From NCBI GenBank assembly GCA_021813405.1, contig JAKAKS010000041.1, positions 1 to 60,773 of the forward strand: a stretch of 60,773 bases of DNA. Reading direction: 5' to 3'. The stretch comes from Nitrospirota bacterium. GTDB taxonomy: Bacteria > Nitrospirota > Thermodesulfovibrionia > Thermodesulfovibrionales > JdFR-88. Positions 1-60,773 of the stretch are shown here, in pieces. The position numbers and the translations under genes were made by a program. The notes beneath the pieces were generated by a model. It was not told where the DNA came from, made no database searches, and worked only from the letters and a program-made list of their open reading frames with translations. The stretch's first letter is position 1. Every line of letters starts with the position of its first letter.

Positions 1-37
1 AAGGCGTGGGTCGTTGGTTCGAATCCAACGCGGCTCA
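1..37 (+). tRNA. tRNA 3' part, probably tRNA-Lys (cut by the window edge)
   Basis: Only the 3' half is visible: the end of the anticodon arm, a five-base variable loop, a perfect T arm (GTTGG-TTCGAAT-CCAAC) and a seven-base acceptor strand GCGGCTC with discriminator A at 37. The anticodon lies outside the window. The variable region GGGTC and an acceptor ending in GGCTCA resemble bacterial tRNA-Lys, so Lys is a guess. It sits 8 bases before tRNA-Glu, as expected for a tRNA cluster. Confidence 0.75.
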
Positions 38-45
38 TGTACCTA

Positions 46-120
46 GTCCCCATCGTCTAGTCTGGCCCAGGACATCGCCCTTTCAAGGCGGTAACACCGG
101 TTCGAATCCGGTTGGGGACG
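46..120 (+). tRNA. tRNA-Glu(UUC), intact
   Basis: Full cloverleaf: acceptor GTCCCCA pairs with TGGGGAC, and the T arm is CCGGT-TCGAATC-CGG-like. The anticodon loop CTTTCAA places TTC at 82-84. The discriminator is G at 120 and no CCA is encoded. Its last 40 bases recur exactly at 3005-3044, and 41 bases of its anticodon-T arm segment recur at 31596-31636, which marks it as an integration target. Confidence 0.95.
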
Positions 121-130
121 TAACGAAATC

Positions 131-162
131 AAGGGGTTACAGAATCTGTAGCCCCTTTTTCT
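131..162 (+). terminator. Intrinsic terminator after tRNA-Glu
   Basis: A ten-pair stem GGGGTTACAG / CTGTAGCCCC (133-142 with 146-155, one G-U pair) with a three-base loop is followed by TTTTT. The same 'caaggggtta...cccctttttc' layout follows the tRNA-Glu fragment at 3005-3044 and tRNA-Val at 56240. Confidence 0.85.
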
Positions 163-179
163 TTGGAAATACCCCCCGA

Positions 180-199
180 CTGTCGCAAAATCGTAGCAG
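180..199 (+). repeat. R1, short copy of the island repeat
   Basis: Twenty bases (CTGTCGCAAAATCGTAGCAG) match 2871-2890 with one difference. The homology stops there; the longer copies R2 and R3 continue for about 100 bases. All three copies lie inside the tRNA-Glu island. Confidence 0.6.
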
Positions 200-524
200 T
201 TCCTTTCCCTTCCACGAAATTTACGACGTTTTTGACCTTAATATACGGACCAGCGCCGTCTGCAAGATAACCCTCCAGAATAAACCTCATGTCGTCAGGA
301 GGAATACTTTTTAGAAATTCCCGATGCATCGTTATACAATTTTCATGTCTGTATTTAATACACGCCGAGGCAAGCGCAATCCAGGACATCAATTCCGATG
401 ATTCGCGCCACAGGATCTTGTTATTGCAACTAAAATGCCTGCCGGACTGACAGAAGACCCAATCCATTTGAACCTCTTGATTGTCCTTGGCTTTCTGGCA
501 GAAGCCATATTAGAATGTAGAGAT

Positions 525-932
525 ATGGACGGCAAGACGTTATCTCAAATCAAAGCTGTATTCAAAGCCCAGCCGGCGGTCAAGCTGGCATATTTTTTCG
601 GTTCTCGCGCGGAAGGTCTCGGCGGTCCGTTGAGCGACTACGACTTTGCCGTGTACGCGGACGAAAAGGACAGCAAAAAATTATTTACCCTCCGGTCCGA
701 GCTTATGGATAAATTGGGCCGCCTGCTCAAGACGGACGGGGTTGACCTTGTCCTCCTGAACACAGCCGAAGGCGCGGAGCTGAAATTCAACATCATCGCC
801 CACGGCAGGCTGATCTTCGAGCGCGGGCACTTCCGGGTGCTGGTGGAGCCTCGCATTATGAACGAATACTTCGATTTCAGGGAAATGCTCATGCGTCATA
901 AATTGACGGGCACAAGGAGAGTTATCGCTTAA
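525..932 (+). CDS. mntA: MntA-type minimal nucleotidyltransferase (antitoxin)
   Basis: A 135-residue minimal nucleotidyltransferase. The signature GS-x10-D-x-D is intact: GS at residues 26-27 and the metal-binding aspartates D38 and D40 in 'SDYDFAVY'. In the HepT/MntA systems characterised so far, this enzyme transfers AMP to a tyrosine of the partner HEPN toxin and so silences it. The start is placed at ATG 525, because that gives the normal family length and begins just before the domain; an in-frame ATG at 435 would add 30 non-conserved residues. The stop lies 1 base before hepT, so the two are surely co-transcribed and co-translated. Whether it neutralises its partner is inferred from family and arrangement. 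Confidence 0.85.
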   Translation: MDGKTLSQIKAVFKAQPAVKLAYFFGSRAEGLGGPLSDYDFAVYADEKDSKKLFTLRSELMDKLGRLLKTDGVDLVLLNTAEGAELKFNIIAHGRLIFERGHFRVLVEPRIMNEYFDFREMLMRHKLTGTRRVIA

Positions 933-933
933 A

Positions 934-1350
934 ATGACCAGCGCAGCCGTCGTTGAGAACAAAATAAGCGCGGTAAAAAAGTACCTTAATATACTGAAGC
1001 GGTACGGGAAATATTCAAAAAAAGAGATCACGAATAACCTGGACATTCGCGGAGCCGTGGAACGTTACCTTTACCTGGCAGCGCAGTCAACTATCGACTT
1101 GGCGGAAGCTATAATTGCGCTAAGGAAATTCCGGAAGCCCTCCACGATGAGCGAATCGTTTGCCATACTGGAGGAAGAGGACGTCATATCTAAAAAGCTA
1201 CTTGGCCGCATGGTCCAATTGACGGGTTTCCGAAACGTAATGGCTCACGATTACGAAAAGGTGGACTACGATATTGTCTACGATGTCCTGCACCACGGGG
1301 TGGAGGACATTAAAAAGTTTCTTTCGGCAGTTTCAAAGACACTTCGTTAA
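934..1350 (+). CDS. hepT: HepT-like HEPN ribonuclease toxin (DUF86)
   Basis: A 138-residue all-alpha HEPN protein. The catalytic motif R-x4-H-x-Y is complete: R100, H105 and Y107 in 'RNVMAHDY'. In studied members R and H form the RNase site and the tyrosine is the residue AMPylated by MntA. It begins one base after the mntA stop, the usual two-gene layout. The pair is inside the tRNA-Glu island, where toxin-antitoxin modules often serve to keep an element. Target RNA is unknown; plain growth-inhibiting toxin and anti-phage function are both possible. Confidence 0.88.
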   Translation: MTSAAVVENKISAVKKYLNILKRYGKYSKKEITNNLDIRGAVERYLYLAAQSTIDLAEAIIALRKFRKPSTMSESFAILEEEDVISKKLLGRMVQLTGFRNVMAHDYEKVDYDIVYDVLHHGVEDIKKFLSAVSKTLR

Positions 1351-1367
1351 GCAATTCTCAACCACCG

Positions 1368-1468
1368 CAGCAAAATTGAAGCAGACTTCTGCTCTTTGGG
1401 CGGAAAACGGGGGAAAGGGCGGAATTACCTTTTCCCCTTTAAATCCGGCAACTTTCTAAGACCTAACA
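1368..1468 (+). repeat. R2, left direct repeat flanking the ATPase gene
   Basis: Aligns with R3 (2876-2978) in the same orientation, with roughly 80-85% identity over the first 55 bases and looser similarity after that. Both hold a perfect AGCAGA-NN-TCTGCT inverted repeat and then a G/A-rich and C/T-rich pair able to fold as a hairpin (ggggaaagg / ccttttcccc). R2 lies just after hepT and could also stop its transcription. The two copies bracket the DUF4143 ATPase gene. Confidence 0.65.
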
Positions 1469-1561
1469 TGACAAAGCCTCATAAACTTGCATAGCTCCAT
1501 AAATGGAAATGGGCGTGGACTATTCGGGCCTCCCTAAAGGCAGGTCCAAAAAAGGACCCTT

Positions 1562-2731
1562 TTATGTATACTCCCCATCCCACAAGCCGCTTAAAAATTC
1601 CTTGTATGGAAGAATGCTGATCCCGTTCACCGTCCTCGGCCGGTTTTCCATGCTTACACACATATACCGCTTGAGCTTTTTCTCTTCTGCCAGAGCCCGG
1701 AGAGATTTTAAATCCTGAGCAGAGACGTTCTCCTTTGCTTTTATCTCGATTGCGGTATGGTCGCCCAATATGAAATCCACTTCAAAACCAGAGGTGGAGC
1801 GCCAATACGCCAGTGGTTCAGGCGTAACGTAATCGTTGTAACAACGAAGTTCGTGAAAAAGCAGACTCTCGAAAGCCTCGCCGAATTCGGGAGTCCCACG
1901 GCGGAATTCACGTCCCTGCAGCGCCGCCGTTACACCAATATCAAAAAAATAGTATTTTGAAGAAACCAGAGGTTTCCTTTTTTCGGACCTGCGCCATGCC
2001 GGCAGTTCGTGCAGCACCAGTGTGTCCTTAAGAATTTCGAAATATTCGTAGACGGTTGTCCGAGGCACCTGGGCGTCGCTGGCCACATTTGTAAAATTCA
2101 CAATCGTGCCGTTACATAAGGCGGCAACCTTCAGAAAACGGCTGAAGGCCGGCACATTACGCGCCGCCCCTTCGGCCACGATCTCCTGCTGGAGATAAGA
2201 ACCGGCATAGGCCTCGAGATCGGCACGCGGGTCATCGGAGAAATAAATCGAAGGGATAAGCCCCCTCTGAATAGCGCGCAATAAATCGAAATGCTTTCCC
2301 AGTTCCCGGCTGGTCAGGGGGTGCAGATATTTTGTCCGTGCCCTGCCTCCAAGCAGGTTCACCCCTCCGCGCCGGAGCTTTCGGGCGCTTGAGCCGGTAA
2401 GCAGAAAATGTATGCCGCGACTTTCGATGAGCCGGTGCACCTCGTTAAGAAGAATGGGCAAATGCTGAATTTCATCAATGACCACAATCCGGTCCTTTGG
2501 GGTCAATTCCTGGGCAAGCCGGCCTGGGTTCTGACTCATACTTAGGAAAATGGATGTATCCAGAAGATCGTAAACCTTTGCCTTACTTAAAGTATGGCGG
2601 ATAAGGGAAGTCTTGCCCGTCTGGCGAGGTCCCAGAAGAAACATGGATTTCTTCTCAAGAATTGAGTCCAAATCCAGAAGCCGATTTATATAAGACCTTT
2701 TGTTGTCTAATTCTGTCACCATATTCATCAT
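1562..2731 (-). CDS. AAA ATPase with C-terminal DUF4143 domain
   Basis: A 389-residue ATP-binding protein of the AAA_14/DUF4143 family. Walker A GPRQTGKT is at residues 34-41, the Walker B strand 'RIVVIDEIQ' near 81-89, and a sensor-like 'LLTGSSARKL' follows. The C-terminal part carries 'EVDFIL...AIEIKAK', matching the nuclease-like E-x-D...E-x-K pattern of DUF4143. The biological role of the family is not settled; members are common in islands and vary between strains. A 16 bp perfect palindrome at 2726-2741 covers the first codons, so autoregulation is possible. The gene faces the HepT pair and is bracketed by repeats R2 and R3, which suggests it arrived as a cassette. The exact start among several near-N-terminal methionines is uncertain. 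Confidence 0.85.
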   Translation of the reverse strand: MMNMVTELDNKRSYINRLLDLDSILEKKSMFLLGPRQTGKTSLIRHTLSKAKVYDLLDTSIFLSMSQNPGRLAQELTPKDRIVVIDEIQHLPILLNEVHRLIESRGIHFLLTGSSARKLRRGGVNLLGGRARTKYLHPLTSRELGKHFDLLRAIQRGLIPSIYFSDDPRADLEAYAGSYLQQEIVAEGAARNVPAFSRFLKVAALCNGTIVNFTNVASDAQVPRTTVYEYFEILKDTLVLHELPAWRRSEKRKPLVSSKYYFFDIGVTAALQGREFRRGTPEFGEAFESLLFHELRCYNDYVTPEPLAYWRSTSGFEVDFILGDHTAIEIKAKENVSAQDLKSLRALAEEKKLKRYMCVSMENRPRTVNGISILPYKEFLSGLWDGEYT

Positions 2732-2741
2732 ATATGATGAT
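2726..2741. promoter_or_regulatory. 16 bp palindrome over the start of the DUF4143 ATPase gene
   Basis: TCATCATATATGATGA is a perfect palindrome overlapping the first codons of the minus-strand ATPase gene. A TTGACA-like hexamer (minus strand) lies at about 2757-2762. It could be an operator or a translation-control hairpin; the function is inference from position only. Confidence 0.35.
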
Positions 2742-2870
2742 AAATGACGATTAATATGTCAACCTCTTTAGGCAAGCTGGATAGCTTTACGAGACAAAAC
2801 GAAAACCAGTGGATTCAGCATGTATAAAGTGGAAGATATTAAAAGCCTGCCGCAGTTTCGATTTATATCA

Positions 2871-2978
2871 CTGTCGCAAAATTGTAGCAGAGTTCTGCTC
2901 TTTTGGCAGGAAATGGGGAAAAGGGCGGAAAATGCAGAATGACCCTTTCCCCTTAAAATACAACAACTTAAGCCTAAA
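2871..2978 (+). repeat. R3, right direct repeat flanking the ATPase gene
   Basis: The longest copy of the family: it contains the R1 core (2871-2890), the AGCAGA-NN-TCTGCT dyad, and a strong hairpin ggggaaaaggg / ccctttcccc. It lies 140 bases beyond the ATPase start and ends some 25 bases before the tRNA-Glu fragment. The rest of 2742-3000 holds no convincing gene. Confidence 0.65.
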
Positions 2979-3004
2979 TCGTTGCCAGTGGCCCGGTTGC
3001 GGTT

Positions 3005-3044
3005 TTTCAAGGCGGTAACACCGGTTCGAATCCGGTTGGGGACG
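3005..3044 (+). repeat. tRNA-Glu 3' fragment, attachment-site copy
   Basis: Forty bases identical to 81-120 of tRNA-Glu: half the anticodon arm, the variable loop, the T arm and the acceptor 3' strand. There is no D arm or 5' acceptor strand, so it is not a tRNA gene. The 17 bases before it, together with its first three T's (2988-3007: gtggcccggttgcggttttt), nearly match 31569-31588 upstream of the other fragment. Confidence 0.85.
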
Positions 3045-3055
3045 CTTACAAAACA

Positions 3056-3081
3056 AGGGGTTACTCGAGTGACCCCTTTTT
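3056..3081 (+). terminator. Intrinsic terminator after the tRNA-Glu fragment
   Basis: GGGGTTAC / GTGACCCC stem around a TCGA loop, followed by TTTTT. It is laid out like the terminator after the intact tRNA-Glu, as expected if the element carried the tRNA end together with its terminator. Confidence 0.75.
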
Positions 3082-3135
3082 CATTTTATACGCCATCACG
3101 CCGGCGTACAAGGTGCCAATTAAATTAGGTGGTTT

Positions 3136-3144
3136 TGTTATACT
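3136..3144 (+). promoter_or_regulatory. Candidate extended -10 promoter of the nitronate monooxygenase gene
   Basis: TTGTTATACT gives TATACT at 3139-3144 preceded by TGn, an extended -10 element. No good -35 is visible. It lies about 60 bases before the gene and after the island terminator. Confidence 0.4.
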
Positions 3145-3201
3145 AGACTGTGGTTTTAAATAATTGAGGTTTCTTCTCATCTATTCCACAGGAGTCCCGG
3201 C

Positions 3202-4284
3202 ATTTTACTTCCATTTCTGGTAATAAGAGGAAAGAAGATTGATGTCCCCATCGTCCAGGGAGGCATGGGAGTAGGTATTTCCCTGTTCCCGCTTGCGTCC
3301 GCGGTTTCCAGGGAAGGGGGGCTGGGGATCATCTCCAGCGCCGGCCTGGACCGCATAGCTTCCAAAAGAAAAGGCAAAAGAGTGAATTCTTATGAGGCGG
3401 CCTTTGAGGAGGTCTCTTTTGCAAGGGAAGCGGGCGGAAAACATGTGGGGATAAATATAATGGTGGCCCTTGCGCGGGATTACCGGGAATCCGTAAAAGG
3501 CGCCATTGACGCCGGCGCGGACGTGATTATCTCCGGAGCGGGATTGCCGCTGGACCTGCCGCTTATTCACCCTTCGAAAGACACGGCCCTGATACCGATC
3601 GTCTCATCTGCCCGGGCTCTTGAAATAGTGTGCCGGAAATGGGAAAAAGCGGGCCGCAGACCCGATGCCGCAGTGCTTGAAGGCCCTCTTGCCGGAGGGC
3701 ATCTGGGATTCAGGACCGAAGAACTGGACAGGGGATCTAACCAGTTGGAAAACCTGCTGCCCGCGGTCAAGGACATTGCGCTCGCGCATGGGGACTTTCC
3801 TGTTATTGTGGCCGGAGGGATATATTCGCACACGGACATAGCGGGATTTCTGCGGATGGGCGCAAGCGGTGTGCAAATGGGAACAAGATTTCTTGCCACC
3901 GTGGAAAGCGGCGCGTCGCATGAATACAAGCAGGCAGTAGTAGCAGCCAAAGAGGAAGATATAATGGTGGTGCAGAACCCCGGTTCCCCATGTGGTCTGC
4001 CCTTCAGGGTGCTCAGGCAGTCCCCAATGTTCGTCTCGGCGCTCAAAAGGCTAAGGGCACCCAAGTGCGACAAGGGCTATGTCCTTCAAAAAGATTCTTC
4101 GGGCAATTTCACCAGATGTGCGGCAAAACAGGACAATGGAAGCTATTTTTGCATCTGCAACGGCCTGTTAAGTTCCGCCGGGCATAATCCAGAGGAGGAG
4201 CCGCTTTTCACGGCTGGTACGAATGCATGCAAGATAGACAAGATACTTTCTGTCCATGACCTTATGGAAGAACTGAAACATTAA
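3202..4284 (+). CDS. Nitronate monooxygenase family flavoprotein
   Basis: An FMN-dependent TIM-barrel enzyme of the 2-nitropropane dioxygenase/nitronate monooxygenase family, 360 residues. Visible marks are 'VPIVQGGMGVGIS' at the N-terminus, 'AGADVIISGAGLPLD', the 'GPLAGGHLGF' segment with the histidine used as catalytic base in the family, and the phosphate-binding 'VIVAGGIYSH...ASGVQMGTRFL'. The conserved N-terminus runs upstream of the first ATG (3265). The only start with a Shine-Dalgarno (GGAG 3191-3194, 7-base spacing) and the right length is ATT at 3202, giving (M)LLPFLVIRGKKIDVP. ATT starts are rare, hence the interest. A stop at 3157 excludes longer forms. The substrate is unknown; some relatives act in fatty-acid metabolism. 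Confidence 0.85.
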   Translation: MLLPFLVIRGKKIDVPIVQGGMGVGISLFPLASAVSREGGLGIISSAGLDRIASKRKGKRVNSYEAAFEEVSFAREAGGKHVGINIMVALARDYRESVKGAIDAGADVIISGAGLPLDLPLIHPSKDTALIPIVSSARALEIVCRKWEKAGRRPDAAVLEGPLAGGHLGFRTEELDRGSNQLENLLPAVKDIALAHGDFPVIVAGGIYSHTDIAGFLRMGASGVQMGTRFLATVESGASHEYKQAVVAAKEEDIMVVQNPGSPCGLPFRVLRQSPMFVSALKRLRAPKCDKGYVLQKDSSGNFTRCAAKQDNGSYFCICNGLLSSAGHNPEEEPLFTAGTNACKIDKILSVHDLMEELKH

Positions 4285-4500
4285 CTTTTTGGGGCTGTCT
4301 GCTAGCCAATAAAAAGACAGGAAAGCGGCGGGAAATATAATACTGCTTTATCACGCAGAATTTTCGGATTACAAAGCAAAACACTGGCGCTTCTGGCCTC
4401 AGTCACCTTCGGACAGGCCCGTGGAACTCCGCGCCGAATAGAAAAAGGCATCAGCAACTACTCTTAAAGATTATTCGTCCGGGGCTCCTGAAAAATCAAT

Positions 4501-5511
4501 TTATTTCACTGGTGCCGGGGTGCCCTTTTTGGCCTTGCTAAGCAGCGGGTTTGAGGCCGAGTTGCTTCTAAAAGTTGCATAATACAGGTTCTGCAAGTGG
4601 TTACCCTGAATGAAAAAAAGCCCGCGCTCCGCAATCAGCCCCGCAATCATCGAAAGCGCCGCTAAAGAAGCCAAAATACCCGCAGCCGGGGTATCCGGCC
4701 ATTGCGTCATTACCGCCCATATTATCAACGGTAATACAAAGGCGGCAAACAGACTTAATATCAGAACAGAACGGACCTGCGCATCTGTAAAACCCGATGA
4801 GTACTCTTTTGTGTTGTAGTGCTCATAGGACGTGCCGGTGCTCATAAGCTTTATATTTGGCTCGTTCATGACAAGGGCATTTTTTATATCCAGCGGAACA
4901 TAAACGGTTTTATTGAAGGCAAGCGAGGCCGCTTTCAAGATGAGGCCAACCGCTGCAAGCACGGCGGCAATTTCCCTTACGGCTGTGTAGTTGAAGCCAA
5001 GAAGGCAAAGTACCGCGTATGAAACTGCCACCCCTGATGCAAGCCCGAAGGCCATGAAGTTTATTGCCGTCAGCTTATTGGACCATTCCCTTACAAAGCT
5101 GATCCTGGCGTAAAGCATCGCCGAGGATATATACAGGGCAAAAGCGGCAAAGATACCTGCAAGGCCAACCAGCGTCCTTAGTCCGGAGGGCGCGCTGAAA
5201 AAATAGAGCAACAGGTACAGCGCGGCGGCCCCGCTGAAAAGCCCCATCGATACAGCCTCGCGCGAAAGCCATGAGCTTTGCCATCTGATTATCGCCTTCC
5301 ATCCGCGCATGGGATTGCCCAGGTGAAACAGGCTTGCGGCCATTCCGGCAAAAGCAAATGCAAGAGATGAAACGCCCAGCCAATAGATTACCTCCGGCCG
5401 GGCCCAGCCATAGGAACCCCACGCAATATCCGCCACGGCAAGGAAAACAAATATGCCCTGGCCAACTCCCGCCAGGACAAGCAATAAAATCAATGATCTT
5501 TCAGGGCGCAT
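4501..5511 (-). CDS. soeC: SoeC/DmsC-type membrane anchor subunit
   Basis: A 336-residue polytopic membrane protein of the DmsC family with about eight hydrophobic helices, starting 'RSLILLLVLAGVGQGIFVFL'. It anchors the cytoplasmic molybdoenzyme and iron-sulfur subunits and exchanges electrons with the quinone pool. The motif 'LFHLGNPMRGWKAI' after the second helix is typical of DmsC-like anchors. Last gene of the soeABC operon, 16 bases after soeB. 4285-4500 after the two convergent genes holds no recognisable feature. Confidence 0.8.
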   Translation of the reverse strand: MRPERSLILLLVLAGVGQGIFVFLAVADIAWGSYGWARPEVIYWLGVSSLAFAFAGMAASLFHLGNPMRGWKAIIRWQSSWLSREAVSMGLFSGAAALYLLLYFFSAPSGLRTLVGLAGIFAAFALYISSAMLYARISFVREWSNKLTAINFMAFGLASGVAVSYAVLCLLGFNYTAVREIAAVLAAVGLILKAASLAFNKTVYVPLDIKNALVMNEPNIKLMSTGTSYEHYNTKEYSSGFTDAQVRSVLILSLFAAFVLPLIIWAVMTQWPDTPAAGILASLAALSMIAGLIAERGLFFIQGNHLQNLYYATFRSNSASNPLLSKAKKGTPAPVK

Positions 5512-5527
5512 GATTTTTTATCTCCGC

Positions 5528-6256
5528 TTATGGCGACATGAAGTCGTCGAATATCTGTTCTCTGTAAGAAGTAATCTTTTTCTCTATCGTCAGTATGGCG
5601 AGGGGCTTAACACATATTTCGTCCTCATCAAGCTCAACTTTCACCTTTCGCTGAGGAAGGTAATGGTTTGAAGGCCCGGCCCCGGCTTCTGGCAGAAGCC
5701 TGTAGCCGTGTTTTTCGCGTATCGCCTTTGAAGCCTCGCTTTCAGGGTCGTCAATGTCCCCGAAGGTCCTGGCCCTTGTGGGGCATGCCAGTACGCAGGC
5801 CGGTTTCCGTTCCTCTTCGGGCAGGTCCTCATTATATATCCTGTCTACGCACAACGTGCATTTTTTCATCACGCCTTCATGCCCGTCAAACTCCCTGCAC
5901 CCGTAAGGGCAGGCCCACGAGCAATATTTGCAGCCGATGCAGTCATCATAATTTACAAGCACTATGCCGTCTTCTTCGCGCTTGTATGACGCCCCTGTTG
6001 GGCAAACATCCACGCATGGCGCGTTTTTGCAATGCATGCAGGATTTTGGAAAGTTGATGACCTCGGTTTTCGGGTATTTGCCTATCTCGTATGTCTGCAC
6101 GCGGTTGAACCATACGCCTTCGGGCTGTTTGCCGTAAGGCTCCGTATCAGTAAGCGGGCCGAACTCTCCCGCTGTGTTCCACGCCTTGCAATTCGTGGCG
6201 CAGGCATGGCACCCAACGCATTTGTTAAGGTCTATCACCAGTGCTAATTGGCTCAT
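5528..6256 (-). CDS. soeB: SoeB-type electron-transfer subunit, four [4Fe-4S] clusters
   Basis: A 242-residue ferredoxin-like subunit of the DmsB/NrfC/SoeB type. Four cysteine groups are visible: 'CVGCHACATNC' at residues 13-23, 'CMHCKNAPCVDVC', 'CIGCKYCSWAC' and 'CTLC...CVLAC'. It passes electrons between the molybdopterin subunit and the membrane subunit. The sequence, including the 'VQTYEIG.YP.TE' insert and the 'GPSNHYLPQR' tail, resembles SoeB of sulfur oxidisers more closely than classical DmsB. Its ATG overlaps the soeA stop by 4 bases, indicating translational coupling. Confidence 0.87.
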   Translation of the reverse strand: MSQLALVIDLNKCVGCHACATNCKAWNTAGEFGPLTDTEPYGKQPEGVWFNRVQTYEIGKYPKTEVINFPKSCMHCKNAPCVDVCPTGASYKREEDGIVLVNYDDCIGCKYCSWACPYGCREFDGHEGVMKKCTLCVDRIYNEDLPEEERKPACVLACPTRARTFGDIDDPESEASKAIREKHGYRLLPEAGAGPSNHYLPQRKVKVELDEDEICVKPLAILTIEKKITSYREQIFDDFMSP

Positions 6257-9132
6257 TTCTTCCTCTCGTCAACCGTATATCTAAGTATTCCCGGCCGTTT
6301 CTCCATGTGCGCAAGCGGCTCTATTGGTTTGAAAACCGGATAAAGGCCCGGCTCGCTCGATTTGCTTATCTTCACCTTCAGGTCAAACCAGGCGGCCTGC
6401 CCGGAAATCGGGTCGCTGTTTGAGATAAAGCCGCCTGCTTCATGCGGCAGCTCTTCCGTAATAAGGTGGTTCAGTAAAAACCCCTTCACCGCCTCGCTGG
6501 CGCCAGGATCAAGGTTCCATGCGCCGGGATATTTGCCCATTGCATTCCATGTCCATACAGTGTCCGTCTGCACCGCCTCCGAAAGCTTTACCTGCACCTT
6601 GATCTTCCTTTTCCACGGGGATTCAACCCATACCCAGTCAAGGTCATTTATGCCCATTTCTCCGGCCCTGGCGCTGTTCATGTAAAGGAAGTTCTGCCCC
6701 ATGATCTGCCGCAGCCAGGCGTTCTGGCTGTCCCATGAATGGTAGTGGGGCATGGGCCTTTGAGTTATGGCATGAAACTGGTATTTGCCGCCGTCAGCCA
6801 GTTGGTGCTCCAGCGGCTCATACCAGAACGGCAGTGGATCAAAATACCGCAATATCCTTTTTTTCTGGGCCGGCGTTTTAGGCTGCCTTCCCTTTCGCTG
6901 CCCTTTCGCGGCCAGACGGAAACGCTGCATCACCTCTGAATAGAAATGCATTATGATCGGCTCATTGTCTCTTTTAAACTTCATGTTCTGTGACCAGTTA
7001 AGGTAGCCCTGGTTTATGGTGCGGTTGTATTTGATGGAATCTTCAAGCTGGATCTCCCAGAACGATTTGTTCTTGATGTACATTTCCCACTGGGCGGGGT
7101 TGGGCTCTCCAACAATATGTTTTGTGCCGCCGGCGCCGCGCCAGCCCGCAAGGAACCCCACATTTGCCCCAGGCGAAGGCATCCAGTTTGCTATGAATTC
7201 CGGATAGGTCTTATATAACGGCTTGCCGCTTTCATCGCAAAAGCCCGGCAGCCCAAGGGCGTTGGCAAGGTCTATAATGGTTTGCTGGAAAGGCCGGCAG
7301 CCGCCTTTTGGAGGCAGTATAGGATGCCTTATCGCGTCAGCCGCCTTTGAATAATCGCAGATCGGCCTGTCCAGAAGCGATATTACGTCATGCCTCTCAA
7401 GGTATGTGGTGTCTGGCAGAACAAGGTCCGCAAATGAAGCTATCTCGCTGAAAAAGGCATCGCTTACTGCAAGAAACGGTATAACGTAGTTACCGTCCTT
7501 GTCTTTTTGCCTGAGCATGTCCATAACGCCCGACGTGTTCATAGTGGAGTTCCACGACATGTTGGCCATAAAGAACATCAGCGTGTCCAGGTGATAAGGG
7601 TCGCCCTTGGCCGCGTTCGTTATGACATTTTGCATCATGCCATGGGCGGTAAACGGGAACTCCCAGCTAAACGCCTTGTCTATCCTCACAGGGTTGCCGT
7701 CCTCGTCTATGGCCAGATGCTCCGGCATGGACGGAAACCCCAGTTCCGGCGCCGGAAGCGGGGCGCCTGGCTTTACCTGGTCCGCCTTGTTAATGGGCTT
7801 GGGGCATGGCGGCACAGGCCTTGGGAACGGGGGCTTGTACCTGAACCCGCCGGGGCGGTCGATAATGCCCAGAAGCATCATCAGCACGCTTAGGGCCCTT
7901 ACAGTCTGAAAACCGTTTGAGTGCGCGGCAAGCCCTCTCATTGCGTGTATGGAAACCGGATGCCCGGTTGTGGTTTTATGCTCTTTCCCCCACGCGTCTA
8001 TCCAGGGGATAGGCAGCGTTATGGTGTTGTCCCTGGCGGTGATGCCCATCTCAAGGCCTATACGCTCTATCGTCTTAGCCGGTATGCCGCAGATAGCTGC
8101 GGACTTTTCCAGATACCCGTCTTCCATTACCCGCTCCACAAGCAACTGGAAGGCCGGCCTTAAAGTTTTCCCCTCGCCGCTTTTGAATTCGCCAAGCAAA
8201 GCGGGGTCATTATCAGATAAATGGGCCTCCCTGATACCGCCGGACTTCCTGTCCCATACGGTATTCTGGGTATTTACCATGTCGCGCTCATGCAGCAGAT
8301 GGAACATCCCCTCGTCTTCCCCGCCTTCATCAAGGGTAACAAGATAAGCGGCATTGGTGTGGCTTATGAGAAAATCCCTGTCATAAAGCCCGTTTTTCAG
8401 GAGCACATGGATAAGCCCAAGAATGAACGCACCATCCGTCCCGGGCTTTATTGGCAGCCATTCATCTGCGATCGCGCCGTAACCGGACCTGACCGGATTT
8501 ACTACCACCACCTTGCCGCCATGCTCGCGCATCCTGCCTAATCCAAGTTTCAGCGGATTGCTGTCATGGTCCTCCGCCACTCCCATAAGAAGAAAATATT
8601 TGGTCCTCTCGTAATCCGCGCCGCCAAACTCCCAGCTGCTGCCACCTATCGAATAGATCATGCCGGTGGCCATATTTACCGAGCAGAAGCCGCCATGGGC
8701 CGCGAAATTTGGCGTGCCAAACTGTTTTGCAAAATACGATGTGAGCGCCTGCATCTGGTCCCTGCCGGTAAAGAAGGCGAACTTTTTAGGGTCCGTCTCC
8801 CTGATCTTCTTAAGGCGGGAAACCAGTATGTCCATGGCCTCGTCCCATGATATCTCATCAAACTGCGCCTCTCCGCGTTCGGAGTTCTTTTTACGCAGCA
8901 GCGGTTTCGTAATGCGCGCAGGGCTTAACTGCTTCATTATCCCCGATGAACCCTTGGCGCAGATAACACCCTGATTGGTGGGATGGGCCGGGTTCCCCTG
9001 GATATAGCGGATCTTTCCGTTTTTTAAAGTGACTTTGATACCGCACCGGCAGGCGCACATATAACAGGTCGTATACTGAATATCTTCATTTTCTTCAAGC
9101 ATATGACCGTTTTTTTCTTTTTTCATGAACAC
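6253..9132 (-). CDS. soeA: SoeA-type molybdopterin oxidoreductase, putative sulfite dehydrogenase subunit
   Basis: A 959-residue catalytic subunit of the DMSO reductase superfamily. An N-terminal [4Fe-4S] site is formed by C23, C26, C30 and C58 ('CYMCACRCG...VICAKG'), followed by the molybdopterin-guanine-dinucleotide domains; a Cys in 'HGGFCSVN' could be the metal ligand. No twin-arginine signal is present, so the enzyme faces the cytoplasm, as SoeA does. SoeABC oxidises sulfite to sulfate and feeds the quinone pool. The match to SoeA (for example 'DPKKFAFFTGRDQMQALT', 'YGAIADEWLPIKPGTDGAF') is strong by eye, but related complexes reduce polysulfide or other oxyanions, so direction and substrate are inferred. 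It is the first gene of the operon; a tandem repeat lies just upstream. Confidence 0.85.
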   Translation of the reverse strand: MFMKKEKNGHMLEENEDIQYTTCYMCACRCGIKVTLKNGKIRYIQGNPAHPTNQGVICAKGSSGIMKQLSPARITKPLLRKKNSERGEAQFDEISWDEAMDILVSRLKKIRETDPKKFAFFTGRDQMQALTSYFAKQFGTPNFAAHGGFCSVNMATGMIYSIGGSSWEFGGADYERTKYFLLMGVAEDHDSNPLKLGLGRMREHGGKVVVVNPVRSGYGAIADEWLPIKPGTDGAFILGLIHVLLKNGLYDRDFLISHTNAAYLVTLDEGGEDEGMFHLLHERDMVNTQNTVWDRKSGGIREAHLSDNDPALLGEFKSGEGKTLRPAFQLLVERVMEDGYLEKSAAICGIPAKTIERIGLEMGITARDNTITLPIPWIDAWGKEHKTTTGHPVSIHAMRGLAAHSNGFQTVRALSVLMMLLGIIDRPGGFRYKPPFPRPVPPCPKPINKADQVKPGAPLPAPELGFPSMPEHLAIDEDGNPVRIDKAFSWEFPFTAHGMMQNVITNAAKGDPYHLDTLMFFMANMSWNSTMNTSGVMDMLRQKDKDGNYVIPFLAVSDAFFSEIASFADLVLPDTTYLERHDVISLLDRPICDYSKAADAIRHPILPPKGGCRPFQQTIIDLANALGLPGFCDESGKPLYKTYPEFIANWMPSPGANVGFLAGWRGAGGTKHIVGEPNPAQWEMYIKNKSFWEIQLEDSIKYNRTINQGYLNWSQNMKFKRDNEPIIMHFYSEVMQRFRLAAKGQRKGRQPKTPAQKKRILRYFDPLPFWYEPLEHQLADGGKYQFHAITQRPMPHYHSWDSQNAWLRQIMGQNFLYMNSARAGEMGINDLDWVWVESPWKRKIKVQVKLSEAVQTDTVWTWNAMGKYPGAWNLDPGASEAVKGFLLNHLITEELPHEAGGFISNSDPISGQAAWFDLKVKISKSSEPGLYPVFKPIEPLAHMEKRPGILRYTVDERKK

Positions 9133-9140
9133 TCTCTATT

Positions 9141-9193
9141 CTTATGATTTTTGTCTTTGAGTTGCAGCTTATGATTTTGCCCTTGAGTTGCAG
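9141..9193. repeat. Tandem 27/26-base repeat in the soeA leader
   Basis: Two adjacent near-identical units (9141-9167 and 9168-9193) share 24 of 27 positions, each reading cttatgatttt...ttgagttgcag. They lie 9-61 bases before the soeA start on the minus strand, in or near the 5' leader. They may be regulator sites or a recent slip duplication. Confidence 0.65.
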
Positions 9194-9516
9194 CCCTGTG
9201 TAAAAGTATAAAACCTCGCTTCAATCAAAGTAAACGAATTGGTTCATAATTATTTTTTATTCATATTTGCAACTTCGAAGCATAACATGCCCCCTGTGCG
9301 GTACTCTGCGACGGGTTAGAATTGATTGCAAGATCAGACACTTAAAGGATGTCTTCCTATGGGTAAAAGATACTTGCCACATATGAGGCTTTCCGGGATC
9401 CCGATGGCATAAGAGAACCGGCGCTTAAGAACATGGGCCCTGGCATATCCAGCCGCTATCAGACAGGCGGTGGAAGCCAGATAAGGTATGTTTGCCGCTT
9501 CAAGCCTGCAGCTTGA
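9194..9516. other. Intergenic region between soeA and greB
   Basis: About 320 bases without a convincing gene. AT-rich sequence near 9230-9280 probably holds the soe promoter, but no clear -35/-10 pair could be chosen. On the plus strand a short open frame ending at 9516 reads 'FRDPDGIREPALKNMG' and then 'IRYVCRFKP'. It looks like a protein tail but has no start signal; it may be a relic. Confidence 0.4.
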
Positions 9517-10023
9517 TTACTCTAGCTCACCATAGCCGACTGAGGTCACCACATAGGCAACCGTACCAGAGGGCGTGCTCACCAGAACTTCATCGCCCCG
9601 GGCCTTGCACAACAATGCCTTTGCCATTGGAGAATCAATGCTGATTAACCCCTTTGGGGGATAGAATTCGTCCGGCCCGACGATGCGATACCTGAATTGA
9701 TTCCCATCGGGGTCTTCAAGCCCCACCCAGGCGCCGAAAAACACCTTCGACTTGTCACTGGGCGGCCGGTCTACTACAACCAATTCGTTCAGCCTCTTTA
9801 TAAGAAACCGCATACGGGAATCGATCTGCCTTAATTGCTTCTTTCCGTAAATATACTCTGCGTTTTCTGACCTGTCCCCCATGGCCGCAGCTTCGGCAAC
9901 TGCCTGCGTGACCTGAGGGCGCTTCACCTTCCACAGATATGCCAGTTCATCTGCCAAGCGCTTTTGCCCATTGGGTGTAATATACGGCGAAACCTTTATT
10001 TTTCCCTGCAACGGGATTTTCAT
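9517..10023 (-). CDS. greB: Transcription elongation factor GreB
   Basis: A 168-residue GreA/GreB protein. It rescues backtracked RNA polymerase by stimulating cleavage of the 3' end of the transcript. The N-terminal coiled coil carries 'GDRSENAEYIYGKKQLR', with the acidic tip residues D and E used at the polymerase active site; 'YGKK' and 'FLWK'-like spacing fit GreB rather than GreA. The C-terminal FKBP-like domain ends 'SPMAKALLCKARGDEVLVSTPSG'. Its start overlaps the end of the upstream methyltransferase gene by 4 bases, so the two form one unit. Confidence 0.92.
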   Translation of the reverse strand: MKIPLQGKIKVSPYITPNGQKRLADELAYLWKVKRPQVTQAVAEAAAMGDRSENAEYIYGKKQLRQIDSRMRFLIKRLNELVVVDRPPSDKSKVFFGAWVGLEDPDGNQFRYRIVGPDEFYPPKGLISIDSPMAKALLCKARGDEVLVSTPSGTVAYVVTSVGYGELE

Positions 10024-11180
10024 AATACCTGTTTGGTCTTTCTGCTGCCTTCGTAAAGCTCATACTCCAAAAGCCTGCATTCTATCCTGCCGTTAAAAAA
10101 AGGCGTTCTCTTTTTTGCCTTCAGCCCCACTTTTTTTGCCAAGTCCATATTTCCCGTGAAGATATATCCCTTGTATCCTTTGCACTTCTGCTTGAAAAAA
10201 TCGCCTACCCCTTCGTACACGCCCTCAAGCTCTTTCACCTCACCCATTCTCTCCCCGTATTCCGGATTGATTATCACTATCCCGCCGCCCTCAGGGACTT
10301 CGGTTGCCGAATAATCGGATACTCCGAATTCGATCAGGTGCTCCACCCCCGCAGCAGCGGCGTTTTTCCTTGCCGCCTCAACGGCCTCTTTATTAATATC
10401 GGTTGCAATAAGCCTGCACCCCGGTGCAGGCCTTGCTCTCTGTTTTGCCTCCACGATGAACTGGTTGAAGAGAGGTTTATTAAATCCTTTGAGATGCATG
10501 AACCCGTAATTGCGGCGCAAAAGCCCGGGCGCCCTGTTAAGGGCAATTAAGGCAGCCTCGATTGCGAGGGTGCCGCTTCCGCACATGGGATTGACCAAGT
10601 GGCCCCCGCCGTTCCATCCGGTGGCCATGATAACGGCAGCGGCAAGCGTCTCCTGCATGGGGGCCGCCATGGGCAGTTTCCTGTAATTGCGCCTGGAAAG
10701 GGGTTCGCCCGATGTATCAAGATAAAGCGAACACCGCGTTTCTTTCCAGTAGAGGTTTACCACCACCGCGTCCTGGGCAGGGCCTGAATCCGGGCGCCGC
10801 CCGCGCCGTTCCTTCATCCTGTCCGCAATAGCATCCTTGCACACTACATTTGCATAGCGGGAGTCCCTGATAGTAGGGTTGTCCACGCTTGAGGCTACGG
10901 AGAAATAGCCGTCCTCATCTATATGGTTCTCCCATGATATTTTTGAAACCGCGCGGTAAAGGGCATCGGCATCCGCCGCGGTAAATTCCTTAAGTAGAAA
11001 AAGGACGCGGTGCCCCGTTCTGAGATAAAGATTAAGCCTCATGGTGTCATTGAGAGTCCCTTCCGTCTCAATGCCCGCAATCGTCTCGGACAGAACGGGA
11101 AATCCAAGCCCTAGTATTTCTTGTTTTAAAAACGGCGGTATGCCCTTTGCGCAGGTAACGAGGATTTTACTTTTTTCCAT
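10020..11180 (-). CDS. THUMP-domain class I RNA methyltransferase (RlmL-N / YpsC type)
   Basis: A 386-residue SAM-dependent methyltransferase predicted to modify 23S rRNA guanine, as RlmL and YpsC-like enzymes do. The THUMP region covers about residues 1-160. It is followed by 'PMCGSGTLAIEAA' (SAM-binding), 'ATDINKEAVEAARKNA' (acidic ribose contact) and the motif IV position 'INPEYGERMGEV'. Most relatives have NPPYGER; here the second proline is glutamate, a substitution also recalled from some other lineages. The target base is not determined by sequence. It is the first gene of a two-gene unit with greB. Confidence 0.85.
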   Translation of the reverse strand: MEKSKILVTCAKGIPPFLKQEILGLGFPVLSETIAGIETEGTLNDTMRLNLYLRTGHRVLFLLKEFTAADADALYRAVSKISWENHIDEDGYFSVASSVDNPTIRDSRYANVVCKDAIADRMKERRGRRPDSGPAQDAVVVNLYWKETRCSLYLDTSGEPLSRRNYRKLPMAAPMQETLAAAVIMATGWNGGGHLVNPMCGSGTLAIEAALIALNRAPGLLRRNYGFMHLKGFNKPLFNQFIVEAKQRARPAPGCRLIATDINKEAVEAARKNAAAAGVEHLIEFGVSDYSATEVPEGGGIVIINPEYGERMGEVKELEGVYEGVGDFFKQKCKGYKGYIFTGNMDLAKKVGLKAKKRTPFFNGRIECRLLEYELYEGSRKTKQVL

Positions 11181-11187
11181 GCTGCCG

Positions 11188-11391
11188 TTATGTTCTTTTT
11201 TTACCTGTTACGTCTTTCCGGGCAGAGCAGGTGATGGTAAAATTTTCAGGTTCAAGGTCTGGATTTTTCTCAAGCTCTTCAACAAAATTGATGATCGCCT
11301 TTCGCATGAAGGCCGAGAAGTGTATCCGTCTGGGTAACGCCAGAATCCTCTGCCGTGTAGGCTCGTCGATTGTTGCCGTGTACTTTGCCAT
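11188..11391 (-). CDS. Small hypothetical protein, possibly ribbon-helix-helix-like
   Basis: 67 residues, starting 'MAKYTATIDEPTRQRILALP' and ending in a basic tail. The ATG has a strong Shine-Dalgarno (AAAGGAGAG about 9 bases before), which supports a real gene. A short N-terminal strand followed by two helices is compatible with a ribbon-helix-helix DNA-binding fold, but no family was recognised. It ends 7 bases before the methyltransferase start, so it is probably the first gene of that operon. Confidence 0.65.
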   Translation of the reverse strand: MAKYTATIDEPTRQRILALPRRIHFSAFMRKAIINFVEELEKNPDLEPENFTITCSARKDVTGKKRT

Positions 11392-11511
11392 TTAAACCCA
11401 GCTCTCCTTTCGCGCATATTTATTATACGGAATCACGGCGCAGTCTTGCTGCAGAATAAGACGTTAAATGGCGGCGGATGTTGACAACCTGGAAATGATG
11501 GCAACTGCCTT

Positions 11512-11709
11512 CTACTCATTCAATATTTTCTTTACGCGCCCCACTTCGCCGCTTTGCAGACGGACTTTGATTCCATATGGATGTCCGGATGACTTGGTTA
11601 AAATATCTTTGACGATCCCGTCTGTCAGCTTTCCGGTCCGCTGGTCTTTTTTCAACACTACTGAAACACATAGCCCTGCTCTTATATCGGAACGCCTGGT
11701 ACCGTCCAT
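11512..11709 (-). CDS. ywbE: YwbE family protein (DUF2196)
   Basis: A 65-residue conserved protein: 'RSDIRAGLCVSVVLKKDQRTG' and 'GIVKDILTKSSGHPYGIKV' match the YwbE family, which is found widely in bacteria and fungi. The family folds as a small beta-rich domain of unknown function; a link to RNA or translation has been suggested from context only. It lies between the small gene at 11188 and the divergent uup gene and appears to be its own unit. 11710-11960 holds no further gene. Confidence 0.85.
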   Translation of the reverse strand: MDGTRRSDIRAGLCVSVVLKKDQRTGKLTDGIVKDILTKSSGHPYGIKVRLQSGEVGRVKKILNE

Positions 11710-11960
11710 ATATTTTTGTCCGCCTCCCGCCCGCTCAAACGCTCCCGCCCTTCGGGGCAGTAATGTACTTATCCGCTAAAAAAATCTACCGCTATTATAC
11801 ACTCGGGCAGTAACATCGCACTGGTGATGGCGCTGTTCCGTTATAATAAATGAGGCGGAAATGATGCGAGGACGAAAAGTTTTTTGCGCCGCATGATAGA
11901 TCCTCCGGGCCTGCAGTTTCTTTTTTGAAATCTCGTATACTCTTCTAATCGAGGTGAAAT

Positions 11961-13736
11961 TTGGCATTGGTGAGTTTGCAGGAGGTTAGGCTCGCTTTTA
12001 ACGGCCCCGCGCTGCTCGACGGGGTGATGCTCCAGATCGAACGCGGCGAACGGGTCTGCCTGGTAGGCAGAAACGGGGCGGGCAAATCCACTCTTTTAAA
12101 GGTGATAAGCGGCTCTGCTTCTCCCGATGCAGGCAAGGTCATACGGCAGAGCGGCGCGTTGACCGGATTGCTGGAGCAGGAAGTCCCGCATGATATCTCC
12201 GGCACTGTCTTCGATGTAGTCTCCGGCGGACTGCAAGCCAGGCACAAGGTGGAAAATGTCCTTTCCCGCTTAAAATTGCATCCCGATGCTTCTTTTGCCG
12301 GTCTTTCTGGCGGGTACAAAAGAAGGGTGCTGCTGGCAAGGGCGCTTGTGTGCCAGCCGGACCTGCTGCTGCTTGATGAGCCCACTAACCATCTGGATAT
12401 TGAATCTATTGAATGGCTTGAGAAATTCCTTCTCGATTTCCGCGGCGCCATACTTTTCATAACCCACGACCGGAGATTTCTCCAGGCCCTTGCCACCCGC
12501 ATAATCGAGCTGGATCGCGGGCGGCTCACCGATTGGCCTGGCGATTACGCAACCTACCTTACCAGACGACAGACCGAGCTGGATGCCGAAGCTGCGCACA
12601 ATGCGCTTTTTGATAAGAAGCTTGGCAGGGAGGAGGCATGGATACGGCAGGGGATCAAGGCCCGGCGCACCCGCAATGAGGGCCGGGTGAGGGCGTTGAA
12701 GGAGTTAAGGAGTATGCGCCTGGCAAGACGTGAGCAGAGCGGCAGCGTCTTGATGCGGCTGAACGAGGCCGAAAGGTCGGGCAAGCTGGTCCTTGAGGCA
12801 AAGGGGATAGGACATAGCTATGAGGACCGTCCGCTGATACGCGATTTCTCCACTATTGTGGTACGCGGGGACAAGATTGGGATTATCGGCCCAAACGGCG
12901 CGGGAAAGACCACATTGCTGAAAATACTTCTTGGCGTGACGCCCCCCTCGGAGGGCTCCGTGCGAATGGGGACCCGCCTCGAGATCGCCTACTTCGACCA
13001 GCACAGGGCGCAGCTTGATGATAATAAATCGGTAGTTGAAAACGTGGGGGATGGAAGCGACACCGTTACGGTCAACGGCAGGACAAGGCACATAACCGGC
13101 TATCTGGAGGATTTCCTTTTCCCCTCTGAACGTGTCCGCCAGCCCATAAGGCTATTGTCGGGCGGCGAGCGAAACCGGGCGCTACTGGCGAAGCTCTTCA
13201 CGAAACCGTCAAATGTGCTGGTGGTGGACGAACCTACTAATGACCTGGATACCGATACCCTGGAACTCCTTGAGGAGATGCTGATAGAGTACAAAGGCAC
13301 CGTTTTTCTTGTGAGCCATGACCGCGAGTTTCTGAATAACATCGTTTCCAGCACCATAGTATTTGAAGGCAACGGAAGGCTAGCCGAATATGCCGGAGGA
13401 TATGACGACTGGCTCTGCCAGCGCCCCAAGGCCACACCAAACGCCGGGAAGGCCAGTAAAGCGCCAAAGCAGGAAAGCCGCCGGCCAAGACGGGCGCCGG
13501 GCCCCCGCATCCTTACATTCAGTGAGGCAAAAGAGCTCGAAGCTCTGCCTGCGCTGATCGAAGCGCTTGAATCCGAGCGCGCCCGGCTTTACGAAGCCCT
13601 TGCGGACCCCGGCTTCTACCGGCAGGACGGAAGCAGGATAGCAGCGGCAAAGGCAAGGATACAGGAACTCGAAAAAGAAATTGCCGGCGGGTATCACAGA
13701 TGGGAGCTTTTAGAGTTGCTCCCGAAAAGGACATAG
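11961..13736 (+). CDS. uup: ABC-F ATPase, Uup family
   Basis: A 591-residue soluble protein with two ABC ATPase domains in tandem and no membrane segments. Walker A motifs are 'GRNGAGKST' (about 36-44) and 'GPNGAGKTT' (about 312-320); signatures are 'LSGGYKRR' and 'LSGGERNR'; Walker B motifs are 'LLLLDEPTNHLD' and 'VLVVDEPTNDLD'. An arm/linker rich in Arg lies between them, and a C-terminal coiled coil (about 525-591) is typical of Uup. ABC-F proteins bind ribosomes; Uup also affects transposon excision and branched DNA. The start is TTG at 11961, with GAGGTG 5 bases upstream, because the family sequence begins there and no ATG fits. Confidence 0.92.
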   Translation: MALVSLQEVRLAFNGPALLDGVMLQIERGERVCLVGRNGAGKSTLLKVISGSASPDAGKVIRQSGALTGLLEQEVPHDISGTVFDVVSGGLQARHKVENVLSRLKLHPDASFAGLSGGYKRRVLLARALVCQPDLLLLDEPTNHLDIESIEWLEKFLLDFRGAILFITHDRRFLQALATRIIELDRGRLTDWPGDYATYLTRRQTELDAEAAHNALFDKKLGREEAWIRQGIKARRTRNEGRVRALKELRSMRLARREQSGSVLMRLNEAERSGKLVLEAKGIGHSYEDRPLIRDFSTIVVRGDKIGIIGPNGAGKTTLLKILLGVTPPSEGSVRMGTRLEIAYFDQHRAQLDDNKSVVENVGDGSDTVTVNGRTRHITGYLEDFLFPSERVRQPIRLLSGGERNRALLAKLFTKPSNVLVVDEPTNDLDTDTLELLEEMLIEYKGTVFLVSHDREFLNNIVSSTIVFEGNGRLAEYAGGYDDWLCQRPKATPNAGKASKAPKQESRRPRRAPGPRILTFSEAKELEALPALIEALESERARLYEALADPGFYRQDGSRIAAAKARIQELEKEIAGGYHRWELLELLPKRT

Positions 13737-13972
13737 AAAGCCAATAAACTCGCTTCGTTCGGCTTCGCGGGCGGGGTATTGCCCCCGCCACTGGTCTGCG
13801 CCGCCCCGGCTCCCGATGACGCAAGGTGCCCGCAGCTTGCGGAGTATGTATGAATGATGGCCAGGACAAGCATGCTGGCCTGTTACATCAGCGCCGGGAG
13901 TTTTTAACATCCCGGCTGTTTATAGGTTTTTTTTCGAGGCCTTCCTGTCCGGGTGCTTAACCCGGGCCTCAC
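13737..13972. other. Intergenic region between convergent uup and oprM
   Basis: No gene is seen. G/C-rich stretches around 13760-13850 could form weak hairpins, but none has a clear U-tract. It separates two convergent transcripts. Confidence 0.4.
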
Positions 13973-15439
13973 TCACGCCCCCCCGCCAAGTACCTTGTAG
14001 AGGGTAATCAGATTGTTGAGCCTGGAGAGACGAATGGTAATCAGCCCTTGCTGTGCGCTGTAAAGAGCGCGCTGGGAGTCCAGGACATCCAGATAGCTGG
14101 ATATGCCTTTGCTGTAAAGCGCCTGCGATAACCGGTAAGCGCTGGCATCGGCATTCGTTAAAGCTTGCTGGGCCTTAAGTTGGCCGCCAATGGTGCCGTA
14201 CTGGGCAAGAGCGTCAGCCACTTCTCTGAAGGCGCTCTGGATCGCCTTCTCGTACTGTGCAAGGAAGATTTCACGGTTAACCTTTGATGCCTTCAGATTT
14301 GCCTCAAGGCGCCCTGCTTCAAAGACCGGCAAAGTGATTTGCGGTGCGAAGCTCCATGTTCCGGATGCCCCCTTGAAGAGCCCGGACAACTGAGGGCTTG
14401 CAAGCCCCAGGCTGCTTGTGAGGGAAATAGTTGGAAAGAATGCCGCACGCGCCGCGCCGATGTTGGCGTTGGCAGCCTTCAGGAGATCTTCCGCCTGCAT
14501 GATATCAGGACGGCGCAGAAGCACACCGGAGGGCACGCCGGGGCTGATATGTTTCAGTGTAATTGCACTGAGCCCGGAGGGCAGGAGGTCAGCCGGCACT
14601 GGCGCGCCGACAACAAGAGCCAGCGCGTTTTCATCCTGGGCCACCTGGCGCGTGAAAGCAGCAATATCAACCTGGGCTGTATCAACAGTTGTCTCTGCCT
14701 GCTGAAGATCCAGCCCCGATGAGATTCCGGCATCGAAGCGGCTCTTGATCAGGTTGTACGAAACCTGCTGGTTTTTTAATGTCTCCTGAGCGATTTCCAG
14801 ATGCTCCTCATCGGCTGCAAGGTTCAGGTAGTCACTTGCCACCTCTGCCATGAGGCTGATCTGCAAGCTGCGACGAGCCTTGACAGTTGCGAAAAACTGT
14901 TCCAGAGCCTGCTTTTTGAGGCTTCGCACCCGGCCAAACATATCTATCTCATAGGAGCTGAAACCGAGCCCCACACTATATTCATGTGAAGTCAGCGCCC
15001 GTCCGCTTGCAGATAGACCAGCCGGTATCCGCTGGTCAAGCCCGGTGGCGGCCGCTGTCACCGTTGGAAAAAGATCGGCGCGCTGTATTTGATAAAGCGC
15101 CTGGGACTCTTCGATATCGAGGGCGGCTATTCGCAGGTCCCGGTTGTTTTCCAATGCAAGTTCAATCAATTTTCGCAATTGCCCGCTAACAAAAAACTCC
15201 TGCCACTTGATATCGGCCGCAACCTTGCCGGACGGTTTAATTTTATAAGCAGGGCCGCTCGGCCATTTGGCCGGCACAGGCGCTGTGGGCCGTGTATATC
15301 TGGGAATCATTGTACAGTTTGAAAGAGCAAGAAGGACAAGGACAAAAATTGCGATATGGAGTCCTCGGCCTGGCAGATGTTCGAGCATACCGGCTTGTTG
15401 CCTCAGAAGTTTTTGGAATATGCAATGCGTTTTTACCAT
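13973..15439 (-). CDS. Outer-membrane efflux lipoprotein, OprM/NodT family
   Basis: A 488-residue TolC-like channel of the NodT/OprM lipoprotein subfamily: signal sequence with lipobox 'LALSNC', then the paired OEP repeats. Typical blocks include 'RTEV'-like 'LLRRPDIMQAEDLLKAANANIGAARAAFFP' (conserved in OprM) and 'SYLDVLDSQRALYSAQQ'. It forms the trimeric exit duct of the pump. The start chosen is ATG 15439, preceded by GGGGAGGAA at 7 bases; the acrB stop is only 1 base upstream (TGATATG). An upstream in-frame start at 15472 would overlap acrB and has no ribosome site. Confidence 0.88.
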   Translation of the reverse strand: MVKTHCIFQKLLRQQAGMLEHLPGRGLHIAIFVLVLLALSNCTMIPRYTRPTAPVPAKWPSGPAYKIKPSGKVAADIKWQEFFVSGQLRKLIELALENNRDLRIAALDIEESQALYQIQRADLFPTVTAAATGLDQRIPAGLSASGRALTSHEYSVGLGFSSYEIDMFGRVRSLKKQALEQFFATVKARRSLQISLMAEVASDYLNLAADEEHLEIAQETLKNQQVSYNLIKSRFDAGISSGLDLQQAETTVDTAQVDIAAFTRQVAQDENALALVVGAPVPADLLPSGLSAITLKHISPGVPSGVLLRRPDIMQAEDLLKAANANIGAARAAFFPTISLTSSLGLASPQLSGLFKGASGTWSFAPQITLPVFEAGRLEANLKASKVNREIFLAQYEKAIQSAFREVADALAQYGTIGGQLKAQQALTNADASAYRLSQALYSKGISSYLDVLDSQRALYSAQQGLITIRLSRLNNLITLYKVLGGGA

Positions 15440-15440
15440 A

Positions 15441-18400
15441 TCACTGTTCCTCCCCGGAAGCTGAGACAGCACGCGCTACGCGCTCCGTTGAAACAGCATG
15501 GGCCACTGCGTGCTCTTGCGATTTCTCCCGGACAAACAGCCGCGACACTATTACGAAGAAGAATGGAATGAAGACAAGGTCGATAAAGGTAGCGGAGAGC
15601 ACTCCGCCCGTTACGGCCGTGCCTATTGCGTTCTGTGCCCCGGCGCCCGCGCCTTTAGTAAGCGCAAGCGGCAGCGTGCCGAAGAAGAAGGCCATCGAGG
15701 TCATGACAACCGGACGGAGCCTGATTCTCACTGCATTTAGCGTTGCCTCCCCGAGCGCGTGTCCCTGGCGCATCTGCTCCTTGATGAACTGGATGATAAG
15801 TATAGCGTTCTTGGTTGAAAGGCCGATTGTAGTGAGCAGGCCGATCTGAAAATAAATATTATTAGGAAGGCCGCGAAGCGTGACCATAGTGACTGCACCA
15901 ACAAGGCCAAGCGGCAGCATCAGCAGATTCACGAATGGAATCGTCCAGCTCTCATAAAGGGCTGCCACAGCCAGAAACACAACCAAAAGCGAAATCGCAT
16001 ATAGCGCCGGCGCCTGGACCCCAGCATTTTTTTCCTCATAAGAAAGACCGGTCCATTCGTACCCTATGCCCTTCGGGAGCTTTGCCGCCAGTTTTTCCAT
16101 CTCGGCCATCGCCTGGCCGGTGCTTACACCTGGAGCGGCCTGTCCAAGGATCTCGACCGAAGGGTATCCGTTGTAACGCTCCATACGCGGGGAACCATAC
16201 GTCCAGCGGGCGGTGGAAAAGGCGGAGAACGGCACCATCTGGCCGTCCTTATTGCTGACGTACCAGTCTCCAATGTCATCCGGCAGCATCCTGTAGCGGG
16301 GATCGGACTGGAGAATGACCTTCTTAACCCTGCCGTTCTGGACGAAATTGTCAACATACGTGCCTCCCCATGCGGTAGAGAGGACATTGTTGATATTACT
16401 TAACGAGACCCCGAGCGCGCCGGCCTGCACGTCATCGATATGCAGCTTGTACTGGGGGGTGTCTTCTTCGCCATTGGGGCGCAGCGCTACGAGCTTGGGG
16501 TCCTTCCTCGCCATGGCGAGCAGCTGGTTGCGGGCTTCCATTAATTTGGCATGCCCGAGACCGGCGCGGTCCTCCAACTCGAAATCGAAGCCGTTGGCCA
16601 CCCCAAGCTCCAGCACGGCGGGCGGAGCGAAGGCAAAGGCGAGGCCGTCACGGATACCCGAGAACGCCTTCATTGCCCGCGCCGCGATGGCGGGGACCTT
16701 CAGGTCTGGCGTTTGACGCACGCTCCAGTCCTTTAGCTTCACCCAGGCAAGCCCCATGTTCTGGCCGCTGCCGCCAAAGCTGAACCCGGCCACGGTTATT
16801 ACCCCCTCCACCGTCTTCTTCTCATCCTCAAGAAAGTGCTGTTTCATCTGATTCAGGGTCTTCAGGGTCCGTTCAATGGCAGCGCCTGGGGGGAGCTGGA
16901 GTGAGCAAATAAGGAAGCCCTGGTCTTCGTTAGGCAGAAACGAGTCCGGCAGGCGGAGGAACAAGTACCCCATTATCGCGACAATGCAACAGTAGATAAC
17001 AATATAGCGCACCGGCTTTCCAAAGGAGCGGCCGACAATCCCCTCGTACTTTCTACGGTAAAACTCGAAAGCCCGGTTGAAATGCCGGAAGAACCAGGCA
17101 AACAGGCCGGTTTTGCCTGTATGGTGCCATTTCTCCACCGGCTTGAGAATAGTGGCGCAGAGGGCAGGGGTCAGGATCTGGGCCATCAGCACTGACAGGA
17201 TCATGGCCGAAATAATCGTGATCGAGAACTGCCGGTAAATAATGCCCGTGGAACCGCCAAAGAAAGCCATTGGCAGAAAGACCGCCGCAAGGACGGTGGC
17301 AATGCCCCAAAGGGCGCTCGTAATCTGGCCCATGGACTTGACCGTTGCGTCATGAGGAGACAAGCCTTCCTCCGACATAATACGCTCAACGTTCTCGATA
17401 ACCACAATCGCGTCGTCAACAAGGAGACCGATGACGATGACCAGGGCGAACATGGTCAGAGTATTGATGGAGAAGCCGCTGGCCGCCAGCACTGCCATAG
17501 TCCCCAGGAGAACCACAGGCACCGCGATGGTGGGAATCAAGGTCGCCCGGAAGTTCTGGAGAAAGAGAAACATCACAAGAAAAACCAGGAAGACCGCCTC
17601 CGCCAGGGTGCGCACGACCTCTTCGATTGAGATCTTTACAAACGGGGTTGTGTCCAGAGGGTACACCACCTTCATTGCCGACGGGAAGTATTTTGAGAGC
17701 TCCGCCATCTTTGCCTTGATCCGCTTTGCCGTCTCCAGGGCATTGGCGCCAGGCGCCAGCCGGATGGCCATCGCGCCCAGCGGTTTCCCGTTATAAAACG
17801 ATTGAACATTATAATTCTCGCTGCCGATCTTGCACTGGGCCACATCCTTAAGTTTTACCGTAGAGCCGTCGGGGTTGGTTCGAAGTATGATATTTCCGAA
17901 CTGCTCGGGCGTCTGCAACAGGCTGCGTGCCGTGATCGTGGCATTCAGTTGCTGCCCTGCAACGGAAGGAGTTCCGCCCAGCTGGCCGGCGGACACCTGG
18001 GCGTTTTGCGCCTGCAGGGCCGCTATAACATCATTGGTGGTCAGGTGATAGCTGTCCAGCTCCGCAGGGTCGAGCCATATCCTCATGGCATTCTGGGTGC
18101 CGAACGCCATTACCTGGCCAACCCCGTCCAGGCGGCTGATTGGGTCCTCGACATTGGAGACCAGGTAGTCGGAAAGAGCGTTGCGGTCCATGGACCCGTC
18201 TTCCGAAACCAGGCCCACGACCATCATGAAATTTCGACCGGACTTGACCACCTGGACCCCCTGCTGCTGTACTATCTGGGGCAGCAGCGGCATGGCCATC
18301 TGGAGTTTGTTCTGCGCCTGCACCTGGGCGATGTTTGGGTCGGTGCCTGCCTTGAATGTCAAATTGATGGTAACGGCCCCGGAGGAGTCGCTTGTGGAGG

Positions 18401-18635
18401 ACATATAGATAAGGTTGTCGAGTCCGCTCATATTCTGCTCGATAACCTGGGTGACAGTATCCTGCGCCGTCTGGGCCGAGGCGCCCGGATACTGGGCGTT
18501 TATGGCGATCACGGGCGGTGCTATGGAAGGGTACTGGGAGACCGGCAGTATCTTGATCGCAAGGAGACCAGCCAACATGATCATGATGGCAATAACCCAG
18601 GCAAAAACAGGACGGTTTATAAAGAATCTGGACAT
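15441..18635 (-). CDS. acrB: RND efflux transporter, AcrB/MexB (HAE1) family
   Basis: A 1064-residue inner-membrane proton/drug antiporter with the expected twelve helices and two large periplasmic loops. The N-terminus '[19 protein letters not shown]' and the proton-relay helix '[20 protein letters not shown]' with its paired aspartates are intact. The porter domains are full length, so it should be functional. Substrates cannot be read from sequence; the family takes lipophilic antibiotics, dyes, detergents and bile-like compounds. It lies between the adaptor (10 bases upstream) and the outer-membrane duct in one operon. Confidence 0.95.
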
Positions 18636-18645
18636 GATCTCTCCG

Positions 18646-19863
18646 TTATTCTTTCGCTTCGGCAGTCTTTAAGCCTGCCGAAGCGCTGCCTTCCTTACTC
18701 TCAAACGCTACGGCCTTAACGCGCGTTCCCGGAAAAGCCCGCTGCAGCCCGTCAAGGATAACCCGGTCGCCTGCTTTCAGTCCGCCGCTTACAAGCCAAT
18801 CGTTGCCGACTGTGCGGACGACCTTTATAACGCGAGGCTCAACTTTTCCTCCGCTTCCTACCACCATGACCATTGCGTCGCCCGCGGGATTACGGGTGAC
18901 GCCGCGCTGAGGGACAAGGATAGCGTGCGCGTCGACACCTTCTTCTATGACTGCGCGGACAAACATTCCCGGCAGCAGGATACGCTTCGGGTTTGGAAAG
19001 ACCGCCCGCAAAGTAATCGACCCTGTGCTCTGATCAACCGAAACTTCGGAAAATTTAAGCGTTCCCGTCAGGGGGTAGGCACTGCCGTCCTCCAGTATCA
19101 GTTTCACCCGGGCCTGTGCCGAGCCACCGCTTTTCACGATGCCGCTGGCCATTTCCCGCTCCAGGCGAAGCTGGTCCGCAGTGGACTGGGTAACGTCCAC
19201 ATATATAGGGCTTAGCTGCCGGATGGTGGCCAGCGCGGCGGGCTGGTCCGTGGTCACAAGAGCGCCATCGGTTACAGACGACCGTCCTATCCATCCGGAA
19301 ATGGGGGCAGTTACTTTGGTATAGGCCAGGTTGATCCTGGCGGTTTCAAGCGCGGCCTTTGCCGCCTCTACATCAGCCTCGGCCTGCTTGAGCGCGGCAT
19401 TTGCGTTATCACAGTCCTGCTGACTTACTGCGGTTATTTTGACAAGGTCCGCATAGCGCTTTGCTTTTAGACGTGCCGGAAGGAGGTTCGCATCGGCCCG
19501 GGCAAGAGTTGCCATTGCGCTGTCGTATGCCGCCTTATAACTTGCAGGATCTATCTGGTATAGCACCTCACCTGCCTTGACATAGGAACCTTCGGCAAAA
19601 AGGCGTTTCTGTATGATGCCGCTGACTTGAGGCCTTACTTCGGCAATGAGATAGGCGGAGGTCCGGCCGGGAAGTTCGGTGGTGAGCTCAACCCGCTGTG
19701 GCTTTATAACAACAACGCCCACTTCAGGCGGCGCACCCGGCTTCACTGTGAGCGCAGCGCTCTTTCTTCCACAACCGGCCAAAAGAAGAACGCCTAAAAG
19801 AATAACCATTAGAGCGGCCTTCCCGCAGCCGCAGGCCCGTCTGCACATCTTTCCAAATGACAT
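18646..19863 (-). CDS. acrA: RND periplasmic adaptor lipoprotein, AcrA/MexA family
   Basis: 405 residues. The signal peptide ends in lipobox 'LLLAGC' (Cys at residue 31), then the membrane-fusion-protein order: barrel-sandwich half motif '[22 protein letters not shown]', coiled-coil hairpin rich in Ala/Lys/Asp, then '[17 protein letters not shown]', beta-barrel and membrane-proximal domains. It bridges AcrB and the outer-membrane channel. ATG 19863 is chosen because GGAGG lies 8 bases before it; the upstream ATG at 19878 overlaps that ribosome site. Confidence 0.93.
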
Positions 19864-19954
19864 TACCGTTTCCTCCATATTTCAACACGCATCAAGAGGC
19901 GTTTTATTGCCGGGGCATAAACCGCGCACTTTTTTTCCTGCAAGGCGATAAAAA

Positions 19955-20563
19955 CTACTTCTGCAATCCTCGCAACAGTACGTCAACCATGGTGCGGGCT
20001 ACTATGCCGCTCCTCTCCTTGAGAAAATTAGCGCAATAAAGATTCTTTGTTATTACGCCATGCGATGCGGCCACCAGAATATCCACGATCACGGCCGCCT
20101 CCATATGCTTTATTTGACCGGCATCGATACAGTCCTGGACGATTTCCTTGAAGACGATAAAGGTGGCTCGCGCCATGGATTCCGTTTTCACCAATTCCTC
20201 GCGGCTGCCGTAAACACTTTTCGTGAAAAAGATCAGTTTGTATTGATAAGGCTTCTTGAGTCCGAAGTCCATCAAATAGAGAAAGGCCTGGCGCAGGGTC
20301 TCAACCGGGTCCCTGGAAACAGTCCTGATATGATTCAGGCGGGCGGAAAATTTACCGAAAAACTCCTCGCATATGGCAAGCAGCAGATCATCCTTATTTT
20401 TGAAATATAGATATATAGTGGTGGCGGAATAGCCTATTTTTTCAGCAAGCTTCCGCATGGAAAAGTTTTCGTAGCCCTCGTTGATGAAAAGTTCCCGGGC
20501 CGCATCAAGAATCTCCTGACGAAACTCCTCCCGGTATTTGGCTCTCTTTTCCTTAACTCCCAA
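19955..20563 (-). CDS. TetR/AcrR family repressor of the efflux operon
   Basis: 202 residues. The N-terminal helix-turn-helix is classic TetR: 'ILDAARELFINEGYENFSM' then 'IGYSATTIYLYFKNKDDLL'. The C-terminal ligand domain is variable, as expected for AcrR-like proteins. The start is TTG at 20563, with AAGGA about 7 bases upstream. It is the first gene of the tetR-acrA-acrB-oprM unit (92 bases before acrA), so it would control its own operon through the dyad at 20582-20597. The inducer is unknown. Confidence 0.9.
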   Translation of the reverse strand: MGVKEKRAKYREEFRQEILDAARELFINEGYENFSMRKLAEKIGYSATTIYLYFKNKDDLLLAICEEFFGKFSARLNHIRTVSRDPVETLRQAFLYLMDFGLKKPYQYKLIFFTKSVYGSREELVKTESMARATFIVFKEIVQDCIDAGQIKHMEAAVIVDILVAASHGVITKNLYCANFLKERSGIVARTMVDVLLRGLQK

Positions 20564-20581
20564 TTCAAATTCCTTTACTAT

Positions 20582-20597
20582 GTAATTTTTAAATTAC
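20582..20597. promoter_or_regulatory. Candidate TetR operator
   Basis: A perfect inverted repeat GTAATTT-tt-AAATTAC lies between the predicted -10 element and the ribosome site of the tetR gene, at about +1 to +16 of the transcript. The size and position suit a TetR-family autoregulatory site. Assignment is by position and symmetry only. Confidence 0.6.
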
Positions 20598-20604
20598 GCC
20601 GTTA

Positions 20605-20634
20605 ATAATATTCTTCGTATTAGTGTTTTGTCAA
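20605..20634 (-). promoter_or_regulatory. Sigma-70-type promoter of the tetR-acrAB-oprM operon
   Basis: On the minus strand, a perfect -35 TTGACA (20629-20634) and -10 TATTAT (20605-20610, five of six consensus bases) are separated by 18 bases. Transcription would begin near 20598, inside the candidate operator. The rest of 20635-20919 holds no gene that can be supported. Confidence 0.65.
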
Positions 20635-20919
20635 CTTGCCCTGGTATAACTGCAGGACTTTTTCTGGCTATAGCGGATTAACAAACAAGACCGGCGGCTA
20701 TACCGGCCCAGCGGCAATTTTTCCTTTGACCTCTCGGTGAAGCCCACTGCCTTTTTACATGGAGGCCACTGGCGGCATAGACCTTGGCACCGGCTTGCCC
20801 GCTCCAATGATGATGAATGTGGAGTTACAAACGGCGCGGGAATAAATATTACCTACCTTCCCAACCATGTATACCAGCAGGGTCTTTCAATCAGATTAAT
20901 AACGCAGTTACCACCTGGC

Positions 20920-21465
20920 CTACAAAATCCCCTCGGGGTCCAGAAACTCCACGCCTTCTGCCTCATCCAGAACCTTCCAGGAAAGTTTATCGGCAGTGAT
21001 TTCATCCGGCACAAGGACAATGGAGATATGCAGGTGCAGCGGGACAGGGCCTCCTTTGATCTTGCCAAGCCTGCCTATTATCGCGCCTTCATCCATCGAC
21101 CTGCCAGCGGCGCCGGATTCAGCAATCAGATGGCCGTAAACGGTTAAAAGCCGCTTTTTATTTCCATGAATTTTATTTTCCGCCTCTACAAAGACGCTTC
21201 CTGCCAGGAAGTCCGGGATTATCTTTACAACCCTGCCCGGATAAACAAGCGGAATTCTTGTCCCTTCTGCAAGCGTTGCTTCTTGACCTTTGCCGGTCTC
21301 ATAAAATCTCAAGTCGATTCCGTTATGCCTGCGTTTGCGCAGTCCGCTGGCCCACCACATCTGCAAGCCGTCCATGCGCATGCCGGGCCTGAAAATCCAC
21401 TTGCGGAAATCCAGCCCGTTCAAGCGGACAAGACCAATAGTAAAGCCTGTCTTTTGCAGTCTCAT
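20920..21465 (-). CDS. M23/LytM-type peptidase domain protein
   Basis: 181 residues with the zinc-ligand pattern of M23 (lysostaphin-type) peptidases: H-x3-D in 'RHNGIDL' and H-x-H in 'LHLHISI', with 'LTVYGHL' between. Such enzymes cut peptidoglycan cross-links or act as LytM regulators. There is no signal peptide or membrane helix at the N-terminus, which is unusual for a wall enzyme; export by another route, an upstream start lost by mutation, or a cytoplasmic role are all possible. The flanks are an efflux operon and an ankyrin protein, neither of which hints at function. Confidence 0.65.
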   Translation of the reverse strand: MRLQKTGFTIGLVRLNGLDFRKWIFRPGMRMDGLQMWWASGLRKRRHNGIDLRFYETGKGQEATLAEGTRIPLVYPGRVVKIIPDFLAGSVFVEAENKIHGNKKRLLTVYGHLIAESGAAGRSMDEGAIIGRLGKIKGGPVPLHLHISIVLVPDEITADKLSWKVLDEAEGVEFLDPEGIL

Positions 21466-21638
21466 ATTTTAAAGCAGCTAAAAGGGCTGCCATCTGATTA
21501 TAAGGCCTTACGCTCTTTTTCCCGGGAATCGCAGACGGATATCCGGCGACTCTTTACACCGAAGTTATTCAGTTGCGTTACAATTTTAAGCTGAAACGTT
21601 AGCAGTATCCTGTTTTCATTATGTATGCCCCTGATTGC

Positions 21639-23927
21639 TCACGGGGCAATATTGAGAATTCGTTTGAGGTCCGCCTCGAATTTCGGCCTCAGGTCAAAAA
21701 AGACCCACCCCAGCGTGGTATCGTTCAAGGCACCGGCGCTTGTAAATACGCCGCTCTGCACTCCTGCATAGCTGAAACCTTCCGGCTGTTCCACATACAG
21801 GCTTGTAAACGTGATATACCGGCGGGCCACCGCGCCCAGTTGCCGAAGCCCGTATCCCGGCCCCTGCCCCAAAAGTGCGTCATCGCCCAACATCCCATAG
21901 CCGCCATGCGCACCGGCGGGGGGCTGCAACGGGGCAAGCGCATCCCATAGCCCCCTGGGGTCTGCAACGGTACCTTCCACTCTCCGGACATACGGGCCCG
22001 ATTGGTAATCGTATGAAAAATGCAATTCTTCCTGGCTGGCCGCCCCATAGCCTGCCATGGCCTTATCGATCCTTTTTCTGCTCTGGTCCGGCCCTATTTG
22101 CCCCAGAATCCCGTCCATCGTTATCCCGTCTAGGGCGTGAGTGTCTGCGCCGTGTTGTGCAAGCAGCCGTATTACATCTGGATAGTTGTAATAGACAGCA
22201 GTCTCCAGCGCCGTCCAGCCCTTATTGTTCTTTGCGTTTACATCAGCGCCGTTTTCCAGCAACAGTTTTGTAATGGCTGCTGCATTTGCCTGAGGGCTGT
22301 ATGGCCAGGGGGTATCAATGAGGGCCGTATTGCCATCATTGTCCCTGGCGTTCACATCGGCCCCGCTGCTGATAAGCAGTCGCACAATATTGGGTTTGCC
22401 TGCCAGACAAGCCGCCATCAGTTCCGTCGCCCCTATATTGTCCTTGGCATTTACGTCCGCTCCCTTTTGAATGAGCAGCCGCGCCAGGGCTTCGTCGTCA
22501 TTGGAACTAGCCCAGGTCAGCGCCGCAGCTCCGTCATAGTCCCTTTGGTCAAGGTTTGCGCCTTTTTCGATAAGCAGCTTTGCGGTTTCAAACTTTTTCT
22601 GCCTGGCTGCCCGTATCAGAGGAGTCATTGCAGTAGAATTTTTTGCGTTTATGTCCGCACCTTTTGAGATAAGCAGTTTTGCCGCCATGGTTTGGCCGTA
22701 GTATGCCGCCCAATGCAGAGGCGTGTTCTGTTTGCCGTCCCTGGCGTTTACGTCAGCCCCTTTTGCGATAAGCAGCCTTGCAATTGCCACACGGCCTTTC
22801 CCGGCCGCCCAATGGAGCGCAGTGTTGCCGTCCTTGTCCCTGGCTTTTACGCTTGCTCCTTTGGCAAGCCACTTCCGCACCTGCGCAACGTTTCCTTTTT
22901 TTACCGCGCCGATCAGCTTCAGCTCAAGCGCTCCGCCGGCGCGGACCGATTTTTCGTATAAAGCGCAGGCCCTCATCGGGTTCTTGGCCCTGAGTATTTT
23001 TTCAATATCCGTAAAACCCTTTTTCCGCGCGAAGTCAAGCGCGGTATCCCCAGCATTGTCCCGCACGGCTCTGTCCGCGCCATTTCTGATAAGCAGGCAC
23101 ATGGCTTTTGTATTTCCGGAATCAGCCGCCATCATAAGCGCGGTATCGCCGCCATTGTCTTTTGCGTTCACGTCCGCGCCTTTTTCTATAAGAAGCCTAG
23201 ATATATCTTCCACCGGCAAATACATCAGCGCCGTCATGCCGTTATTGTCCTTTGCGTTTACGTCCGCGCCCTTTTCTATAAGGAACTTGGCCATGCCATT
23301 TTTGTAAGAAAGCGCCAGGATGAGCGGCGTGTCTCCGAGTATTTTGTCCCTGGCGCTTATGTCCGCGCCTTTATCCAGTAAAAGCTGGGCTATTTGTTGG
23401 GCTGCATCCTTATTCTTGCATTCCACCACAGACATCAGAGGCGTGTAGCCAAGAAGCGAGTCTCTCGAGTTTACGTTTGCCCCCTGGGTAATAAGTATCT
23501 GGACTGCTGCGGGATCACACTTGATTGCCGCCGTCTGGAGCTTGTCATCAAGCGCATTTGCGGAGGCCTTGTCATCCCATTCCTTAAGTATCTGGGCGCC
23601 ATAGCCCGCATACTGCATGGCTGCGCTCTCGGCTGCCTGGGCGGAGGCTTGTCCGCAGCTTGCCCCTATCACGTTGCCTGAAGACCTGGCGACCGCGCCG
23701 TATCCATCCGCCCAGCAGCTTACCGTAATACTGCAAGGCGAGCCATTTGAGACTTGCTGACATTCCTTCAGGGCTTCAGATTGGGCCTTCTGCACAGTAT
23801 CAAAACTAGGCGCCCATCCCGCCGCGCCGTTAGCGGAACTTGCCACGGCGGAGGCCGCATCGGCCCTGCCCCCCCAGCATCCCATAATTAAAATTGAAAA
23901 GAAACCTGCCAGCCACAATCTCTTCAT
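21639..23927 (-). CDS. Exported ankyrin-repeat protein with DUF4189-like N-terminal domain
   Basis: 762 residues. Signal peptide at 1-25, cut either before the Cys of 'LIMGC' or after 'ADA'. Residues about 28-110 look like a DUF4189-type domain: 'GWAPSF' with a Cys-rich 'ALKECQQVSNGSPCSITVSC' stretch. Then come two blocks of ankyrin repeats (about 5 and 7-8 units, 'GADVNAKDN' and 'LLIEKGA' forms) split by a linker near 315-340, and a C-terminal region of about 140 residues of unknown type. Ankyrin stacks bind other proteins. An exported form would act in the periplasm or outside, perhaps on the envelope or on other cells. It is a single gene with no partner gene. Confidence 0.8.
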   Translation of the reverse strand: MKRLWLAGFFSILIMGCWGGRADAASAVASSANGAAGWAPSFDTVQKAQSEALKECQQVSNGSPCSITVSCWADGYGAVARSSGNVIGASCGQASAQAAESAAMQYAGYGAQILKEWDDKASANALDDKLQTAAIKCDPAAVQILITQGANVNSRDSLLGYTPLMSVVECKNKDAAQQIAQLLLDKGADISARDKILGDTPLILALSYKNGMAKFLIEKGADVNAKDNNGMTALMYLPVEDISRLLIEKGADVNAKDNGGDTALMMAADSGNTKAMCLLIRNGADRAVRDNAGDTALDFARKKGFTDIEKILRAKNPMRACALYEKSVRAGGALELKLIGAVKKGNVAQVRKWLAKGASVKARDKDGNTALHWAAGKGRVAIARLLIAKGADVNARDGKQNTPLHWAAYYGQTMAAKLLISKGADINAKNSTAMTPLIRAARQKKFETAKLLIEKGANLDQRDYDGAAALTWASSNDDEALARLLIQKGADVNAKDNIGATELMAACLAGKPNIVRLLISSGADVNARDNDGNTALIDTPWPYSPQANAAAITKLLLENGADVNAKNNKGWTALETAVYYNYPDVIRLLAQHGADTHALDGITMDGILGQIGPDQSRKRIDKAMAGYGAASQEELHFSYDYQSGPYVRRVEGTVADPRGLWDALAPLQPPAGAHGGYGMLGDDALLGQGPGYGLRQLGAVARRYITFTSLYVEQPEGFSYAGVQSGVFTSAGALNDTTLGWVFFDLRPKFEADLKRILNIAP

Positions 23928-24263
23928 AGCGCCTCTCCTTTAAAGGGGACAATGTAAAGGCCTTAATATTGTGATATAAGCCCCCCTGCCATTTTCTAAA
24001 ATAATGCATATGCCGGATTGGGATTTACCCGGTTGCACTTTGTGAATTATAACTGCAAAAAATGCAAAAGACCAAGGGGCGCGTTTAGTAAACGTCATGT
24101 GCACAAAGATGGAGCTTCAAACGGCCTGTCATGCCCATCGAGGCCTGGAGAAAATGAAGGAATTAATAACCCTTTCCATCGATTGACAAAGCATATCCAG
24201 TTTTTCCCGGTTTTGGTATCATTAAATCGAGGTGCGCATAATTATGAAATGAAGGAGGGCAGG
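23928..24263. other. Intergenic region before the cupin gene
   Basis: Divergent promoters for the ankyrin gene and the cupin gene should lie here. A TTGACA occurs at 24184-24189 on the plus strand without a well-placed -10. An open frame continues upstream of the cupin start, but it is not conserved-looking and was not used. Confidence 0.4.
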
Positions 24264-24653
24264 ATGAAACCATATGTCGGACACATTGAAAAAGCAACAG
24301 AGAAGAATAAGAATTTCAGGCAGGTTTTGTTCACTGGCAAACATACCCAGTTAGTAGTTATGTGTCTCCAGCCCAAAGAGGAAATCGGCAATGAAGTCCA
24401 TGATCATGTTGATCAGTTTTTCCGCATAGAGGAAGGCAGAGCAAGGTTTGTTTTTAATGGAACAGAAAAACATACCGCTGGCGATGGTGATGCTGTAATT
24501 GTACCAGCAGGAACATATCACAACGTCATCAATATATCCAAGGATAAGCCGCTTAAGCTCTATACCCTTTATAGTCCCCCGAATCATCCAGATGGCACTA
24601 TCCATAAGGATAAAGCTGAAGCCGATGCTGCCGAAGAAGCTGAACATCGCTAA
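24264..24653 (+). CDS. Cupin domain protein (mannose-6-phosphate isomerase-like fold)
   Basis: 129 residues forming a single small beta-barrel. Cupin motif 1 is 'HDHVDQFFRIEEGRARF' (histidines and glutamate as metal ligands), and motif 2 is 'DAVIVPAGTYHNVIN' with a histidine ligand. The tail is charged. ATG 24264 has GGAGG 6 bases upstream and starts just before the fold. The substrate is not predictable; such proteins include sugar isomerases, dioxygenases and binding proteins. It stands alone between an ankyrin gene and the signalling block. Confidence 0.85.
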   Translation: MKPYVGHIEKATEKNKNFRQVLFTGKHTQLVVMCLQPKEEIGNEVHDHVDQFFRIEEGRARFVFNGTEKHTAGDGDAVIVPAGTYHNVINISKDKPLKLYTLYSPPNHPDGTIHKDKAEADAAEEAEHR

Positions 24654-24792
24654 AATAGGTTTTAAGAATATTGAGAGCGGGGGAAGGCTGGACTGCTTCC
24701 CCTGTGAGTTTATGTAGCAGTAGTCCTGTTGCCGGCAATTTTTTGATAAAGAAATACGCAAAAAAAACTGGAACTTTGCACTTTAGAAAAGC

Positions 24793-24930
24793 ATGCAAGA
24801 ATTGACCCATATATTATACAATCGTACTGGAGAGGTGCTGGACGTGGACAAGCTTGAAAGGACAACTTTTGGCCCTAAGATCATGGGCGGACGGCCTGTA
24901 TCCGTGGTGTGCAAATTCCAGTTTCCATGA
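24793..24930 (+). pseudogene. Possible relic of a TonB-like C-terminus
   Basis: A 45-codon frame ends 'FGPKIMGGRPVSVVCKFQFP', which is reminiscent of the last strand of TonB C-terminal domains. There is no proper ribosome site and no upstream domain. Low confidence; it may be chance. The remaining intergenic sequence to 24948 shows nothing else. Confidence 0.25.
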
Positions 24931-24948
24931 TATTGGGGGCTATCGCCC

Positions 24949-25287
24949 ATGGAAAAGTTTTTTGATGAATCAGCTATAGACCGGCTGACCGCGCTTGGCG
25001 GGGATAAACTGGTCAGGGAGATAATGGATTATTTTTTCTCCCAGGTCCCGCAAAAAATAGATTCCGCCAGGGCGGCAGTGCATGATCTGAAAACGGTGGA
25101 ACGGGCTGCACATTCTATTAAATCGAGCGCCGGCAACCTGGGCGCAATCCATCTGCAAAAACTGGCTGGAGATATTGAGCAAATGGCCGTGCAGAATCTT
25201 GGACAACCGGTCCCCACCCTGATTGAAGAGATGCAGGACGCCTTTGACCGCGTCAGCGTAGTTCTGAAGGCCAAAAGGCCGGCATGA
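24949..25287 (+). CDS. Stand-alone histidine phosphotransfer (Hpt) protein
   Basis: 112 residues, all-helical, with the Hpt phosphorylation motif 'AAHSIKSSAGNLGA' (phospho-accepting His near residue 54). It would carry phosphate between receiver domains in a phosphorelay. The stop overlaps the next gene's start (ATGA, 25284-25287), so it is co-translated with the receiver protein. Together with 25284-27472 it forms a relay in which each part is a separate protein. Confidence 0.85.
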   Translation: MEKFFDESAIDRLTALGGDKLVREIMDYFFSQVPQKIDSARAAVHDLKTVERAAHSIKSSAGNLGAIHLQKLAGDIEQMAVQNLGQPVPTLIEEMQDAFDRVSVVLKAKRPA

Positions 25288-25661
25288 AAATAGCCGTAAT
25301 AGAGGACAATGCCGATAACAGGATGCTTGTGCGGGCAATCCTGGAGGACATTTACGAACTGGCCGAATATGAATCTGGCCAGGACGCGCTGGAAGAGTTT
25401 AAAAAAGACAGGCCTCTTCTTATTCTGCTGGATATTTCCCTTCCCGGAATGGACGGAATGGAGGTATTTAAGGCATTACGGGCCGATGTAAATCTGCGAG
25501 GTGTTCCCGTGGTAGCCCTCACGGCCCATGCAATGGCCGGAGATAGAGGTAAATATCTGGCCGCGGGGTTCGACGGTTATATCTCAAAACCAATCCTGGA
25601 TGAAAAGCTTCTGCTGGATACAATAGAAAAACTCCTCAAAAAAAACCTGTCAAATGAATAG
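25284..25661 (+). CDS. Single-domain response regulator (receiver)
   Basis: 125 residues, one CheY-like receiver and nothing else. The acidic pair is 'VIEDN', the phospho-aspartate lies in 'LLILLDISLPGMDG', the switch threonine in 'VVALTAHAM' and the lysine in 'YISKPI'. It resembles the DivK/receiver type with 'PVVALTAHAMAGDR'. It has no output domain, so it either passes phosphate to an Hpt or acts by protein contact. Overlaps both neighbours by 4 and 8 bases. Confidence 0.88.
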   Translation: MKIAVIEDNADNRMLVRAILEDIYELAEYESGQDALEEFKKDRPLLILLDISLPGMDGMEVFKALRADVNLRGVPVVALTAHAMAGDRGKYLAAGFDGYISKPILDEKLLLDTIEKLLKKNLSNE

Positions 25662-26781
25662 CAAGAGCTCCAGCCGGAAGAATTTCCACTCCATAATGGC
25701 CCGGATAGTGGAACAAAGTCCCGCTTCGGTAGTAATTACGGACACCAAGGGAGATATACAGTATGTAAACCGCAGGTTCACTGAAGTGACAGGCTATTCA
25801 AAAACAGAGGTAATGGGAAAAAATCCACGCTTCCTTAAATCGGGGGAAAAGCCCCCGGAGGAATACCGGACTATGTGGGAAACAATTATTTCAGGCGCTG
25901 AATGGCGGGGCGAATTCCACAACAGGAAAAAAAGCGGGGAATTGTATTGGGAATACGCTTCGATAAATGCAATACGGGACAAATCCGGGGCGATCACAAA
26001 CTTTCTTGCCGTTAAGGAAGAAATAACGGGATTAAAAAAGTTGCAGGAAGAACTTACAGCCGCAAAGGACGCCGCAGAATCCGCCAGCCTGGCCAAAGAC
26101 CGTTTCCTTGCCACGATGAGCCATGAACTCCGGACGCCGCTGAATTCGATAATAGGTTTTTCAAACGTCCTTCTTAAAAACAAAGCGGGAAACCTGGGCT
26201 CAAAGGAAATTGATTACCTTGCGAGGATACTGGAAAATGGCAAGTCCCTGCTAACTTTGATTAACGGTATCCTGGACCTTTCGAAGGTCGAGGCCGGGAA
26301 GATGGAACTCGATATGTCCGGGGTAGACCTCAAAGAGCTGATCGAAGGGGTGCTGGCAAAAAGCGAGGGGCAGATAGGCGGCAAGGCCCTGCTGTTGGAA
26401 GCATCCATTCCCGATACTTTGGCGCCCGTTCACACTGACAGGGCAAAATTGGAACAGGTGCTGTTCAACCTGCTTGGAAACGCTATAAAATTTACAGATT
26501 CGGGAAAAGTATCCGTGATTGTTGATATGGAACCCCAAACATGCAGTCCGGTGCGGATAAACATTGCAGATACCGGCATAGGAATACCCGGCGATAAAGT
26601 GGAGCTTATATTTGAACCTTTCGTGCAAGCTGATACCACTACGTCCCGTAAATACGGAGGCACAGGCCTGGGCCTGGCGATTTCGCGATCGTTGCTTAAG
26701 TTGCTGGGATTTGATCTTGAAGTAAAAAGCGTGCCGGGGACCGGTTCCGTTTTCAGCATCATAATGAAACATACTGTTTAA
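25654..26781 (+). CDS. Soluble PAS-domain histidine kinase
   Basis: 375 residues and no membrane segment, so it senses inside the cell. A PAS domain covers about 12-125 ('GYSKTEVMGKNPRFLKSGE'), then a coiled linker, HisKA with 'MSHELRTPLNSIIGF' (phospho-His near 157), and HATPase_c with N box 'LLGNAIKFTDSG', G1 'DTGIGIPGD' and G2 'GGTGLGLAIS'. All ATP and phosphate motifs look intact. The PAS ligand is unknown. It has no attached receiver; partners are presumably the overlapping receiver gene and the Hpt proteins beside it. Confidence 0.9.
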   Translation: MNSKSSSRKNFHSIMARIVEQSPASVVITDTKGDIQYVNRRFTEVTGYSKTEVMGKNPRFLKSGEKPPEEYRTMWETIISGAEWRGEFHNRKKSGELYWEYASINAIRDKSGAITNFLAVKEEITGLKKLQEELTAAKDAAESASLAKDRFLATMSHELRTPLNSIIGFSNVLLKNKAGNLGSKEIDYLARILENGKSLLTLINGILDLSKVEAGKMELDMSGVDLKELIEGVLAKSEGQIGGKALLLEASIPDTLAPVHTDRAKLEQVLFNLLGNAIKFTDSGKVSVIVDMEPQTCSPVRINIADTGIGIPGDKVELIFEPFVQADTTTSRKYGGTGLGLAISRSLLKLLGFDLEVKSVPGTGSVFSIIMKHTV

Positions 26782-26791
26782 GAAAAGGGAT

Positions 26792-27472
26792 ATGGACGAA
26801 ATTACCTATTATAAAAATTACCTGGCGGGAACGTTGATTGCGCTGCAGGAAAGCCTTGAAAAAGGAGTTTGGAAGATTTATGAAAAGGGCTGTCCGCTCC
26901 ATATTACGGCGCATTCCCTGCGAGGCTCCGGTGCCACTTACGGTTTCCCTGAAATCACGGAGGCGGCCAGCGCCCTGGAGGAATCCACGGCTGGCCAGGC
27001 TGGGCGCAAGCTGGCGGCGCTGATCTCCGTAATCCGCATGGTAATCGGGGTAGAGGGTTCGATGCGGCTGCATGCGGCAAATGAAACCACCCAGGCGCAT
27101 GAATATAAAAAACGGAAGCTGCTCATAGCTGATGACGATCAGGCTGTTGTTAAAATCGCATCCCTTGCTCTTGAAAAATCGGGGGAATTCGACGTGATAG
27201 CTGCAATTAATGCGGCAGAGGCGGTTAAGCTTGCCCTGGAGGAGAAGCCGGATGCGATACTTCTTGATTTCATGCTGTCCGAGAGCAGCGGCACCGAAGT
27301 GCTTCAAACACTAAGGGCAAATGCGCAGACCCGGACAATCCCGGTGATCTTTTTTACCTCAAGGGCAGACGGGCTGTCGGAAAAAAAGTTTATCGAGCTG
27401 GGGGCAATAGGCGTGATTGCAAAACCGTTCGATCCTTTTGCGCTGCCTGCGCAAGTGGGCAAGTTTTTTTAA
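26792..27472 (+). CDS. Hpt-receiver fusion protein
   Basis: 226 residues. The N-terminal helical part (1-95) resembles an Hpt domain: 'ITAHSLRGSGATYGF', with the histidine near residue 40. Residues about 110-226 form a receiver: 'LLIADDDQAV', phospho-Asp in 'AILLDFMLSESSG', 'VIFFTSRAD' and 'VIAKPFDP'. The receiver has Phe-Phe-Thr-Ser at the switch and should work. This order (Hpt first) is unusual for a fusion. The gene starts 10 bases after the kinase. It ends at a 19-base A/T inverted repeat (27461-27479) that may terminate transcription from both sides. Confidence 0.78.
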   Translation: MDEITYYKNYLAGTLIALQESLEKGVWKIYEKGCPLHITAHSLRGSGATYGFPEITEAASALEESTAGQAGRKLAALISVIRMVIGVEGSMRLHAANETTQAHEYKKRKLLIADDDQAVVKIASLALEKSGEFDVIAAINAAEAVKLALEEKPDAILLDFMLSESSGTEVLQTLRANAQTRTIPVIFFTSRADGLSEKKFIELGAIGVIAKPFDPFALPAQVGKFF

Positions 27473-27477
27473 AAAAC

Positions 27478-28923
27478 TTAACCCAAAACAATAGACTTGA
27501 CCAGTTCAACCAGTTTTGCCTCTTCATTATAAACATAATATTTACAGCCGAACTGTTCCACTGCCATTTCGGCAATTGATTCAGCCAGCAAGCCCTCTTT
27601 AACGATTATCGCCTTTTCCTGTTTTCCGGCCATGTGCAAAAAACTTTCCAGATCGCCGGAAAAATCAATGCTGGAGTCGTTAAAGTAAACAGCCAAATCC
27701 GATTTTTGGAGCAGGTCCCCCCATGTGCCGGCAAATCTTCCTTCCCCGCGCACAGTGCAAACCCTGAACGGACCACCATGGGCGCCCACGAACATTGCAC
27801 TGTAAAAGTCCGCTACTCCCAAACTGCCCGTGTTCTTTAGTGCGTTTGGGGCGATCGCGGCTATTAGCGAATCAATGCGCAATTTGGCCTTTTCCGAGTA
27901 CGCGGCAATTACAATATAAGAGCGCGCGTGCCGGGACTGCGGCTGGTATTGCCCGGCTGATGCGTCCACGGCGGCTTTTTTAACAGACAGAATACCGCCA
28001 TCTACAAGTTTTGCTGCGGCCACCTTTGTCCTTAGCCGGCCCAGAGATGATGCCTGAAGCAAGGCCGAGAATTGCCATTGCCTGTCCGCCGCAACTTCCA
28101 GAAGGGTGCGCGCATCATCATCGTCCACTTCAGTTTTGCGGTCCTTTTTACCAGCGGCGGCAACCAAATCGTCATCTGCCGGAATTATCTTGCCCAGGTA
28201 ATTTAATTCGTCAATTATCCTCATCCCCTCCAGCAAGATTCCGGCAACCGATAGCGGCTCCATCTCAGCAACGGCATGTTTCATGGCCTCGAACCGGAAT
28301 TGCCCTTTTTTTAACGCCAAAAGCTCGAATACGGCGTCCTGCCCGGCATAATCCCCTGCGTGCGCGCCTATTATAAAGCCATCCTGCACCAGGACATCCC
28401 CCTGCTCACCCGCCGGCGTATTTATAACCAGCCTGCCGGTCTTGCGCCCTACTTCAACTATCTGCAGGATGTCCGGCATGTTTATCTCCTCTATTAACCC
28501 TGAAAGGGCTGATTCAGGCCCGATACTTACCGATAAATGAACCTTATCAATAAGGGCGTTGATCCTGTCCACCACTTCGCTAACGGAAAAAGGCTTGGTT
28601 ATGTAATCGTCGGCCCCGTGCCTGAATCCGTGAATTACAGAATGTGTTCCCGTTTTGGAAGTCAGGAAAATAAAGGGTATTTTTGCGCAATGCTCTCCCA
28701 GATGCTTCCTTACGGTTTCGCATAATTCATAGCCGTTCATACCGGGCATCACAATATCGGATACAATGGCGTCCGGAATAAAATCCTTAAGTGTTTTCAG
28801 CGCTTCCATGCCGTCTTTTGCTTCCCTGACCACGTAACCCTTCCTGGCCAGGTGGCTCTTAAGGACGAAAAGGATGGGTGGATCGTCGTCCACCAAAAGG
28901 ACCTTTTTCTCTTTTTTTTCCAT
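27478..28923 (-). CDS. Response regulator with DUF4388 (PATAN-like) domain
   Basis: 481 residues. The receiver at 1-130 has 'LLVDDDPPI', phospho-Asp in 'AIVSDIVMPGMNG' and 'DYITKPF'. A DUF4388 domain follows at about 130-240 ('SGLIEEINMPDILQIVEVGRKTG', '...GQFRFEA'). Then come a low-complexity Asp/Lys linker (about 250-270), a helical segment, and a C-terminal alpha/beta domain (about 335-481) that resembles small G-domain-like modules found with DUF4388 regulators, but without a clear Walker A. DUF4388/PATAN proteins are known in motility and polarity control. It faces the Hpt-receiver gene across 5 bases. Confidence 0.82.
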   Translation of the reverse strand: MEKKEKKVLLVDDDPPILFVLKSHLARKGYVVREAKDGMEALKTLKDFIPDAIVSDIVMPGMNGYELCETVRKHLGEHCAKIPFIFLTSKTGTHSVIHGFRHGADDYITKPFSVSEVVDRINALIDKVHLSVSIGPESALSGLIEEINMPDILQIVEVGRKTGRLVINTPAGEQGDVLVQDGFIIGAHAGDYAGQDAVFELLALKKGQFRFEAMKHAVAEMEPLSVAGILLEGMRIIDELNYLGKIIPADDDLVAAAGKKDRKTEVDDDDARTLLEVAADRQWQFSALLQASSLGRLRTKVAAAKLVDGGILSVKKAAVDASAGQYQPQSRHARSYIVIAAYSEKAKLRIDSLIAAIAPNALKNTGSLGVADFYSAMFVGAHGGPFRVCTVRGEGRFAGTWGDLLQKSDLAVYFNDSSIDFSGDLESFLHMAGKQEKAIIVKEGLLAESIAEMAVEQFGCKYYVYNEEAKLVELVKSIVLG

Positions 28924-28932
28924 GTGGTTTTT

Positions 28933-29148
28933 TCAGGCCTCCGTTTCTTTGATCTGAGGCCAGCCAGATACAGATTTTACAAATGTTTCAACATCGGCGT
29001 GGCCGGATTGACCGCCGGAAAATTTTTTGAGCCCGGTTTCATTTAATTCTGAAACCAGCAGTTTTATTTCTTTTTTAAGCGCGGCAATCCCGCCGTATCC
29101 TTCCGATTTCCAGGGCACCGATTTATTCATGATTAATTCTATTAACAA
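28933..29148 (-). CDS. Small hypothetical protein between two signalling genes
   Basis: 71 residues from a TTG start, or 65 from the ATG at 29130; no clear ribosome site for either. The sequence is hydrophilic and helical ('ALKKEIKLLVSELNE') with no known motif. It is tightly packed between the EAL protein and the DUF4388 regulator, in the same direction, so it is likely part of their transcript. Confidence 0.5.
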   Translation of the reverse strand: MLIELIMNKSVPWKSEGYGGIAALKKEIKLLVSELNETGLKKFSGGQSGHADVETFVKSVSGWPQIKETEA

Positions 29149-29174
29149 CCGGGCACCAAGGTCAATTCAGCAAA

Positions 29175-31130
29175 TCAGAGGAAACGGCGTCCGGATTTGA
29201 CGAGGGCCCGGAAAGAATCCGCCGGCAGCGGGGTGCTGAAATAGTATCCCTGGATTTCGTCACAGCCGTGCTCCAGTAGAAAATCAAGCTGCGCCTTATT
29301 TTCGACGCCCTCCGCTATAGCCTTGAGATTAAGGCTGTGGGCCAGCGCGATGATCGCCTGCGTAATCGAAGCGCTGTTTGTATCAACGCCGATGTCCCTG
29401 GTAAACGAGATATCGACCTTCAGCTTGTCAAGCGGAAACCGCTTGAGATAACTCAGCGAAGAATACCCGGTGCCGAAATCGTCGATCGAGAGATAAACAC
29501 CCATATCCTTCAGCGCCTTCATCATCTTTATGGCCTCCTCGGCGTCATGGATAATGGTTTGTTCAGTGAGTTCGAGTTCCAGGGACTCGGGAGAAAGCCC
29601 CGACTGGTCCAGGGCGTCCCTGACAGTACTGATCAGCGTCCTCTGGAAAAACTGTCCCGCCGTCACATTGATGGCAAGCCGCAGCGGGGGAAGCCCGTCG
29701 TCCTGCCACCGCTTGCTTTGATTGCAGGCATTTATAAGCGTCCATTCGGAAATCGGGATAATGAGTCCGGTCTCCTCGGCCAGGGGTATGAACTGGGACG
29801 GCGGCACAAGCCATTCGTCTTCTTTCCGCCGTATCAAAGCCTCCATTCCGACAATGGTTCCGCCCCGCAGCTCAACCTGAGGCTGATAATGAATTACAAA
29901 CTCTCCGTTTTTTATCGCCCGGCGGAGGTTTGCTTCCAGGCTCAGATGCTCAAATGCTTTTTGGCTCATGCTCTGGTCAAAAAACTGAAAATTTTTCCCC
30001 TTCGCCTCCCTGACCTGATGGAGCGCTACCTGGGCGTTCTTCATCAGGGTCTCAACCCCGGTCCCGTCGGAGGGATAGAGCGCAATCCCCATATAAGCGG
30101 TAACGAACACTTCATAGCGCTGCCTGATGAAAAAAGGCCTCGCCAACTGGGCATTGATCTTCTTCACAATAGACGCCACCTCTTCCGAGCCATCAATATC
30201 ACCAATGACCAGCCCGAATTCGTCCTCCTGAAGACGCGCAACCGTATCATGCTCACGTACCAGGCCAGCGAGCCAGCCAGCAAAATCCTTTATGAAGAGG
30301 TCCGCCGCGAAGTGTCCGAAGGAGTCACTGATATGCTTAAGCCCGCTGAGGCTGAGAATCACAACCGCAAGCCCCCGACTCCGCCTCGCCGCGTAGGTGA
30401 TTCCCAGGCCAAGGAGGTCGAGAAATAGCACGCGGTTAGGCAGCCCGGTTAAATTGTCATGCCGGGTGAGATACTCGATCTGCTCCTCGGTCTGTTTCAG
30501 TGCGGTGATATCCACAAAGACGCCAATATATTTGATGACCTTGCCGCCATCGTCTCTGACGGAGTTGATCGTGAGCAATTTGGGGTACTCCTCTCCGCTT
30601 TTCTTTCTGTCCCAAAGTTGCCCCTGCCACTGCCCGGTAGTGGTGATACTCTCCCACATATCCCGGTAAAACCCGGCATCCTGGCGTCCGGACTGCATTA
30701 TCCTTGGATTTTTACCAAGCACTTCTTCACTCGCGTATCCGGTAGTCTCACAGAAAGCCGGGTTCACGTACTCTATATTTGCATAGCTGTCTGTAATCAC
30801 CACGGGCTCACTGCTGCTATCCAGTATACGGTAGGCGAGGCTGGCTTCATCTTCGGCCTTCTTTCTCTTATGGCGCTCCAGCCTCAGCGAGCGGGCAAAG
30901 AGCATCATCACGAATGGCGCCGTGATTGCTGCTATTATCAATGCCACCATGATAGAGGAGAGAAACGCCGGGGCGAACCGCCCCCACGGCACAAGAAGCA
31001 ACACAAGCGCCGCGGGCAGGAAGATGACAAGGTACACGGCTACCGGCCTGACGCCGCCACGGGGCATTTCTGATTCTACCCGCCTCCGGAAGGTCCGGAG
31101 ATAATCCCTCAGCAATTCGCTTCTCAACAA
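29175..31130 (-). CDS. Membrane PAS-GGDEF-EAL protein, predicted c-di-GMP phosphodiesterase
   Basis: 651 residues. Two helices at about 27-75, PAS at about 95-210, GGDEF at about 220-380 and EAL at about 390-640. The GGDEF active-site loop reads 'LQEDEF', so cyclase activity is not expected. The EAL domain keeps 'MEALIRRK', 'INVTAGQF', 'DDFGTGYSSLSYLKRF' and 'AEGVENKAQ', so c-di-GMP hydrolysis is expected. The degenerate GGDEF may bind GTP as a regulator. The start codon lies 2 bases after the small gene at 31133, so they are coupled. The PAS domain closely resembles that of the kinase at 25654. Confidence 0.9.
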   Translation of the reverse strand: MLRSELLRDYLRTFRRRVESEMPRGGVRPVAVYLVIFLPAALVLLLVPWGRFAPAFLSSIMVALIIAAITAPFVMMLFARSLRLERHKRKKAEDEASLAYRILDSSSEPVVITDSYANIEYVNPAFCETTGYASEEVLGKNPRIMQSGRQDAGFYRDMWESITTTGQWQGQLWDRKKSGEEYPKLLTINSVRDDGGKVIKYIGVFVDITALKQTEEQIEYLTRHDNLTGLPNRVLFLDLLGLGITYAARRSRGLAVVILSLSGLKHISDSFGHFAADLFIKDFAGWLAGLVREHDTVARLQEDEFGLVIGDIDGSEEVASIVKKINAQLARPFFIRQRYEVFVTAYMGIALYPSDGTGVETLMKNAQVALHQVREAKGKNFQFFDQSMSQKAFEHLSLEANLRRAIKNGEFVIHYQPQVELRGGTIVGMEALIRRKEDEWLVPPSQFIPLAEETGLIIPISEWTLINACNQSKRWQDDGLPPLRLAINVTAGQFFQRTLISTVRDALDQSGLSPESLELELTEQTIIHDAEEAIKMMKALKDMGVYLSIDDFGTGYSSLSYLKRFPLDKLKVDISFTRDIGVDTNSASITQAIIALAHSLNLKAIAEGVENKAQLDFLLEHGCDEIQGYYFSTPLPADSFRALVKSGRRFL

Positions 31131-31132
31131 AA

Positions 31133-31372
31133 TCAGCTCTTCCGCGCCATGCCGCAGAGGTTTTTGCCAATCTCGAGCTCTTTCCTCTGCTTCTCCTGTT
31201 TCTGGCAGATATCTCCCCTGGCCTCACTCATAGTTGTCTCAACAACGCCATTCCCGTCCTGCTCCCGGATGGATGCCGCATGGCTTGGCAACACCCTCAC
31301 CTGGCCGCTGAACATCCTGTATGTTTGATCCAGGCGCCTCTTCAGTTCCCGTGGCTTTATAGAGTACTCCAT
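31133..31372 (-). CDS. Small hypothetical protein leading the c-di-GMP operon
   Basis: 79 residues, charged, no membrane segment, two cysteines near the C-terminus ('GDICQKQ', 'NLCGMARKS'). ATG 31372 has GGAGG 8 bases upstream. It ends 2 bases before the EAL gene. No family is recognised; it could regulate or bind the EAL protein. Confidence 0.65.
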   Translation of the reverse strand: MEYSIKPRELKRRLDQTYRMFSGQVRVLPSHAASIREQDGNGVVETTMSEARGDICQKQEKQRKELEIGKNLCGMARKS

Positions 31373-31568
31373 GAATTAACCTCCGGTGATTCAAGAAATA
31401 TTTTACTAGGTTTTAATCCATGAATGTCATTACGATTTTGACAACATACCCCCGGAAATCAGGCCGGTTTCCGTTTTTTTAAGTTTTCTGCGGCCGCAAC
31501 CTGCTTTCTTCGGAGTATCATGCCCGTGCCAGGTTACGCGGCAATCAACTATTGATTTGGCAGAAGCC

Positions 31569-31636
31569 GTGGCCCGTTTGCGGTTTTTGCCTGCCTCGCC
31601 CTTTCAAGGCGGTAACACCGGTTCGAATCCGGTTGG
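31569..31636 (+). repeat. Third tRNA-Glu fragment with shared upstream 20-mer
   Basis: 31596-31636 repeats 41 bases of tRNA-Glu (75-115: anticodon arm through most of the 3' acceptor strand). It then diverges before the acceptor end and has no D arm, so it is not a functional tRNA. The 20-mer at 31569-31588 matches 2988-3007 with one difference. Between them lie 7 bases absent at the 3005 copy. The 31373-31708 interval holds no gene otherwise. Confidence 0.8.
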
Positions 31637-31708
31637 AAATGCTCTCCTTTTGCCCGGGCTCTGCTTTCCAGGTTGATAAAAGCCAGCCGGGCGTGCTAAT
31701 TTCTTAAA

Positions 31709-31906
31709 ATGGGTAACAAAGACGCCTGGCTTTTTATTTTTATATGGGGCGTGCTCTGTTTCAACTGGCCTCTGCTTGACGTTTTCAGGAACCATTTGCC
31801 GGTCTATTTCTTCTCAGCCTGGGCCTCATTCATTCTTTTTTTGGCCATTCTGGCCGGCAGGTCTGCCAGAAAGCGAAAACAGGGCCCTCCAGAAGCTGGC
31901 CCATGA
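31709..31906 (+). CDS. Small two-helix membrane protein before the symporter-kinase
   Basis: 65 residues: two hydrophobic helices ('WLFIFIWGVLCFNWPLLDVF', 'VYFFSAWASFILFLAILAG') and a basic tail 'RSARKRKQ' that predicts cytoplasmic ends. It overlaps the start of the kinase gene by 4 bases (ATGA). Small helical partners occur next to several sodium/solute symporters and SSS-domain kinases, so a subunit or stabiliser of the kinase is a reasonable guess. No named family is recognised. Confidence 0.75.
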   Translation: MGNKDAWLFIFIWGVLCFNWPLLDVFRNHLPVYFFSAWASFILFLAILAGRSARKRKQGPPEAGP

Positions 31907-34872
31907 TATTTAAGGATTGGTTTCTCTTTTCAGTAATCCTTGCCTATCTCTGCCTGCTTTTTTTTATTGCCCACCTGGCCGAAAAAAGGGAGAAAAAGGG
32001 AAGGAGCCTGGTATCAAATCCGTTTGTTTATTCTCTCTCCCTGGCGGTGTTCTGCAGCTCCTGGACCTTTTACGGCAGCGTAGGCCTGGCAGCCTCATCC
32101 GGATTGTCTTTCCTGACAGTATACCTTGGCCCCACCCTGATGATGGCGCTTTCGCCCGTCTTACTTAGAAAAGTTATACGTATCTCAAAAGAAAACAGGA
32201 TAACAACCATCTCTGACTTCCTGGGGGCCAGATATGGCAATTCCCTTTCGGTGTCTGCCCTGTCGGCTTTCATAGCCCTGGTGGGGATTGCTCCTTATAT
32301 TGGCTTGCAGATAAAGGCGATAATGGGCACCTTCTCAATCCTTTCGGGTGGGCGGGACTCCTCGCTGGCCGGATTGATAATAACCCTTTTGCTGGGAATA
32401 TTCGCGATAATGTTCGGCGCACGAAAGCTGGACTCCTCGGAGCGGCATGAAGGAATGGTCTTTGCGGTGGCATTTGAGTCCATAATAAAACTGGCGGCCT
32501 TCCTCTGCGTTGGCATATATGTAAGCTTTTTCCTGTTCGGAGGCGTTTCTGACATATTCAGCAGTATAGAGGCCTCACGGTTCAGCCCGCTTACAGTAAT
32601 GGGGGGCGGCAGTTCCCCGGGGTTTGGCCAATGGGCATCACTTCTGGTGCTTTCGATGTCAGCCATCTTTTTCCTGCCAAGGCAGTTCCAGGTGTCGGTT
32701 GTGGAAAACTCCGATGAATCACATATCCTCAAGGCCGCCTGGCTTTTTCCGCTCTACCTGCTGCTTATAAATCTTTTTGTGCTGCCGATAGCCTATGGCG
32801 GGCTTCTCCTTTCAGGCAGCCACATTGGCGCTGATAATTTCGTCCTGACGATGCCTCTTGGCCAGGGCAGGAAGTACCTTGCCCTGTTCGCGTTCATAGG
32901 CGGCTTCTCGGCCGCCACCAGCATGGTGATAGTGGAAACCGTAGCCATAAGCACGATGGCCATGAACAACCTTGTGATGCCGGCCATTTATAAATTCAAC
33001 CGGCTGAAGGGCGTTTATCCCCGGGTGATTCTGAATCTGAGAAGGCTGGTGATCCTTGGATGCGTATTCATGGGATATGCTTTTGCAGTCCGCGTGGAAA
33101 AGTACTACTCCCTGGTGGATATCGGCTTGCAATCGTTCGAGGCGGTGACCATCTTCGCCCCGGCCTTTCTTATCGGGCTTTACTGGAAAAAAGGAAACCG
33201 CAAAGGCGCAGTGGCCGGGATGACCGCCGGGTTTGCAGTATGGGCATACTCGCTGCTGGTTCCAGCTCTTGTGAAGTCAGGCGTTATTGCCGATTCGGGC
33301 ATATTGTCATACATCATTCATTCAGAGGCGCTGAACCCTGACGCGCTCTTCGGCTTAAAGGGGCTGGACAAGTGGACCAATTCGCTTGTCTGGGGGCTGC
33401 TATTTAATGCCGTCCTCTATGCCGCTGTATCGCTGATCACCAGCCCGGATGAACTGGAGGAGAAGCAGGCCTTTTTATTTGTAGAGTCTTATTCCCCCAA
33501 ACTCCTGCCATCCCCTGTGAGTTACGGTTTTGAGGACCTCAAAAACCTGCTTGGCCAATACATAGGCCGGACCGAGGCGGGAGAAGCCCTCGGCCAGTTT
33601 ATCCGGGAAAACGCCATTAGCCAGGAACGGCTTGGCCCGCCTGATCTCATCCGGTTAAGAGACGAGGCAAAAAGGGTCCTTTCAGGCGCCCTGGGCTCCG
33701 CCATCGCCAGCATGATCGTGGAGAACCGGGCCATCCAGACCGAAGAGGAAAAGGGCGAGATGCTCAATTCCATATCGCAGATATCCCGTACCCTAAGGCT
33801 TTCAAGGAGCGAACTGGAGGACGCAAACAGCAAACTTAATGCACTGAAAGAATTCAGCGAGAACATCCTGGAAAGCCTGCCCCTTGGCGTGGCCACGCTT
33901 GATGGCCGCCTGAGGATAAAGTACTGGAACAGGGAAATGGAAAAGATAACCGGGATGCCAAGGCCCATGGTGATGGAGAAAGAGGCCGGCCTTATCCTTA
34001 ACTGCATGGGCCCGGGGCTGTTCAATACAGGCAATATTGGCAAGGAGATCATTTGCAACGCCGGAGACAAAACACTTAATGGCTACCTGAGCGCCCTTAA
34101 GGGAGGCCATGGCGAGTTCGTGCTTGTCTTCGAGGACATAACAGAAAAAAAGAGGGTTGAGGAAGAACTCTTCAGGGCCACCAAGCACGCCAGCCTGGGC
34201 AGACTGGCGGCCGGGGTTTCGCACGAGATAGGCAACCCGCTTGCGTCCATATCCTCCCTTGTGCAGGAACTTATGGAAGAGGACTTTGCCACAATCGGGG
34301 AAACACCTTTTGTAAAAGACTCCCTGGCCACTATCAACAGGCACATAGAGCGGATCGCCCGGATAGTGCGCAGCCTTGGGGACTTCGCCAGGCTCTACCC
34401 CAGGCAGAAGGCGCCAACTTCCGCAGCAGAAATACTTGAAAACACACTCGGCCTTATAAAATATGACAAGGGGTTCAGGGGTATAGAGATAGAGGTGGAG
34501 ATTCAGGACCTGCCTCTGCTGAAGATGGACCCGGACCAGATTCAACAGGTATTTCTTAATCTGATACTGAACGCCCGCGACGCTATGCCGGGCGGCGGAA
34601 AACTGGGCATCAGAATGCAGAAGTCAAATGATGAGGTGATTATGGTCTTCTCCGATACGGGAGAGGGAATGGACGATGTACAGCGTGAAAAGGCATTCGA
34701 GCCCTTCTTCACCACAAAAAGCACCGCCGCCGGACCGGCCAGGGGAACGGGGCTTGGTTTAAGCATCTGTTACAGCATTATCAAAGACCACGGGGGGACG
34801 ATAGAGGCCATATCGAGAAAAGGCGAAGGCACCAGTTTTATAATAAAAATCCCGATGGAGGCCAATAATTAA
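31903..34872 (+). CDS. Sodium:solute symporter-domain histidine kinase (CbrA/CrbS type)
   Basis: 989 residues. Residues about 1-500 form an SLC5-type symporter domain with some 13 helices ('WTFYGSVGLAASSG', 'GFSAATSMVIVETVAISTMAMNN'). A STAC-like linker domain follows (about 535-620: 'GQYIGRTEAGEALGQFI'), then PAS (about 655-740), HisKA with 'AAGVSHEIGNPLASISSL', and HATPase_c with 'LNLILNARDAMPGGG', 'DTGEGMD' and 'GTGLGLSICYSII'. Pseudomonas CbrA and Vibrio CrbS share this order and respond to carbon/nitrogen or acetate status. Stops 1 base into the regulator gene (TAATG). Placement beside satP and acs makes acetate or acetyl-phosphate status the likely input; this is inference. Confidence 0.92.
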   Translation: MIFKDWFLFSVILAYLCLLFFIAHLAEKREKKGRSLVSNPFVYSLSLAVFCSSWTFYGSVGLAASSGLSFLTVYLGPTLMMALSPVLLRKVIRISKENRITTISDFLGARYGNSLSVSALSAFIALVGIAPYIGLQIKAIMGTFSILSGGRDSSLAGLIITLLLGIFAIMFGARKLDSSERHEGMVFAVAFESIIKLAAFLCVGIYVSFFLFGGVSDIFSSIEASRFSPLTVMGGGSSPGFGQWASLLVLSMSAIFFLPRQFQVSVVENSDESHILKAAWLFPLYLLLINLFVLPIAYGGLLLSGSHIGADNFVLTMPLGQGRKYLALFAFIGGFSAATSMVIVETVAISTMAMNNLVMPAIYKFNRLKGVYPRVILNLRRLVILGCVFMGYAFAVRVEKYYSLVDIGLQSFEAVTIFAPAFLIGLYWKKGNRKGAVAGMTAGFAVWAYSLLVPALVKSGVIADSGILSYIIHSEALNPDALFGLKGLDKWTNSLVWGLLFNAVLYAAVSLITSPDELEEKQAFLFVESYSPKLLPSPVSYGFEDLKNLLGQYIGRTEAGEALGQFIRENAISQERLGPPDLIRLRDEAKRVLSGALGSAIASMIVENRAIQTEEEKGEMLNSISQISRTLRLSRSELEDANSKLNALKEFSENILESLPLGVATLDGRLRIKYWNREMEKITGMPRPMVMEKEAGLILNCMGPGLFNTGNIGKEIICNAGDKTLNGYLSALKGGHGEFVLVFEDITEKKRVEEELFRATKHASLGRLAAGVSHEIGNPLASISSLVQELMEEDFATIGETPFVKDSLATINRHIERIARIVRSLGDFARLYPRQKAPTSAAEILENTLGLIKYDKGFRGIEIEVEIQDLPLLKMDPDQIQQVFLNLILNARDAMPGGGKLGIRMQKSNDEVIMVFSDTGEGMDDVQREKAFEPFFTTKSTAAGPARGTGLGLSICYSIIKDHGGTIEAISRKGEGTSFIIKIPMEANN

Positions 34873-36218
34873 TGCCCAGGCGGATGCTCATAGTTGAAGA
34901 CGAAGAGACCCTCAGGGAGTCCTTGAAAAGGCTTTTTGTTAAAAACGGCTTTGAGGCGGACACGGCCAGCTCGGCGGAAGATGCCTTCGTGGCCGCCAAA
35001 AGCGGCATTTACGATGTGATCATAACCGACATCATCCTGCCGGGCATGGACGGGGTGGAGATGATAGCGAAGCTCCGTGAGCAGGTGGCCGACCAGATAT
35101 TTATTGTGATCACTGCTTATGCCTCCATCGAAACCGCTCTGCGGGCGCTCAGGGCCGGGGCGCACGACTATATAATGAAACCTGTTATACACGAAGAGAT
35201 CAAGCGCGTGGTCGAAAACTCGCTGAGACAAAAGGCTCTCCAGACAGAAAACATTTTCCTTAAAAAGCAGATGCGCAAAGGGAGCCCGGAGGGCATTATC
35301 GGGGAGAGCGCCGCCATAAAGGGTTTAAAAAGTGAGGTAGCCAAGGTTGCCGGCGCCAGAAGTAACGTTCTTATTCTGGGAGAGACCGGGACCGGCAAGG
35401 AGCTTGTGGCCAGGGCAATCCATTCCGGAAGCTCGCGTGCCGAGGGGCCTTTTATTCCGATAAACTGCGGGGCCATTCCGGAAAACCTGCTGGAGTCCGA
35501 GCTATTTGGCCATGTGAAAGGCGCGTTCACCGGGGCCGTGAGCGCCAAAAAAGGGTTGTTCGAGATTGCGGACGGAGGGACTGTATTCCTGGATGAGATT
35601 GGTGACATGGGCCTGGGGCTTCAATCCAAGCTGCTTCGCGTTCTTGAGGACCAGCAGGTAAGGCCTGTTGGCGGCACGCATGCATTACAGGTGGACCTGA
35701 GGTTCATTACCGCAACCAACAAGGACGTGGAAAGCGCGGCCAGGGACGGCAGCTTCCGTGAGGACCTGCTATACCGTATAAACGTAATCACGATAAAGGT
35801 ACCCCATTTAAGACAACGCCGTGAAGATATAAAACCGCTTGCAATGTATTTTATTGAAAAGTATTCAGGTGAACTGGGCAAGCACGTGAAAGGCATCAGC
35901 CCCGATGCGCTTGCCAGCCTTGAAAAATATGACTGGCCCGGAAACGTCAGGGAACTGCAAAACATTATCGAAAGGTCCCTTCTCCTGGCGGAGGGGGACA
36001 TTATCAACCTTGATTGCCTGCCCAACAATATAAGACATAGCGATTCCCTTCTGGACGAAGCGGCAGACAGAGGCTTCAGTATAGAGGACTACACAAAAAG
36101 ATTCATCCTTCAATACCAGCATACACATACGGAACAATCGATTGCGGAGATGCTCGGAATTACGCGCAAGTCCTTATGGGAAAAGCGTAAGCGCTGGGGA
36201 ATCTCAAGGCCGGATTAA
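34872..36218 (+). CDS. NtrC-family sigma-54-dependent response regulator
   Basis: 448 residues: receiver at 1-120 (phospho-Asp in '[12 protein letters not shown]'), AAA+ domain at about 140-370 with Walker A 'GETGTGKE', intact sigma-54 contact loop 'GAFTGA', Walker B '[13 protein letters not shown]', and arginine-finger region '[11 protein letters not shown]'. A Fis-type helix-turn-helix ends it ('[21 protein letters not shown]'). It is the cognate regulator of the symporter-kinase just upstream (overlap of 1 base). The two dyads at 36290-36334 and the -24/-12-like site before satP suggest it activates the acetate genes. Confidence 0.93.
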
Positions 36219-36228
36219 GCTCTTCTTA

Positions 36229-36272
36229 TTTGCGGTTTCTCTCAAAACTCTCCTGAGAACCAGAACCGCAAA
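36229..36272 (+). terminator. Hairpin after the regulator gene
   Basis: TTTGCGGTT (36229-36237) pairs perfectly with AACCGCAAA (36264-36272) with a long internal part that can pair further. No T-run follows, so termination would be weak or act as an mRNA end stabiliser. Confidence 0.45.
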
Positions 36273-36289
36273 TTCAATAATCTAACGGG

Positions 36290-36334
36290 GTTACTTTTTG
36301 TAACAAACAAGCCAATTGTATTACTTTTTGTAAC
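36290..36334. promoter_or_regulatory. Twin dyads, candidate enhancer sites for the NtrC-type regulator
   Basis: GTTAC-TTTTT-GTAAC at 36290-36304 and ATTAC-TTTTT-GTAAC at 36320-36334 share a 14-base identical core, with centres 30 bp apart (about three helical turns). They lie about 90-140 bp before the -24/-12-like site at 36413, the normal place for activator sites of sigma-54 promoters. Confidence 0.65.
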
Positions 36335-36412
36335 ACGCCCGCCCTATTAATTTAAAAAGGATTACATGACACAAGCCGTTGTTATAGAAGCATAATCCCG
36401 TAGTATTTCCCG

Positions 36413-36428
36413 CGGTATTGATTTTGCA
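36413..36428 (+). promoter_or_regulatory. Candidate sigma-54 promoter of satP
   Basis: CGGTATTGATTTTGCA has GG (36414-36415) and GC (36426-36427) with exactly ten bases between; TTTGCA is a perfect -12 element, while -24 keeps only the GG of TGGCAC. Transcription would begin near 36439, about 50 bases before satP. Confidence 0.5.
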
Positions 36429-36490
36429 TACTTTTCTCCCTAATAAGGGGCTGGTGGGCGCCTGAACGTGAATCTTCCAGGAGGAAAATA

Positions 36491-37072
36491 ATGGCTGAAG
36501 AAGTAAAGTTAGGAAATCCAGCGGTAGTTGGGCTGGCAGGTTTTGGCATGACAACCCTGATCCTGCAGTTTCATAACCTGGGGCTCGTCAGCTTGGGGCC
36601 GGTTATCTGGATAGGGCTTCTGTTTGGGGGCAGCGCCCAATTGGTTGCGGGCCTGCTTGAATTCAAAACCGGCAACAATTTTGGTTTTTGCGCTTTTACA
36701 GGCTATGGAGCGTTCTGGATATCATTGTGCCTGTATCTGATTTTCGGTACAAACGCCGATATAGCCAAAGCTTTCGGAGTCCTTGCATTTGACGGGCATG
36801 GGCTTGGCATATTCCTTCTGATGTGGACGTTCTTCACCTTTATACTGTTCATCGCATCAATGAAACACCACACCGTACTTGCGCTGCTTTTTTTGACCCT
36901 GCTTCTGGGCTTTACCGGTTTGGACCTGAAAGAGCTGGCCGGAATCCAGACGGCCGGCACCCTGGCAGCGCTGGACCTGATCGTATGCGCGCTGCTGGCG
37001 TGGTATCTCATGGCGGTTACAATATATGCCGAATCGGGCATAAAGCTGCCGGTAGGTAGTCCGTGGCTTTAA
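36491..37072 (+). CDS. satP: Acetate uptake transporter, GPR1/FUN34/YaaH (SatP) family
   Basis: 193 residues with six hydrophobic helices. The family motif NPAVVGL-F near the start ('GNPAVVGLAGFGMTTLILQ') is present, as is 'GLLFGGSAQLVAGLLEFKTGNNFG'. SatP/YaaH imports acetate and succinate with protons. The start has AGGAGG 7 bases upstream. It is 57 bases before acs, so uptake and activation of acetate are linked in one unit controlled by the upstream two-component pair. Confidence 0.9.
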   Translation: MAEEVKLGNPAVVGLAGFGMTTLILQFHNLGLVSLGPVIWIGLLFGGSAQLVAGLLEFKTGNNFGFCAFTGYGAFWISLCLYLIFGTNADIAKAFGVLAFDGHGLGIFLLMWTFFTFILFIASMKHHTVLALLFLTLLLGFTGLDLKELAGIQTAGTLAALDLIVCALLAWYLMAVTIYAESGIKLPVGSPWL

Positions 37073-37129
37073 ACGTGATTTTCCGGGAACTGGGGCTAAC
37101 AAAATATCAATCGGGAGATAATTTTTAAA

Positions 37130-39109
37130 ATGGCTGACAACGGCAGTGGTTTTGATGTGCTTATGTCTGAAAATCGCGTCTTCCGTACAGCACCGGAGAT
37201 CAGTAGCAGAGCCCACGTAAGAAGCATGGCAGAGTACAATTCTGTTTACAGGCGATCCATGGAGGACCCCGAAGGCTTTTGGGGCGAGATGGCCGAAAAA
37301 CGGCTGACGTGGTTTAAGAAATGGGATAAGGTTCTGGACTACGATTTTGAAAAGCCCTATATCAAGTGGTTCCAGGGCGGCAAACTCAATGCCAGCTATA
37401 ACTGCCTGGACAGGCACCTTTCCGGCCCGGGGCGCAATAAGGCCGCGCTCATCTGGGAGTCCGATGATGGGGCGTTCAAAACCTATACATACCAGCAGCT
37501 TGCCACCGAGGTGAACCGGTTTGCCAACGTGCTTAAAAAGCACGGCATCACCAAGGGTGACAGGGTGACAATTTACCTGCCCATGATACCGGAGCTGCCC
37601 ATATCCATGCTTGCATGCGCCCGGATAGGGGCCATTCACAGCGTTGTTTTCGGCGGCTTTTCAGCCCAGTCCCTCAAAGACAGGATAAATGACTGCGGCG
37701 CCAGGCTTCTCATTACGGCGGACCAGGGATTGCGGGGCGGAAGGAAAGTGGCACTGAAAGCCAGCTGTGATGAGGCACTGAATGAATGCCCTACGGTGGA
37801 GAAATTGATAGTTGTCCAAAGGACCGGGGGCGGAGTGGACATGACCCCCGGAAGGGATTTCTGGTGGGAAGACGAAATTGCCGCGCCAGACATAAAGAAT
37901 TTCTGCCAGCCTGAGGAGATGGACGCGGAAGACCCTCTGTTTATTCTTTACACGTCCGGGTCCACCGGAAAACCAAAAGGCGTGCTGCATACGACGGGCG
38001 GGTACATGCTTTATACCAACCTGACATTCGAGTGGATATTCGACTGCCATGCCGATGACATCCATTTCTGCACCGCAGATATAGGCTGGATTACCGGCCA
38101 CAGCTATATCCTCTACGGCCCGCTTTCAGCGGGGGCCACATCGCTAATGTTTGAAGGCATACCCAGCTACCCGGACCCGGGCAGGTTCTGGCAGATAATT
38201 GACAGGCATAAGGCTAGCATTTTCTATACCGCTCCAACTGCCATAAGGGCCTTGATGCGCGAGGGTGAAGAATGGACGCAGGGGCACGACCTCTCTTCCC
38301 TGAGAGTTCTGGGGACGGTGGGGGAGCCGATAAACCCGGAGGCATGGATGTGGTATTTCAAAAACGTGGGCAAGGGCAGGCTGCCTATCGTTGATACCTG
38401 GTGGCAGACAGAGACCGGCGGCATACTGATAACGCCGCTGCCCGGCGCCATGCCGCTTAAACCAGGGTCCGCTTGCAGGCCGTTCCCAGGCGTTGCCCCC
38501 CTCGTGGTAAACGAAAAGGGCGAGGCTGCCCAGCCAAATGAGGGCGGCTATCTGTGCATATCAAAACCATGGCCGGGAATGCTGCGCGGCACATATGGAG
38601 ACCCGGACAACAAAAGGATAAAGGAAGTCTATTTCAGCCGGTTTCCAGGCAAGTATTTTTCAGGCGACGGGGCCAGGGTGGACGAGGACGGGGATTACTG
38701 GCTTATGGGCAGGGTGGATGACGTTATCAACGTCTCCGGCCACAGAATAGGCACCGCCGAGGTTGAATCCGCCCTGGTAAGCCATGAGGCTGTGGCCGAA
38801 GCGGCCGTGGTGGGTTTCCCGCATGAGATAAAGGGCGAGGGGATTTACAGCTATGTAACGCTGAAGGCCGGCCTTGTTGCTGATGAAGCCCTCAAAAAAA
38901 GCCTTATAGGCCATGTGCGAAGCGCTATAGGGCCCATCGCAGCCCCCGACAAAATGCAATTTGCGCCAGGGCTGCCAAAAACCAGGAGCGGCAAAATAAT
39001 GAGGCGCATACTGAGAAAGATAGCCAGGGGTGATGTGGAAGAGCTGGGCGATACATCTACTCTGGCGGACCCTTCGGTAGTGGAAAGCCTGGTAAAAAAC
39101 AGGCAGTAA
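37130..39109 (+). CDS. acs: Acetyl-CoA synthetase
   Basis: 659 residues, the normal size of Acs. It converts acetate, ATP and CoA to acetyl-CoA through acetyl-AMP. Visible blocks are the P-loop-like '[15 protein letters not shown]', the acyl pocket segment '[16 protein letters not shown]', '[10 protein letters not shown]' and the hinge '[18 protein letters not shown]'. The C-terminal '[14 protein letters not shown]' carries the lysine that protein acetylation uses to switch Acs off. Follows satP in the same operon. A hairpin AGGGGCGG / CCGCCCCT at 39127-39158 may end the transcript. Confidence 0.95.
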
Positions 39110-39126
39110 GCATAAATATGCAAAAC

Positions 39127-39158
39127 AGGGGCGGGTGCGATAAGCCGTAACCGCCCCT
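39127..39158 (+). terminator. Hairpin after acs
   Basis: Eight-pair perfect stem AGGGGCGG (39127-39134) / CCGCCCCT (39151-39158) around a 16-base loop, followed by 'tatgtatt' rather than a clean U-run. A weak terminator or 3'-end stabiliser. Confidence 0.55.
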
Positions 39159-39198
39159 TATGTATTCCTGCCACCCTGAATATACTAAAATATTAAGG

Positions 39199-39789
39199 AT
39201 GAACTTGAAAATGCCAGATGCTCAGTACGGGCCGCCAATGGACAGGTTTATCCCCGGCCGGTCTGAATCCGTTCTCATTGTTGTTGACGTGCAGGAAAAA
39301 CTTGCGGCCGTTATGGAGGAAGGCGTTAAAGAAAAGACGGTTCTCAATATAGTGCGCCTGATTGAAGGGGCTAACATTCTCTCGGTCCCGGTAATCATTA
39401 CTGAGCAATACCCAAAAGGCCTGGGCTCCACAGCATCCCCGGTAAAGAAGGCCTTGCCGCTGGTCTCCCCTGTAGAGAAGATCACGTTTGATTGCTGCGG
39501 CGAACCGGCTTTCCTTGCTGCGCTTTCCGGAAGAAAAAAGATAATCCTGACCGGGATGGAGGCCCACATTTGCGTGCTACAGACCTGCCTTGGCCTTCTG
39601 GAGCGCGGATTTTACGTGCATGCAGTCGCAAACGCCTGCTGTTCCAGGAAAAAAGAGGACTATAAAACAGGAATTGATTTCATGAGAAACGCAGGGGCGG
39701 TCATCACGACTGCCGAAACCGTTCTTTTCCAGCTTGCCGGCCGGGCAGGAACTGACGAATTCAGGGCCATCTCAAAACTTATAAAGTGA
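39199..39789 (+). CDS. Isochorismatase-family cysteine hydrolase
   Basis: 196 residues. The Asp-Lys-Cys triad is placed as usual: Asp in 'LIVVDVQEKLA', a Lys near 'VSPVEKITFDCCG' and Cys in 'GMEAHICVLQTCLGLLERG'. The 'YPKGLGSTASPV' segment fits the YcaC/isochorismatase-like group active on amides or ring substrates. The substrate is unknown. AAGG at 39195-39198 is too close to ATG 39199, so translation may start at ATG 39211 (12-base spacing). Single gene between acs and the chemoreceptor. 39790-39920 holds no gene. Confidence 0.85.
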   Translation: MNLKMPDAQYGPPMDRFIPGRSESVLIVVDVQEKLAAVMEEGVKEKTVLNIVRLIEGANILSVPVIITEQYPKGLGSTASPVKKALPLVSPVEKITFDCCGEPAFLAALSGRKKIILTGMEAHICVLQTCLGLLERGFYVHAVANACCSRKKEDYKTGIDFMRNAGAVITTAETVLFQLAGRAGTDEFRAISKLIK

Positions 39790-39922
39790 TCATTTAAAAA
39801 CCTTCTGATTCAACCGGGGCCTGAACTCGCCACCAAGGAGCTTGCGGCTTGCAGCCCTTTTGTTCAAAAATTTTTTTTTACGCAGCCTGAACCTCCCGGT
39901 AAAAGGCCCCGGTAAAAGTCCC

Positions 39923-39950
39923 TTGACATAGCAATAATTAAAAGTATATA
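39923..39950 (+). promoter_or_regulatory. Sigma-70-type promoter of the chemoreceptor gene
   Basis: Perfect -35 TTGACA (39923-39928) and -10 TATATA (39945-39950) with a 16-base AT-rich spacer, 58 bases before the gene. A TATAAA with 18-base spacing is an alternative -10. Confidence 0.6.
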
Positions 39951-40007
39951 AAAATGTGACTTTTTAATAGTTCAATAATATTAAGCTTAAAGGGACGGGC
40001 GGGCTTT

Positions 40008-42053
40008 ATGAATCTCAAGAAAAAATCCTTGCTGTTTCTTTCGTTAATCCTTTTGCTGGCCTTCAGCCTGAACACAGCCGTCCTCACCCTTATCGCAACA
40101 GCAAAATATAAAAAGGCCATGCTCGCAAAAAGCATGTATATGGGGCAAAACCTCAAGGGCGACCTGGAGAAAGCGCTTGCCCTCGGAATCCAGATTAAGG
40201 ACATTCCAGGCCTGGATGATAAACTGGCTAGCCTTGCAAAAAGCGAGAAGGACCTGGCATTTATTTCGGTAACGGGCCCTGACGGCACAGTCCTGGCCAG
40301 TGCGGGCCAGGCCCCTGCACGCCTGCCAGGCCCGGCGCTTGCATCAGCAGCACAGGATGTAACTGAAACAGGCGGCCTCTATTATATGAAAATCCCCTTG
40401 AAGGATGCCGCGGGCAATATTGGAGGCTCGCTTACGCTGGGGCTGAAATCTGGAGGCATAAAGGCACAGATCTACAGCCTTCTGTTCTGGGCGCTTGGCA
40501 TATTGCTGGTGTGTTTTCTGATATTTGTGCCGATGGTGTACTTCGCAATCTCCCGGTTCATAACCAGGCCCGTTATCGGGATACAGACGGCCGCAGCCCG
40601 GATAGCCTCCGGGGACCTGACACATACTACGGTACTAAGGGGCAACGACGAAATAGCCGCGCTTAGCCAGTCTATCAACACAATAGCCGCCAGCCTGAGG
40701 GAGATGATACATAAAATAAAGGAAGTTACCGAAGACATCTCCAAGGTGTCCTTCAAGGTGGAGGAGTCCTCCGGCAAGATACTGGCAGGCGTGGAAGAGC
40801 AAAAATCCTCGGTTGAGATTGCAGGGGCCACCCTGGAAACGGTAAAGGAATCGATTGCTTTGGTATCTGCTGCCGCCGAAGGCCTCTCCCTGGCATCCGA
40901 AGAGACTTCGTCTTCAGCAACCCGTATGAGCTCCGCCATTTCCACAATAGCTGAAAGCGCGGAGGTCTTCGACGGGGCAGCCAGTGAGACTGCGTCCTCC
41001 ATAGAACAAATGATTGATGGAATAAACCGGATAGCTGGAGGCCTGGACAGCCATTACAAGGCTTCGGAGTCCATAGCGTCTTCGGTTGAGGAAGTGAATG
41101 CCGCCATCAAGGACATAGAAAAGAGCGCGGCGGAGTCCGCCGTGCTAGCCGAAAAAGTGCAGCGCGCCGCTTCGGTAAAAGGGATGCAAAGCGCCCAGGC
41201 GGCCCTGAAAGGCATCGACGATATAAAACAGAGCGTAACCGGAATGGCGGAAGCCGTAAACGGGCTTGGGCGGCAATCACAGGAGATAGGCTCCGTAGTT
41301 ACAGTTATAGATGAAGTTGCCGAGCAGACCGGCCTGCTTGCCCTTAACGCCGCCATCCTTGCCACACAGGCGGGCGCGCATGGCAGCGGGTTTGCAGTGG
41401 TGGCCAGCGAGATAAAGGCGCTGGCCGAGAGGACTTCCGCTTCCACAAAGGAGATATCGGAACTTGTGGTTTCGGTCCAGAACATGGTGAAGTCCAGCAT
41501 CGAGAAGGCTTCCTCCAGCATACAGACCGTTGAAGCAGGGCTGGACATGGTACGCCAAACCAACGACTATCTGAGTGAGATTGCAAAAAGCTCGGCTTCG
41601 GCTGCCGAAATGGCCGGCGTGATCCGCAAGGCCACATCAGAAGAGGCCCAGGTTATCAGGAACATTGCCGACACAACAAGGCAGATGAGCAGTGAAACGG
41701 AAAAGATATCCGAGGCGTTAAACGAGCAAACCAGAGGCAGCAAGCTGATACTTACCGCAACGTCCAGGATAAAGACGCTCTCGGCACAGGTGAGGTCCGC
41801 CGCCGCCCAGCAGAAAACAGGGAGCATGGAGATCTCGCAGACAGCGGAGAACGCGGCGGGCCAGTCCGGCCAGATCGCGCGCTCAACCGGCCAGCAGAGG
41901 CAGATGAGCCATGAACTCGCTGCCCATATGGAAAAGATAAATGGCGCGGCTGGCAGTCTGGCCCACTCAGTTACGGATATGGCCATGGTAGTTGATTCGC
42001 TTAAGGGAAAAGCCGCGGACCTGGCATCGGAACTGGAAAGGTTCAAGCTGTAA
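40008..42053 (+). CDS. Methyl-accepting chemotaxis protein
   Basis: 681 residues. First helix at about 8-30, a short periplasmic sensor part (about 31-155, 'VTGPDGTVLASAG', Cache-like), second helix about 158-185 and HAMP about 187-240 ('RPVIGIQTAAARIASGDLT'). A long coiled-coil signalling domain follows with hairpin tip 'AEQTGLLALNAAILATQAGAHGSGFAVVASEIK'. No C-terminal NWETF-like tail is present for CheR/CheB docking. It has its own promoter. The next genes are for extracellular electron transfer, so a redox or mineral-related stimulus is possible but unproven. Confidence 0.92.
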   Translation: MNLKKKSLLFLSLILLLAFSLNTAVLTLIATAKYKKAMLAKSMYMGQNLKGDLEKALALGIQIKDIPGLDDKLASLAKSEKDLAFISVTGPDGTVLASAGQAPARLPGPALASAAQDVTETGGLYYMKIPLKDAAGNIGGSLTLGLKSGGIKAQIYSLLFWALGILLVCFLIFVPMVYFAISRFITRPVIGIQTAAARIASGDLTHTTVLRGNDEIAALSQSINTIAASLREMIHKIKEVTEDISKVSFKVEESSGKILAGVEEQKSSVEIAGATLETVKESIALVSAAAEGLSLASEETSSSATRMSSAISTIAESAEVFDGAASETASSIEQMIDGINRIAGGLDSHYKASESIASSVEEVNAAIKDIEKSAAESAVLAEKVQRAASVKGMQSAQAALKGIDDIKQSVTGMAEAVNGLGRQSQEIGSVVTVIDEVAEQTGLLALNAAILATQAGAHGSGFAVVASEIKALAERTSASTKEISELVVSVQNMVKSSIEKASSSIQTVEAGLDMVRQTNDYLSEIAKSSASAAEMAGVIRKATSEEAQVIRNIADTTRQMSSETEKISEALNEQTRGSKLILTATSRIKTLSAQVRSAAAQQKTGSMEISQTAENAAGQSGQIARSTGQQRQMSHELAAHMEKINGAAGSLAHSVTDMAMVVDSLKGKAADLASELERFKL

Positions 42054-42208
42054 CGATGAATAAATTTTTTCATGGACATCGGCAAGTAAAAAATTTGATA
42101 ATACATCGGGCGCTGGTCCGTGGGGTAATATCCGGCCAAATAGCGGATTTTAAAAAATAATTTAAGGCCTTTGCGGGGCCAGGTATTGGGGGAGGGTAAA
42201 AAATTAAC

Positions 42209-43225
42209 ATGGGAGGGGCGCAAAAACGGCCGGTTTTTAAGGCCCTGTTCAGTCTTATTGTATTCCTGTCCCTTTTTTTCTCAGGGTGCGAGGCCCTGAG
42301 GCAATCCAGACCAATCCTGCCCATGAGGCAATACGAGAAGATGGTCGCCGGCAGGCTGGATGCCGATTACGTGGGCACCAAGACATGCCTTTCTGCCTGC
42401 CATTATCACGACCAGCTTAAAAAGGATTTTGACGCAAGCACAATGGGCGTGCAGATCCGGCGGTCGTCGGGGCTGCCGCTTGTCAATTGCGAGTCATGCC
42501 ATGGGCCTGGCAGCCTGGCGATAAAAGGGATTACCCCTGAAAAGGTGGCAGCCGATGCAAAGCGCGGCATCCAGACGGCATGCAATTACAAGACGTTCAT
42601 AGATATCAAGCATCTGCCTCCCCAGGCACAGACGCTGATATGCCTGAAATGCCATACTGAAAATGCCACATTCAATCTGCATAACTGGAATGCCGGCCCG
42701 CATGCGCAGGCTGGCGTAAGCTGCATCGATTGCCATAAGGTGCACAACGGGCCTGACCTGAAGACGATGCAAAGGGACATCGCCAGCATGTGTTTTAAAT
42801 GCCACAAGGAGGTTAAGGCGGAATTCTCACTGCCAAGCCATCATCCTGTTAACGAAGGAAGGGTTTTCTGCACGGACTGCCATGACCCCATGGGGTCTAT
42901 AAACGAGAAGATGCTTCGCAGGCCCACAGTTAAGCAGACCTGCACCCGCTGCCATGGGGAAAAGGAAGGCCCGTTTGCATTCGAACATTCGGAGAACACG
43001 GAGGACTGCCGCACCTGCCACAGGCCCCACGGGTCCGTGAATGCAAACCTGCTTGTTGTGCCGGTGCCGTTTCTCTGCCTTCAGTGCCATGCCGGGCACA
43101 GGATTTCATCAAGCTCCGCGCCCGGTTCCGTAAGCACCTTTTATACAAGGTGCACCGATTGCCATTCGCAGATACACGGGACAGACCTGCCTTCAGCAAG
43201 CGGGAGCGGGTTTTTCCACAGGTAA
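42209..43225 (+). CDS. DmsE/MtrA-family decaheme c-type cytochrome, lipoprotein
   Basis: 338 residues. A signal sequence ends at 'LFFSGC', so it is likely a lipoprotein. Nine CXXCH heme motifs are seen (CESCH, CLKCH, CIDCH, CFKCH, CTDCH, CTRCH, CRTCH, CLQCH, CTDCH), plus an N-terminal CLSACH, a CX3CH site. Together that makes ten hemes, as in the family. The C-terminal 'IHGTDLPSASGSGFF' matches the DmsE/MtrA ending. MtrA-type cytochromes sit inside an MtrB barrel and carry electrons across the outer membrane; the next gene is that barrel. No outer-surface cytochrome gene is seen. 42054-42208 before it holds no other gene. Confidence 0.9.
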   Translation: MGGAQKRPVFKALFSLIVFLSLFFSGCEALRQSRPILPMRQYEKMVAGRLDADYVGTKTCLSACHYHDQLKKDFDASTMGVQIRRSSGLPLVNCESCHGPGSLAIKGITPEKVAADAKRGIQTACNYKTFIDIKHLPPQAQTLICLKCHTENATFNLHNWNAGPHAQAGVSCIDCHKVHNGPDLKTMQRDIASMCFKCHKEVKAEFSLPSHHPVNEGRVFCTDCHDPMGSINEKMLRRPTVKQTCTRCHGEKEGPFAFEHSENTEDCRTCHRPHGSVNANLLVVPVPFLCLQCHAGHRISSSSAPGSVSTFYTRCTDCHSQIHGTDLPSASGSGFFHR

Positions 43226-43235
43226 AGGGGACATT

Positions 43236-45317
43236 ATGGGGGGGATAAGAAAAATTTTTCCGGTGCTGCTGGCTGCAATGCTTGTATTTGCGCATAGGGC
43301 CGTATGCCAGGAACTTGCCGGTGGCCAGGGTGCCAGGGCGCAGGGCAGCCCGGCCCAGGTGGAAGCCCCGGTTCAAAATGCCGTTTCTGAGGACAGCCAG
43401 GAAGAGGAGCCCGAGGAAAGCGGATATGCTTTCCCGGTAATCCCCCCGAAATACAAATTCCATGCGGGATACAGGTTTGCCGGAAACTCGGGGTCCGCAA
43501 GGGGGGCCGATGAATACGATTTTCTTCATAACTCGGTAGTTTTTGGCGGAGCTGCCCGGCTGTTTGATTATCCCAACAGGTTTCATCTCATAATCGATGA
43601 GGTCAACAGGAACGACTATTACGGCTACCTCAATTACTCCTACAAGGACCTGGTCTATTTTGAGGGCGACACAAGAGCAGTGTTCCATAATCTCGGCAAT
43701 ATAAACCTTATACTCCTGACGCCGGCGCCGTCTTCCGTGGGCGTTGACAACAGGGCACCCGGCGCTTCGTTTGGATATAAGGCCGGCATGGACGATTTTG
43801 TGTTCAGGCTGAAAGCGCCCGGCTACCCGGCCCACCTTTATGTGAAAGGCAGCGTCTTTAACAGGGACGGGCTGATTGAACAGAGGTTCCTTGGAGGCGC
43901 TGGCTTTTTTAATGACGCGGTTCGCACATCCGAGGCGCGGGATATTGACTACACAACGGAGGCCTTTCAGGTTGGCATAAACAGCCACCTGGGCCCGCTG
44001 GAGGCCCAGTACGAGCATGAGGAAAAAAGATTCAATGCCAACGGCCAGCCCGTGCTGTTCGATAATTTTGCCGCCGCCGGTTTCCCGCCAGGGTCAACCC
44101 TAAAGGCTGGAATTTATCCGCATAACGAGTTTTCGCAACTGAAGGGCTCATCTAATATGCTGATGCTGCATACTTCCTATACCGGAGAGATTGTGGCCTC
44201 GGCAACCATATGGTCGGTTGACCGCAAGAACGAAGAAAGCGGCGCGAAGGCGGATTATATTTTTGGCGAAGGGGAAGTCACATGGACTCCGGCGCCATCC
44301 ACCGCCTTATTTTTCAAATACAGGCACAGGCAGGTTGACGAGGACACCCCGTCCGCCATAACGTTCGATAACGTCTGCAGCCCTTCAAACAATACGGCTG
44401 GAACCTATACCTGCTCATTGAAACCCGCCATATCCTCCAATACGGATTCCGCCTCCGCAACAGCCAGATATTATCTTTTGCCTGGCGCGGTGATCAGGGC
44501 CCGGTACAGCTACGACAATATCCGGAGGGACAACGCCTCCGTGTGGAACCTCCCTCAAAGCACGCAAAAAGACACAGAATGGATTGCCATGGACATAAAT
44601 GCCGTAAGGGCCCTGGATATTAAGCTGAAATATACCCACAGGAACATCTTTCACCCGTCCGTCAACTCGGAGCCCAACAGGGCGGACGAGGGCCGGATAT
44701 CGGCATCGTGGCTGCCAGCTTCGTGGATAGACGCGCTTGTCTATTACCAGACAGGCCAGGAACACCGTGATACCCTGGAATTTGCAACGGAGCAGTTCGT
44801 ACCCGTTACCGCCCCCGGCGGAAGGGACGTGCGCAGGGACAAGCTTCTGGCAGACATAACATTCCTCGTCAAACGCAACCTTACAGTCTCCACGATATAT
44901 TCTTATATGCGGGACAAGATACAGGAGCCCCTTGCATATAACAACCTTTCCGGAACAGTCCTGTTTGATCCAGATGTGCCTGCCGGACAGCAGGTAAATT
45001 ATTACGCAGTAAACGCAATGTATTCGCCTTTTGACATGCTTACGCTCAATGCGGGCATAGGCCATACGGTTGCAGGGATAGGCTTTACCCCCAACGACCC
45101 CAACATTACACAGCCTGTCCCGATATCGTCTTTTTCCACTTTAGACATGCACGAGACGGACTATACCATCTCCGGGGACTACCGCTTCAAAAGAGGCATG
45201 TCCGGAAGCCTGAGCTACAGATACAGCGATTTCACAAACGAGGGCGGCAACCCATATACCGAATTTCAAAATGGAACGGCGCATATAATATTGGTCTCGC
45301 TTACCAGGAGATGGTGA
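43236..45317 (+). CDS. MtrB/PioB-family outer-membrane porin of the cytochrome conduit
   Basis: 693 residues. Signal peptide at 1-24 (cut near 'AVCQ'), an acidic linker 'DSQEEEPEESGY', then about 26 predicted beta strands with alternating aromatic residues, ending 'HIILVSLTRRW'. MtrB/PioB barrels sheath an MtrA-type decaheme protein to make an outer-membrane electron conduit. A Cys pair far apart in one loop ('DNVCSPSNN' and 'GTYTCSL') may form a disulfide. It follows the decaheme gene by 10 bases, in the same operon. The direction of electron flow (metal reduction or Fe(II)/electrode oxidation) cannot be read here. Confidence 0.88.
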   Translation: MGGIRKIFPVLLAAMLVFAHRAVCQELAGGQGARAQGSPAQVEAPVQNAVSEDSQEEEPEESGYAFPVIPPKYKFHAGYRFAGNSGSARGADEYDFLHNSVVFGGAARLFDYPNRFHLIIDEVNRNDYYGYLNYSYKDLVYFEGDTRAVFHNLGNINLILLTPAPSSVGVDNRAPGASFGYKAGMDDFVFRLKAPGYPAHLYVKGSVFNRDGLIEQRFLGGAGFFNDAVRTSEARDIDYTTEAFQVGINSHLGPLEAQYEHEEKRFNANGQPVLFDNFAAAGFPPGSTLKAGIYPHNEFSQLKGSSNMLMLHTSYTGEIVASATIWSVDRKNEESGAKADYIFGEGEVTWTPAPSTALFFKYRHRQVDEDTPSAITFDNVCSPSNNTAGTYTCSLKPAISSNTDSASATARYYLLPGAVIRARYSYDNIRRDNASVWNLPQSTQKDTEWIAMDINAVRALDIKLKYTHRNIFHPSVNSEPNRADEGRISASWLPASWIDALVYYQTGQEHRDTLEFATEQFVPVTAPGGRDVRRDKLLADITFLVKRNLTVSTIYSYMRDKIQEPLAYNNLSGTVLFDPDVPAGQQVNYYAVNAMYSPFDMLTLNAGIGHTVAGIGFTPNDPNITQPVPISSFSTLDMHETDYTISGDYRFKRGMSGSLSYRYSDFTNEGGNPYTEFQNGTAHIILVSLTRRW

Positions 45318-46225
45318 AACAACTGAAAAAGGCAATACTCAACATATTTCTGCTTGGCCTGGGGATGATTCTTCTGCCTGCGGTTTCCTATGGCGCGGGC
45401 AATAAGATAATAGGAGTAATCATGGCCAAGGATGTCCCCTATTACGAGGCAATCCAAAAAGAGTTCATTAGAAAATTGACCGGAGAAGGAAGCCGGGCGC
45501 AAGTAATTGTCCAACGCCCCCCTGCTGACGACCCGATGTCGATAGCTAATACTGTGCGCAAGATGTCGGCCTATGGTGCCAGCGTGATCGTATCGTACGG
45601 CCCTCAGGCCACCGCAATTGCCCTGAAAGAAGCCGAAGGCGTGCCTGTAGTGTTCGCTGGTGTTTCAAATCCCGGGGCATTTGCCAGAAAAGCTACCGGG
45701 ATCAGTTCAAGGGTGCCAGCCGCTGGAATAATCAAAAATCTGAAGAGCATATCCAATTTTTCCACCCTTGGCGTGGTTTTTCTGGGCAGCAGCGCGGATT
45801 CCGCAGCCCAGGACTCAGAGATAAGGGGGCTTGAAGGCAATTTCGGATTCAAGGCCGTCCGGTTGAACTTGAGGACGTTGAAATCGGCCAGGGTTGGCGC
45901 CGTTTTTCTGACAAACGAGTGTGCTACAACCAGATGCTTCAGGGCCGCTGTAAGCACGGCGCGGCGTTCCAGGATTCCGGCGGCAGCAACCACAACCGGC
46001 GGAGAATCAAGCGGCATCCTCCTTACTATCGCGGCAGATCCGGCGGAACAGGGTGACGGGGCCGCCATGGCTGTTGCCCAGGTGCTGCAAGGGCGCAAGC
46101 CGGCATCGATAGCGGTAAGGCAGCCTAGGAAAATAGATGTGATTATAGATTTAAAAGAAGCAAATGCTGAAGGGCTTAAAGTGCCCTTCGACCTGCTCAC
46201 CTCTGCCACAAAAGTATTACACTAG
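45311..46225 (+). CDS. Orphan ABC substrate-binding-like protein (PF04392 family)
   Basis: 304 residues. Signal peptide 'LLGLGMILLPAVSYG', then a two-lobed type I binding fold: 'VIMAKDVPYYEAIQKEF', 'ADDPMSIANTVRKM', 'VVFAGVSNPGAF'. PF04392 proteins usually deliver amino-acid-like or other small ligands to an ABC importer. No permease or ATPase gene is near. It overlaps the end of the MtrB-like gene by 7 bases, so it is made with the conduit. A role in assembly or sensing for the conduit is possible but speculative. A terminator follows at 46362. Confidence 0.78.
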   Translation: MVKQLKKAILNIFLLGLGMILLPAVSYGAGNKIIGVIMAKDVPYYEAIQKEFIRKLTGEGSRAQVIVQRPPADDPMSIANTVRKMSAYGASVIVSYGPQATAIALKEAEGVPVVFAGVSNPGAFARKATGISSRVPAAGIIKNLKSISNFSTLGVVFLGSSADSAAQDSEIRGLEGNFGFKAVRLNLRTLKSARVGAVFLTNECATTRCFRAAVSTARRSRIPAAATTTGGESSGILLTIAADPAEQGDGAAMAVAQVLQGRKPASIAVRQPRKIDVIIDLKEANAEGLKVPFDLLTSATKVLH

Positions 46226-46361
46226 AACTGGAACGGTTTCTGATCAAAAAAACCCCTTATTGCCACAGGCCGCCCTGGCCGCCCTTAAAACCAGCCGGGA
46301 TATAGAGCCCCCGCCCATCGGCGCTCCTTGACACCAAGCGGACGCGGCGATAGCTTTTTAT

Positions 46362-46390
46362 TAAGGGGAGCTGGCTCCCTTTTATTTTTG
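46362..46390 (+). terminator. Terminator of the porin-cytochrome operon
   Basis: AAGGGGAG / CTCCCTTT stem (one G-U pair) around a CTGG loop, followed by a T-rich run 'tttatttttg'. The upstream part, 46226-46361, shows no gene. Confidence 0.75.
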
Positions 46391-46432
46391 AAAAATTAAT
46401 CCATCCCAATCGGGCATACCCGGAGGCAAGAT

Positions 46433-46822
46433 ATGGCTACAAGCATCACATATCAAAGCAATTCGGAATTGGCTTCAAACGGAAATGCTGGCATAAAGGA
46501 TAAGGCCGGCCAGTATGCAAGGACCATGGCGGAGGAGCAAAAATTGAAACTGGCAAAAAAAATGGATATACTGGCCGCCGCAATCGCGGAAACCGCCGGG
46601 CAGCTAAAGACGCAAGATGACGGACAACAGGTTTCCGGCTACCTCATTAGTGTATCTGACAGCATGGAACGGGCCTCCGGCTATCTGCGGAAAAATACGA
46701 TTGAAGACCTGTATAAGGCCGCTATCAATCAGATACGAAGCAGGCCGGCGCTTGTTTTGGGAAGCGCTCTGATAACAGGCTACATTCTGGCGCGGCTGAT
46801 GAAAAACACGAAAAAAGCATGA
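46433..46822 (+). CDS. Hypothetical protein with C-terminal membrane anchor (ElaB/YqjD-like plan)
   Basis: 129 residues: a hydrophilic helical body and one C-terminal helix 'RPALVLGSALITGYILARLM' followed by lysines. This plan matches ElaB/YqjD/DUF883 inner-membrane proteins that dock ribosomes in stationary phase; sequence identity was not established. The start has GGAGG 8 bases upstream of ATG 46433. A single gene between two terminators. Confidence 0.7.
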   Translation: MATSITYQSNSELASNGNAGIKDKAGQYARTMAEEQKLKLAKKMDILAAAIAETAGQLKTQDDGQQVSGYLISVSDSMERASGYLRKNTIEDLYKAAINQIRSRPALVLGSALITGYILARLMKNTKKA

Positions 46823-46876
46823 GTGGCAGTATAAAGGCAGGGCCGTTATTATCCGCGATGGTTTTCTGAATCAGAC

Positions 46877-46903
46877 GGGGGGGCGGTTTTTTACCGCCCC
46901 CCC
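46877..46903. terminator. GC-rich hairpin between convergent genes
   Basis: A perfect 11-pair stem GGGGGGGCGGT / ACCGCCCCCCC with a five-base loop of T's. No U-run follows on either strand, so it may block or stabilise both convergent transcripts rather than act as a standard terminator. Confidence 0.6.
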
Positions 46904-46951
46904 TTCCGCAATCGCAGTAATTAATTTTTTACAAATGGAATTTAAAAAGGT

Positions 46952-47662
46952 TCAAGCCTTGAAAACGTCCAGTATGTAGAACGAGGAGAAGGCAATCTCT
47001 ATCGCGCAGCACATCCTGAAAAGCTGCACCGGAAGCCCTATAACGGGATGCAGAATCAGCCCGCCGAATACGGAATAATACGCAAAACCGAGTGCGCCTG
47101 CTGCAAGGCCGGATATCAACCTGCTGTTTCCAAGCGGCATCAGCTCGTTTGCCAGCTTCAAAAGTGCGATTGCCGCCATGGTGCCGCCTACAAAGCCAAA
47201 CAGGTGCCTGCCGATATTGCCTGCGGCAAAGACGCTTTGTGCAACGGTGCCCGACGCAAAAATATAAATCAGGTAAAGGATAAAAAGCACAGCCGGGATG
47301 GCCCTTGCCGATTTATTCTCGGACTTGTAGGTAAGCATGTTTACCGCAAACTGGAACAGGACGGTAAATGAGACCACCATTAAGATTTGAGAAACGTATT
47401 TAAGGAACCATGGCTCCCCTGCCCCAGGCCCTGCCGCGGCGAAAACCGGGAGGTTGCCGCCGTCTAATATGAACCTGACCCAGTCAGTCCACTCCGCCAG
47501 ACCGTGCAGCATGCCGAAAACGGCAAGGATGGAAAAGGTGGAAACCATGGCTATCTTCGATGCTTTTCCAATCTCACGGAAGAGGACTACGGAGAGGACA
47601 ATAAAACTTAATCCGTAAATAAAAAAGATGTAAAACAAGGGCGCGGCCAATACCTGACTCAT
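46952..47662 (-). CDS. Orphan seven-helix membrane protein
   Basis: 236 residues, almost all membrane: seven helices ('FFIYGLSFIVLSVVL', 'ILAVFGMLHGLAEWTDW', 'SQILMVVSFTVLFQFAV', 'IPAVLFILYLIYIFAS', 'RHLFGFVGGTMAAIALL', 'LISGLAAGALGFAYYSV', 'MCCAIEIAFSSFYIL'). It resembles the 7-helix sensor part found at the N-terminus of some kinases (FIYGLSF and HGLAEW marks), but it has no kinase or other output domain. Function unknown. It stands alone on the minus strand, facing the 46433 gene. Confidence 0.7.
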   Translation of the reverse strand: MSQVLAAPLFYIFFIYGLSFIVLSVVLFREIGKASKIAMVSTFSILAVFGMLHGLAEWTDWVRFILDGGNLPVFAAAGPGAGEPWFLKYVSQILMVVSFTVLFQFAVNMLTYKSENKSARAIPAVLFILYLIYIFASGTVAQSVFAAGNIGRHLFGFVGGTMAAIALLKLANELMPLGNSRLISGLAAGALGFAYYSVFGGLILHPVIGLPVQLFRMCCAIEIAFSSFYILDVFKA

Positions 47663-47753
47663 TACTACCCCCCTACATTAGTAAAGGCAAATCACAGTCC
47701 GCAGTTTATGCTTGCGCACAAAACCCGCTTTCCCGCGCATGCCCGCTTTAAAA

Positions 47754-47984
47754 CTAAAGGAGCTTTTCCAGCTCAGCCTGAATGCGCTTAGCTTCTTCCC
47801 TGGTACCAAACACGGAAATAGACCTGATCAGGTTGTCGATTAGCGTTTTGCGGTCTTCCTGAGTAAATGCCTCAGGCTGCTTGTTGATCCTTGCAAGACC
47901 GCTCTTAAGGATGGAGCGTCCGATTATGCTGCCCACCCCGCTGACCAGCACGCTTTCCACTCTGGTAGTAAAATCGTCAGTCAT
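47754..47984 (-). CDS. Small hypothetical soluble protein
   Basis: 76 residues from ATG 47984 ('MTDDFTTRVESVLVSGVGSI'); ATG 47999 is also possible. Mostly helical, with 'REEAKRIQAELEKLL' at the end. No family is recognised and the ribosome site is weak. It lies between the orphan 7-helix protein and the PPC-domain gene, all on the minus strand. Confidence 0.6.
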   Translation of the reverse strand: MTDDFTTRVESVLVSGVGSIIGRSILKSGLARINKQPEAFTQEDRKTLIDNLIRSISVFGTREEAKRIQAELEKLL

Positions 47985-48072
47985 AACCATCAAGTACATT
48001 AGCAGAGATGGTTTTTTTTTGCAAGGGTAATTCCGGGAATTTTGTTTCCCTTGCAGGGCGAAAAAAGAGGAC

Positions 48073-48525
48073 TTAAAAAGTCTTTTTATCAGTGAAGCCT
48101 AGAAGCTGCATACCGCTTTCCGGGTCCGGGAGCCGCCCGGCCTGGATGCCCGTTATCTCCATAACAACGGCCTCAAGCACCAGAAACGCGCTGGAGTCCT
48201 GCCTCAGGCATCCGGTCTTCACCGTCCCGCCACGCCCCACGGAGACGTGCAGATGCGCCTTGGGGCCGTTGGAATCCCAGAATATGGTGCCCGTGCCCAG
48301 CATCTCGCTGTTGCCGCTGATGTTGTCCCACACGGGATCCGGCGGCATCTCATCACCCTTGGGGCCCACCACTACCCTGCCGCCCTTCACCCCGCCAACC
48401 AGGAAAAAAACCGCCGCCCGCACATTCTCCTTTCCTGCCAGTTCGGAAAGTTGGGCAATAAAATCCTCTCCATCGTCGAACCTGGATACAAAAACCCTGC
48501 CTATGCCGCCCGAGCGGTATTTCAT
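48073..48525 (-). CDS. PPC-domain (DUF296) protein
   Basis: 150 residues of a single PPC/DUF296 fold, a trimeric alpha/beta domain. The metal-binding pattern appears as 'PKAHLHVSVGRGG', with the C-terminal 'FLVLEAVVMEITGI'. In plants PPC domains follow AT-hooks; bacterial stand-alone forms are of unknown function, and some bind metal. ATG 48525 has GGAGG 7 bases upstream. Confidence 0.82.
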   Translation of the reverse strand: MKYRSGGIGRVFVSRFDDGEDFIAQLSELAGKENVRAAVFFLVGGVKGGRVVVGPKGDEMPPDPVWDNISGNSEMLGTGTIFWDSNGPKAHLHVSVGRGGTVKTGCLRQDSSAFLVLEAVVMEITGIQAGRLPDPESGMQLLGFTDKKTF

Positions 48526-48558
48526 CAAAAGACCTCCGTTATTTTTGGATTGTGCGGA

Positions 48559-48768
48559 TCACCAGAGAATGGAAAGAAGGCTCTGTATGTCCGAGTGAAG
48601 CTTGTGATACTTGCACTCCAGAACCATGCACTGGCCGGACCGGTAGCAATTGCCCGCTTTTATAACCACGTGCAGCTCAATACCGGACTTTCCCTTATGT
48701 GGACACGGCATATGGAGCTTCCCCGTGCTCTCGGAAAAATGTTTCTTGTTTTCTGAGGAGTCCCTCAT
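48559..48768 (-). CDS. Small Cys/His-rich hypothetical protein
   Basis: 69 residues with four cysteines and several histidines: 'MPCPHKGKSGIE', 'AGNCYRSGQCMVLECKYH'. The spacing could bind zinc or a small cluster. ATG 48768 has AGGA 8 bases upstream. No family is recognised. It is separated from the surA-like gene by about 70 bases. Confidence 0.55.
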   Translation of the reverse strand: MRDSSENKKHFSESTGKLHMPCPHKGKSGIELHVVIKAGNCYRSGQCMVLECKYHKLHSDIQSLLSILW

Positions 48769-48841
48769 AAAAATTTTCCTAAAAACAGACTGGGCGTCCC
48801 CTGGCCCATAGTTTATTATAACAATTGGCCCGCCGGCGCGC

Positions 48842-49405
48842 CTATTTCAGGGCTGGGGGCCCTGCCGGGATGGCGTCCGGAAAAGTCTTTATCCAGGCGC
48901 GCGCGCGCAGGTCCTGAATCTGGTCCCTTAGCCTCCGGTTCACCTCTTTCTCCTCAAGCAGCTTCTCAATCTGGCCCCTTACCTGTTCGAACCCCACATT
49001 GCCAAAATTCGCCTTGTTTTTATTGTAGTAGTCTCTTATGTCCTTTTCGGGTATTGTCACCAGGGCCCTTATTTTGAGGTCCATATAGTCGCGCACAAGC
49101 GCATCTTCGTCGTTTTCCTCGGGGAAGTACTTTTTGGCCTCAATGGCAAGGAGTTTTCTGTTTATCATGGTGTTAAGCACCTCCATGTCCGTTATGTCCG
49201 GCACAACAGCACGGGCCCGGGCCACATTGGCGCGCAGTTCGCTAAGCATTATCGCGTCGCTGCCCACGAATGCCACAACCCTGTCCAGCACGGCTGCCGA
49301 AACGATACAAGGAATGAACAACAAAACAAGGACAATAAAAAGAAGTGCCGTTCTTCTTTTTTGTCCCTTGTCCGCCAATTTCAAATTTGAAATTTCAAAT
49401 CTCAA
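48842..49405 (-). CDS. SurA-like periplasmic chaperone without PPIase domain
   Basis: 187 residues. A signal peptide (about 18-37, 'LLFIVLVLLFIPCIVSA') is followed by the SurA N-terminal chaperone fold: 'LDRVVAFVGSDAIMLSELRANV', 'NTMINRKLLAIEAKKYF' and 'FEQVRGQIEKLLEEKEVNRRLRDQI'. No parvulin PPIase domain is present. SurA carries unfolded barrel proteins to the assembly machine; the preceding gene here is an Omp85 protein. The start is TTG at 49405 with AAAGGAG 7 bases upstream. It lies inside the AT-rich palindromic repeat, which supplies the first residues ('RFEISNLKL'). Confidence 0.83.
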   Translation of the reverse strand: MRFEISNLKLADKGQKRRTALLFIVLVLLFIPCIVSAAVLDRVVAFVGSDAIMLSELRANVARARAVVPDITDMEVLNTMINRKLLAIEAKKYFPEENDEDALVRDYMDLKIRALVTIPEKDIRDYYNKNKANFGNVGFEQVRGQIEKLLEEKEVNRRLRDQIQDLRARAWIKTFPDAIPAGPPALK

Positions 49406-49408
49406 ATT
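49386..49408. repeat. AT-rich palindromic repeat, copy A (start of the surA-like gene)
   Basis: Matches 52143-52165 at 22 of 23 positions. Contains ATTTGAAATTTCAAAT, a perfect 16-base palindrome. Read on the minus strand it gives 'RFEISNLK' at the very N-terminus of the surA-like protein. Confidence 0.8.
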
Positions 49409-49417
49409 TTTTCTCCT

Positions 49418-52183
49418 TTAAAAGGCGTTGCCTATGCTGAAGTGAAGCTCGCCTACGGACTCCCCAGGCTGCCTGCTCAGTTTTACACCATAATCAAGCC
49501 GCAGCGGGCCAACCGGTGTTGTTATCCTGAAGCTGAGCCCGGTAGTGAATTTAAGGCTGGTCAGGTTCATGTTGAAAACGTTTGGCCACACGTTGCCCAT
49601 ATCCAGGAACGGGGCAATCCCTATGGTTTTTGTAATGGCAGTCCTCAGTTCCACATTGCCCTGCAGGAAGGCGTTGCCGCCAAGCGGCGTGCCGTCCAAA
49701 CCCTTGGGGCCAAGAGTGTCCTGGGCGTAACCACGCACGCTGTTTCTGCCGCCCAGGAAGAAACGCTCCACTATGGGCAGCTCGCTTGTATTGCCAATGC
49801 CTTTTGCCATGCCGATTTTCTCATCCATAGCCAGCACGAACAACCTGGAGAGGTCCAAATACTCGCTGCTCTGGGCCACGGCCTTGATAAAGTTACTTTG
49901 GGACAGCAGAAACGGCGTGGCATATTTCAGCGATGCCCCGGCAAATATCCCGGTTTTGGGATTGAAAGGGTCGTCCCTGGAATCAAAGAACAAGGCCGGG
50001 CTGATGCCGCTTATGGCCCTGGTGCCAACATCCTCCCTGGTTATAATTGCATCCGGAGCCACATCATAAGTGTTTACCCATGTAAAATCGTAATAGAGCT
50101 GTCCCTTTACCCTGGCGCCCAATTTCCGCTCTACCCCGGCGCTGGCTGTGTACCTTGTGAGTTTATATATGACCTCGCCCGTATCGAAGTTCTTTTCGGT
50201 GCGGTTTTCGGCCAGCAAAAACGCCCGGAACGGCTGCTTTGCGCCCAGAAACCACGGTTCAGAGAAGTTAAGTATAGCCCGCCTCTCCATTGTGCTGCCC
50301 TCAAATCTGAGGGACCCCGCCATGTCCCGCCCGAAGAGGTTGTTATATGATAGCTGCGCAAACCCGCGCTCTTTTTCGTAATCGCCATAGCCAGCGCCAA
50401 ACTCAACTGCGCCGGGCTTACCCTCGCTCACCTTGTATGCCACGTCAACCGTATCGCCATGCCTTCCAATTATCTCTGTGTCCACGCTGTTAAATATTCC
50501 AAGCTCGTAGAGATGCTGTTTCTCGGTAAGAAGCGTGTTGTAGCTGAAAGGGCTGCCGTCCTTGTGGGCAAGCTCCCGCCTGATTACCCAAAGCTTTGTA
50601 TTTTTATTGCCGATCACAACGCTCTTGCCGAAATAGAGCTTGTGCCCTTCGGTTATCTTGTAATCTATATATGCGCCGTCGTTTCTGAACTCCCGCGTTA
50701 TGCCAACCTGGCAATCTGCATATCCCGCATTGTTGTAAATCGAAAGAATCCTGTACCGGGCAGTGGTAACGTCGTACTCGTTATAGATATCGCCTGGTTT
50801 GATCCTCAGCGCGGCCTGCGCCTGGCTTGCAAACTGTGCGCTGGCCCCCTCTACCTTCAATCCGGCAATCCTGTATTGCGCGCCCTTACTGATATTAAAT
50901 GTGATGTCCACTTTGCCTTTGCCGGCCGGGGCCACTTCCGGGTCCGACACCTTCGCGTCTATATAACCCAGACTGTTTAAAAGGTCTGCAATCTGGGATT
51001 TATCCTTATCCAGCAGGTCCGGGTTGTAAAGCCCGCCCTCTCTGAGCGAAAGCAGGGTTTTAAGCCTGGAGGCGTCTATATTAGTGCCGGTAAACTTTAT
51101 GGACCTCACCTTCACCTTTTCGCCCTCTGAAATGAAAAAATGGATCCGGTACAGGCCATCATGCTCAGAAAACACCGGCGCAATCTGCGCCCCGGGCAGG
51201 CCTTTTTGATTGTAGAGCGCCTTCATCCGCTGCACCGCCTCGTCAACCAGGTCGTTCCGGGCTTCTCCGGCATCCTCAAACGGAAGGGCTTTTCTCAACT
51301 TTTTTGTGCTCACAGCGCTGTTGCCGGTAAAGCTTGCCTGGTACCTTACACCGGGCTCCACGCTTACGTACAATATGCCGTTTGTCATGGCAAAGGGGCC
51401 GGTGAGGGGGTTGAGGTAGCCCTCTTCCCTGTAATTTTGCCTCAATTTCTCCAGGCGCGCCCTGATGGTGTACTGGTCATACCTGTCGCAGGGTTTTATA
51501 TCCAGCGCCCGCGCCGCTTCCGGGCCGCCATGGCCGATTATCTTCAGCCCGCGTATTACGGTTGCCTGGCCTTCATTCACGGTAATATTCAAATCCACCA
51601 GATACGGGTTTCTGCTTTTTTCACGTTGCACCCCGATATTTACGGAAGCGTCCGGATAACCGTACTGGGACAGGGCGTCTTGCAGACTTGCAGAGGCCCC
51701 GTTGATAAGGGCATACCTCATGAAGGCCCCAGCCTTAAACGGCAGATGTGCGGACAGGAATTTTTTCGGCGCACGCCCGCTTATTTTGAAACTTATCTTG
51801 CCTATTACATCCTTTTCTCTGACCTTTACGATGATCCTGCCCGGACGGGCATCATCCGAATCAACCTCTATGTACTCGAAAATCCCTTTTTTAAAAGCCC
51901 TTTTTATCCCACGCCTCAGGTGCACGGGGATTATCGTTTTCGCGGAGTTGAGGCACAACATATATATAAGCTCGCTTTTTTTTATCGAATAAAGCCCTTC
52001 CACATCTATCTGCCTTATGGGTATCTGGCCGGACTGCGGCGCGTTGCCGATTGCGGGCGCAGGAGAAGAAGGCGGGCCGGAAACGGCAGCCCAGGCAGTA
52101 CAAGGCGCAAGCAACAGGGCGCACATAAAAAGCAATTTAAATTTTGAAATTTCAAACCTCAAATTATTTTCTCTTTCATTCAA
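49418..52183 (-). CDS. Omp85 outer-membrane assembly protein (TamA/BamA type) with about seven POTRA domains
   Basis: 921 residues. A repeat-derived N-terminal extension precedes the signal peptide (about 17-33, ending 'TAWA'). About seven POTRA-like repeats follow between 45 and 590; each starts with a strand like 'IDVEG', 'ISFKISG', 'LKIIG', 'FTGNS', 'IKFTGT', 'LKVEGA' or 'VVIGN' and ends with 'EG(E/Q)'-like turns. A 16-strand barrel (590-921) has the loop-6 motif 'VRGY' and a C-terminal 'IGNAF' with terminal Phe. BamA has five POTRAs and TamA three. It follows tamB (8-base overlap), hence TamA-like by context; it could be the BamA of this organism. Confidence 0.87.
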   Translation of the reverse strand: MNERENNLRFEISKFKLLFMCALLLAPCTAWAAVSGPPSSPAPAIGNAPQSGQIPIRQIDVEGLYSIKKSELIYMLCLNSAKTIIPVHLRRGIKRAFKKGIFEYIEVDSDDARPGRIIVKVREKDVIGKISFKISGRAPKKFLSAHLPFKAGAFMRYALINGASASLQDALSQYGYPDASVNIGVQREKSRNPYLVDLNITVNEGQATVIRGLKIIGHGGPEAARALDIKPCDRYDQYTIRARLEKLRQNYREEGYLNPLTGPFAMTNGILYVSVEPGVRYQASFTGNSAVSTKKLRKALPFEDAGEARNDLVDEAVQRMKALYNQKGLPGAQIAPVFSEHDGLYRIHFFISEGEKVKVRSIKFTGTNIDASRLKTLLSLREGGLYNPDLLDKDKSQIADLLNSLGYIDAKVSDPEVAPAGKGKVDITFNISKGAQYRIAGLKVEGASAQFASQAQAALRIKPGDIYNEYDVTTARYRILSIYNNAGYADCQVGITREFRNDGAYIDYKITEGHKLYFGKSVVIGNKNTKLWVIRRELAHKDGSPFSYNTLLTEKQHLYELGIFNSVDTEIIGRHGDTVDVAYKVSEGKPGAVEFGAGYGDYEKERGFAQLSYNNLFGRDMAGSLRFEGSTMERRAILNFSEPWFLGAKQPFRAFLLAENRTEKNFDTGEVIYKLTRYTASAGVERKLGARVKGQLYYDFTWVNTYDVAPDAIITREDVGTRAISGISPALFFDSRDDPFNPKTGIFAGASLKYATPFLLSQSNFIKAVAQSSEYLDLSRLFVLAMDEKIGMAKGIGNTSELPIVERFFLGGRNSVRGYAQDTLGPKGLDGTPLGGNAFLQGNVELRTAITKTIGIAPFLDMGNVWPNVFNMNLTSLKFTTGLSFRITTPVGPLRLDYGVKLSRQPGESVGELHFSIGNAF
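52143..52165. repeat. AT-rich palindromic repeat, copy B (start of the Omp85 gene)
   Basis: Copy of 49386-49408 (22 of 23 identical). On the minus strand it encodes 'LRFEIS' at residues 8-13 of the Omp85 protein. Flanking bases before the palindrome (aaagagaaaataat / aaaggagaaaaaat) are also alike in both copies. Confidence 0.8.
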
Positions 52184-55100
52184 ACCTGAACCTGAAGCTC
52201 AAGTCTCCGCCCGTGTCGCCCTGTTCGTCACGCAGGCCGATGAGGGAAATGTTTGGCGCAAGCGTGTATTCCAGCTTTATTACCTGCTCTTCGGAGCCTA
52301 TCGGGGCCGAGTATGTAACATATAGCCTGTCGCCCAGCAGGCGCTTTGATACTGTCACCCGCGGGGTAACGGAACCGGTGGATTTGGATATGGACGGCTC
52401 TATCCGGAAGCGGTCTATCCCGGTAAGGCTCTTAAGCCGCTTGCTTACCACATCCTGGATCTTTCCTGTTAGAAAAGCTGTTGCCTCCGCCGCGCCTATG
52501 CCGCCCCCAATGCCCGCCCCGCCCTGCGTAACATCGCCAAGCGCCAGCAGGGAAAGTATGCTCATCTCCTCCAGGTACGGGTCCGAAGTGAAAGCCAGAT
52601 TGAACCTGTCCAGATTGCCGGACATGCTCACCCGTATGGTATAGCCTTTCAGCACGGTGCGGGCCGCCACATCCAGCACGGGGTTTATCCTGTTGGGGTC
52701 GGCAAATATGACGGAAGCGTGTTCGATCTCGAACTCGTTGTTCCTGAAAAAGAGCTTGCCGGAGCTGGCCTCCACCCTGCCCAGGGGAATTGGATCGGCA
52801 AGCGTACCATTAACAGTCAGGTCTATGGAAAGCGGAGCCTGCGCCAGGTTGTTATAAATCCTGATGTTTTTAGCCCCCTGTATCCTTACGTTAAGCCTGG
52901 TACTGCTGAAAGCGCTGGAAGATGGCAGGGAAGCCTTCTTTTTAAATATCAGGGATTGCCAGTCCACATCCCTCGCATAAACTGCTTTTGCTATAGAAAG
53001 GTCCCCGGCCAGCATATAGTCCTGCTTGCCCGCGTCCCCCTTGAATATGAGATTTCCGCCCGCCGTAAGGTCAACCCCTTTTATATTGGTGTTAACATCG
53101 CTTATTACGCTTTCCAGATAGAAGCGGGCCGGGCGGAAAAGCCCCGTCAGGTAGACCACCCCGGCCATGTCAACATCACCTCCGCCTATCTTCCCATTGA
53201 AGTTTTCAAGGACCAGCCTGTTTTCATCAACATGCAGGTAAGCGGACGTGATCCTCAGGTCCTGAGGGATGCCCTTGAAGGCCAGGTCGCCGTCTGTAAT
53301 TGTCAGCCTTCCGCCCAGGGTGGGGTTGTTCCAGTCCCCTCCGGCATGCATCGAAAAAACGGCGGAGCCCGACAGCTTGCCCAGGCCTGCTGTAAACACT
53401 TTGAACGGGGCCAGCGAGGTCTTTCCCTGAAGGCTGAAATCTATGCTTTTGCCGATCACCGCCCTGCCGGAAGATTTCAGGAACGTCTGGCCGCTGGACA
53501 GCGAAATATTTTGCAGCGTAATTGTCTTGCCATTGATGGACGCCCTTATTGGCGAATCGGCCACAAAACTCTGGCCATATGCGGCAAAATTGAGATGGTC
53601 CAGAACCAGCGAGCCGTTTGCCCCGTACCTGTTGCCAGACACCGCTATGCGGCCTCCAAGGCCCACCAGCAGGTCCGGGGGCGGGTTGGCCAAAAAGGCC
53701 GCGGCCAAGTAATCATATCTCCCGCTTTTCAGCTGCACGCTGGCGTTCCACGGCAGGTCTTTGGTAAGCAGGGCTGAACCTTTGATTACCAGGCTTCCCC
53801 CTTGCAGCCCGGCATCCACGTCCAGCTTTTTCCCGTTTAGGGCCACGTTGAAATCCCCCGGCTGCATTTTCAGTGTGCCGAAGAGTCCGCCAAGCACCCT
53901 GCCATGAATTGCTATCGAAGGATTGTCCAGAGTGCCATCTCCGCTGGCGGTAAACGAAACCATCAGTGAAACGGACTTTTTGTTCTTTTCAGTTTTGGCC
54001 CCGGAAGGCACCTCATTGGCGCGCAGCAACTCAGCTGCGTCTATCACCGGGGAACTGGCCTGTAAACGGAAGCTGTGGTCTTGATTGAGCACCCCGGATA
54101 CAGACAACTCCGACCGCCCGTCCTTAAGCAGGGCGTTTTTTAACGTTAAGGCCCCACCGCCATAGGAAAGGAAGGCGTCAGCGCTGGAAATGGCCAGCCC
54201 ATTATAGCTTGGCTCCGCAATATGGACCTTGCCGGCTAAAACCGGCTTTACCCCTTGCAAGGCGAATTGGGCCGAAAGCTTGCCGCCGGCGCTCATTCCC
54301 GGTTTAAAGAGCAGGGCCAACTGCGCCACATCTGCGGAGTCCATCGAAACCGCCAGGGCGTAAGAAGGGTTTTTGAACATGAACGGCCCGGTGGCCTGCG
54401 GGAAATCCACACTGCCTTTAGCGCTTATGGTCTGGCCGCCAAGCTTTGCCGTAAAGGAGCTTATCGCCAGGCCTTTTGTCGTATAATCCAGCGCCGCGTC
54501 CACAGCGCCCAGCCTGAATTTCTGATATCTGATGTCCGCTGAGGTAAACCGGCCCATAACACGCGGGGCCTTGAACGTGCCTGAAATCTGTCCGGAAAAC
54601 TGCCCGCCGCCAAGCACGCCTGTTATGTCCGGCGCGGTCAAGTCCCTTATGTCCGGGGTTACAAGATTGAAGGCCATATCAATGGAATTGTATTTTGTGT
54701 CCAGCGCGCCCTTTGCGTTAACCACCGATTTTGCGGTGATGGCTTTAAGTGAGGAAAATATTACCTTGTCGCCTGCAATCGCAAAATCCCCCTGCACAGT
54801 CCTTATGCCTTCCGGCACGCCGGGGCCGGGCCTGGTACTGACATGCAGGAAATGGCCTTCAGGGGCAAACACACGGCCGGAACTGAATATACCCCCAGAA
54901 AGCCTCCCATCCGGCAGCGGCAGATCGGCATTCAGGAAACCACGGGTAAACCGGTTTGTGCTGACACCCGACACATCAGCCTTCAGCACGATATTGTCCG
55001 GGCCTTTCAAATTCACGGCAAACCGGGCGTCCACCTTGCCGCCGTAAGCCTCCGCCTTTATATTGGAAAAGCCCAATACGCCCTTTGAATAAGATGTATT

Positions 55101-56135
55101 GAAGCTGGCGTAATCGGTGGCCAGCCCGTAAATCGCGCTTTTCTTGAGCGAGCCGGAACCACTGCCTTCCAAATCAAGCACAGGCCCTTTCAGAGTGCCG
55201 CTTACGTCCGCCGCGCCGGTTATGGGCACATCTGCCTTTACCGCCTCCAGAAGCGTTTGCACCTGGAAACCGCCTTTGAATTTAATGTCTATATAGGTTT
55301 TCTGAAACCCTGCCGCGGACAGCTCCGGTATTTTTATCTGGCCGCTTGCATCAAGCCTTCCGGACCCCGGCCCCTTGAGGCGAAGGATATTTTTCACAGT
55401 GGACGGAAGCAACCCAACGCTGGCGTCCAGGTAGAGGCCCGTTTTTCGAGAATAATAGCCGTGGGCCTCAAGGCTGGACCCGCCGGTCTCCACGTCCAGT
55501 TTGTTGATATTGGCCCGTTGTGCGTCAAATGTCACGGACAGGGCCCTGACGCTGCCGTTTAACTCCGGGATGCCCTTTGCGTCCAGCCGCAACAACTTGG
55601 CGTGCGCCATTACGCTGACCTTGCCAAAGGTGAACACCTGGGCATCAAGGCCGGAGGTTGCAACGGACAGTCCTTCCTGCGGCCCGCTGTACCGGACGTT
55701 TCCGGAGCGTATATCCAGGGATTTCACCCTGATTCTGAAACCTTTTTGGCTGCTACTGCCCTGCAGCGTCTTAAAATGAGCCAGATTGCCTGCGCCGATA
55801 TCCGCATCGGGGTTGTCGGCAACAACGCGGCTGAACAGAAGGGTTTTGTCCAGCAGCCCGGAGAGGTCTACGTATGCCTTCACCTCGCCGGCGGAAAATA
55901 TTTTCTTGCCGTTTTCATCAAATATCCTTGGGTTTTTTACTCCGACGTACAGGGGAAAAGGGTTGATGAAGATATTGTCCACAAGCAGCTGATACCCGGT
56001 TGCGGCCTCAAACCCGGTAACGGCCGTCCGTTTAAGGGAGTTGGACACCTCCGGGCTCCTTAGTACTATAAACAGGACTGCAAAGGCCGCTAGCAGCGCC
56101 AGAACAGCGGCCATTCTCTTTTTGACGGCTCTCAT
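52176..56135 (-). CDS. tamB: TamB-family (DUF490) envelope-spanning lipid-transfer/assembly protein
   Basis: 1319 residues. One N-terminal inner-membrane anchor (about 8-25, 'MAAVLALLAAFAVLFIVL') is followed by a very long repetitive beta-rich body of the AsmA/TamB type and the C-terminal DUF490 domain: 'YTIRVSMSGNLDRFNLAFTS', 'ILSLLALGDVTQGG'. TamB forms a hydrophobic groove across the periplasm, helps insert autotransporters and moves phospholipid. It ends by overlapping the Omp85 gene by 8 bases, the usual tamB/tamA pairing (here tamB comes first). First gene of the tamB-omp85-surA set. Confidence 0.92.
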   Translation of the reverse strand: MRAVKKRMAAVLALLAAFAVLFIVLRSPEVSNSLKRTAVTGFEAATGYQLLVDNIFINPFPLYVGVKNPRIFDENGKKIFSAGEVKAYVDLSGLLDKTLLFSRVVADNPDADIGAGNLAHFKTLQGSSSQKGFRIRVKSLDIRSGNVRYSGPQEGLSVATSGLDAQVFTFGKVSVMAHAKLLRLDAKGIPELNGSVRALSVTFDAQRANINKLDVETGGSSLEAHGYYSRKTGLYLDASVGLLPSTVKNILRLKGPGSGRLDASGQIKIPELSAAGFQKTYIDIKFKGGFQVQTLLEAVKADVPITGAADVSGTLKGPVLDLEGSGSGSLKKSAIYGLATDYASFNTSYSKGVLGFSNIKAEAYGGKVDARFAVNLKGPDNIVLKADVSGVSTNRFTRGFLNADLPLPDGRLSGGIFSSGRVFAPEGHFLHVSTRPGPGVPEGIRTVQGDFAIAGDKVIFSSLKAITAKSVVNAKGALDTKYNSIDMAFNLVTPDIRDLTAPDITGVLGGGQFSGQISGTFKAPRVMGRFTSADIRYQKFRLGAVDAALDYTTKGLAISSFTAKLGGQTISAKGSVDFPQATGPFMFKNPSYALAVSMDSADVAQLALLFKPGMSAGGKLSAQFALQGVKPVLAGKVHIAEPSYNGLAISSADAFLSYGGGALTLKNALLKDGRSELSVSGVLNQDHSFRLQASSPVIDAAELLRANEVPSGAKTEKNKKSVSLMVSFTASGDGTLDNPSIAIHGRVLGGLFGTLKMQPGDFNVALNGKKLDVDAGLQGGSLVIKGSALLTKDLPWNASVQLKSGRYDYLAAAFLANPPPDLLVGLGGRIAVSGNRYGANGSLVLDHLNFAAYGQSFVADSPIRASINGKTITLQNISLSSGQTFLKSSGRAVIGKSIDFSLQGKTSLAPFKVFTAGLGKLSGSAVFSMHAGGDWNNPTLGGRLTITDGDLAFKGIPQDLRITSAYLHVDENRLVLENFNGKIGGGDVDMAGVVYLTGLFRPARFYLESVISDVNTNIKGVDLTAGGNLIFKGDAGKQDYMLAGDLSIAKAVYARDVDWQSLIFKKKASLPSSSAFSSTRLNVRIQGAKNIRIYNNLAQAPLSIDLTVNGTLADPIPLGRVEASSGKLFFRNNEFEIEHASVIFADPNRINPVLDVAARTVLKGYTIRVSMSGNLDRFNLAFTSDPYLEEMSILSLLALGDVTQGGAGIGGGIGAAEATAFLTGKIQDVVSKRLKSLTGIDRFRIEPSISKSTGSVTPRVTVSKRLLGDRLYVTYSAPIGSEEQVIKLEYTLAPNISLIGLRDEQGDTGGDLSFRFRFE

Positions 56136-56239
56136 TTCAATCGTTTTATAATATAAAAAAATTGAGGAAAATTAAAGGGATTTCACGCACAGCCCTTGAT
56201 TAACAGCAGGCGTTTATGGTACAAAAAAGAAGGACCTTA

Positions 56240-56311
<72 letters not shown>

Positions 56312-56321
56312 TTTAAAAATC

Positions 56322-56357
56322 AAGGGGTTAACCGCTTGCGGCTGGCCCCTTTTTCAT
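56322..56357 (+). terminator. Terminator after tRNA-Val
   Basis: GGGGTTAACCGC / GCGGCTGGCCCC hairpin (with G-U pairs) around a short TT-centred loop, then TTTTTC. Same layout as the tRNA-Glu terminator. Confidence 0.8.
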
Positions 56358-56367
56358 TTAGATTGTG

Positions 56368-56550
56368 CTAACCATTTTCTTCGCGCAGCCTTTCAACCGT
56401 GTTGTCATAGCCGGTTGTCTTGCACACTCCCACGCGCAGGTCATTAATGCCTTTGCCGTCAAGGTCGCAGGGATAAATCCTCCACGGATAATGCTCATCG
56501 TGGGAGTGCATATGCCTGTTATAAACTGTTTCGGTGAGATAGTTTAGGAA
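56368..56550 (-). pseudogene. 3' relic of an FG-GAP/VCBS-like gene beside tRNA-Val
   Basis: An open frame without a convincing start reads 'HYPWRIYPCDLDGKGINDL' then 'RVGVCKTTGYDNTVERLREE' and stops at 56368. The first part matches the calcium-loop style of FG-GAP/VCBS repeats (D-x-D-G-x-G). From the internal ATG (56511) only 47 residues remain and no ribosome site is seen. It is best read as the tail of a larger gene lost by recombination next to the tRNA. Confidence 0.45.
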
Positions 56551-56556
56551 TTAAAT

Positions 56557-57225
56557 CTACGCCTTTAACAGGCTCACGGCCCAAACGGCCAAAAAGAACA
56601 CAAAGGCAAGCGCGCCGTAGAGGGCCGGGCGGGCTTTAATGCCGCCCTCTTTAGTAAACCCCTTAAAGGCGGTGATGAATGCGGTAATCACCCAGCCTAA
56701 AAAACCTATCTCGGCCAGGATGGACCAGAAGACCGACGGGGCAAGATCCTTCTTGAACACAGCCATAAGCTTCCGGTACTCTGCCTGCCGGGCTTCAGGC
56801 TTAATGGAGCCGTCCGCAACCAGCATCTGCGATTCCAAGGTGGCAAGTTTGTCATCGCACCTGTTAATCCAGTTCTTGCCGGGAGTAAAAACGCTCCGGT
56901 CGGCGTAAAAGGAACTCCTGATGTCCCCATAGGCGATAAGCGCCCAGTCCGGCTTGCCTTCTTTTTCAAACTGCTGGCCTATGGCCCACAGCCTTCCGGC
57001 AGATTTTTCCATATATGGGGAGAACGGGAAATAGAAGTGCATGGAGGTATCGTACTCGCGCATGGCAAGCTTCATGTTGCTGGCGGCATAATACCCTTCG
57101 CCCTCATTATAATGATGGGCCGCCATGTACACCACCCTGGCAAATACCATAACCAGGGCGATTGCCATTATTATAAGGACACCAAGGATTTTCTTTTTAT
57201 CCAGGCCCATTAATAAATCTAACAT
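56557..57225 (-). CDS. Hypothetical inner-membrane protein
   Basis: 222 residues from ATG 57225 (longer starts up to 57312 are open but look non-coding). One helix near the N-terminus ('ILGVLIIMAIALVMVFARVVYM') and two at the C-terminus enclose a soluble middle part rich in Tyr/Trp ('FSPYMEKSAGRLWAIGQQFEKEGKPDWALIAYGDIRSSFY'), which has a helical-repeat look. No family name is offered. It is divergent from tig. Confidence 0.72.
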   Translation of the reverse strand: MLDLLMGLDKKKILGVLIIMAIALVMVFARVVYMAAHHYNEGEGYYAASNMKLAMREYDTSMHFYFPFSPYMEKSAGRLWAIGQQFEKEGKPDWALIAYGDIRSSFYADRSVFTPGKNWINRCDDKLATLESQMLVADGSIKPEARQAEYRKLMAVFKKDLAPSVFWSILAEIGFLGWVITAFITAFKGFTKEGGIKARPALYGALAFVFFLAVWAVSLLKA

Positions 57226-57435
57226 ATTCAGGGTAAAGCCGTTCCCATGTTTTACCATTTGAAAATTGCCGTACCCTGGGGAAGCGGGCCGTTGCAGAAG
57301 CAACCTGCTCAATAGAGAGAAAAAGGGTTGATGGATACAGGATTAAAGTAATATGTTTTATTGCACAACTCTATGATTTTCTTGGAGAATTTGACAAATT
57401 ACCATTTCCCGGTTTAAGCTATACAAGGAGGATTA
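57226..57435. promoter_or_regulatory. Divergent intergenic region before tig
   Basis: A TTGACA at 57391-57396 with TTTAAG 16 bases later is a possible tig promoter, but it would give almost no leader. The ribosome site AAGGAGGA (57425-57432) of tig is strong. The true promoter may lie further upstream, in 57330-57390. Confidence 0.35.
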
Positions 57436-58731
57436 ATGCTTAAAAACATAGAGGAAGTCAGCCCAACAAAAAAGAGGCTGGTGATCGAGATCCCGCCAGC
57501 CGAGATCGAAAAGGAGATTGGGGACTCCCTGGCCCGGCTGCGGCAGCGCACCAGAATACCGGGATTCAGGGCAGGTAAGGCCCCGATGTCCCTTATCGAA
57601 AAAAAGTTCGGAAAGGACGTGGAAGGGGAAGTGCTTCAGCACCTTATACCCAAACATTATTCGGCGGTGCTGAAAGAGGCGGACTTAAGGCCTATTGCGG
57701 ACCCGGTATTTGAAAACGCGGGGGAATTCAGGAAAAACGAGCCCTTTAACATGACCCTGGTGGTTGAGGTGTTCCCAAAGATCGAAAATCTCAAGTACAC
57801 CGGCATAAAGGTAAAAGAGATAGACACCCCGGTAACAGATGCCGAGGTTGATGATGTTATTAAAAGGCTGCGTGAGGACAAGGCGGTATTCGAGCCCACG
57901 GAGGCCCCCCTGGCTGAAGGGGATTTGGCCATTATGGATTACAAAGTGGAAGGCGAGGAAAAGTCCTTCGAGGGACAGGTGTTCAAGATAGGCTCCACGT
58001 CCATGCCGAAAGAGTTTTCGGACGGGCTTACTGGCAAGAAGAAGGGCGATGCCTTCGATTTGACCATCAAATTCCCTGACGATTACCCGGTAAAGGAAGC
58101 GGCCGGCAAGGAGCACGTATTCCATATCACGTTAAAAGATGCTAAAAAGATAAAGCTGCCCGATCTTGACGGGGAATTCGCAAAGGATCTGAACCGGGAG
58201 AGCATTGAGGACCTGAAAACCCACGTGCGCCAGGAAATCCAGAACTCCAAAAAGGCGGCTCTTAAAAAGATGCAGAAGGCCGAGCTTATGAAGAAGCTGG
58301 TTGAGGAAAACGACTTCCCGGTGCCTGAGGGCATGGTTGAAAGCGAAGTCTCCCATCTGGCAAGCGAAGCGGCCAGCCAGGCCGTTTCCGGTATCGCGGC
58401 GGGCCAGGCTGAAGGACAGGCCGGGGCGGAAAGCAAGGCGCCGGACATGACAAAGCTGAAGGAAGAAAAGAGGCCGGATGCCGTAAGAAACGTAAAAGCC
58501 AGCATCCTGCTGGAGACAATCGGCCGCAAAGAGAATGTTAACGTAACGGAAGAGGACGTTAGGGAAAGGGTAGCCGAGCTGGCCAAAAGGCTTGGCGTTA
58601 CCCCGGAATATGTAATCAAATACTACATATCCAGGCACGGCTCCATGGACGCAATGAAACATGCGGCATATGAAGAGAAGGTAATGGACATGCTCCTTGG
58701 GCGCGCCGAATTCGAGAAGGTGGAAAAATGA
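57436..58731 (+). CDS. tig: Trigger factor
   Basis: 431 residues, ribosome-bound chaperone that meets nascent chains at the exit tunnel. The ribosome-binding loop '[11 protein letters not shown]' (GFRxGKxP signature) is at about residues 35-45. The FKBP-type PPIase domain (about 150-245: '[14 protein letters not shown]') and the C-terminal arms follow. A short Ala/Gly/Gln-rich insertion near 315-335 ('[17 protein letters not shown]') is not typical. Strong AAGGAGGA ribosome site. It leads tig-clpP-clpX and overlaps clpP by 4 bases. Confidence 0.95.
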
Positions 58732-59327
58732 GCATAGTGCCTATAGTGATAGAGCAGACCGGAAGGACCGAGAGGGCCTATGATATCTACTCCCGTCTTC
58801 TTAAAGACAGGATAATCTTCCTGGGCACGCCTGTTGATGATTACGTGGCCAACACGATCATTGCGGAACTGCTCTTTTTGCAGAGTGAAGACCCTGAAAA
58901 GGACATACATATTTACATCAACTCCCCCGGCGGCAGCGTTACGGCCGGGCTGGCCATCTACGACACCATGCAGTTCATAAAGCCGGACGTGTCCACGTAC
59001 TGCATAGGCCAGGCGGCCAGCATGGGCGCTCTTCTTCTTTGCGCCGGAAGCAAGGGGAAGAGGTTTGCCCTGCCCAACTCCAGGGTGATGATTCATCAGC
59101 CCACGGCCGGCTTTTACGGGCAGGCAACCGACGTTGAGATACACGCCAAGGAAGTCCTCAAGATGAAGGACTCCCTGAACAGGATAATGTCTTACCATAC
59201 GGGCCAGCCCATAGAAAAGGTGCATGCGGACACGGACAGGGACTTCTTCATGTCCGGCCAGGAGGCCAAGGAATACGGGCTGGTGGATGACGTTTTGAAA
59301 GCCGGCAAGATCAAACCAGTGTCTTAG
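58728..59327 (+). CDS. clpP: ATP-dependent Clp protease proteolytic subunit
   Basis: 199 residues, a serine protease forming a 14-mer barrel. The catalytic triad is complete: Ser in '[11 protein letters not shown]', His in 'RVMIHQP' and Asp in the later handle region near '[11 protein letters not shown]'. The oxyanion segment '[10 protein letters not shown]' is present. Little or no propeptide precedes the mature start. The start overlaps the tig stop (ATGA), and clpX follows 10 bases later. Confidence 0.97.
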
Positions 59328-59337
59328 GGAGGCACTT

Positions 59338-60570
59338 ATGGCCAAAAAAGACAATCCAGAGTACAAATGTTCATTCTGCGGCCGAGGGCAGGACGAAGTG
59401 CGCAAGCTGATTGCGGGGCCCACGGTCTTTATCTGCGACGAGTGCGTGGGGCTTTGCAACGAGATTATAGCGGACGAGCTTTATGCCGATGAAAAGACCC
59501 AGCCGGGGCTGCCAAAACTTCCGGCCCCCAAAGAGATAAAGAGCTTCCTGGACGATTACGTTATCGGACAGGAAAGGGCAAAAAAGACGCTCTCCGTTGC
59601 CGTCTACAACCACTACAAGCGCATCTACAGCGCGGCAGACAGCGACGTGGAGCTGCAAAAGAGCAACATCCTTATGATAGGCCCCACCGGCACGGGCAAG
59701 ACCCTGCTGGCACAGACGCTTGCGCGCATGCTGGACGTGCCGTTTACCATAACGGACGCCACCACGCTTACCGAGGCTGGCTATGTGGGCGAGGATGTAG
59801 AGAACGTGATTTTAAAACTCCTCCAGGCTGCCGACTACGATGTGGAGAAGGCCCAGAGGGGCATAATCTACATAGACGAGATAGACAAGATAGGCCGCAA
59901 GGCAGACAGCCCTTCGATAACGCGGGATGTGTCCGGCGAAGGCGTGCAGCAGGCCCTCCTTAAAATAATAGAGGGCACCACGGCCAATATCCCCCCGCAG
60001 GGCGGGCGCAAGCACCCCCAGCAGGAGTACATACAGGTAAACACCACAAATATCCTGTTCATATGCGGCGGGGCTTTTGTGGGGCTGGACAACGTTATCC
60101 GGCAGAGGACAGGAAAGCGCACCGTAGGGTTTGACGCCAAGGCGGATGCAACCCAGAAAAACCTGGGCGAGTTGATCTCGCAAGTGGAACCGGAAGACCT
60201 TATAAAATACGGAATGATCCCGGAGTTCGTTGGCAGGGTGCCAGTAGTGGCCACCCTGGACGAACTGGACATGGACCAGCTTGTAAAGATACTTACGGAG
60301 CCGAAAAACTCCCTTGTAAAGCAGTACCAGAGGCTTCTGGCCCTGGACAACGTAAGGCTGAGGTTCACCGACAGCGCCCTGAAGGCCATAGCCAGAAGCG
60401 CTATAAAGAAGAAGACAGGCGCCAGGGGGCTCCGCGCCATACTGGAGACCGTAATGCTGGACCTGATGTACGAGGTGCCGTCGGAAAAGAGCATAAAGGA
60501 ATGCCTGATAAACGAAGAGGTTATTACCAGCAAGGAAAAGCCGCTTCTGATATACAGGCAGTCTGCGTAA
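59338..60570 (+). CDS. clpX: ATP-dependent Clp protease ATP-binding subunit
   Basis: 410 residues. The N-terminal zinc-binding domain has the pattern C-x2-C...C-x2-C ('KCSFCGRG', '[10 protein letters not shown]'). AAA+ motifs are Walker A 'GPTGTGKT', Walker B '[11 protein letters not shown]', pore loop 'GYVGEDVE', the IGF-type ClpP docking region replaced by '[15 protein letters not shown]', and sensor-2 'GARGLRAI'. ClpX unfolds tagged substrates and feeds ClpP. GGGAGG lies just before ATG 59338. Confidence 0.97.
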
Positions 60571-60599
60571 CAAGAAACAATCCGGAGATTTCAAAATGC

Positions 60600-60635
60600 A
60601 AGGCGCGTTTCTCTGAACGCGCCTTAATTCTTGTA
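60600..60635 (+). terminator. Terminator of the tig-clpP-clpX operon
   Basis: A perfect ten-pair stem AAGGCGCGTT / AACGCGCCTT with loop TCTCTG, followed by 'aattcttg', a weak U-tract. Confidence 0.7.
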
Positions 60636-60673
60636 TACTTGTACATTAATTGCTTTCTACTTGCTTCCTGAAT

Positions 60674-60760
60674 GGAGGGGTGGCCGAGCGGTTTAAGGCG
60701 ACGGTCTTGAAAACCGTTGACCGTTCACGCGGTCCGGGAGTTCGAATCTCCCCCCCTCCG
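60674..60760 (+). tRNA. tRNA-Ser(UGA)
   Basis: Class II tRNA with a long variable arm. Acceptor GGAGGGG / CCCCTCC, discriminator G (as required for Ser), anticodon loop CTTGAAA with TGA at 60708-60710, variable stem 'accgttcacgcggt', and a T arm centred on TTCGAAT. No encoded CCA. Confidence 0.93.
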
Positions 60761-60773
60761 CCTTTCTTTTATG

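Follow-up and report, generated by a model that had tools for sequence, protein, structure and literature searches.

A two-part outer-membrane electron conduit from a Nitrospirota bacterium, encoded with a putative periplasmic sensing arm

The window (the whole 60,773-nt stretch of DNA that was analysed) contains a four-gene set whose probable products are a two-part outer-membrane electron conduit and a periplasmic sensing arm dedicated to it. The PF04392 gene of this set, which the first-pass annotation had read as that of an orphan binding protein, is on the basis of gene order and phylogeny a member of a conserved candidate sensor unit, consisting of a binding protein and a receptor, that occurs near conduits in two phyla. 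This arrangement suggests that the cells sense something about their outside electron partner.

The three open reading frames described in that annotation, for a decaheme lipoprotein, an MtrB-type barrel and an overlapping PF04392 protein, are all present where it had placed them. The cytochrome gene (42,209–43,225, + strand) encodes 338 residues with ten haem motifs, of which the first is a CX3CH (CLSACH) and the other nine are CXXCH, as well as a lipobox (FSG–C) in which the lipid-site Cys27 is followed directly by Glu. Its product scores 245.7 bits against TIGR03508 ‘DmsE family decaheme’ (cut-off 192.2) and is homologous to MtrA (6r2q_A, E 8.4e-61, profile A3), and these matches, together with conservation, identify it as a decaheme lipoprotein of the DmsE/MtrA type. 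The barrel gene (43,236–45,317, + strand) encodes 693 residues that match PF11854 MtrB_PioB at 31.8 bits (cut-off 23). Whether this protein is a barrel at all had been named as the point on which the conduit reading could fall; its AlphaFold2 model (mean pLDDT 84) has 26 long strands, and its best match in the PDB is MtrB of the solved Mtr complex (6r2q_B; Foldseek E 1.4e-21), with a VIA-align Z of 26.1 over 567 residues at 3.6 Å, compared with a Z of 16.2 for the next-best entry. Homology and barrel fold thus back the minimal MtrAB/PioAB-like conduit proposed earlier, and the cassette contains no further haem protein, in agreement with the earlier remark that an outer-surface multiheme cytochrome is missing from the locus. 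From this kinship we infer the activity of the pair and the direction of electron flow: the lipoprotein cytochrome would be housed within the 26-stranded barrel or beneath it and, like MtrA in MtrB, pass electrons through the outer membrane.

As a conduit, the pair is an ordinary relative of MtrAB and OmcKL. The two-part conduits PioAB and MtoAB consist of a cytochrome and a barrel, without an outer-surface cytochrome. The window set is alike in this respect, with PF11854 as the sole sequence comparison, and differs from them in its sensor arm. Compared with MtrCAB of Shewanella (PDB 6R2Q), it likewise places the gene of a ten-haem-motif MtrA homologue beside that of a 26-stranded MtrB-type barrel, but its cytochrome is a predicted lipoprotein whose first haem motif is CX3CH, and the locus lacks MtrC and instead carries the PF04392 protein and a chemoreceptor. 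The nearest named families for both proteins are those of the two-gene conduit OmcK/OmcL (GSU2203/GSU2204; Geobacter, HotSeep-1). Since the scores against NF041028 (223.7 bits, cut-off 325) and NF041027 (77.3 bits, cut-off 350) fall below the curated cut-offs, the window pair is related to OmcK/OmcL but does not belong to these families by the NCBI rule. The accessible portions of the literature report up-regulation of GSU2203/GSU2204 with hematite and magnetite (PMC4070692) and call OmcKL a conduit (PMC10553843); for OmcKL they mention no sensor genes.

The binding-protein gene (45,311–46,225, + strand) overlaps the barrel gene by 7 bp and encodes 304 residues with a signal peptide and a PF04392 match of 54.5 bits (cut-off 25.9), and its solved relatives (6hni, 3lft and 3lkv) point to a TrpX-like fold. 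On these grounds, and on those of cassette conservation and phylogeny, we propose that this periplasmic protein is the ligand-sensing partner of a methyl-accepting chemotaxis protein (MCP) encoded at 40,008–42,053 on the + strand. The MCP gene lies just upstream, beyond the stretch covered by the first-pass annotation, and is part of the set. Its 681-residue product matches PF00672 and PF00015 and has the order of parts that defines the class, namely a transmembrane segment, a single-Cache/PAS-like periplasmic domain, a second transmembrane segment, HAMP and the MCP signalling domain. The window protein itself falls below any Pfam Cache model, and its Cache assignment comes from close relatives, which match sCache_3_2 (PF17203), and from a modest model of the sensor domain (pLDDT 77) that resembles the sensor domains of WalK, KinD and CitA. 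It is homologous to the MCP found after the binding protein in relatives; most of these carry the MCP gene downstream of the binding-protein gene, whereas in the window it stands upstream of the cytochrome gene, across a 155-bp gap; an MCP in an upstream position was otherwise seen only in the sister species G001 and in L082.

The comparison of gene order across Nitrospirota and Desulfobacterota that had been recommended earlier was carried out, and both phyla repeatedly show a cytochrome gene followed by those of a barrel, a PF04392 protein and a signal transducer, in many cases with overlaps between the genes. This transducer is either a Cache-domain MCP or a PhnD-like protein with a sensor kinase (HK) that carries a CXXCH haem motif, and in L151, L152, L154 and L156 the MCP itself bears a PhnD-like domain at its end. 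A 4-bp overlap joins the binding-protein gene to its partner in 15 of 27 pairs with an MCP and 16 of 22 pairs with a PhnD-like protein. Of 101 genomes, 22 gave a match to the MCP sensor domain (E ≤ 1e-25), which adjoins a conduit barrel in 21 of the 22 (Fisher p 9e-10, a value that ignores the kinship of the genomes), and matches to the binding protein above 200 bits share a contig with a barrel in all 22 genomes that have them; these co-localisation counts are drawn from within one order and are phylogenetically non-independent. For about 14 of the 73 barrels no sensor gene lies within reach, in part of these cases owing to contig ends. Some relatives additionally encode a lipoprotein with six CXXCH motifs upstream of the conduit, for which a search without a positive control returned no match in this genome. 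The binding-protein tree groups by transducer type, conduit-free loci included: a starred clade (n = 32; 100/98) comprises all HK-partnered proteins except one, with or without a conduit. In L058 and L098 the barrels fall among MCP-type barrels and the binding proteins in the HK clade, which means that the sensor module has been exchanged as a unit. Co-location, phylogeny and gene overlaps together indicate that binding protein and transducer are inherited together.

Because the gene pairs are conserved and often overlapping, and in view of the tree, the binding protein is a candidate signalling partner of the MCP. Rather than serving as the receptor of an ABC transporter, the PF04392 protein would bind a putative periplasmic ligand and present it to the Cache-domain MCP in a LuxP/LuxQ-like manner, and the MCP would pass the signal to one of the CheW/CheA systems of the genome. 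Relatives with a PhnD-like protein and a CXXCH sensor kinase in place of the MCP would act on gene expression instead of movement. It is conceivable, and we offer it tentatively, that the binding protein and the Cache MCP (or CXXCH-sensor kinase) report a ligand that is linked to the electron flow of the conduit itself, which would make the set a ‘sense and wire’ cassette found in at least two phyla. The module might instead sense some general signal, from nutrients or the envelope, and relay it to a chemosensory pathway, with no bearing on the electron partner; the use of several transducer types and the occurrence of the same module type on its own elsewhere fit this reading, but it appears unlikely given that the MCP sensor domain is nearly confined to conduit loci and that many partner sensors carry a CXXCH motif. 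Less probable still is a structural or assembly role of the binding protein in the conduit, for instance as a chaperone in the periplasm or as a donor of ligands to the barrel, with the MCP a neighbour by chance: its gene does lie directly 3′ of the barrel gene, often overlapping it, and most conduits of this type have it, but its phylogeny tracks the transducer and not the barrel, and close homologues stand beside a PhnD protein and kinase at loci that have no conduit. The reading of PF04392 as part of an ABC importer, in which a TrpX-like amino-acid uptake protein would sit beside the conduit merely through a shared operon, draws on the PF04392 and TrpX model matches and on one solved relative named as a transport-system part, but was rejected on gene context and is very improbable, as the TrpX model NF041285 gives 53.5 bits, far under its cut-off of 390 and thus short of membership by score, the tree follows the transducer, and no gene for an ABC permease or ATPase could be recognised beside the window gene, which has those of the barrel and the MCP as neighbours. 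The importer reading is also opposed by the other two PF04392 genes of the genome, because these, like the window gene, stand next to signal transducers: a PhnD protein with a CXXCH-containing HK (C9) and a PAS/Cache HK (C17).

If the ligand of the sensing arm is indeed linked to this electron flow, a porin-cytochrome system would carry the sensor of its own electron partner, which bears on the way in which cells respiring with solid or extracellular partners locate and select these. As far as the accessible text of the reports goes, Shewanella congregation at insoluble acceptors requires mtrBC/omcA and the Cache MCP SO_2240 (PMC5789149), and Geobacter growth on electrodes requires the esnABCD chemosensory network (PMC5585712); both conduits and chemosensory genes are needed there and are not reported as one gene set. 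The Shewanella behaviour resembles the window in combining an MtrB-type conduit with a Cache-domain MCP, but the same text presents SO_2240 as an energy-taxis receptor in its own right, and its gene number is far removed, whereas in the window the binding protein and MCP are encoded with the conduit in a genome where no flagellin was found. In AioX-AioS-AioR with its adjacent As(III) MCP (PMC7533571), a periplasmic binding protein and a transducer likewise lie beside a respiratory operon, and in LuxP-LuxQ a binding protein likewise acts on a PAS/Cache-type sensor (PMC8534201); the binding proteins and ligands of these systems differ, and their electron-transfer partner is not a porin-cytochrome conduit. 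A literature search largely without subscription journals found no paper describing the set of conduit, binding protein and MCP. Conduit, binding protein and transducer keep together across two phyla, while one transducer can replace another. The few proteins concerned form a short list, and finding their ligand would show directly what these cells sense; the gene set also offers a genomic mark by which such systems can be recognised in uncultured Nitrospirota.

Flagellin (PF00669) is absent from the genome, which is rated 100% complete, in a search that was positive in control genomes, and PilT-family proteins are encoded alongside the CheW/CheA systems; type IV pili, attachment/biofilm or a second messenger are therefore likelier outputs of the MCP than swimming. 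Scans for promoters and terminators gave matches that did not clearly exceed those in shuffled controls: the gap between the MCP and cytochrome genes (42,054–42,208, + strand) holds a promoter-like TGGACA-18-GATAAT (42,073–42,102) at chance level for the region, as is the terminator-like hairpin 3′ of the binding-protein gene (46,363–46,382, + strand), and the site search gave three sigma-54-type matches against 4.4 expected, so that we make no promoter claim. The inner-membrane quinol oxidase that the first-pass annotation had suggested seeking was not recovered, in that no protein of the genome exceeds the NapC/NrfH/CymA family cut-off and the one sub-threshold match is another decaheme cytochrome. 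As to cytochromes beyond the locus, which it had also suggested seeking, the genome encodes multihaem cytochromes elsewhere, among them proteins with 13 and 19 haems in the neighbourhood of a porin-like barrel. The ‘soeABC-type’ set at 4,501–9,132 consists of a DmsC-type anchor, an Fe-S protein and a molybdopterin enzyme, and a second MtrAB-type conduit is encoded at C17.

The three open reading frames that the first-pass annotation had read as a decaheme cytochrome, an MtrB-type barrel and a PF04392 binding protein are present exactly at the coordinates it gave, all on the forward strand. The DmsE/MtrA-type cytochrome (42209–43225) matches TIGR03508 at 245.7 bits (cut-off 192.2), and its translated ORF carries nine CXXCH haem motifs and one CX3CH motif (CLSACH), as well as a lipobox, FSGC, followed by Glu; aligned relatives from conduit loci keep the CX3CH motif and most keep the lipobox. 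A profile of the cytochrome family retrieved the MtrA chain 6r2q_A (E 8.4e-61), which is listed under a different molecule name in an entry that is itself the solved Mtr complex. The barrel protein (43236–45317) matches MtrB_PioB above cut-off, and its AlphaFold2 model (mean pLDDT 84) has 26 long strands, the same number as MtrB. The top solved structure for this model is MtrB (6r2q_B, Foldseek E 1.4e-21), with a VIA-align Z of 26.1 over 567 residues at 3.6 Å vs 16.2 for the next entry, bearing out the barrel fold on which the minimal-conduit reading depended. Seated inside the barrel, the cytochrome would move electrons through the outer membrane. The conduit is related to OmcK/OmcL (GSU2203/2204) but scores under the curated cut-offs of those families; expression of GSU2203/2204 rises with iron-oxide minerals (PMC4070692), and OmcK/OmcL has been described as a conduit (PMC10553843).

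Directly before the cytochrome gene, and outside the set first described, lies a forward-strand gene (40008–42053) whose domain matches define a methyl-accepting chemotaxis protein (MCP) with two transmembrane helices, a HAMP domain and an MCP signalling domain. Its relatives match the single-Cache model sCache_3_2, and its sensor-domain model resembles, with modest confidence, the extracytoplasmic PAS/Cache domains of WalK, KinD and CitA. Within the order to which the window belongs, window-type barrels occur in 40 of 101 genomes, and 60 named loci carrying them lie in Nitrospirota and Desulfobacterota/‘Deltaproteobacteria’; the gene order at most loci is cytochrome, barrel, PF04392 protein, transducer. 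The genomes are mostly MAGs, some cassettes are cut by contig ends, and a simple ORF caller supplied the ORFs outside the window. Most Nitrospirota have an MCP as the transducer. Desulfobulbales, certain other deltaproteobacteria and part of the Nitrospirota have a PhnD-like protein (PF12974, 213 bits at locus L087) and, after it, a histidine kinase bearing a single periplasmic CXXCH. Four loci (L151, L152, L154 and L156) have a PhnD-like domain at the C terminus of the MCP itself. L154 has an additional MCP (5805–8672), encoded immediately ahead of the decaheme gene, which combines a Mcp40H-20-type sensor containing CXXCH with a PhnD-like domain at its C-terminal end.

Sensor and conduit are linked across genomes. 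Using a 185-aa query that excluded the signalling domain (E ≤ 1e-25), we found the MCP sensor region in 22 of the 101 genomes, beside the barrel in all but one (21/22; the exception is G079), and its association with barrel presence (40 genomes with, 61 without) gave a Fisher p of 9e-10 with relatedness ignored. Matches to the binding protein above 200 bits occur in 22 genomes, always on the barrel's contig (22/22), and its gene overlaps that of the transducer by 4 bp in 15 of 27 MCP pairs and 16 of 22 PhnD pairs.

The binding protein (45311–46225), assigned by its PF04392 match and signal peptide, has a profile that retrieves the solved PF04392 proteins 6hni, 3lft and 3lkv. The label ‘orphan’ does not hold for it: a transducer adjoins all three PF04392 genes of the window's genome, none of which has a recognised transporter context, the cassette is conserved, and the binding-protein tree follows transducer type. 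One of the other two genes lies on contig C9 in a binding protein–PhnD–CXXCH-kinase operon with no conduit, the arrangement also seen at most of the loci examined for weaker homologues away from conduits, and the third shares 4 bp with the gene of a PAS/Cache histidine kinase. The tree's labels derive from gene neighbours, themselves located with profiles made from that same set. In this tree, a 32-row clade (100/98) holds kinase-partnered proteins with and without a conduit, and MCP-partnered proteins fall outside it with L108 as the sole kinase-partnered member among them; identical sequences were taken out, and near-identical rows inflate the clustering. The barrels of L058 and L098 group with MCP-type barrels, and their binding proteins lie in the kinase clade. 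It is chiefly this discordance that points to the transducer, not the barrel or a transporter, as the binding protein's partner, and the simplest reading is a swap of binding protein and transducer as one unit.

From the observed gene content, homology, fold and linkage, we propose that the binding protein would close on its ligand and then act on the Cache domain of the MCP, which would signal to a chemosensory system controlling pili, attachment or a second messenger. Comparable cases have been published: LuxP acts on LuxQ (PMC8534201), AioX–AioS occurs with an adjoining As(III) MCP (PMC7533571), Shewanella congregation at minerals requires mtrBC/omcA and a Cache MCP (PMC5789149), and Geobacter electrode growth requires the esnABCD network (PMC5585712). 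We found no description of the sensor-linked conduit form in the literature searched. The window's genome has CheW domains on contigs C41, C11 and C5, and the MCP hairpin tip, ALNAAILATQAG, is like those of C11 MCPs (LNAAILAAQAG) and unlike C41 (LNAAIEAARAG), which suggests the C11 system as its partner. The C11 che operon encodes CheB, CheR, CheW and a CheY-like regulator, without CheA. It also encodes a 956-aa MCP (L185, C11:1–18000, 8464–11334) with a C-terminal PhnD-like domain (PF12974, 203 bits) after the cytoplasmic signalling part, such that this binding-protein fold is apparently cytoplasmic. No flagellin was found in this genome, and three PilT-family proteins score above cut-off.

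No NapC/NrfH/CymA-type protein scored over cut-off in the same genome, so the quinol-oxidising partner is of another type or was missed; tetrahaem/NrfD-type and Rieske/cytochrome-b-like sets on contig C50, judged from their sequences, are candidates. A second MtrAB-type pair (L052, C17:140000–158000, 8734–12020), a decaheme protein and a 784-aa barrel (PF11854, 180 bits), lacks a binding protein; a predicted kinase and a response regulator come after it. On contig C13 (L053, 10000–29900), an NHL-repeat protein, a 469-aa porin-like Alginate_exp barrel and cytochromes with 13 and 19 haems are clustered (7140–14999), perhaps as another conduit type or an extracellular cytochrome set, so the genome may encode surface cytochromes away from the window. 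In some relatives, multihaem proteins with 6 to 13 CXXCH and lipobox-like N-termini adjoin the cassette, at L072 (5161–6615), L073 (11177–12793) and L085 (934–3387), and are possible outer-surface partners of the kind absent from the window. The soeABC-type complex of the first-pass annotation comprises a DmsC-type anchor, an Fe-S subunit and a molybdopterin oxidoreductase (4501–9132). Just upstream of the cassette (36491–39109), the genes of a two-component system that includes a sigma-54 activator are followed by an acetate uptake transporter gene and one resembling acetyl-CoA synthetase; acetate could be the electron donor.
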